A stretch of DNA of 31,053 nucleotides, taken from a virus. The notes beneath the pieces are model-generated. The model was not told where the DNA came from. It worked only from the letters and a program-made list of their open reading frames with translations, and made no database searches. How positions within the stretch are numbered: position 1 is the stretch's first letter; each line of letters begins with the position of its first letter. The position numbers and the translations under genes are program-made. The stretch spans positions 1 to 31,053 of IMG/VR virus record IMGVR_UViG_3300024346_007101. One strand, 5' to 3'. This document shows positions 1-31,053 of the stretch, piece by piece.

Positions 1-1
1 T

Positions 2-730
2 TACGATTCATTTAGAAGGTTTAAAATTCTTTTTAAAGATGAGAATGGGTGGGCATATATTGACAGTAACCTAATACAACCACAAAAAACAACATTATTA
101 GTTACGATTGATAACCATAGGAAACGAGTTAAATTTTACCAAGATGGTGAAATGGTGGGTGAGTACAAATTTAAAAGAGATTTTAAAAAGACCACAGGTA
201 GTTCATTATTTATAGGTTCAAAAGACGGTGAAAAGGAATTCTTTAAAGGTGAAATTTCTCAGGTGGCTATATTCAACAACCTTCTTTACCCAAAAGAAAT
301 TACAGAAGTAAGTAAAAACGATACTTTTAGTTTAACGATGTCGTTTGGTGATTATATATCAGATGGGAACCTATCCCAATACTACGACATGAAACAAATA
401 AAATCATATCGATTAGTGGATTTGTCAAATGAAGGTGAAAGTGCTGAAATTGTTAATTGTGAAATAGTGAAAAATGAATATAAACATGAAAAGATTTTAA
501 ATCTACCGTTTAGAAGACCATCTATTTTTAAATCGTTATCACACCAAAGTTCTGGTTATCAAAATGGTGGTTGGTCTGATGTTAATATTAGGTATAATCA
601 ATTAAGATTCCATAATGAAGTTGAAAGGGGTTATAGAGATCCTGATGAAGATGGTCTTTCTAATTGTGATTATAATATTTGGTCAGATGAAAAAGTTGCT
701 AAACAAATACATTTAAACGTTTCAATATGA
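2..730 (+). CDS. LamG-domain protein, C-terminal part (5' end outside window)
   Basis: The reading frame is open from base 2, so this is the 3' part of a longer gene; the first in-frame ATG at 152 is internal. Roughly the first 100 visible residues look like a LamG/concanavalin A-like jelly-roll: a strand with FYQDGEMVG, then SLFIGS, then GEISQVAIFNNLLYP, which is the usual end of a LamG_3 domain. The last ~75 residues (LPFRRPSIF, then a His and GYQNGGW) align with the C-terminus of the next gene (LPYRREGSF, His, GFVNGKW). The two genes are therefore paralogs, and the missing N-terminus may be a GT7 glycosyltransferase too (inference). A LamG domain would be expected to bind carbohydrate. The stop overlaps the next start as ATGA, indicating translational coupling. 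The LamG call is good; the enzymatic part is unknown. Confidence 0.75.
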   Translation, partial: YDSFRRFKILFKDENGWAYIDSNLIQPQKTTLLVTIDNHRKRVKFYQDGEMVGEYKFKRDFKKTTGSSLFIGSKDGEKEFFKGEISQVAIFNNLLYPKEITEVSKNDTFSLTMSFGDYISDGNLSQYYDMKQIKSYRLVDLSNEGESAEIVNCEIVKNEYKHEKILNLPFRRPSIFKSLSHQSSGYQNGGWSDVNIRYNQLRFHNEVERGYRDPDEDGLSNCDYNIWSDEKVAKQIHLNVSI

Positions 731-2118
731 CGCATAAATTAGGTATATGTATACCATATAGAAATCGGGAAGAACACTTAAATAAGTTAGTGTCATCATT
801 AGGTCCTTTTTTGGAAAAAAAAGAAATTGACTATACGTTCTACGTTGCCCATCAAGTTGATGATAAGTTATTCAATAGAGGGTCAATGAAAAATATTGCG
901 GCGTTGGAAGCATTTAAAGATGGTTGTGACTACGTTGCGTGGCATGACGTTGATATGTTACCACATGATGATAATTGTGATTATTCATATCCCGAAACAA
1001 CACCGATACATATAGCAACTAAATTATCTAAATATTCATACTCGATGGGGTATGAACAATATTTTGGTGGTGTTGTGTTGTTTAATAAAGAACAAGTTGA
1101 AAGAACCAACGGATATTCTAATGGATATTGGGATTGGGGTCAAGAGGATGATGATTTATTGTGGAGATGTAAATTTGAGGGGTACGTAAATGAAAGAGTG
1201 TCACAGGAATTTAAAAACAAACGAGTTGGTAAATTTAATGGTGTAAATTCATCAATACGAACACCAATGGATAGAACAATCAATAGTTGTCTACATAATG
1301 ACCATACTATCTCAATATTAGTTAAATCAGAGCAACAACCTGAAAAGGTACCAATTTGGTTAGTGGGTGATGAGAAACGACAATTTATTGAGTATCCAAT
1401 ACTAAGAAAAGAAAATAGTTGGACATGGGGATTATCATTTAATAACTCAAGAGCATATAGTTCATTATATTATGATAGGAATTCTAATCCAATATACAAT
1501 TGGATGAAAAGGAATGAAGGTGAGTGGTCATGGATCACAACGTCCTTTGATTCTGAGAAAGATGAGTTATATATGTTTATGAATGAACAAATGGTTTCAA
1601 ATAATGGTGATGTCATAAGGAACAAACCGATTATTTTTCCAGGTAAATTAAAAACTCATTTATCAACCTCACCATTTATATTAGGTTCATGTCAACATAC
1701 AGGTAATCATTTTAAAGGTGAGATTGCGGGTTTTAGGGTTTATGACCGACATTTTAACAACTTTGAAGAATGTTTTAAAAACACTGAAGACCTTATCTAT
1801 GAATATAACTTTGAGGATGATATTGATATCGACGTAAGAAACGTTGAATTTGAAAATAAAACAATCTCAATTAATTCAACAACCTTACCGTATAGGAGAG
1901 AAGGTAGTTTCTATTGTTTACCACACGATGATGAGGGATTCGTTAATGGTAAGTGGGCTAAAGGTGAGACCACAGCAAGAAATGAAAAAAGGTTTGTTAC
2001 TGAAATGCAACAAAGAAAAATCGATTATAAAAAGGATGGTATTAACACTGTCAAATATGAACTTGTAGAAGTCATTAACCATTCAATAAAATGTAAAATA
2101 TTTAACGTAAAATTATGA
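727..2118 (+). CDS. GT7 (beta-1,4-galactosyltransferase-like) glycosyltransferase fused to LamG domain
   Basis: Residues 5-150 carry the signature blocks of glycosyltransferase family 7, best known from animal beta-4-galactosyltransferases: IPYRNREEHL (9-18), FNRG (49-52), HDVDMLP (73-79, with the metal-binding DVD), YFGGV (112-116) and WDWGQEDDDLLWR (135-147). The catalytic core is intact, so a retained transfer of Gal/GalNAc or a related sugar from a UDP-sugar is expected from the family; donor and acceptor are unknown. Residues ~195-345 form a LamG-like domain (SPFILGS, FKGEIAGFRVYDR). Residues ~385-463 are a C-terminal module shared with the preceding partial gene. No signal peptide or membrane segment is visible, so it should act in the cytoplasm, unlike the Golgi-anchored animal enzymes. 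ATGA overlaps join it to both neighbours. The start has no Shine-Dalgarno sequence. Confidence 0.87.
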   Translation: MTHKLGICIPYRNREEHLNKLVSSLGPFLEKKEIDYTFYVAHQVDDKLFNRGSMKNIAALEAFKDGCDYVAWHDVDMLPHDDNCDYSYPETTPIHIATKLSKYSYSMGYEQYFGGVVLFNKEQVERTNGYSNGYWDWGQEDDDLLWRCKFEGYVNERVSQEFKNKRVGKFNGVNSSIRTPMDRTINSCLHNDHTISILVKSEQQPEKVPIWLVGDEKRQFIEYPILRKENSWTWGLSFNNSRAYSSLYYDRNSNPIYNWMKRNEGEWSWITTSFDSEKDELYMFMNEQMVSNNGDVIRNKPIIFPGKLKTHLSTSPFILGSCQHTGNHFKGEIAGFRVYDRHFNNFEECFKNTEDLIYEYNFEDDIDIDVRNVEFENKTISINSTTLPYRREGSFYCLPHDDEGFVNGKWAKGETTARNEKRFVTEMQQRKIDYKKDGINTVKYELVEVINHSIKCKIFNVKL

Positions 2119-3524
2119 GTCATCCTGAAGTAGAAAAATTTGAGAATTATAGAAACGAATTAAACAAAACTGGTTGTGGTTTTTGTTTGGCTAAATGGAC
2201 ACAAGTCACCACTCACTTGCATTTGGGGAGAACACATTCGTGCCACCACCCTGATACACACCAAATACCGGTAGAAGAAATAAAAAGAAATCCATCTGCT
2301 TTACACAACACTCGTTTCAAAAAACAGAAGAGAAAAGAAATGTTGGATGGTAAAAGACCCTCCGAGTGTGACTACTGTTGGAAGGTGGAGGACAACTCTA
2401 ATCAAATATCTGATAGGGTTTATAAGTCTCACGAACCATGGTCTAAACCACATCATAAAGAGATTAGGGAAATGGATTGGAGGGAGGACTACAACCCAAA
2501 ATATATGGAGGTTTCATTCTCGAATAAGTGTAATTTTAAATGTTCCTACTGTGGACCATCGTTTTCGTCGTCATGGGCTCAGGAGATTGAAAAACACGGA
2601 CCTTACCCTACCACAGATTTATTTAATAATTTTGATTGGTTAAAAAAGTCAGGTAGGATGCCAATACACCATAAAGATTATAACCCCTATGTTGAGGCGT
2701 TTTGGAAGTGGTGGCCTGATTTGTATAGGGATCTCGACACATTTAGAATTACAGGTGGAGAACCATTATTAAGTAAGGATACGTGGGGAGTCTTAGACTA
2801 TATTATTAATGAGGAAAACCCTAACACAAATTTAAACTTATCAATTAATACTAATTTAGGTGTCCCTGACAAACTAATTGATAGGCTCATTGATAAGATT
2901 AAAAGAATTGAAGATGAGGGTAGAGTTAAAAGTTTTGTAATTTACACATCAGTGGATGGTTGGGGAGAACAGGCGGAATATGCAAGAACGGGTTTAGTGT
3001 TTAATAAGTTTTGGGATAACCTAAATAAAATATTAACTAACTGTCCTACCGTCACCGTAGGTATAATGAGTACTTATAATGCATTATCACTATCCACATA
3101 CAATAAATTAATAAAAGAGGTTTATGGATTAAAAATGGAATATGGTAGTCCTGACAGGGCATGGTCGACTGCGGTTTCTTTGGACTCATCATTCTTAAGA
3201 CACCCTGAACACCAAACGGTGAGAGTTGTACCACTTAGTTTTTCTGATGTTGTTAAAAGTCATGGTGAGTTAGCGGAAACACTTACCACATTTCCACATA
3301 ATTTTGATCAAGAAATATGGGGGTATACACAAATGGAAATACCTAAATTTCATAGGATATATGATTGGATGGTTTCACCACAAGATGAAAAAGAATTACT
3401 TAAAAATCAACATAACTTTTATAAGTTCTTTAATGCACATGATGAAAGAAGAGGAACAAATTTCCTTAAAACTTTTCCAGAATACGAAGAATTCTATAAT
3501 TATTGTAAAGGAATTACATTTTAG
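2115..3524 (+). CDS. Radical SAM protein with extra N-terminal cysteines (twitch/SPASM-like type)
   Basis: The radical SAM cluster motif CxxxCxxC is present as C139-NFK-C143-SY-C146, followed by a GGEP motif at 214-217 (ITGGEPLL) that contacts SAM. Before the barrel there are further cysteines, C21xxC24, C43 and C85xxC88 (ECDYCW), which may hold an auxiliary Fe-S cluster; radical SAM enzymes annotated as 'twitch domain-containing' have similar additional cysteines. Such enzymes use a 5'-deoxyadenosyl radical, often on peptide or sugar substrates. Here no precursor peptide is evident, and the neighbours are all sugar enzymes, so a carbohydrate or a virion protein is as likely a substrate (inference). 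ATGA overlap with the GT7 gene; the next gene starts directly after its TAG. The family call is firm; the substrate is unknown. Confidence 0.88.
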   Translation: MSHPEVEKFENYRNELNKTGCGFCLAKWTQVTTHLHLGRTHSCHHPDTHQIPVEEIKRNPSALHNTRFKKQKRKEMLDGKRPSECDYCWKVEDNSNQISDRVYKSHEPWSKPHHKEIREMDWREDYNPKYMEVSFSNKCNFKCSYCGPSFSSSWAQEIEKHGPYPTTDLFNNFDWLKKSGRMPIHHKDYNPYVEAFWKWWPDLYRDLDTFRITGGEPLLSKDTWGVLDYIINEENPNTNLNLSINTNLGVPDKLIDRLIDKIKRIEDEGRVKSFVIYTSVDGWGEQAEYARTGLVFNKFWDNLNKILTNCPTVTVGIMSTYNALSLSTYNKLIKEVYGLKMEYGSPDRAWSTAVSLDSSFLRHPEHQTVRVVPLSFSDVVKSHGELAETLTTFPHNFDQEIWGYTQMEIPKFHRIYDWMVSPQDEKELLKNQHNFYKFFNAHDERRGTNFLKTFPEYEEFYNYCKGITF

Positions 3525-4988
3525 ATGAATATAGTATATAACGAAATATTAGTACATGACCCTCAAGGTAATGTAGAATTTGTTAATTCGAACATACCTG
3601 AATATAACATACATCCGTGGCACACCCACCCATTACTTAAGGAGGGTGACAATGATGGTAACTATGTTAATATAGAACAGATTAGTAAAAAGATTGGAAT
3701 AGAATTACCATTTAAAAGAGTCGGTAACGAGAGTCAAGAAATTATGGATGTTCTTGTTAAATTAAGAAGTCAAAGTTTTGAAGTTTTTTTAGACCATGAC
3801 TACCATAGACATAATATATATTCATTAGAACAGATAAAAGAATTGGATGTTAATTACATCTACCCCATTGTTATATATAATAACGTATTATTTGAAAAAT
3901 ACGACACAATTACATTAAATCCAGACGTTGTTAGTGACGCTAAAAAGGGTAAATGTAAGATATGTTTCATGCAACCAACAGAAGGGTTCTTTGGTCAAGA
4001 AGATGAAAATTATAAGTGGTTAGACGGGTTATCTAAAACGTATGGTTTAGATGATACCAACCTATTCATGATAACAACTAATTTTATTGCAAAATCACAC
4101 AAAAATAAGTTAGCCACAGATGGTTACCTAAGAGATGATTCGTATACCATATTAGATTATGGTTACTTTGGTTCTAATTTATGGTTTCATAATCCAGGTC
4201 ATGTAACTGACCCTCAATGTGAAGTAAAGGGAAGAGAAAAATTATCTAAATTCATTAAATGGTCACTTACAGAAAAAAAGAAATATCATTTCCTTAATTT
4301 CAACAGAGTACCTAAGTTGCACCGTGTCCTACTTTATGGTTATTTAAATGGTAATAGTATTTTTAAAGATAAATTTATATCATCTTTAGGTGGTGTTGAA
4401 GGTGATGACGAATATCAATATTATGGTTGGGTTGACGGTCAAGTCCCACAAGAATACCATAATTCATGGAAAACACAAATTAGAAATTACTATAAGACTC
4501 ATGACTCGAGAATACATTATTGGTATGATGAACCCGATTTAGAAAATAATAAAGCGGATAGTTTAAACATTCAAGCACATAAAGATTCATTTGTAAATAT
4601 TGTTTCTGAATCGTTAACACATGACACTACGGTGTTTTTTTCTGAAAAAATATATAAACCAATATTCGTTGCTCAACCATTTTTAATGGTGGGTAATCCG
4701 AGATCTTTAGAGGTTTTACGGGGTCAGGGTTATAAAACATTTTCTAAATGGTGGGATGAAAGTTACGATGAAGAGACGGACCTTTATAAAAGGATGGACA
4801 AAATTTTTAAAGTGATGGGTGAAATTGCGACGTGGGATATGGAAAAGTGTTATAAAATAACACAAGAAATGTTACCAACACTAATACACAATTTTAATGT
4901 TCTAATGAAAGGTGAAACACTACAAAACATATTTAATGTTTTGGAAAATGACGAACATTTACCTGAAAAACATAATCACCTAATATGA
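3525..4988 (+). CDS. Putative GT-B glycosyltransferase (first of three related genes)
   Basis: 487 residues, no signal peptide or membrane segment. The C-terminal half has a basic FNRVPKLHR element (259-267) and then SEKIYKP (373-379), QPFLMVG (384-390), a Leu/Gly-rich stretch, and W409-WDESYDE. The order 'acidic-Lys ... P ... QPF..VG' resembles the nucleotide-sugar binding region of GT10 fucosyltransferase-type and other GT-B enzymes, where an E/TEK motif precedes a conserved hydrophobic-G strand. The N-terminal half is not recognised. The next two genes carry degraded or diverged versions of the same motifs, so the three form a tandem family. It probably transfers a sugar in this cassette; donor and acceptor cannot be told. 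It begins right after the stop of the radical SAM gene and its own stop overlaps the next start (ATGA). Confidence 0.6.
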   Translation: MNIVYNEILVHDPQGNVEFVNSNIPEYNIHPWHTHPLLKEGDNDGNYVNIEQISKKIGIELPFKRVGNESQEIMDVLVKLRSQSFEVFLDHDYHRHNIYSLEQIKELDVNYIYPIVIYNNVLFEKYDTITLNPDVVSDAKKGKCKICFMQPTEGFFGQEDENYKWLDGLSKTYGLDDTNLFMITTNFIAKSHKNKLATDGYLRDDSYTILDYGYFGSNLWFHNPGHVTDPQCEVKGREKLSKFIKWSLTEKKKYHFLNFNRVPKLHRVLLYGYLNGNSIFKDKFISSLGGVEGDDEYQYYGWVDGQVPQEYHNSWKTQIRNYYKTHDSRIHYWYDEPDLENNKADSLNIQAHKDSFVNIVSESLTHDTTVFFSEKIYKPIFVAQPFLMVGNPRSLEVLRGQGYKTFSKWWDESYDEETDLYKRMDKIFKVMGEIATWDMEKCYKITQEMLPTLIHNFNVLMKGETLQNIFNVLENDEHLPEKHNHLI

Positions 4989-5983
4989 TCATAACTAAAC
5001 CAACTTATATCTATCGGGGAATAAGTCCTGAGACCTCAGCTATGAGAGTCAAACATCAGGTTTCAAATACTAATGATTGTGAAATAATACTCGTTACTAA
5101 TTATGACGTTGTCTCGGAGGGGTTTTACGAAACATTCAAAGAATTACTTAATCATTCAATAGACGAAGGTAAAGAAATTTATTACGATTCAACAACAGAA
5201 CTACTATCTCAGGAGTTCTTAGAAAAAGTGAAATCATATAAGGACCTCTCAACATTAAAAATTTTCACTAATGGTATTATTGATGAATCTAAGATTAATT
5301 CTAAAGTTGTAAAATTAAGAGGTGCAACAATTATAGTTGAACCTTATTTTGTTAAACATTATGATTATTATCAACCGATCAAAGATGTTGACATAATACG
5401 GACAAAGGTTAAAAAATCATTTTTATTGTTAGGTGGTAAATCAAAAACATTTAGGACTGCACTAACCGCACTTTTGTATTTTGAAGGGTTAGATGATTAT
5501 GGGTATATATCGTATTTTGGTTTCAAACCATTAGATACATTTACTAATGAAACCAAAGATCTTTATTTTATGACTGACTCACCCAACCAACAAAAAAGAA
5601 GGGTAGAGGAAGGGTTGAAAAAAATGGGTAGTAATAAAGTATTAGATGTCACTTTATTTAATCATAAAGTATCACATAGTAGAGATTATGATGCCACATA
5701 TTACGACATGGTTGATTTTGTTGTAATAATGGAAAGTGATGTTACTAATGATAGGTCATTTATAACTGAGAAAACAACTAAGTGTGTTCAACAAAATAAA
5801 AAGTTTATTCTACTCTCCTCCAAAGGAATGTTAGATAAGACAAAAAACGAGTATTTAAACTATCACAATAAGGATATTAGTCATTTAACTGATTGGTGTG
5901 ATACCTCATATGACAGTATTGATAATGTGTGGTTTAGAATCGATAAGATAGTTAAGATAATCAAAAATGAAATTATACATTAA
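4985..5983 (+). CDS. Putative glycosyltransferase-like protein (second of three related genes)
   Basis: 332 residues, weakly similar to the genes on either side. The shared elements are a basic segment KSKTFRTAL (152-160), FITEKTTK (259-266), FILLSS (274-279) and W304-CDTSYDSI (to 312), in the same order and spacing as SEK...QPFLMVG...W.DESYD in the upstream gene. The N-terminal half is shorter, and part of the usual two-domain GT-B arrangement may be reduced. I infer a GT-B-like, GT10-related fold. An active enzyme is possible, but a non-catalytic partner of its neighbours cannot be excluded. ATGA overlap upstream and a 17-base overlap with the next gene tie it into one transcript. Confidence 0.45.
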   Translation: MIITKPTYIYRGISPETSAMRVKHQVSNTNDCEIILVTNYDVVSEGFYETFKELLNHSIDEGKEIYYDSTTELLSQEFLEKVKSYKDLSTLKIFTNGIIDESKINSKVVKLRGATIIVEPYFVKHYDYYQPIKDVDIIRTKVKKSFLLLGGKSKTFRTALTALLYFEGLDDYGYISYFGFKPLDTFTNETKDLYFMTDSPNQQKRRVEEGLKKMGSNKVLDVTLFNHKVSHSRDYDATYYDMVDFVVIMESDVTNDRSFITEKTTKCVQQNKKFILLSSKGMLDKTKNEYLNYHNKDISHLTDWCDTSYDSIDNVWFRIDKIVKIIKNEIIH

Positions 5984-7052
5984 TGATTCCACAACTAACC
6001 CCGAGTTACACGAACTACGTTTTGTAGATCATTTACATTCCGCACCTTTTTTAATTGAAAGAGACCAATTTCAAATAGTCACGGATATTAATGATTGTGA
6101 TTCCATCTCAATATTATGTGATCCTTCAGTCTACCAACAACAGGTGGATAAAATATTGGAGTATTCTAACATAAAAAACGTTATACATTTAGATATATTT
6201 CACATTTACGAGGGGAGTTCGACTATACCACATTTGGATAGGATGAAGTTATTATTAGAGGAACAGGGTAAGGTTTTATTTCACGTACACACTAATTTAT
6301 CAAATGAAGAAGATATATTTTATGATTTTTTATGGAATAGACAAAAATGTGCATTTACTGATTTTGAGGGGTACGGACTAAAAAATACCCAATATTTCGG
6401 GGAATCAACAAACAACATGTTTGAATTAACAGAAATAAAAAAAAAGGGTGAGTTGAAAAAATTCTTATCTCCTAATAGAACTTCTTTAATATCACCCAAT
6501 GATAGAATTTTTAAAAGAATCTGTTTAAGGTATCAATTACAAGATGAAGATGGTTACACTAACGATCCCGATAGGGGTATATCTTTAGATTCACAAGAAA
6601 ACTTTGATTCTCAAAATTTAGTAAAATTTGAAGCATTCAATCCAATACACAATGATTACTATAATAGTTCATTTGTTAGTATATATATTGAAACACTAAC
6701 ATATCTAAATAATGACGGAAAAAAAATAGTGAAAAGTGTGACAGAAAAAACTTGGAACCCTTTACTAAAAGGTCATTTTATCTTACCTTTTGGTTACTGT
6801 GGGTTAGTAGAAACAATAAGGGAATATGGATTTTTACTCCCTGATTGGATAGACTACTCGTACGATTCAATTGAGAATGATCGTGAGAGATTTGAAAGAT
6901 ATATTTTTTGTGTTAAAGAGTTACTTAAACTAACAATTAATGATCTAAATATTTTGTTCGAACGGGACCTATGGATCTTAGAGTTCAACAGACGGTTATT
7001 TTTTGATAAACCGTTGGATAAATTGTATAATAAAATAGTAAAAAAAGTATAA
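5967..7052 (+). CDS. Putative glycosyltransferase-like protein (third of three related genes)
   Basis: 361 residues. It shows the same C-terminal signature as the two preceding genes: a basic LSPNRTSLISPNDR segment (167-180), SVTEKTWNPL (257-266), FILPFG (271-276) and W294-IDYSYDSI (to 302). The phrase 'EKT.NPL..G..I.PFG' is close to the motif in small GT10-like proteins often seen in marine phage genomes (from memory of the family, not checked). The N-terminal ~150 residues are not recognised. No secretion signal. The start overlaps the preceding gene by 17 bases and has no ribosome binding site, so translation probably depends on coupling. A glycosyltransferase role is inferred from the motif and the cassette context. 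Confidence 0.5.
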   Translation: MKLYINDSTTNPELHELRFVDHLHSAPFLIERDQFQIVTDINDCDSISILCDPSVYQQQVDKILEYSNIKNVIHLDIFHIYEGSSTIPHLDRMKLLLEEQGKVLFHVHTNLSNEEDIFYDFLWNRQKCAFTDFEGYGLKNTQYFGESTNNMFELTEIKKKGELKKFLSPNRTSLISPNDRIFKRICLRYQLQDEDGYTNDPDRGISLDSQENFDSQNLVKFEAFNPIHNDYYNSSFVSIYIETLTYLNNDGKKIVKSVTEKTWNPLLKGHFILPFGYCGLVETIREYGFLLPDWIDYSYDSIENDRERFERYIFCVKELLKLTINDLNILFERDLWILEFNRRLFFDKPLDKLYNKIVKKV

Positions 7053-7053
7053 T

Positions 7054-8229
7054 ATGAATGTAGGTTTTATTGGAGTTGGGAAACTCGGGAAAGATGCGGC
7101 TGAGGTAATGGCAGAAAAACATAACGTTGTTGGATATGACATAAGTGAAGTGCAACCTGAGAACTTTAAAATGGTTCCGACAATAAAAGAGGTTTGTAAT
7201 GGTAGAGATTTAATATTTGTTGCAGTACCAACACCTCACCACCCTGACTATGATGGAAGATACCCCACGTCACATTTAGAAAATAAAGATTTTAATTACG
7301 ATATAGTAAAAGAGGTCTTAGTTGAGGTAAATAAACACGTATCTAAAGATCAACTTATAGTTCTAATCTCAACCGTCTTACCTGGTACCATTAGAAGAGA
7401 GTTCATTGAGTTAATCCCAAACGGTAGATTTATCTATAACCCTTATCTTATTGCAATGGGTACCGTTAAGTGGGATATGGTAAATCCTGAAATGATTATT
7501 ATCGGAACAGAAGATGGATCGGAAACAGGAGACGCAAAACTATTGTTAGACTTCTACAAAACCTTTATCAGTGAAGATGTAAGATATGAACTTGGTACAT
7601 GGGATGAAGCGGAAGGAATTAAAATATTCTACAATACATTCATCTCAACTAAAGTTGCACTGGTTAACATGATTCAAGACGTTGCGGAGAAATCAGGTAA
7701 TATCAACACTGATGTTATAACAGGTGCACTTGAAAGATCAACTTACAGAATCTTAGGTCCTGCATATATGAAGGCGGGTATGGGAGATGGTGGAGGATGT
7801 CATCCTCGTGATAACATTGCTCTACGATATATGGCTCAGGAATTAGGTTTAGGATATGACTTATTTGATGCAATTATGTTAGCAAGAGAAGTTCAGGCAA
7901 AAAATATTGCAACTAAGTTAGTTGTTGAATCAAATAAACGTAACCTACCGATTATTATATTGGGTCAATCATATAAACCTGACGTAGAGTACTTAGATGG
8001 TTCTTCATCTATTCTTGTTGGTCATTACTGTGAATCTTCGTATGGTGGTAAATATAAAGTACAGTATGATTTAGAGACCCCAATTAAAGGAATTTACTTA
8101 TTGGGTCATATGGGTAAACACCATGATTATGATTTCCCTGATGGGTCGGTAGTGGTGGATCCGTGGAGGTCCTTTAAAACAGATAAAAACATTGAAGTAA
8201 TTCATTATGGGAACACACGTTTCAAATAA
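7054..8229 (+). CDS. UDP-glucose/GDP-mannose dehydrogenase family protein
   Basis: The N-terminus is a Rossmann NAD-binding fold with GxGxxG (G7-VGKLG12) and the acidic end of strand 2 at GYDIS. VPTP (58-61) and STVLPGT (106-112) are standard blocks of the family. The middle domain has the catalytic lysine and asparagine in EGIKIFYNTFISTK (K190, N194), and the catalytic cysteine is C249 in GDGGGCHPRD; most members have GGSCFPKD, so this copy is diverged but keeps the nucleophile. The family performs two-step oxidation of the C6 hydroxyl of an NDP-sugar to the uronic acid. At 391 residues it is somewhat shorter than typical ~430-residue enzymes. It starts one base after the preceding stop (TAATATG). 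In this cassette it would supply a uronic acid donor to the glycosyltransferases (inference). Confidence 0.85.
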   Translation: MNVGFIGVGKLGKDAAEVMAEKHNVVGYDISEVQPENFKMVPTIKEVCNGRDLIFVAVPTPHHPDYDGRYPTSHLENKDFNYDIVKEVLVEVNKHVSKDQLIVLISTVLPGTIRREFIELIPNGRFIYNPYLIAMGTVKWDMVNPEMIIIGTEDGSETGDAKLLLDFYKTFISEDVRYELGTWDEAEGIKIFYNTFISTKVALVNMIQDVAEKSGNINTDVITGALERSTYRILGPAYMKAGMGDGGGCHPRDNIALRYMAQELGLGYDLFDAIMLAREVQAKNIATKLVVESNKRNLPIIILGQSYKPDVEYLDGSSSILVGHYCESSYGGKYKVQYDLETPIKGIYLLGHMGKHHDYDFPDGSVVVDPWRSFKTDKNIEVIHYGNTRFK

Positions 8230-8240
8230 CAAATGTAGTT

Positions 8241-9920
8241 ATGTTTTCAATAGGGGTATCTTGTTATTATCACGATTCGTCTGTTTCTTTATTTAGAAAC
8301 GGACATTTAGTTTTTGCTTGTGAGGAAGAAAAATTCACAGGTATAAAACATGATAGTAATTTCCCATTTAAAGTTATTGAATATATAACGAAGGAATATA
8401 AATTAACCAAAGACAATGTTGAGGTGGTTTGTTTTTATGAGGACACTGAGTTAAAGAAAAAACGAGTGACCGAATACTCCAAAAAGAGATTCTTTAAGAA
8501 TCCGATATATTCAATTAAGAAATATTATAATTTCTCAAAGAATAAAAGACAGTTAGAAAAAATACTACCTAAGTTATCCAATAATGTGTTTTACTCAAAA
8601 CACCACCACTCACATCTTTACTACTCTGCGTTTAGTTCCCCATTTAAGGAATCTGCTGTGGTATCAATAGACGGTGTTGGTGAGTACGACACAACAACAA
8701 TTAGTTATTACGATGGTAAGTCTTTAGATGTTGAAACTGTCTCTTCTTACCCCCATTCAGTCGGTCTGTTTTACTCGGCAATGACATCATTCTTAGGTTT
8801 TAAACCAAATGAAGGTGAATACAAATTAATGGGTTTAAGTTCTTATGGTAAGAATACTGATCTTGTCAATAAACTTAATAAGTTAATAAAATTTGAAGAT
8901 GGTGAGATAGTTTGTCATTTAAAATATTTTAAATGGGATAAGTCAGATACTATAATGTACAATTACGAGTTATCGGAGTTGTTAGGTATGTTACCAAGAC
9001 TAACAGAAGAGAAAATTACCCAAAGACATAAAGACTTGGCATTTGCAATCCAAAAAGTGTATGAAAACGTATTTTTTGAGTTACTATCTTATGTTTATGA
9101 AAAATATGACACAGAAAACATCTGTTTAGGTGGTGGATGTGCATATAATGGTTTAGCTAATGGTAAGATTTACAAAGAAACAAAATTTAAACACTTATGG
9201 ATACCACCAGCACCTTCGGATGCGGGATCGTCGATCGGTGCAGTTATAAACTATCACACATCTAAAGGTAAGAAAGTTAGTATTCCAAAAACACCATTCT
9301 TAGGTCCGTCCTATAGGATTAATAGTAAGTTTAAAAAATCTTTAAAAGGTAGGACATTTATTTATTTAGATAAATTGGATGTCTTATTTACAATAGTGGC
9401 AAAAGAAATATTAAAAGGAAGTGTTGTTGGTTTTTTTAGGGATGAAATCGAATTTGGTTCAAGAGCATTAGGTAATAGATCGATTTTAGCGGATCCAACC
9501 AATCCTTACATGAAAAGGAGAATCAATGAGTTGGTTAAAAAAAGAGAAGGTTTCAGACCGTTTGCACCAATGGTAACAAAAGAAGGACAACATAATTTCT
9601 TTCACGTAGTAGAAGATGTACCATATATGAATCAAGTGGTTAGGGTTAAAGGTGATTATGTTGATGAATTAAGTGCTGTGACTCACGTAGATGGGACTTC
9701 AAGAATCCAAACGGTAGATAGATCAAATCCAATACACGGACTTTTAAGGGAGTGTGAAAAACTAAATGGGTACCCAATTCTCTTAAACACTTCATTTAAT
9801 ATAAAAGATAAGACTATGGTTCTAACACCTGAAGATGCATTAAAAACCTTTGATGAGGTGGATATTGATATTTTAGTTTTACAGAACTACATAATTTTTA
9901 AAAAGAAGAGGAATGTTTAA
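8241..9920 (+). CDS. Carbamoyltransferase (NodU/TobZ/HypF-type)
   Basis: The 559-residue length and domain order match the O-carbamoyltransferase family. The N-terminal TsaD-like domain starts with SCYYHDSSVSL (7-17), has the metal-binding HHHSH cluster at 121-125, SIDGVGEYDTTT (142-153), GGGCAYNGLANGK (297-309) and PAPSDAGSSIGA (323-334). The C-terminal domain (~350-559) has EFGSRALGNRSILADP (404-419) and REGFRPFAPMV (435-445), which form the carbamoyl-phosphate site in characterised members. All key blocks are intact. The enzyme forms a carbamoyl-adenylate from carbamoyl phosphate and ATP and passes it to a hydroxyl, often of a sugar. Next to an NDP-sugar dehydrogenase and glycosyltransferases the acceptor is probably a glycan (inference). 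Its end overlaps the start of the small downstream gene by 8 bases. Confidence 0.92.
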   Translation: MFSIGVSCYYHDSSVSLFRNGHLVFACEEEKFTGIKHDSNFPFKVIEYITKEYKLTKDNVEVVCFYEDTELKKKRVTEYSKKRFFKNPIYSIKKYYNFSKNKRQLEKILPKLSNNVFYSKHHHSHLYYSAFSSPFKESAVVSIDGVGEYDTTTISYYDGKSLDVETVSSYPHSVGLFYSAMTSFLGFKPNEGEYKLMGLSSYGKNTDLVNKLNKLIKFEDGEIVCHLKYFKWDKSDTIMYNYELSELLGMLPRLTEEKITQRHKDLAFAIQKVYENVFFELLSYVYEKYDTENICLGGGCAYNGLANGKIYKETKFKHLWIPPAPSDAGSSIGAVINYHTSKGKKVSIPKTPFLGPSYRINSKFKKSLKGRTFIYLDKLDVLFTIVAKEILKGSVVGFFRDEIEFGSRALGNRSILADPTNPYMKRRINELVKKREGFRPFAPMVTKEGQHNFFHVVEDVPYMNQVVRVKGDYVDELSAVTHVDGTSRIQTVDRSNPIHGLLRECEKLNGYPILLNTSFNIKDKTMVLTPEDALKTFDEVDIDILVLQNYIIFKKKRNV

Positions 9921-10032
9921 AAAAATACTTAAGTGGTTCAAGGATCGCAAGGAATCAAAGGAAAGAGAGAGAAATTTTAATAAAAAGATCGAGGAGATGA
10001 AAAAACGAGATCCGTTCACATATAAACATTAA
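9913..10032 (+). CDS. Small basic protein of 39 residues, function unknown
   Basis: This frame fills the only space between the carbamoyltransferase and the next gene: ATG at 9913 lies 8 bases inside the upstream gene and TAA at 10030-10032 sits one base before the next ATG. The product begins MFKKILKWFKDRK, is strongly charged (Lys/Arg/Glu-rich, helical) and ends KKRDPFTYKH. The tight fit on both sides, the same style of overlap as its neighbours and the amphipathic start argue for a real gene. Small marine phage proteins with a similar basic helix and a KRDPF.Y end come to mind, but this is memory and not a search result. No function can be assigned; it could bind nucleic acid, membrane or a partner enzyme. 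Confidence 0.6.
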   Translation: MFKKILKWFKDRKESKERERNFNKKIEEMKKRDPFTYKH

Positions 10033-10033
10033 T

Positions 10034-11260
10034 ATGAAGGTAATTCACACATATGTTGATAAAGGGGGTGTGGTGTGGAAAGAACTACTCTACACTCAAT
10101 ATCTTAGTGCGGTTCTTGCAAAGAAACACTACGGTAATATATCTTTTTATGGTGATGTTGAAGAATGTAAACAGATTAGTGATTTAGGTTTACCTTATGA
10201 TGAGGTAAATAATAAAATAGTAAAGAGGGAAGACACTAAAACGTGGAGTATACCTAAATTGAAAGTTTACGAATCGTTAGACGAACCCTTTTTACATATA
10301 GACACCGACACACTACTTTTCAATAAAATCGTTTTTGAAACCTACGAACAGGACTATCTTTTTAGTCATATTGACATGCACACACCATCGGATTTGTCTA
10401 AGGATAAATTAGTCAGTCAACTCTATAAGTATTACTCTAACCCACCATATGAAAATGTTAAGAAGAGTGATGGTGGTCATAATTACTTCTATTTTAATAA
10501 AACGTATTCAAAATTATTCTTTGATTTGATACTGTCAGAAGAAAACAAAGAAAAATTATTTGATTCGTATGGTTCTTTTGAGACAATACCAAATATGAAT
10601 ATTGTTTACGTTAAAAATTATAAGACATTTTCTAAAGTTTGCCGAGATTCAATGGATCACTATTATAAACATAAAAAAAGCATTGATAACGAGGAATACG
10701 GTTCTTGTTATATAGAACAACTAATTTTACACTTAAATTTAAGGATTGAGGATAAAAAGTATCGAAAATCCTCTAAAAAAGACAACCATACAATATTCAA
10801 CGGTATACCTACAACACAGGTGGACTCACACAACAATATACCCAACATTAAAGAAGTAAAATTTCCATTTAGGTTAGATAACATTAAAGGAAAACATTTT
10901 AATTATGGTGGTGGTGAGGTAATAACCAAACTTTCAAAATTAAAAGGTTATAATGAATTATCTAAGAAGAAAAGAGTGGATAAAATTATAATTAATAATA
11001 AGGAAGATATTTTGAATTTTTTTAAACAAGAATTTAATGGATTCTTTCATGTGACATATATGAAATGGTACGATATCATTCAAGCATATATAATACACAA
11101 ATTAAGGGAGGAAATTGGTGATGATAAGGTTAGGGAGATCCATAGTTATTTTAAAACAAAACATATTGAACTAAACTTACCAATTGTTTCGGGGGGTGAG
11201 AAATTGTACGAGGAATTGACTGGGTTTAAGTTTGACATTACAAAAAAAAGTATAATATGA
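10034..11260 (+). CDS. Putative GT-A glycosyltransferase with DxD motif
   Basis: 408 residues with a soluble profile. HIDTDTLL at 88-95 follows EPFLHID and is the DxD-type metal/nucleotide-sugar site found in GT-A glycosyltransferases; the preceding SIPKLKVYESL (72-82) is typical of the region just before that strand. Proteins labelled DUF6734 in Bacteroidota have this kind of 'W..K...Y.....P..HID.D' start, and I think this belongs there, at moderate confidence. The later half (GGHNYFYFNK at 149-158, then a long region rich in Lys/Asn) is not recognised. It starts one base after the stop of the small gene and its stop overlaps the next start (ATGA). It probably adds another sugar in the cassette. 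Confidence 0.6.
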   Translation: MKVIHTYVDKGGVVWKELLYTQYLSAVLAKKHYGNISFYGDVEECKQISDLGLPYDEVNNKIVKREDTKTWSIPKLKVYESLDEPFLHIDTDTLLFNKIVFETYEQDYLFSHIDMHTPSDLSKDKLVSQLYKYYSNPPYENVKKSDGGHNYFYFNKTYSKLFFDLILSEENKEKLFDSYGSFETIPNMNIVYVKNYKTFSKVCRDSMDHYYKHKKSIDNEEYGSCYIEQLILHLNLRIEDKKYRKSSKKDNHTIFNGIPTTQVDSHNNIPNIKEVKFPFRLDNIKGKHFNYGGGEVITKLSKLKGYNELSKKKRVDKIIINNKEDILNFFKQEFNGFFHVTYMKWYDIIQAYIIHKLREEIGDDKVREIHSYFKTKHIELNLPIVSGGEKLYEELTGFKFDITKKSII

Positions 11261-12021
11261 AAAAAATAATTGTTTCAGGATGTAGTTTTACTTTTGAAGA
11301 TTGGAATTGGCCAAAATATTTAATTAAACATTTAAATGTACCCACACGAGATTTAATTAATGTCGGTATGGCATCACAAGGTAATGGACTAATATCAAAA
11401 AAATTAATTTATGCGGTCAATAAAGAATTAGAGAATACAGATTCTAAAGACATGTTGGTCGGTGTGATGTGGAGTGGGATTGATAGGGTTGACTTTCATA
11501 GTGAAAATAATTACAGTAGTGAAAATTGGGGTAATAACGGACACGTTAGTAATATTCAAAACCCAACTAAGGTTGCCAAAGATAGAAAATGGTACTTTAT
11601 AAATCCAGGTTGGAACACTTTGAACGATCCACACCCACTAATGGAGTCGTACTATAGATATTTCCATTCTGACATTGGTATGTTACTTAGTACCATTCAA
11701 TCCATCTTATTAGTTCAATGGTATCTTAAAGAGAAGGGGGTTAAATATTTTATGACAACCTATCTTGATATTTTTGGTGGTTACCCCAAAGAATTAATGG
11801 AATCTGAGGAGATAAAATATATGTTTAATTTAATTGATCATGACAGATTCTTACCTGTTAGTGGTTGTTACGAATATTTACGAGATAATTTTCCTGAGGG
11901 GATACCAAGTGGAAAAGACGGAAACCATCCTTATGAATTGGGTCACCAATATTTCACAGAAAACATAATACTACCTTTCTTAGGTGAAACACAGTCTAAC
12001 ACTAAAAAACCACTCATATAG
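11257..12021 (+). CDS. SGNH/GDSL-like hydrolase
   Basis: 254 residues. Block I of the SGNH family is VSGCSFT (6-12) with the probable nucleophile Ser10. Block II is NVGMASQGNG near residue 35-44 with the oxyanion glycine, and VMWSGIDR lies where the GxND block is usually found. Block V is D221-GN-H224-P, the Asp-His pair completing the triad. The family removes acyl groups from sugars or lipids; in a glycan cassette an O-acetyl esterase (or, in some relatives, a transferase) fits best. There is no signal peptide, so it acts in the cytoplasm or on the virion. It is the last gene of the cassette; a 94-base gap separates it from the fibre gene. Confidence 0.72.
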   Translation: MKKIIVSGCSFTFEDWNWPKYLIKHLNVPTRDLINVGMASQGNGLISKKLIYAVNKELENTDSKDMLVGVMWSGIDRVDFHSENNYSSENWGNNGHVSNIQNPTKVAKDRKWYFINPGWNTLNDPHPLMESYYRYFHSDIGMLLSTIQSILLVQWYLKEKGVKYFMTTYLDIFGGYPKELMESEEIKYMFNLIDHDRFLPVSGCYEYLRDNFPEGIPSGKDGNHPYELGHQYFTENIILPFLGETQSNTKKPLI

Positions 12022-12115
12022 AAGTAAATCTTACAATCATTAAAGAAATACAACATTAAACACACATACTATTGAAATCCAAAGTATTTATTTAGTAAAC
12101 AAAAACACGTTATAG
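12022..12115 (+). promoter_or_regulatory. 94-base intergenic leader before the fibre gene; possible promoter, none clear
   Basis: This is one of the few real gaps in the window and separates the sugar cassette from the tail-fibre gene. It is very AT-rich. A TTGAAA at 12073-12078 is followed 16-18 bases on only by weak TAAACA-like sequence, and TATTTATTTAG at 12085-12095 is not positioned for a good -10/-35 pair. I see no hairpin with a T-run that would make a terminator, and no Shine-Dalgarno before the ATG at 12116. A promoter here is expected from the layout but not shown by the bases. Confidence 0.2.
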
Positions 12116-15100
12116 ATGAATATATTTGATCCACACATTACGGGTTCCCTGTCCGTTTCCGCATCAGCACATATCGAGGGTGACTTAACAGTATTAGGAA
12201 CTATTCGAGGGGACGCACAAATAACGGGTGAAGTGGATAGTGCAATTAGTGCTTCACACGCAGCATCCTACTTACTTACTTCAAGTTTTGAAGGGGTTAG
12301 TGGTTCTTTTGCAATCACAGGAAGTAATAATTTTAAGGGTGATCAAACCATTAGTGGTTCTTTATTACCTGAAGGTACTTTAGTACATGATATAGGTAGT
12401 GAATCTCAGAGATGGAATGATATCTATTTAGCTGGTAGTACTATTGATATTGGGGGTACTAAGATAAGTAAAAATGATGACGGTGATGTGCAATTTCATG
12501 ATAGTGGGAATACATTAAAAAAGATAATTGCATCTGAGATTCAAATTGGTCATGGTAATAACAGAAAAACACTTAAAGTATCAAACGGGAGATTTAAATT
12601 AACAGGATTAGAGGATATTGAAGAAGGTCTTTCTAACCTATCGGGATCATTTACGGGTTCTTTTGTGGGTGATGGATCACAACTTATTAACGTCCCTGCT
12701 TCAGGAGTAACAGGTCTAAGTTTGGATAGTATCTCAAATGGGAGTAACTCTCTTACGATGGGGGAAACGGTTTTAGTGAGTAATGTTTCAATTTTACCTA
12801 ACATTACCGATACAATAGATTTGGGTTCACCTGATAAACAATGGAGAGACTTATTTCTATCTTCGGGATCACTTTATATAAATGGACAACAAGTTTTATC
12901 AACAACAGGTGATGAACTTAGAATTACAACCGATACGGGAGAATCAATTAAAATAATTGAGACTTCAACGGATACAATAACATTACAAACCGAAGATGGT
13001 GACATTACGTTAACAGCTTCAGGTAATGGTAATATTGAATTAGACGCACCAATACAAATAGGTGCGGGAAATAAAATACTATCTTCTGACGGTAATGAAA
13101 TACAATTTGGTAATGGTTTATCAGTCACAGGTAGTGTAGTTTTAACAGGTACGGTTGACGGTGTTGACATTGCAGGATTAAACACTACATTCAATTCATT
13201 TACATCTTCCACTAATGGGGCAATTAATGTAGAATCTTTACGAATTAATAGTTTAGAAGAATTCACGGCAAGTATTGATGATACATATGCAACCGATACA
13301 GACGTAACAACATTACGTACTGATTTAAACACATACACATCATCTAATGACACAACAAACACAAATCAAGATGATAGGTTAGATAGTTTAGAAACTAAAA
13401 CAGGAAGTTTAGATAGTGCAGATACAGAACAAAAGGGTAGGTTAGATTCTATTGAAAACTTTACCTCGTCGGTCGATGGTCAGGTTAGATCTGACTTTAA
13501 TACATATACAGCATCAAACGATAGTAATATATCGACATTAAATACACACAAAACAACAGTTGAAGGTGGTTTAGAATTTACAGGTTCAAATGTTACCATC
13601 AAAGGTAATCTTTTAGTAAAAGGAACAGAAACAAGAGTTAACTCAACGACAGTTGATCTTGACGACAATATAATTTCACTTAATGGTACAGGAGCATCAG
13701 ATGCGGGTATTGAAGTGAGAGATGTTACATCACCTGGTATTTTATCGGGGTCCTTATTATGGGATGGTGTAACTAACTATTGGAAAGGTGGAACTAAGGG
13801 TAATGAAGAAAGACTTTTAGATAATTCCGACCTTGTCTCCCTTGACGGTAGGTTAGACTCTATTGAAACGACAACATCATCTTTCGATGGTAGATTAGAT
13901 TCATTAGAAACCACAACAGGTAGTTTAAAAAGTCAAGTAAGTTCTTTGGAAGGGTTTACCGCAAGTATTGACGATACATATGCAAGTGATAGTGATGTTA
14001 CAACATTACGTACCGACCTTAACACATATACCTCATCAAATGATACTAATATAAACACATTAGATGGTAGATTAGATTCATTAGAAACTGAAAGTGGTAG
14101 TGTAAAAGGTAGATTAGAACATATTGAAATTGCAACTGGTAGTTTATCAAGTGACATAAGTACTTTAGATGGTAGATTAGATAGTGTAGAAACTAAGACA
14201 GGAAGTTTATCAAGTGACATAAGTACTTTAGATGGTAGAGTTGACACAATTGAATCACAAACAGGAAGTTACCAAGATGGATATGACTATTCACAAATAG
14301 GTCACTTACCACTAAGTGGGGGGTCAGGTGTAGGTCAGGCAATGACTGGTAATCTACATATCCAAAATGGAGGTCCAAAAATATATTTAAAAGATACCAC
14401 AGATGATGATGACCAAGCAATATATTTCCAAAATAATGCGGGTACCACAGAATACATAATATCCACACAGGATTTTACTTCTGGTGGTCTTGCTGACGGT
14501 ATGTTTATTGGTTCCGTTAGTGGTGATGAATTGGGGTTAGTAACCAACAACACTACCGCCTTATACATAGATACCTCACAAAATTCAACTTTTTCAGGTC
14601 ATATAATTCCAAAGACAGATGCAACACAGGATTTAGGTACTACAAACTCTTTAGACTTTAGAACTCTATATGTTAGAAATATCGACATATTCAACCAAAG
14701 AGTTAATATTAGTTCCACTGGTACAATAGCTACGTTCTCAGATCACACTTCAGTGGGAGATGGGATTCAGTTTAATCATTTAGGGACAGAAATATTACGA
14801 CTTGGGAATGGTAGTAGTACAACAGCGACCTTTGCAGGTACTATCGTAGCGTCAGGTTACAACGATGGTAATTGGAATACGGCTTACGGATGGGGTGACC
14901 ATTCGACCGAAGGGTATATTAAATCATTTACAGATACGAACGAATTTGTTAGTGGAGTAACATTCAACAGTGCTGATGGTGTATTAACATTCACAAGAAA
15001 TAATGGGGGTGACACTTTCACGGTTGATATTGATGGGAGATATTCATTATTAAATCACGTACATACATTTGCATCGTTAACAAGTAAACCAACTACGTTA

Positions 15101-18100
15101 AGTGGTTACGGAATTACGGACGCCGCGACATCTACACAAGGGTCTAATGCCGACACCGCATTTGGATGGGGTAACCATGCAAGTGTTGGGTATATAACAG
15201 GATTTACAAATACAAATGAATTTGTTAGTGGTGCTACTTTTAATAGTGGTAATGGTGTAATAACATTCACAAGAAATAATGGTGGTGATACGTTTACTGT
15301 TGATATAGATGGTAGACATGTATTTAAAACTGGTGACACCATGACGGGTACCTTAATCGTACCGACGTTACAAATAGGTAATGCGACGTTTAGTCGAAGT
15401 GGTGATCAAAATCACGTACATTTTGTTGGTACAGCATTAATACCAAACACATCAACCACATCCTCTAACTCAAATATGGGTACATCCACATATAGATGGA
15501 AAGGTGTTTATGGTGGTCTTGGTGATTTTAGTGGTATTGTAACTGCATCAGGTGGTAATTCAGGAAATTGGAACACCGCATATGGATGGGGAGATCATTC
15601 AACTGAAGGATACTTAACGGCTCACCCTACAGTAGTGGCATCGGCGTCTTCAAACAATGGTGGAAGAACATACATTCAAGATATCTTATTAGATGGTTTC
15701 GGACATATTACAGGAATAACAACGGCTACTGAAACAGTTGTCGATACGAACAATTTCGTAACAGGACATACTTGGAATTCAACTACGGGTGTATTAACAA
15801 CAACCTTAAATGATGGATCAACAACAAACGTCAACTTAGTTAATACACTAAGTGATGTTACAGTAACAGGTGGAACATATGCATCAGGAACACAAATATT
15901 AACATTAACAAAAAATGATGGTAGTACTGTAGATGTCTCAGGTTTTGCAATTGACACCGATGTTAATTGGTACACTACAGGAAGTACATTTAACAGTACT
16001 AATGGTGTTATTACATTTACAAGAAGTGACGGTGGAACATACACTGTTGATATTGATGGTAGATATCTTACAAGTTATACTGAAACAGATACGTTAGGTA
16101 GTGTAACCGATAGGGGATCAACTACCACTAATGGTATTACAGTTGGTGAATTAACAACAACAAAAATATCAACATCAACAGATAGTAATCTATATCTATA
16201 TCCAACAGGTAATGGTCATTTATATTTAGGTGACTCGGGTAACGGTATGAATATGTACCACTACAGTCAACAGAACAATGGTAAATACACAACCTTCACA
16301 CATAATGGTACATATTATAGAATAAGTCCAACAGCAACATCGGGTTTAGAAATAACATCAAACACAAGAATTACAGGGACATTAACCGCATCAGGTTACA
16401 ACGATGCTAATTGGAACACGGCTTACGGATGGGGTAATCACGCAAGTGCTGGTTATATATCTTCATTTACAGATACAAATGAATTCGTAACAGGAGCTAC
16501 TTTTAATACTGGTAACGGTATTATTACATTTACAAGAAACAATGGTGGTGATACATTTACTGTTGATATTGATGGTAGATTCTTAGATACAAGAGCACAA
16601 GTGCACAGTGAATTATATAGTTCGGGTGGTGACGCTAATGATTATACGGAATTTGGTATATATAGAAATTACGGATCTAACGGACCTATCGTTGGTCACA
16701 ATACAATATTACATGTATCTCAAACAGACGGTAATTATGGTTTCCAATTAGGGGGGTCAACAGTAGTTAATGGTGACGGATTATACTTTAGGAATTTTGC
16801 GGGTACTGACACAATAACGGGATCAACGTGGTATCACATCGCAACAAGAGATTGGGTTGGTGATCAAAATTACGTAACCACAACAGGATATAATAACGGT
16901 AATTGGGATACGGCATATGGATGGGGTAATCACGCAAGTGCTGGTTATGCATCATCTTCACACACACATAGTGCGGCGGATATTACAAGTGGTAAACTAT
17001 CTAATGATAGACTTAATTGGAATGTGAACGATAATTTTTCAGGTACATATTCTTTATTATGGAATGCGTCTGATTCTTTATACACCGCAGCTTGGTTACA
17101 AGTTAGGGGAAGTGACGACACACTTTTAACTAAAAATATTGTTGCTAACGGAAGTGTTACTGGTACTAACCTAATGGTTTCTAATTGGAATACGGCATAT
17201 GGATGGGGAGATCATTCAACAGAAGGATATATTAAATCATTCACAAATACAAATGAATTTGTAACGGGAGCTACTTTTAATAGTGGTAATGGTATTGTTA
17301 CATTCACAAGAAACAATGGTGGTGATACATTTAATGTCGACATTGATGGTAGATTCTCATTATCATCACATAATCATGATGGTGATTATATACAGGATGG
17401 TGGATCTTCGGCAATCGGAGATATTAACACAATTGGTACAGAATCTATAAAACATAGATGGAATAATTCAACAGTTGGGAGACCAGCATCATCACAAACT
17501 AATGAGTATGGTACGGTTACTACATTAACATACGATAGTCTATGGGCAACACAAATTGCATGGGATATCCATGATAGTAATTTATACGGAAGAACTCTCG
17601 ACGTGACTAATAACACGGGAACGTGGTCTAAGTTTTTTACGGATAGTAATTTTACTGATAATTCAACTAATTGGGATACCGCATACGGATGGGGTAACCA
17701 TGCAAGTGCTGGTTACTTAACAACATTCTCAGAAAGTGATACATTAGCAACTGTAACATCAAGAGGTTCGATAAGTAATAGTCAAATTACTTTAGGTAGT
17801 GGGGGAGCATGGACACCACTAACAATTAATAAGTCTTCCAATGAAGGTACCGCAAACGCGGGTGTGGCAATCGCACTTGATGGTACGGATTACAGTGAAT
17901 ATGGGTACAGATTTAAAGCGAATGGTTCTAACTATTACCAAGTTTTATATGATGGATCAACAATTAATTGGAAACATTATAATAGTGGATACATTAGTAA
18001 AATGTCACTTACCAACACAGGTAATTTAACTTTAGTTGGTACATTAACAGCATCAGGATATAATGATAGTAATTGGAACACCGCATACGGATGGGGTAAC

Positions 18101-21100
18101 CATGCAAGTGCTGGATATCTTACCTCAATAACAGGTCCTATAAGTGGTGATTGGTGGAACGGTGGTTTCATATCGGTAGGTACTGATGGGGTTATGGAAG
18201 TTGGTAAATATCTTGACTTCCACACGTCAGATAGTGGTGGTAATAATGATTTCGATTTAAGGGTTACGGCTGGTGTTGGGAGTCTAACCGTTGGTGGAAC
18301 TATAGCCGCCACAGGAGGTAATTCAACTCAATGGAATACAGCATATGGATGGGGTAACCACGCAAGTGCTGGTTACGCAAGTAACACTAACGTTTCTAAT
18401 TGGGATACTGCATATGGATGGGGTAACCATGCAAGTGCCGGTTATCTAACATCTTTTACCGAAACAAATAGTTTCTTAGGTGATGGTGGATCTGCGAATA
18501 CACATCCAGGTACAAATAGAGTAATATTTACAGGACAAGTAAGTGCTGGATCAGGTGCATTGGGAATGCCTACCGTAGATAATTCAAATGCGTTCCTAAA
18601 TATTAATAGACACTCAGGTGAATATAATAGTCAGTTAGGGTTTAGTTCTAACGGTCATATATACTATAGAAAATTCAGTGCGGCGGCAATAAACGGTACA
18701 CAACCGTGGTTACAAGTTTACCATTCAGGTGTTTTCACAAACAACTCATCTAATTGGAACACCGCATACGGATGGGGTAACCATGCAAGTGCTGGTTATC
18801 TAACATCATATACAGATACGAACGAATTTGTAACGGGTGCTACCTTTAATGGTAGTAACGGTATTGTTACATTTACAAGGAACAATGGTGGGGATACATT
18901 CACACTTAACTTAGCATCAACATTAACAGATGTTACTGTAACAGGTGGTACATATACTTCAGGTACTCAAACATTAAGACTTACCAAATCAGATGGTAAC
19001 ACTATTGATGTTTCAGGTTTCGCAATTGATACCGACACAAATACAAATAATTACACAACGGGTGCAACGTTTAATACTGGTAACGGTATTATAACGGGTA
19101 CACTTAATGGTGGTGGTACGTGGACTGTGGATATTGATGGTAGGTTTGCACCGACGGCACATAATCACCACGGTACCTATATGAAAACTAATAGAACACT
19201 AACTTCTATTAATACTATAGATAACGGAGGTGATAGATATGACCCAAGTGCGGATAACCCAACAAATGAACATTATGCGGTATTAACTTACGGTAATGGT
19301 GGTAACGTAACAGGTCAATTAGCAACGCATTTTGTAACGGGGGATCTTTATTCAAGAGGTTATAATACTACATGGTCTACTTGGAAAAAATATTTCAACA
19401 CAGATGATTTCACAACAACAAATATTTCTAATTGGAATGCAGCATATGGATGGGGTAACCATGCAAATGCTGGTTATATAACATCACCGAATGGTGGTAA
19501 TGCTGATACTTTAGACTCATTAGACTCAACTCAGTTCTTAAGAAGTGACGTGTCGGATACACATACAGCGACATTAACAGTTAATGGTCAGTTTATATTT
19601 AACTCATCACTTAATAGTTCTTATCGAGAAGGAATTAGGTTAAACGTATCCACAACTGGATGGGGTGCTGCGGTAATTGGTGGACAAAGAAATTCTATAT
19701 CAGGAATAACAGATGGATGGTGGGTAGCAAGAAACCCATCAAAGGATTTTGTTATATCTTATGGAACCAGTGCTAACTCAGGTGGTTTATACTTACCATA
19801 CAACAGTTCGGCGTTAGAATATAAAAATAATCGAATATGGAACGAAAGTGACTTCACATCAACAAATATTTCTAATTGGAATACTGCTTACGGATGGGGT
19901 AACCATGCAAGTGGTGGTTACGCAACTCTATCGGGGTCTAACAGTTTCACTAATTCGTATAATGAATTTGGTAATGGAACGGGTAGTGTAAGTAACGATG
20001 GTAGTTGGAATGCGAGAGTTAACATTGCAGGAACATCACACGCAAGACTTGATGTGAAATCAGTAAGTGACGGTATCATTACTACAATGTTTTCTCATAT
20101 TGGTCATGCGGCCGGTAAAGTTGGTACCTACTCTAATCATCCATTAAAATTGGTGATTAATGGAATTGATAAAGCAACTTTAGATAGTGGTGGTGGGTTT
20201 ACACTTGTTGGTGGGTTAACCTCAACAACAGTAAATACAGGTCAAGGAGCGACAGAGGTTCATCTAATGAATCAAAATGTTCGTACAACTGACTCACCAA
20301 CCTTCTCAACACTTAATGCAACTTCTTTAGTCGCTACGAGTACAGTTTCAGGGTCGACAGTCTTAGACATACAAGGAACACAAGGACAGTTATTCTCAAT
20401 AACAGATGATCTTACAGGTGATTTATTCTCTGTATCGGATTCTTCGGGAGTACCAATCTTTAATGTAAATGCTAACGGAACGGTATCCATTGATACCTTA
20501 GGGTTGTTAACAGTTGGAGGTTCTATAACAGGAACATCATTTGTTAAGAGTGGTGGAACATCATCAGAATTCTTAAAAGCGGATGGTAGTGTAGATTCGA
20601 CAACGTACTTATCGAGTTTACCATCACATACACATACATTTGCATCATTAACAAGTAAACCAACTACGTTAAGTGGTTACGGAATTACGGATGCCGCAAC
20701 ATCGACACAAGGATCTAATGCTGACACCGCATTTGGATGGGGTGATCACGGTTTATCTGCACAAGACAAAACAGATATTGGGAACTTATCCGGTACAAAC
20801 ACAGGTGACCAAGATTTAAGTAGTTACTTAACATCGTACACTGAGACTGATACATTAGGAACTGTTATTGGTAGAGGAAATTCAACGACAGGTGCTATTA
20901 GTTTCACAGGGACTGGTGCTAACACTGGAATTATGTTCAACTCAACTGTGGTAGCAAACGATGGGTTCGGTATTAGAGTAAATGGGACAAGTAATGCTGG
21001 TGAAATGGAGTTTTACAGTACTGATGATGATGATGAACCTTTCGTGTTTAGACATTATACGTCAGGACAAGACGGTACAGGTACTTCAGTTGAGTGGTTC

Positions 21101-22198
21101 CGAATTGGTGCTGGTGGTAATATCACCTCAACAGGAACAATAACGGCATCAAACTTTAGTGGAACATCATCCGGTACAAACACAGGAGACCAAGATTTAA
21201 GTGGTTACGCAAGTAACACTAACGTCTCAAATTGGGACACCGCATATGGATGGGGAGACCATGCAAGTGCTGGATATACTTCTAATACAGGTACACTAAC
21301 AGATAGTAATGATAGAAACTATATCACAGATAGTAGAGGTGCCGCGAGAGCACCATCATACTATGATGATAGATATGCACAATGGGACTTCCAAAACGTT
21401 TCCGACACAGGAGTTGGTGGTGATGGATGGCACGCATTACTTACGGTTTCTAAGTGGGCGAGTTTTGATGCAAGTCACAGACAAGAACAATTAATATTTT
21501 CAGGTGACCACTTATGGAGAAGAACAGCGACAAGTGATTCTGCTTGGGGTACTAATAAAAAGATATGGGATTCAGGTAACTTAACTAATAACTCATCTGA
21601 TTGGGACACCGCAGTTGGATGGGGTGATCACGGTTTATCCGCACAAGACAAAATAGATATTGGGAATTTATCCGGAATAAACACCGGTGATCAAACAAAT
21701 ATTAGTGGTAATGCCGCCACCGCAGATTACGCAACAAGTGCGGGATCGGCATCAAACATTGATAATGTTGGATTCACAAACTCAAATAGTGGTAACGCAC
21801 AAGCCGCGGATAGTATAAATAATAATGGTATTTCATATGTTAGTGGTTTCCCTAACTTATCAGGAAACGCATCAGACGGAGCACTTTACTCACAAGCATA
21901 TTCTTCACAATGGCAACATCAAATTTATGGTGATTACCGTGTAGGTGGTATATGGGTGAGAGGTAAGAACTCAAACACTTGGCAATCATGGAAGAAAGTG
22001 GCACTTGTTAACAGTACAACATTTACTAATGTGTTAGGTGTTGCATTTACTCATGGTTTAGATACTAAAAATTTGGTTGTACAGGTATATGACACAAACG
22101 ATAATTTATTCTTCCCATCAGATATAAATGTAACTGATACCGAAGTTAATATTGATTTTGCAAAACCACGTAGTGGTAGGGTAGTAGTTACAGGATAA
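12116..22198 (+). CDS. Giant tail fibre protein (3360 residues)
   Basis: The protein starts MNIFDPHITGSLSVSASAH, a glycine/serine/threonine-rich style common at the N-terminus of marine phage fibres. A module of the form 'D.G....RW.D.Y..' occurs near residues 90-105, 232-250 and 835-850, with a looser copy near 1115. Residues ~375-720 are heptad repeats (DGRLDSLETKTGSL and variants), a trimeric coiled-coil stalk. From ~920 to ~3180 there are 16 copies of a TAYGWG(N/D)HASAGY motif, interleaved with FTRNNGGDTFTVDIDGR strands, TLSGYGITDA elements and unique insertions. The C-terminus (~3308-3360) is a THGLDTKNLVVQVYD...GRVVVTG domain common at fibre ends. There is no signal peptide or transmembrane segment. 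It probably trimerises and binds the host surface at the tip. Its size is exceptional for a fibre, and its length alone implies a very long appendage. It is followed by three small paralogs probably belonging to the same structure. Confidence 0.88.
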   Translation: MNIFDPHITGSLSVSASAHIEGDLTVLGTIRGDAQITGEVDSAISASHAASYLLTSSFEGVSGSFAITGSNNFKGDQTISGSLLPEGTLVHDIGSESQRWNDIYLAGSTIDIGGTKISKNDDGDVQFHDSGNTLKKIIASEIQIGHGNNRKTLKVSNGRFKLTGLEDIEEGLSNLSGSFTGSFVGDGSQLINVPASGVTGLSLDSISNGSNSLTMGETVLVSNVSILPNITDTIDLGSPDKQWRDLFLSSGSLYINGQQVLSTTGDELRITTDTGESIKIIETSTDTITLQTEDGDITLTASGNGNIELDAPIQIGAGNKILSSDGNEIQFGNGLSVTGSVVLTGTVDGVDIAGLNTTFNSFTSSTNGAINVESLRINSLEEFTASIDDTYATDTDVTTLRTDLNTYTSSNDTTNTNQDDRLDSLETKTGSLDSADTEQKGRLDSIENFTSSVDGQVRSDFNTYTASNDSNISTLNTHKTTVEGGLEFTGSNVTIKGNLLVKGTETRVNSTTVDLDDNIISLNGTGASDAGIEVRDVTSPGILSGSLLWDGVTNYWKGGTKGNEERLLDNSDLVSLDGRLDSIETTTSSFDGRLDSLETTTGSLKSQVSSLEGFTASIDDTYASDSDVTTLRTDLNTYTSSNDTNINTLDGRLDSLETESGSVKGRLEHIEIATGSLSSDISTLDGRLDSVETKTGSLSSDISTLDGRVDTIESQTGSYQDGYDYSQIGHLPLSGGSGVGQAMTGNLHIQNGGPKIYLKDTTDDDDQAIYFQNNAGTTEYIISTQDFTSGGLADGMFIGSVSGDELGLVTNNTTALYIDTSQNSTFSGHIIPKTDATQDLGTTNSLDFRTLYVRNIDIFNQRVNISSTGTIATFSDHTSVGDGIQFNHLGTEILRLGNGSSTTATFAGTIVASGYNDGNWNTAYGWGDHSTEGYIKSFTDTNEFVSGVTFNSADGVLTFTRNNGGDTFTVDIDGRYSLLNHVHTFASLTSKPTTLSGYGITDAATSTQGSNADTAFGWGNHASVGYITGFTNTNEFVSGATFNSGNGVITFTRNNGGDTFTVDIDGRHVFKTGDTMTGTLIVPTLQIGNATFSRSGDQNHVHFVGTALIPNTSTTSSNSNMGTSTYRWKGVYGGLGDFSGIVTASGGNSGNWNTAYGWGDHSTEGYLTAHPTVVASASSNNGGRTYIQDILLDGFGHITGITTATETVVDTNNFVTGHTWNSTTGVLTTTLNDGSTTNVNLVNTLSDVTVTGGTYASGTQILTLTKNDGSTVDVSGFAIDTDVNWYTTGSTFNSTNGVITFTRSDGGTYTVDIDGRYLTSYTETDTLGSVTDRGSTTTNGITVGELTTTKISTSTDSNLYLYPTGNGHLYLGDSGNGMNMYHYSQQNNGKYTTFTHNGTYYRISPTATSGLEITSNTRITGTLTASGYNDANWNTAYGWGNHASAGYISSFTDTNEFVTGATFNTGNGIITFTRNNGGDTFTVDIDGRFLDTRAQVHSELYSSGGDANDYTEFGIYRNYGSNGPIVGHNTILHVSQTDGNYGFQLGGSTVVNGDGLYFRNFAGTDTITGSTWYHIATRDWVGDQNYVTTTGYNNGNWDTAYGWGNHASAGYASSSHTHSAADITSGKLSNDRLNWNVNDNFSGTYSLLWNASDSLYTAAWLQVRGSDDTLLTKNIVANGSVTGTNLMVSNWNTAYGWGDHSTEGYIKSFTNTNEFVTGATFNSGNGIVTFTRNNGGDTFNVDIDGRFSLSSHNHDGDYIQDGGSSAIGDINTIGTESIKHRWNNSTVGRPASSQTNEYGTVTTLTYDSLWATQIAWDIHDSNLYGRTLDVTNNTGTWSKFFTDSNFTDNSTNWDTAYGWGNHASAGYLTTFSESDTLATVTSRGSISNSQITLGSGGAWTPLTINKSSNEGTANAGVAIALDGTDYSEYGYRFKANGSNYYQVLYDGSTINWKHYNSGYISKMSLTNTGNLTLVGTLTASGYNDSNWNTAYGWGNHASAGYLTSITGPISGDWWNGGFISVGTDGVMEVGKYLDFHTSDSGGNNDFDLRVTAGVGSLTVGGTIAATGGNSTQWNTAYGWGNHASAGYASNTNVSNWDTAYGWGNHASAGYLTSFTETNSFLGDGGSANTHPGTNRVIFTGQVSAGSGALGMPTVDNSNAFLNINRHSGEYNSQLGFSSNGHIYYRKFSAAAINGTQPWLQVYHSGVFTNNSSNWNTAYGWGNHASAGYLTSYTDTNEFVTGATFNGSNGIVTFTRNNGGDTFTLNLASTLTDVTVTGGTYTSGTQTLRLTKSDGNTIDVSGFAIDTDTNTNNYTTGATFNTGNGIITGTLNGGGTWTVDIDGRFAPTAHNHHGTYMKTNRTLTSINTIDNGGDRYDPSADNPTNEHYAVLTYGNGGNVTGQLATHFVTGDLYSRGYNTTWSTWKKYFNTDDFTTTNISNWNAAYGWGNHANAGYITSPNGGNADTLDSLDSTQFLRSDVSDTHTATLTVNGQFIFNSSLNSSYREGIRLNVSTTGWGAAVIGGQRNSISGITDGWWVARNPSKDFVISYGTSANSGGLYLPYNSSALEYKNNRIWNESDFTSTNISNWNTAYGWGNHASGGYATLSGSNSFTNSYNEFGNGTGSVSNDGSWNARVNIAGTSHARLDVKSVSDGIITTMFSHIGHAAGKVGTYSNHPLKLVINGIDKATLDSGGGFTLVGGLTSTTVNTGQGATEVHLMNQNVRTTDSPTFSTLNATSLVATSTVSGSTVLDIQGTQGQLFSITDDLTGDLFSVSDSSGVPIFNVNANGTVSIDTLGLLTVGGSITGTSFVKSGGTSSEFLKADGSVDSTTYLSSLPSHTHTFASLTSKPTTLSGYGITDAATSTQGSNADTAFGWGDHGLSAQDKTDIGNLSGTNTGDQDLSSYLTSYTETDTLGTVIGRGNSTTGAISFTGTGANTGIMFNSTVVANDGFGIRVNGTSNAGEMEFYSTDDDDEPFVFRHYTSGQDGTGTSVEWFRIGAGGNITSTGTITASNFSGTSSGTNTGDQDLSGYASNTNVSNWDTAYGWGDHASAGYTSNTGTLTDSNDRNYITDSRGAARAPSYYDDRYAQWDFQNVSDTGVGGDGWHALLTVSKWASFDASHRQEQLIFSGDHLWRRTATSDSAWGTNKKIWDSGNLTNNSSDWDTAVGWGDHGLSAQDKIDIGNLSGINTGDQTNISGNAATADYATSAGSASNIDNVGFTNSNSGNAQAADSINNNGISYVSGFPNLSGNASDGALYSQAYSSQWQHQIYGDYRVGGIWVRGKNSNTWQSWKKVALVNSTTFTNVLGVAFTHGLDTKNLVVQVYDTNDNLFFPSDINVTDTEVNIDFAKPRSGRVVVTG
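13250..14275 (+). repeat. Coiled-coil repeat block in fibre gene, incl. 63-base tandem repeat
   Basis: This stretch encodes heptads of the type LDGRLDSLETKTGSL. Two units of 63 bases (21 residues, three heptads) lie in tandem at 14141-14203 and 14204-14266; their first 36 bases are identical. A larger module, FTASIDDTYA.D.DVTTLRT and the following ~12 residues, occurs twice, at about 13260-13350 and 13950-14043. The period is a multiple of seven residues, as needed for a continuous coiled coil. Confidence 0.8.
15061..15171 (+). repeat. 111-base direct repeat, copy 1
   Basis: This segment encodes a TSKPTTLSGYGITDA element running into a WGxH module and matches 20632-20742 with six differences, all of which I read as silent third-position changes. 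The copies are 5571 bases (1857 codons) apart, in the same frame, inside one gene. Confidence 0.85.
20632..20742 (+). repeat. 111-base direct repeat, copy 2
   Basis: Partner of 15061-15171. The 37 encoded residues are the same in both copies. After the repeat the two diverge: copy 1 continues GNHASVGY and copy 2 GDHGLSAQ, so the duplication boundary falls inside the WGxH motif. Confidence 0.85.
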
Positions 22199-22209
22199 AA
22201 GACAAATAA

Positions 22210-23349
22210 ATGATTAGAGAAAATGTAGTTGTTAGTGGTTCATTAGATGTTAGTGGACAATTCATCATTCCAAATGGAACGAAATCAGAAAGACCTACCT
22301 CACCTGAGGAAGGTGCTATGTTTTTAGAAATAACGGATAGTGGTAGTTTTGTATCCACATACACTGGTGCATCTAATTATGACGATGGTTGGGAACCAAT
22401 TGGGTCTCAGTCTCATGATAGGACCGCATTTAAATATAGACAGGTTATAAACTTTTCTTACACTGCGGGTGGATATAAATCAGGATCACCATGGAAGACA
22501 GTTCACAGAACTACTAATGCAACAGATCAAACAGCAAACCTTGGTGAGTTGTTAGACTATCCCGCAAATTACACGTCAGGAGCATGTAGTAAAACTAAAT
22601 TATTTATTTGGTCAACGAATACTGATGGAGCACATAAAGGAGCGACTACGGTACATTCAACACACACATCTGCAATTGACATGATTAACGAAACCACGTC
22701 CGCTCACCAAACTAAATGGGATTTATTAAACGCAAGGGATGACGCAGGAACCTTATTTCAGGAAACTGAATTTGCTTGGGTGTTTGGAGGTTCGGTTGCG
22801 ACGGTTGAGAAATTTAACCTTACCAACGAAACAATGTACACCACCTACTACCCTGGTGGATCACCTTATGTGACATCAAGTACATCAATAACAAGTACAT
22901 TAGGAGCATCGGGATTCAGTGATGAAAACTATGCATTTGGTTATGGTTCTGAGAGTTCAACGAAACTATACTTTGCAAATGATGTATTCACAACATCTAA
23001 AGCACAATTTGCAAGTAGTGGACAACAGAAAGCAATTAGTTCTAAAGTTGGAAAAGGATATGCTGGAAATGAAGGGACGTACAATGGTGGGTATAACTTA
23101 AGAAGGTGGGATGTGTTTACGGAAACCAACATAGGTAATGTACCAAAACCACACCCTAATTGTGGTGAAGAGAACTTCACGATGGGACAAGATCACCAAT
23201 ATATGATTGGAGTTTACGATGGTAGTGGTCAAACAAATAATAGTTGGAAATTCTCTTATACAACAGACACGGGGATTGTTAATCCTACGGGGTTAGCACC
23301 GACAGCACACGCTGGACAATCCTCAGGACATTGTGGTTGGAGAACATAG
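22210..23349 (+). CDS. Putative virion/fibre-associated protein, paralog 1 of 3
   Basis: 379 residues. The N-terminus, VVVSGSLDVSG (6-16), resembles the start of the giant fibre. GTKSERPTSPEEG (23-35) with DDGW (58-61) is the 'GT..RP..P..G ... Y.G..W' module common in marine phage structural proteins. The body has repeated hydrophobic-aromatic strands (LFIWSTNTDG 131-140, AWVFGGS 189-195, YAFGYGSESS 241-250, YMIGVYDGSG 331-340) that suggest a beta-propeller or kelch-like fold (inference). Cysteines 126, 318 and 375 are conserved in all three paralogs. Residues ~203-272 are the variable part. It probably decorates the fibre or baseplate and contacts the host. It sits 11 bases after the fibre gene, with no Shine-Dalgarno sequence. 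Confidence 0.65.
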   Translation: MIRENVVVSGSLDVSGQFIIPNGTKSERPTSPEEGAMFLEITDSGSFVSTYTGASNYDDGWEPIGSQSHDRTAFKYRQVINFSYTAGGYKSGSPWKTVHRTTNATDQTANLGELLDYPANYTSGACSKTKLFIWSTNTDGAHKGATTVHSTHTSAIDMINETTSAHQTKWDLLNARDDAGTLFQETEFAWVFGGSVATVEKFNLTNETMYTTYYPGGSPYVTSSTSITSTLGASGFSDENYAFGYGSESSTKLYFANDVFTTSKAQFASSGQQKAISSKVGKGYAGNEGTYNGGYNLRRWDVFTETNIGNVPKPHPNCGEENFTMGQDHQYMIGVYDGSGQTNNSWKFSYTTDTGIVNPTGLAPTAHAGQSSGHCGWRT

Positions 23350-23367
23350 AAAAAGATATTTATAGTT

Positions 23368-24474
23368 ATGATATATGAGGATTTAGAAGTTAGTGGGTCG
23401 TTAAGAGGACAAGGGATTACAAGATCACCTTCAGGTACTCGTGCTAATAGACCTGTAAATCCTGAGACGGGATCATTATATATGGAGGAGTCAACTTCAG
23501 GTAGTTTTTTAATTGTTTATCATGGACACCCCAATAATGATGATGGATGGGTAAGAGTTTCTAAAGAAGTTAATCCTATTGATTTTAAATACAGACATAT
23601 ACTAACACACAGTTATTTGGCAGGTGGATATAAGAATTCGTCTCCGTGGAAGAACGTACATAGGACGGTAAATGCAACGGACCAAACATCTCACATTGGT
23701 GAGTTGTTAGACTATCCCGCAAATTACACGTCAGGGGCATGTAGTAGGTATATACTTTTTATTTGGTCGGTTAATACTGATGGGGCACATAAAGGTCCCA
23801 CAACAAAACACGGTACCTTCACATCTGCAATTAATATGGTGAATGAAACTAATTATGTGCACCAAACTAAGTTTGATATACTAAATACAAGATCCGATGT
23901 GGGGACCTTATTTCAAGAAACAGATTATGCGTGGATCTTTGCGGGTGGAACAACAATTGTTGAAAAGTTTGACCTTGAGAATGAGACTATTATGTCTTTA
24001 AACTACACACTAAACTCCGTTGACGGATCAGGTGGTGCAAGTGGATTCTCGGATGAAAATTTTGGATATGGTTTTGCATCTGGTGGGTCATTTAAAATGA
24101 ATTTTAGGACTGAAACATTTGTTACAAAACCAGCATGGTCGGCACACGGACAACAAAAAGGAATAAGTTCCAAAGTCGGTAAAGGTTATGCGGGTAACGA
24201 AGGATCATATAATGGTGGGTACAACTTAAGACGATGGTCCAACACAAGTGACACTAATATTGGTAATGTGGTGAAACCACATCCAAATTGTGGTGAAGAA
24301 AATTTTGCATTAGGTCAAGATTCCCAATATATGTTAGGTAACTACGATGGGACTGGTCAAAATAATACAAGTTGGAAATTTAATTATTCAACAGATACAG
24401 GAACTACAAATATATCAGGGTTGGCTCCGGCAGTTAATGCGGGAACATCCTCAGGACATTGTGGTTGGAGATAA
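23368..24474 (+). CDS. Putative virion/fibre-associated protein, paralog 2 of 3
   Basis: 368 residues, the same design as paralog 1: VSGSLRGQG at the start, GTRANRPVNPETG, DDGW, then the body with SGACSR, HPNCGEENF and a terminal SGHCGWR. It shares a 40-base identical tract with paralog 1 (23696-23735 against 22541-22580) and a different 50-base identical tract with paralog 3 (24241-24290 against 25360-25409), a mosaic pattern. Its middle segment (LNYTLNSVDGSGG, then MNFRTETFVTKPAW) differs from both. The role is presumably the same as its neighbours. The start follows TTTATAGTT, with no ribosome binding site. Confidence 0.65.
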   Translation: MIYEDLEVSGSLRGQGITRSPSGTRANRPVNPETGSLYMEESTSGSFLIVYHGHPNNDDGWVRVSKEVNPIDFKYRHILTHSYLAGGYKNSSPWKNVHRTVNATDQTSHIGELLDYPANYTSGACSRYILFIWSVNTDGAHKGPTTKHGTFTSAINMVNETNYVHQTKFDILNTRSDVGTLFQETDYAWIFAGGTTIVEKFDLENETIMSLNYTLNSVDGSGGASGFSDENFGYGFASGGSFKMNFRTETFVTKPAWSAHGQQKGISSKVGKGYAGNEGSYNGGYNLRRWSNTSDTNIGNVVKPHPNCGEENFALGQDSQYMLGNYDGTGQNNTSWKFNYSTDTGTTNISGLAPAVNAGTSSGHCGWR

Positions 24475-24489
24475 TATAAAAAAAGAAGA

Positions 24490-25593
24490 ATGGAATACGG
24501 AAATATGTCGGTTAGTGGTTCACTTAATGTGGACAAAGTAGTTGCGAGACCACCAAAAGGGACTCGTGCTAATAGACCATCAAGTCCTTTGTCGGGGTCC
24601 TTATTTATGGAACAATCCGATAGTGGTAGTTTTATGATGTTATATACTGGTATCTCAAACATTGATGATGGTTGGGAAATGATTGGTGCACAGGAACCAA
24701 GACCAACGGATTTCAAATATAGACAAGTAATTAATTATTCGTATTTAGCGGGTGGATACAAATCATCATCCCCGTGGAAGAACGTACATAAAACAGTTAA
24801 CTCGACAGACCAAACGAATCACATTGGTGAGTTATTGGATTATCCTATGTCATATAGTTCAGGTGCTTGTAGTAAGTCCATTTTATTTATATGGTCAGTT
24901 AACACAGATGGTGCTTGGAAATCAGCAACTAACACACACGGAACTACAACTTCTGCGGTTAACATGTTTAACGACACCAATTATGCACATCAAGCTAAGT
25001 TTGATATAACATATATTCGTCATGATTTAGGTACGTTATTCAAGGAGACGGAGTTTGCTTATTTGTTTGATGGTGGAAACACAAATATGGAAAGATTTAA
25101 TCTAACCAATGAATCACACGCCGGTATTCTTTCGTCATATAATGGTGGTGAAGGTGCAAGTGGATTCTCTGATGAGAACCATGGTTATGGTTGGGGTGGA
25201 TTTGGTGGATTTAAATTTGCATTTGCAACTGAGACACATGTTACCGGGACTAAGTGGGGTGCACATGGACAACAAAAAGGAATAAGTTCCAAAGTCGGTA
25301 AAGGTTATGCTGGTAATGAAGGATCTTACGCAGGTGGATATAACTTAAGAAGATGGGACAACACAAGTGACACTAATATTGGTAATGTGGTGAAACCACA
25401 TCCAAATTGCGGTGAAGAAAATTTCACAATGGGACAAGATCATCAATACATGTTAGGTGTTTACGATGGTACACAAAATAATACGAGTTGGAAATTCATC
25501 TACTCAACAGACACAGGTACAACAAGTGTTCAAGGATTAAACCCAGGGGTTAATGCGGGAACATCATCAGGGCATTGTGGTTGGAGAGAATAA
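24490..25593 (+). CDS. Putative virion/fibre-associated protein, paralog 3 of 3
   Basis: 367 residues. VSGSLNVDK at the start, GTRANRPSSPLSG, DDGW, then SGACSK, the GQQKGISSKVGKGYAGNEG core, HPNCGEENF and SGHCGWRE. The variable middle is glycine/aromatic-rich (HGYGWGGFGGFKFAF), which would suit a surface loop that meets the receptor (inference). It is closest to paralog 2 in the C-terminal third. The 5' leader AAAAAAAGAAGA is purine-rich and is the nearest thing to a ribosome binding site among the three. It ends the structural block; 56 bases separate its stop from the chosen start of the next gene. Confidence 0.65.
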   Translation: MEYGNMSVSGSLNVDKVVARPPKGTRANRPSSPLSGSLFMEQSDSGSFMMLYTGISNIDDGWEMIGAQEPRPTDFKYRQVINYSYLAGGYKSSSPWKNVHKTVNSTDQTNHIGELLDYPMSYSSGACSKSILFIWSVNTDGAWKSATNTHGTTTSAVNMFNDTNYAHQAKFDITYIRHDLGTLFKETEFAYLFDGGNTNMERFNLTNESHAGILSSYNGGEGASGFSDENHGYGWGGFGGFKFAFATETHVTGTKWGAHGQQKGISSKVGKGYAGNEGSYAGGYNLRRWDNTSDTNIGNVVKPHPNCGEENFTMGQDHQYMLGVYDGTQNNTSWKFIYSTDTGTTSVQGLNPGVNAGTSSGHCGWRE

Positions 25594-25649
25594 CTCAAGA
25601 TCACTTTATAATGCAATATATTTTCCATATATTAAAAGAAAAACAATAC

Positions 25650-26417
25650 ATGTCCGAACAAGGTTACAAATACAATAGAGAAGAGAATTTAAAAGACCCA
25701 ATTGATCTTAAATTAATGGAGGTATCTGAGAACATCTCATTTGCATTACCAAAATACAAAGCGGAGAGTTTTGTTGGGGGTGCACAAATCACACCATATG
25801 CAAAGTTAAAACAATGGTTACTCGAACTTAGGGGAAGAGAAGATGCTGTACAACACTTAGAACATAAGGTGAGAAAACAGGAGATCGAGATTGAATTACA
25901 ACAAAGAGGTTTTGAACATATTACAGATCCACTTAAAAAGGAATTGATTGAATTGTCGATTGCTGATATGGAGATTGATCTAAGAAAATTTAGAAGGAAT
26001 TTAAAAGATTCTTATATTGAACGTCAGGGGTTTTTAGATTTAGTAAAAGAATTTATCGAAAGTGACGATTCTAAATTACCCGATGGGACATCATTAATGG
26101 ATGTGTTTGGTAATAGTGAATTAGAAGATAAGTTTGAACATGAGTATTGGACTGTTCGTATGGCGAAACAAGCGATGTTGGATATGATATCTTATGGAAG
26201 AATTGGTACAGGAAATTTAGACTCAATATTAATGATGTCACCTGAACAACAAACACAAGTTTTATCACTTGCGTCTTCTTACACTGTATTTATTGAAAAG
26301 AACGTTCAAAGTTCCATGGTTTCGGCAACTCAAAACAATTTCTCTATCGAGGAATCTTTGAGGAACCAACTAAAGTTAGGGACAACTAATAAAACTAAAA
26401 CAGAAAAACTATTATAA
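25650..26417 (+). CDS. Unrecognised helical protein, possible phage structural or assembly factor
   Basis: I chose the ATG at 25650 (MSEQGYKYNREEN, 255 residues). In-frame ATGs at 25611 and 25575 would add a hydrophobic, less protein-like extension, and the 25575 one would overlap the previous gene. The protein has no signal peptide or cysteine-rich site. Residues ~55-150 are strongly charged and helical (KVRKQEIEIELQQRGFE, then ELSIADMEIDLRKFRRN), consistent with coiled coil. The segment EHEYWTVRMAKQAMLDMISYGRI (about 158-180) looks like a conserved core, and I believe similar sequences occur in marine T4-like phages, unverified. Its place behind the fibre genes suggests a fibre, baseplate or chaperone role (inference). 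TAATG links it to the next gene. Confidence 0.5.
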   Translation: MSEQGYKYNREENLKDPIDLKLMEVSENISFALPKYKAESFVGGAQITPYAKLKQWLLELRGREDAVQHLEHKVRKQEIEIELQQRGFEHITDPLKKELIELSIADMEIDLRKFRRNLKDSYIERQGFLDLVKEFIESDDSKLPDGTSLMDVFGNSELEDKFEHEYWTVRMAKQAMLDMISYGRIGTGNLDSILMMSPEQQTQVLSLASSYTVFIEKNVQSSMVSATQNNFSIEESLRNQLKLGTTNKTKTEKLL

Positions 26418-27157
26418 TGACACACATAATCTTCAAATTACAAGGTAATATACCCGGTTACATTCATGTGGTTGGGATGTATATGAATTACTATTACGGT
26501 AGAATTGCTGACGAATACAATGATATGAGAGTTGAACTTGTTGGTATGGGTGCTGAGATAATTCCGGCAGACATTGCACGGGGATTTGTATTTGCTGACA
26601 ATTATAATGACTACATCAGTATTAGAACTAATTCACATATTATGGACGAAGTTCCACAATTGGCGGAATCATCTGAAACCGATGCTGAAAAAGTTAGACA
26701 CATATTAACCGATGAAGATAAGTTATCGGGTGTAGAGTTTAATAAAGCAGTAATGAAAAAGATCATTGCTGATAGATTTTCTGAAAGACACAAAACATTA
26801 ATGGTTGATGCGTCTAATCTTGAGAAAGATACGTGGGAAGAACAAAAGAGAGAGGCGTATGGTTGGAATTCAGATAACTCATATCCCACACCAATAATTG
26901 ACATACTATCAATCGGTAGAAATATTGAAAAAACTACGTTTGTCAATAAAGTAATTGAGAAGGTTGATTCGTATAATATTAAGTTAGGTACTTTATTATT
27001 GGAACAACAACTTTTAAAAGAAAAGGTGAACCTTTGTGAAAGTATTCCCGATTGTCATAGACTTAAACATGAAAAATTCGGAATTGCACTTAGTAGACAA
27101 CAAAAAGAAGCTGAAGGTATTGAAAGTACACCACTCACACTAAAAATGGATTTCTAA
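26417..27157 (+). CDS. Unrecognised protein, translationally coupled to the preceding gene
   Basis: 246 residues, starting MTHIIFKLQGNIPGYIHVVGMYMNYYYGRIAD. No known motif is recognised. The N-terminal 85 residues are beta-rich. The middle has LSGVEFNKAVMKKIIADRFSE, probably helical, and IDILSIGRNIEKTTFVNKVIEKV follows at about 160-182. The C-terminal part has CESIPDC, a possible disulphide or metal pair. The start overlaps the preceding stop by one base (TAATG), so the two are probably made together and may form a complex, for example as fibre chaperones (inference). I find no signal peptide or transmembrane helix. Confidence 0.5.
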   Translation: MTHIIFKLQGNIPGYIHVVGMYMNYYYGRIADEYNDMRVELVGMGAEIIPADIARGFVFADNYNDYISIRTNSHIMDEVPQLAESSETDAEKVRHILTDEDKLSGVEFNKAVMKKIIADRFSERHKTLMVDASNLEKDTWEEQKREAYGWNSDNSYPTPIIDILSIGRNIEKTTFVNKVIEKVDSYNIKLGTLLLEQQLLKEKVNLCESIPDCHRLKHEKFGIALSRQQKEAEGIESTPLTLKMDF

Positions 27158-27166
27158 AAACATAAA

Positions 27167-28165
27167 ATGAACTTAGCAATTAACGGTACATGTGCTAAAG
27201 GTTGTTCATTTTGTTTCACTAAAGAAGATGCGAGAGTTAAACATACCTTAGGTGACATGTCAATAGACAAAGTGACCGAACTGTTAGATCATTTTGATAT
27301 GGTTAATAGTGATGAGGAGGTTACAATCTTAGGTGGTGAACCTACACAACACCCAAACTTCAATGGTATTATAGATTACATTATATCGAGAGGTTACACA
27401 ATAAATCTTGTGAGTAATCTATTGTTTGGTAAAAAGACATTGGATTATATTATCAATAATCTCGAACACATACGTTGGATGTTACCTAATGGTGCTGAGT
27501 TAGATGAGAAAAATAGAATCGTTTTATTTAAGAAGAATTATTTAGCACTACACACAGCTTACTCAAATATATGGGGGTTTGAAGACAACGCGAGATTGTT
27601 CATTGCAATTACTATGTCATCCGATTGGAGAGAACGTAAATTGTATGAATACATCAAATGGTTATACCTTCAATTAGATGGTCGAATTAATGCGTTTAGA
27701 CTCGGTGTTGATTTAACAGGTAACTACCTCATCAACAATAAGGAGATGGGACAGGAGATTACTAAAATACTTAACTTTGGTTTTTATAATGACATAAGGA
27801 TAACGTCAGATTGTCAAGTACCACCATGTTTATGGGAAGGAGAAACTAAGGAGTCTGTTAATATTAATTCATTAGGGTTTGCGACATTCAAAGTACCAGG
27901 ACATGAAACGGTTTGTGGGTTCATGCCGTTAGATATATTTCCTGATGGGAGTTCGATACATTGTTATCCGTTACAAGACAAAGTAAAGATCGATAATGTC
28001 TTGAAAGTCTCAGGAAAAAACAATATATTAACACTTAGAGATGAATTCGATAATCTCTATAAAGAGAACCATAAAAACTACACCTTACCACAAGACTGTT
28101 TAGATTGTGTCTTCTATAAGACAGAGTGTAATGGGATATGTGGGGGTTGTTTAGAGAATGAATAA
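27167..28165 (+). CDS. Radical SAM/SPASM-type protein
   Basis: 332 residues. The SAM cluster motif lies at the very N-terminus, C9-AKG-C13-SF-C16, followed by LGGEPTQHP (55-63). The C-terminus carries a cysteine set C311, C314, C321, C325, C328 (CLDCVFYKTECNGICGGC), the pattern of a SPASM or twitch domain that binds auxiliary Fe-S clusters; more cysteines occur in PPCLW and ETVCGF. SPASM proteins modify peptides, for example by forming thioether or C-C crosslinks, though other substrates are known. It overlaps the next gene by 8 bases, so it and the U32-like protein are probably partners. No peptide substrate is visible nearby. Confidence 0.87.
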   Translation: MNLAINGTCAKGCSFCFTKEDARVKHTLGDMSIDKVTELLDHFDMVNSDEEVTILGGEPTQHPNFNGIIDYIISRGYTINLVSNLLFGKKTLDYIINNLEHIRWMLPNGAELDEKNRIVLFKKNYLALHTAYSNIWGFEDNARLFIAITMSSDWRERKLYEYIKWLYLQLDGRINAFRLGVDLTGNYLINNKEMGQEITKILNFGFYNDIRITSDCQVPPCLWEGETKESVNINSLGFATFKVPGHETVCGFMPLDIFPDGSSIHCYPLQDKVKIDNVLKVSGKNNILTLRDEFDNLYKENHKNYTLPQDCLDCVFYKTECNGICGGCLENE

Positions 28166-29198
28166 AATATTTTCAATACCACTAAATCCAATGTTAAGTG
28201 AACAGGCGTTCACACATCTATTCTACCCTTTTTTACAAAAGAACAAAGATTGGATATACGATATATATTTCACATGTAGAATACCTCCATTCACACAAGA
28301 TGCTATGGGTGGTATCTTCAAAGAAGAAGATAGAGATTCTGTATTTGAAAATGCAATGATCATTCAGGAGACTTTAGGTATAAGTGTTAGTGCCACCTTC
28401 AACAACTTTAACGTGTCACCAAAACACGAAAACTATAAATTATTTATCGATAATCTAAAACCTTTATATGAAAGAGGTTTACGTTGTATAACAATACCAC
28501 ATGGTCATTGGGTCGCTATGGGATTAAAGGAACATTTCCCCGAGATGAAGATTAAAAACACAATCTTACGTAAGGTTGCAACCGCACAAGATTTTTGGTA
28601 TTCAGCAGAACAAGGATTTGACTACATCAATGTGGATAGAATCCTTATGAGAGATATTGAGGAATTAAAAAACATTAGGAGAGCACAATTGATGTTTCAA
28701 CAGAAACATGGTAGGTATGTTGAGATAGCACTTTTAACTAATGAAGGTTGTTTAGGTAGATGTCCAGTAATGGATGAACACTACTCATACAATAATCTAC
28801 GTAAGGACAATGAATTACCTTATTTTAGACACGAAATATCTAAAGTGACATGTGAGTATAAGTGGGAGAAAGAAATGGGTGCATTCTTCTTTAAAACGGC
28901 TACAATACCACCATTCAAAGAAGAGTTCGATGAGTTCTTAAACCATGTTGATGTTTTTAAGATGCACGGTAGGGATAGTTTCGACAGGTTGAATGAAACT
29001 ATGGAAATTGTTGAATCATACGCAAAAGGTAATGAGGTATTGGCTGAGAGTTCAAAGATATACTTAGATGGTATTCCACATGAAGAATTAAAAGGTTGGA
29101 GGAATAAAATAAAGAAGTGTAAGTTCCAATGTTGGGACTGTAATTACTGTGATGTTGTTTCGGAACACAAAAAAAAGAAATTAAATGAATCTAATTAA
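28158..29198 (+). CDS. U32-peptidase-like (UbiU/UbiV/RlhA-type) protein with cysteine-rich tail
   Basis: 346 residues with a TIM-barrel-like pattern: LRCITIPHG (108-116), FDYINVD (154-160) and TNEGCLGRCPVMDEHY (194-209). The last resembles the 'E.GC...C' region of the U32 family, whose members RlhA, TrhP and UbiU/UbiV act as Fe-S proteins in RNA or ubiquinone hydroxylation rather than as plain proteases. Cys198, Cys202, Cys232 and the tail C321xxxC325xxC328xxC331 provide more than four ligands. The tail reads CxxxCxxCxxC, but there is no GGEP and it is at the wrong end, so it is not a radical SAM motif. The 8-base overlap with the SPASM gene and the 14-base overlap with the methyltransferase suggest a three-gene modification unit. 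The substrate is unknown. Confidence 0.65.
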   Translation: MNKIFSIPLNPMLSEQAFTHLFYPFLQKNKDWIYDIYFTCRIPPFTQDAMGGIFKEEDRDSVFENAMIIQETLGISVSATFNNFNVSPKHENYKLFIDNLKPLYERGLRCITIPHGHWVAMGLKEHFPEMKIKNTILRKVATAQDFWYSAEQGFDYINVDRILMRDIEELKNIRRAQLMFQQKHGRYVEIALLTNEGCLGRCPVMDEHYSYNNLRKDNELPYFRHEISKVTCEYKWEKEMGAFFFKTATIPPFKEEFDEFLNHVDVFKMHGRDSFDRLNETMEIVESYAKGNEVLAESSKIYLDGIPHEELKGWRNKIKKCKFQCWDCNYCDVVSEHKKKKLNESN

Positions 29199-29847
29199 TC
29201 ACATTGACGATTCAATTGAGTGGGGTAACCACGAAGTCTCGAAACTAAATCAGGATGTAATAGACATCCATGGAATTACGAGTAATAAGGTCAGGTGTTT
29301 CTTAAATAACATTTGTAGTATTGGTGGAACCTACTTAGAGGTCGGTGTTTTTAGAGGTGCTACTTTCTGTTCGGCCATATACCAAAATGATATTCACTCA
29401 ATAGGTATAGATAATTTTGCGTCACCTAACTTAATGCCGATGGGTGTCAGTCAAAAATTAGCAACATACCTTAAAAAACGTCTTGACGTGTCCCCACAAG
29501 ATGATTTCTTAGGTAATGTTAAAAGGTTTGGTAACACTGATATGATTGATGTTTATAGAACGGACTACACAACTTTTGATTATTCACAATTACCAAAATT
29601 AGATATTATATTTTACGATGGTGACACTCGTTACCATGATCAATACACAGTACTTAAAAAACTAATCCCACAGTTTGCGGATCAAACCATATTAATAATG
29701 GATGATTGGAATTGGGATAGTGGTGCACTTAGACAAGTCATCACAGAAGAGAACCTTTATGTTTCACATCAACGTGAAATATTTACTGAGGGTGAAGATA
29801 TGGAACACTTTTGGAATGGATTAGGGGTATTTCTTATCGAACGATAG
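29185..29847 (+). CDS. Class I SAM-dependent methyltransferase (Methyltransf_24/TylF-like)
   Basis: 220 residues. Motif I is YLEVGVFRGAT (50-60), followed by IGIDNF (73-78), a strand-loop-strand around DIIFYDGDTRYHDQY (140-154) and LIMDDWNW (170-177), which is the usual layout of the Methyltransf_24 and TylF/CmcI-like families, with acidic residues that can bind a metal. These enzymes typically O-methylate sugars or small molecules. The sequence lacks any nucleic-acid methyltransferase motif. It is translated from inside the end of the U32-like gene. Its stop at 29845-29847 is immediately followed by a promoter, so the polycistron probably ends here. Confidence 0.8.
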   Translation: MNLINHIDDSIEWGNHEVSKLNQDVIDIHGITSNKVRCFLNNICSIGGTYLEVGVFRGATFCSAIYQNDIHSIGIDNFASPNLMPMGVSQKLATYLKKRLDVSPQDDFLGNVKRFGNTDMIDVYRTDYTTFDYSQLPKLDIIFYDGDTRYHDQYTVLKKLIPQFADQTILIMDDWNWDSGALRQVITEENLYVSHQREIFTEGEDMEHFWNGLGVFLIER

Positions 29848-29876
29848 TTGACATTTAAGAGCATTTTACTTATATT
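29848..29876 (+). promoter_or_regulatory. Strong sigma-70-type promoter
   Basis: TTGACA at 29848-29853 is a perfect -35 consensus, the spacer is exactly 17 bases, and TATATT at 29871-29876 matches the -10 consensus in five of six positions. It also fits the Bacteroidota TTG ... TAnnTTnTG style (TATATTATG). It starts at the base after the methyltransferase stop. Transcription should begin near 29883 and give a ~35-base leader to the secreted protein gene at 29918. The leader contains no ribosome binding site but is A-rich. Confidence 0.72.
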
Positions 29877-29917
29877 ATGATGGTACTTACGTACATAAAA
29901 ACATAATAAAAAAAGAT

Positions 29918-30832
29918 ATGTTAAAACAAAAAATGTCATCATATAAGTTGACAAAGTCGTTGGGGTCGATCATTAGGTTCGCGAACAACAATGTATTATT
30001 AATTATACTCATTATGTGTAGTCAAAGTTTATTTGCACAATACACAGGACGAGTACTAAACAATGGACAACAGGACTCAATAAAAATGTTGGAAGAGGTT
30101 GTCGTATCCGCTAAACTATATCCACAATTCCAAAGGGTTGGTGAGAATAATCAACCAGCATGGACGTTGGTACGAAAGTTTCCTGCAACTCGAGTTTACA
30201 TTATGGTACCTAAGGGAACTGTAATGTATGAGAAGTGGTTTGATATGAGAACCGAAAGGAACGGTGGTGGAACAGAAGTCAGAATGAGAGATGAATTCGC
30301 GTTTGGTCTTGCAGACAGATTAGAATTGGATTTATATCTCCACACTGTTTATAAAAGTGATGGGTTACAATCATCATTTGGATTCAGAGGTATGTCATGG
30401 GAAATAAGATATGCTCTTGCTGATTGGGGTAAAATTTGGGGTAACCCGACACTTTACTTCGAACACAAACTACTACAGGGTAAGTACCAAGGAATTGAAC
30501 CTAAAATTTTATTAGGTGACAGAATAGGTAAGAATGGAATTTGGGGTCTAAATTTAATATACGAAGCTTACGCGGCACCTACAAGACAATTACAACAGAG
30601 AGAGTATGCATATACAGCATCTTACGGTAAAATTATCAATGATGATTTAACAATCGGTGTGTCAAACATGTTTAGACATAATGACGTTGATGGTACTAAT
30701 GAATGGTATGTTGGACCGGCACTTCAATACAGGTTTAATGCAAATGGGTACGTAAACTTTGAGATTTTACCAGGTCTTAATCAAGACGCTAAACAATTTA
30801 GAAACACAATTATATTCGGATGGAGATTCTAA
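29918..30832 (+). CDS. Outer-membrane beta-barrel-like protein with signal peptide
   Basis: 304 residues. A basic n-region, a hydrophobic VLLIILIMCSQSLFA (26-40) and a likely cleavage before Q41 give a type I signal peptide of the kind usual in Bacteroidota (LFA|Q). M6 is an alternative start. After it, LEEVVVSA (58-65) matches the TonB-box-like stretch seen in Bacteroidota TonB-dependent receptors. The remainder consists of alternating aromatic/polar strands (LELDLYLHTVYK, EIRYALADWGK, GLNLIYEAY, YAYTASYGKI), and the protein ends in WRF, the C-terminal aromatic that marks outer-membrane barrels. It is far too small to be a full TonB receptor. It probably sits in the host outer membrane during infection, as a channel or surface-masking protein (inference). 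It has its own promoter. Confidence 0.7.
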   Translation: MLKQKMSSYKLTKSLGSIIRFANNNVLLIILIMCSQSLFAQYTGRVLNNGQQDSIKMLEEVVVSAKLYPQFQRVGENNQPAWTLVRKFPATRVYIMVPKGTVMYEKWFDMRTERNGGGTEVRMRDEFAFGLADRLELDLYLHTVYKSDGLQSSFGFRGMSWEIRYALADWGKIWGNPTLYFEHKLLQGKYQGIEPKILLGDRIGKNGIWGLNLIYEAYAAPTRQLQQREYAYTASYGKIINDDLTIGVSNMFRHNDVDGTNEWYVGPALQYRFNANGYVNFEILPGLNQDAKQFRNTIIFGWRF

Positions 30833-31053
30833 TAAAGGGACAACACTTTTTATTGTATCTAACATTTATAATGTTCGTAACGGGTATCCTCAAAGAAAGG
30901 GGATATCTGTCGGATATCTTTAGATGGTTAGCTAAGAATGTGAAGTCAAAGAAATTGGTGGTGTTTTTGATATCTCTTTTTGGTGGTGTCCTACCAATAC
31001 CGGGTAGGGTAGCATTGTCTGCAAGTCTATTAAATAGTATTGCACCTATTGAT
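30820..31053 (+). CDS. Multi-pass inner-membrane protein, N-terminal part (runs off the window)
   Basis: The ATG at 30820 (MEILIKGQHFLLYLTF) lies 13 bases inside the end of the barrel gene and gives 78 residues open to the window edge. An inner ATG at 30871 (MFVTGILKERG) is an alternative start. Two hydrophobic segments are visible, residues ~8-22 and ~49-62, separated by a Lys-rich loop (AKNVKSKKLV), and the second runs into GGVLPIPGRVALSAS. A 'LP.PG....S' loop after a membrane helix is found in DUF401 and GntP-like permeases, so this may be a transporter-like protein, but only the first helices are available. Overlap with the barrel gene suggests coupled expression from the 29848 promoter. 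Confidence 0.6.
   Translation, partial: MEILIKGQHFLLYLTFIMFVTGILKERGYLSDIFRWLAKNVKSKKLVVFLISLFGGVLPIPGRVALSASLLNSIAPID

Follow-up and report, generated by a model that had tools for sequence, protein, structure and literature searches.

The window, the whole stretch of DNA analysed here, is a 31-kb virus contig from IMG/VR (31,053 nucleotides), and a run of its genes has its closest matches among isolates in T4-like cyanophages. A tail fibre gene encoding 3360 residues (positions 12116 to 22198, + strand; phrog_9729, E 6e-72; phrog_22284, E 7e-39) is directly followed by three + strand genes of the GC351 family (phrog_1417), namely, copy a (22210 to 23349; E 2e-48), copy b (23368 to 24474; E 1e-46), and copy c (24490 to 25593; E 1e-42). 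Then come two GC352/353-type genes, also on the + strand, one matching phrog_1409 (25575 to 26417; E 3e-47) and the other phrog_1604 (26417 to 27157; E 2e-23). The listed TTG start of the phrog_1409 gene falls inside the preceding gene, and translation more probably begins at the ATG at 25650. The series continues with three overlapping + strand genes, which the earlier note had recognized at 27167 to 29847: a radical SAM/SPASM enzyme (27167 to 28165, 332 residues), a TIM-barrel protein of the U32 superfamily (28158 to 29198, 346 residues), and an S-adenosylmethionine (SAM)-dependent O-methyltransferase (29185 to 29847, 220 residues), with overlaps of 8 and 14 nucleotides, respectively. On the 5' side of the fibre gene lie genes of glycan type, encoding a family-7 glycosyltransferase with a lectin-like domain, a twitch radical SAM protein, a UDP-glucose dehydrogenase-like protein, and a NodU-like carbamoyltransferase. 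No tRNA gene was found in the window, and isolate phages hold no match to the outer-membrane protein encoded at 29918, which therefore gives no pointer to the host. The region matches what is termed the host recognition cluster in marine T4-like myophages, a variable island where tail fibres occur together with genes for glycosyltransferases and radical SAM proteins (PMC7029224).

The order of the radical SAM and U32-like genes is kept in all 80 of the nearest IMG/VR loci, and the methyltransferase gene is also present in 78 of them, the other two being contigs that end at that point. Compared with their relatives, the three genes have pS values of 0.69 to 0.91, which is near saturation, and pN values of 0.07 to 0.22, resulting in pN/pS ratios of about 0.09 to 0.29. 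The conserved order and the low pN/pS at nearly saturated synonymous sites argue against chance reading frames; the three genes are genuine and intact, and purifying selection on them is strong.

The protein encoded at 28158 escapes direct family searches. Neither Pfam (PF01136 included) nor NCBIfam gave a match, four of its relatives (L088, L089, L003, and L227) likewise gave no PF01136 match above the gathering score, and a PDB sequence search with the family profile returned a chance match only. An AlphaFold model, prepared from an alignment of 28 sequences from IMG/VR and genome loci, has a pLDDT of 86.8 and a pTM of 0.86, and its best PDB match is the U32 peptidase Mk0906 (5D88) by both Foldseek (E 1.6e-7) and VIA-align (Z 16.0 over 216 residues; runner-up, Z 13.3); because TIM barrels resemble one another, the gap to the runner-up weighs more than the Z score itself. 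In genomes, the phage family profile (A2) retrieved a bacterial family (A7; L252 to L257) at E values of 1e-11 to 1e-15, which has the same seven cysteines as the phage family and passes the Pfam U32 cut-off, with E values up to 1.2e-13. By hhalign, the phage family aligns with this bacterial family over nearly its full length (99.4%, E 3.5e-21), and the bacterial family in turn aligns with canonical U32 proteins (A6; 98.3%, E 2e-14), whereas the direct comparison of the phage family with canonical U32 proteins is weak (76%, E 2e-5). By its predicted fold and by the profile chain through bacterial intermediates, the protein is therefore U32-like, and the fold presupposed by the earlier note, which had proposed this assignment, is present in the model.

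Seven cysteines are invariant in the 28 sequences, C198-x3-C202-x29-C232 and C321-x3-C325-x2-C328-x2-C331, the latter four being the Cys-rich tail (C-x3-C-x2-C-x2-C) that had already been picked out from the window. The canonical U32 cysteine motif, CX6CX15CX3/4C (PMC6747719), was detected in 10 of 11 U32 control loci and is absent from the 28158 family, in which the Glu of KIEGR is also replaced by His. With the canonical motif and the Glu replaced, the family is a distinct branch of the U32 superfamily rather than a TrhP or UbiU, and for the same reason, hydroxylation by this protein is an extrapolation. About 60 positions are invariant, and many of these are polar (H115, H208, H270, K133, N134, D160, R161, E196, and E207); together with the seven cysteines, they give the protein an active-site-like appearance. 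It is also the most conserved of the three trio proteins.

The 29185 product is a SAM methyltransferase according to Pfam (Methyltransf_24, PF13578, E 1.5e-7), a match shared by 19 of the 22 family members. The earlier note had called it TylF-type, for which we found no specific support: TylF family models matched none of the 22 members at an E value of ≤0.01, and the sole significant PDB match of the family profile is YrrM/TrmR (5zw3, E 5e-4). Residues G54, G58, D76, D145, D173, and D174 are invariant, and they include the SAM-binding glycines and the acidic positions D145 and D173-D174 expected for a metal-dependent O-methyltransferase, which, on sequence grounds, the protein probably is. 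TrmR methylates 5-hydroxyuridine in Bacillus subtilis tRNA, and its U32 operon partners, YrrN and YrrO, are needed for the hydroxyl, so that ho5U is formed first and then mo5U (PMC6599085).

The U32-like protein and the methyltransferase match adjacent parts of a single 519-residue profile, phrog_1458, the former covering positions 1 to 297 (E 1.5e-95) and the latter positions 303 to 519 (E 2.5e-33). Counterparts of each were found by tblastn in 123 cyanophage records, a set of perhaps a dozen lineages dominated by near-identical S-RIM2 and S-RIM12 isolates, and in the records that we opened, both counterparts constitute one fused "hypothetical protein," T4-GC 354. The fused form also occurs in more distant marine phages. 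In every other examined family member carrying the methyltransferase, the two domains are encoded by a single gene; the lineage of the window has them split. As judged by these matches, the 28158 and 29185 products are the N-terminal and C-terminal halves of one uncharacterized family, phrog_1458/T4-GC 354, and their core sequence is not new.

The 27167 product belongs to the radical SAM superfamily (PF04055, E 2.3e-9). Its CX3CX2C motif (C9, C13, and C16) is invariant in all 8 aligned relatives, as are the SPASM-type cysteines C250-x10-G261-x4-C266 and C311-x2-C314-x6-C321-x3-C325-x2-C328; the arrangement agrees with the SPASM pattern CX9-15GX4C ... CX2CX5CX3C ... C except for one spacer of 6 instead of 5 residues, which bears out the earlier identification of a SPASM radical enzyme. 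No NCBIfam equivalog scored above its cut-off, and the radical SAM profile found nothing in a PDB sequence search. In the loci analysed, 237 of 245 radical SAM copies lie directly upstream of a U32-like gene and the remaining 8 are at contig ends, a count that combines loci partly fetched via the U32-like gene with a search started from the radical SAM protein itself and includes some contigs more than once. Rare co-occurrence, which the earlier note had named as a refutation, was not observed; the genes co-occur strictly. Isolate phages yielded a single weak match to the 27167 protein, and no radical SAM gene was found in loci with the fused U32-methyltransferase form. By its distribution, the gene is an addition specific to one phage lineage. 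In this lineage, a cysteine precedes GEEN in 140 of 150 distinct GC351 proteins (3 of 69 in those lacking radical SAM), and SGxCS is present in 106 of the 150 (2 of the 69 elsewhere), a hint at the radical SAM step, but a correlation that phylogeny alone could explain, since one clade is compared with the rest.

Existing annotations call GC351 hypothetical or "sericin 1 precursor-like." When copy b was modelled with AlphaFold (pLDDT 86.2), the structure matched Keap1-type Kelch domains by Foldseek (E ~1e-14) and by VIA (Z 29.8; RMSD, 2.4 over 267 residues), and GC351 is accordingly predicted to be a six-bladed Kelch-type propeller; copy a is homologous to the modelled copy and has a fibre-like N-terminal region. 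By eye, the N-terminal 75 residues of GC351 resemble fibre attachment segments. We found no virion proteomics of GC351 to GC354 in the published literature. The virion proteomics of Sullivan 2010 is based on S-SM1 (PMC3037559) and is uninformative on these proteins, because the annotated tail region of S-SM1 shows no module member and has 2OG-Fe(II) oxygenases instead.

In cyanophages, GC351 is followed by the same two companions as in the window, mostly in reversed order, and then by GC354. Searches with S-RIM2 proteins found the U32 domain and each of the two companions in 123 records, with the same organism split (77/38/8) for all three, and GC351 at ≥80% of its length in 121; the agreement at 123 is one of counts rather than of full record lists. 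Across the 80 nearest IMG/VR loci, the module order is preserved up to the limits of the contigs, and the U32-like gene is present in all 34 GC351-anchored IMG/VR loci with sufficient flank. In S-ShM2, the enzyme gene is located ~6 kb downstream of the other module genes, with 12 genes between, and it still co-occurs with them. Eight contigs contain two divergent module sets in tandem, the enzymes of which are ~53% identical; seven of the second-set enzymes group in a single clade of the enzyme tree, and so do their GC351 partners in the GC351 tree, with a support of 1.0 in both cases, indicating that each enzyme is inherited and diversifies together with its GC351. Taken as a pattern of gene order and descent, these data place the U32-methyltransferase pair with GC351 (one to three copies), GC352, and GC353 in one co-inherited tail module of four families, an assignment that is new here. 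The earlier note had put forward the trio as an undescribed system; an uncharacterized modification pathway is still a fair reading, but the unit is the U32-methyltransferase pair within this module, and the radical SAM enzyme belongs to one lineage only. The oxygen independence that the note had suggested for the reaction found no support in these data.

U32-like relatives without the methyltransferase or GC351 occur in a 224-kb phage (L235), a similar short contig (L088), and Syntrophaceae and Desulfocapsa contigs, suggesting that the U32 half can act apart from the tail module. Six genome contigs carry U32-like relatives, and the trio is present in none of the five whose genes were inspected. 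One contig binned in a bacterial genome (L093) is cyanophage-like, and L088 looks viral. A search of 297 genomes of the phylum Desulfobacterota recovered one already-known relative and six distant ones and no others. Distant bacterial relatives adjoin molybdenum-hydroxylase-like genes, by eye. A general proximity of bacterial relatives to adhesin genes was discarded, as the pattern was confined to two contigs (L089 and L090).

From the predicted fold, linkage, intact cofactor residues, and inheritance as a unit, we infer both a chemistry and a substrate. The pairing of a U32 protein with an O-methyltransferase suggests hydroxylation followed by O-methylation, and our tentative reading, held at somewhat below an even chance, is that the two enzymes act in this way on the fibre-region proteins of their own module, most likely GC351, rather than on RNA. 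The U32-like protein would first hydroxylate a residue of the module protein by chemistry like that of TrhP, RlhA, and UbiUV, possibly with prephenate as the oxygen source; the methyltransferase would then O-methylate the new hydroxyl, as TrmR does after TrhP1 and TrhP2 in B. subtilis; and in the lineage of the window, the radical SAM enzyme might add a further modification, perhaps at the cysteines that GC351 has there. A virion protein is favoured over RNA as the target by the linkage to tail-region genes and by the occurrence of two enzyme-plus-Kelch sets in one phage, since a general RNA enzyme would have no need to be duplicated or lost together with a Kelch partner. On the opposing side, RNA and quinone are the substrates of the U32 oxidases characterized so far (PMC11574389), U32-like relatives occur apart from the module, the isolate records are redundant, and co-inheritance would also fit enzymes that modify a host target in the service of the same tail module. 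A fuller version, in which the U32 Fe-S enzyme, fused to or paired with the O-methyltransferase and joined in one lineage by the radical SAM enzyme, constitutes a phage protein-maturation system that hydroxylates and methylates Kelch-propeller tail adhesins, each enzyme being dedicated to its own adhesin set, is on balance rather doubtful. If it were true, this would be, to our knowledge, the first U32 enzyme acting on a protein in such a way.

The same pair of activities could instead make a hydroxy- and then a methoxy-nucleoside in host or phage tRNA or rRNA during infection, as a phage version of TrhP-TrmR, in which case the tail linkage would reflect late-operon co-expression only. The nearest known pathway with these activities acts on tRNA (PMC6599085), TrmR is the closest solved methyltransferase, and RNA is the target of the related U32 proteins RlhA and TrhP (PMC11574389), but the strict linkage to GC351 to GC353, which persists even at 6 kb, and the duplication of the enzyme together with its Kelch partner are unexpected for a general RNA enzyme, and the absence of a tRNA gene from the window does not favour this route either; we consider it unlikely. 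A small-molecule or glycan pathway would have the enzymes hydroxylate and O-methylate a cofactor or sugar, the product then being bound by the Kelch protein or decorating the host surface, with the glycosyltransferase, UDP-glucose dehydrogenase-like, and carbamoyltransferase genes of the window belonging to the same chemistry. Such genes do lie upstream in the window and are found in the host recognition clusters of marine myophages (PMC7029224), the U32 enzymes UbiU and UbiV act on a small molecule (PMC6747719), and the molybdenum-hydroxylase-like neighbours of distant bacterial relatives point the same way; however, cyanophage modules have no glycosyltransferase annotated nearby and their constant partners are GC351 to GC353, which leaves this pathway distinctly unlikely. 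That the U32-like protein serves the Kelch proteins as a chaperone, binding factor, or assembly factor, or else carries electrons through its Fe-S centre, and that catalysis is left to the methyltransferase and the radical SAM enzyme, would agree with the replaced canonical cysteines and KIEGR Glu and with U32 members that have no shown oxidase activity (PMC11574389), but it is improbable for a protein that is the best conserved of the trio and whose invariant positions look like an active site.

Modification of the module's own proteins thus remains our preferred reading. Among the U32 oxidases, a class of enzymes that is still young, the targets are RNA and quinone. A large marine-phage branch that has different cysteines, is joined to a methyltransferase, and is inherited with a Kelch protein of the tail region offers a specific candidate both for a protein target and for phage attachment proteins that are finished chemically. 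Direct testing is possible, because cyanophage isolates with sequenced genomes carry the module enzyme.

The gene families themselves are already known, as families of unknown function. In the open-access literature, as far as its accessible text goes, we found no paper describing a phage peptidase-U32 protein, since those that name both phage and peptidase U32 deal with bacteria by title and abstract, and titles and abstracts gave no description of a Kelch propeller in the GC351 to GC354 module; the text of the host recognition cluster paper (PMC7029224) makes no mention of U32. The closest known counterpart is phrog_1458/T4-GC 354 of the cyanomyoviruses P-SSM4, Syn33, and S-RIM2, which agrees with the window in both domains, in their order, and in the surrounding GC351-352-353 module. 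It is fused in cyanophages and other methyltransferase-bearing relatives, whereas the window has two overlapping genes, and a radical SAM gene stands ahead of them only in the lineage of the window. With radical SAM/SPASM enzymes such as peptide maturases, the 27167 protein shares the CX3CX2C motif and the auxiliary-cluster cysteines; unlike them, it is tied to a phage U32-like gene and has no NCBIfam equivalog above its cut-off. With the U32 family (PF01136; TrhP, RlhA, and UbiU/UbiV; 5D88), the 28158 protein has in common the TIM-barrel fold, the K-x-x-G-R strand motif, and likely Fe-S cysteines, but it lacks CX6CX15CX3/4C, has His in place of the KIEGR Glu and a C-terminal CX3CX2CX2C tail, and falls below the Pfam threshold. 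The B. subtilis yrrMNO genes (TrmR, TrhP2, and TrhP1) likewise encode U32 proteins with a related O-methyltransferase and follow a hydroxylate-then-methylate logic; however, the phage pair is part of a tail module and includes one U32 protein instead of two. The substrate of the TrhP-TrmR pathway is tRNA U34, and for the phage pair the linkage data favour another target.

In many loci of the window's lineage, the trio of radical SAM/SPASM, U32-like and methyltransferase genes is followed by an outer-membrane-protein-like gene, which in the window (29918-30832) encodes a product with an apparent signal peptide and a weak Phenol_MetA_deg match. The protein has a Bacteroidota-like look by eye, and the isolate phages searched yielded no match to it. 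The gene of the next membrane protein (30820-31053; weak citrate-transporter-like match) is cut by the contig end, leaving only its start; by eye, a homologue lies after the first module set (GC351 to GC354) in loci L112 and L104.

Three tandem GC351-family proteins (22210-25593; mutual identity about 60 to 70%) are predicted six-bladed Kelch propellers, and cyanophage members of their family carry the annotation "sericin 1 precursor-like." Upstream of them lies the gene for a 3360-aa tail fibre (12116-22198), within which Pfam and PHROG returned a short Shiga-like toxin B-subunit match of about 30 residues. Chance or repeat sequence most probably accounts for this match, and there is no sign of a toxin gene. 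A second radical SAM gene, of the twitch-domain type (2115-3524; NF033640, E = 1.7e-106), neighbours glycosyltransferase, UDP-glucose dehydrogenase-like and carbamoyltransferase-like genes; at 727-2118, a family-7 glycosyltransferase is joined to a lectin/laminin-G-like domain.

U32-like relatives also occur outside the module. In Syntrophaceae (L089:7589-9520), a U32-like gene is followed by a second, short relative with a NAGCAYNCPARICY motif and then, by eye, by GNAT, TauE-like and CysD/CysN-C-like genes, an order shared by locus L091, which has a partial extra copy in addition. A 224-kb phage carries a lone U32-like gene (L235:5956-7092), flanked, as judged by eye, by an SPFH-like gene on one side and dCTP-deaminase and rIIB-like genes on the other, and has no methyltransferase or Kelch gene with it; its downstream neighbours are matched on the short, viral-looking contig L088.

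The fused gene, encoding U32-like and methyltransferase parts in one protein, occurs with GC351-353 on a genome contig labelled Dehalococcoidia (L093:5066-6799). The contig is a cyanophage-like fragment, probably a binning contaminant. Cyanophage S-ShM2 carries three 2OG-Fe(II) oxygenase genes between GC353 and GC354 (L259:11635-14311), and S-SM1, whose annotation of this region shows no module member, has several at the matching position; the region is common to oxygen-dependent hydroxylases and the U32-like gene.
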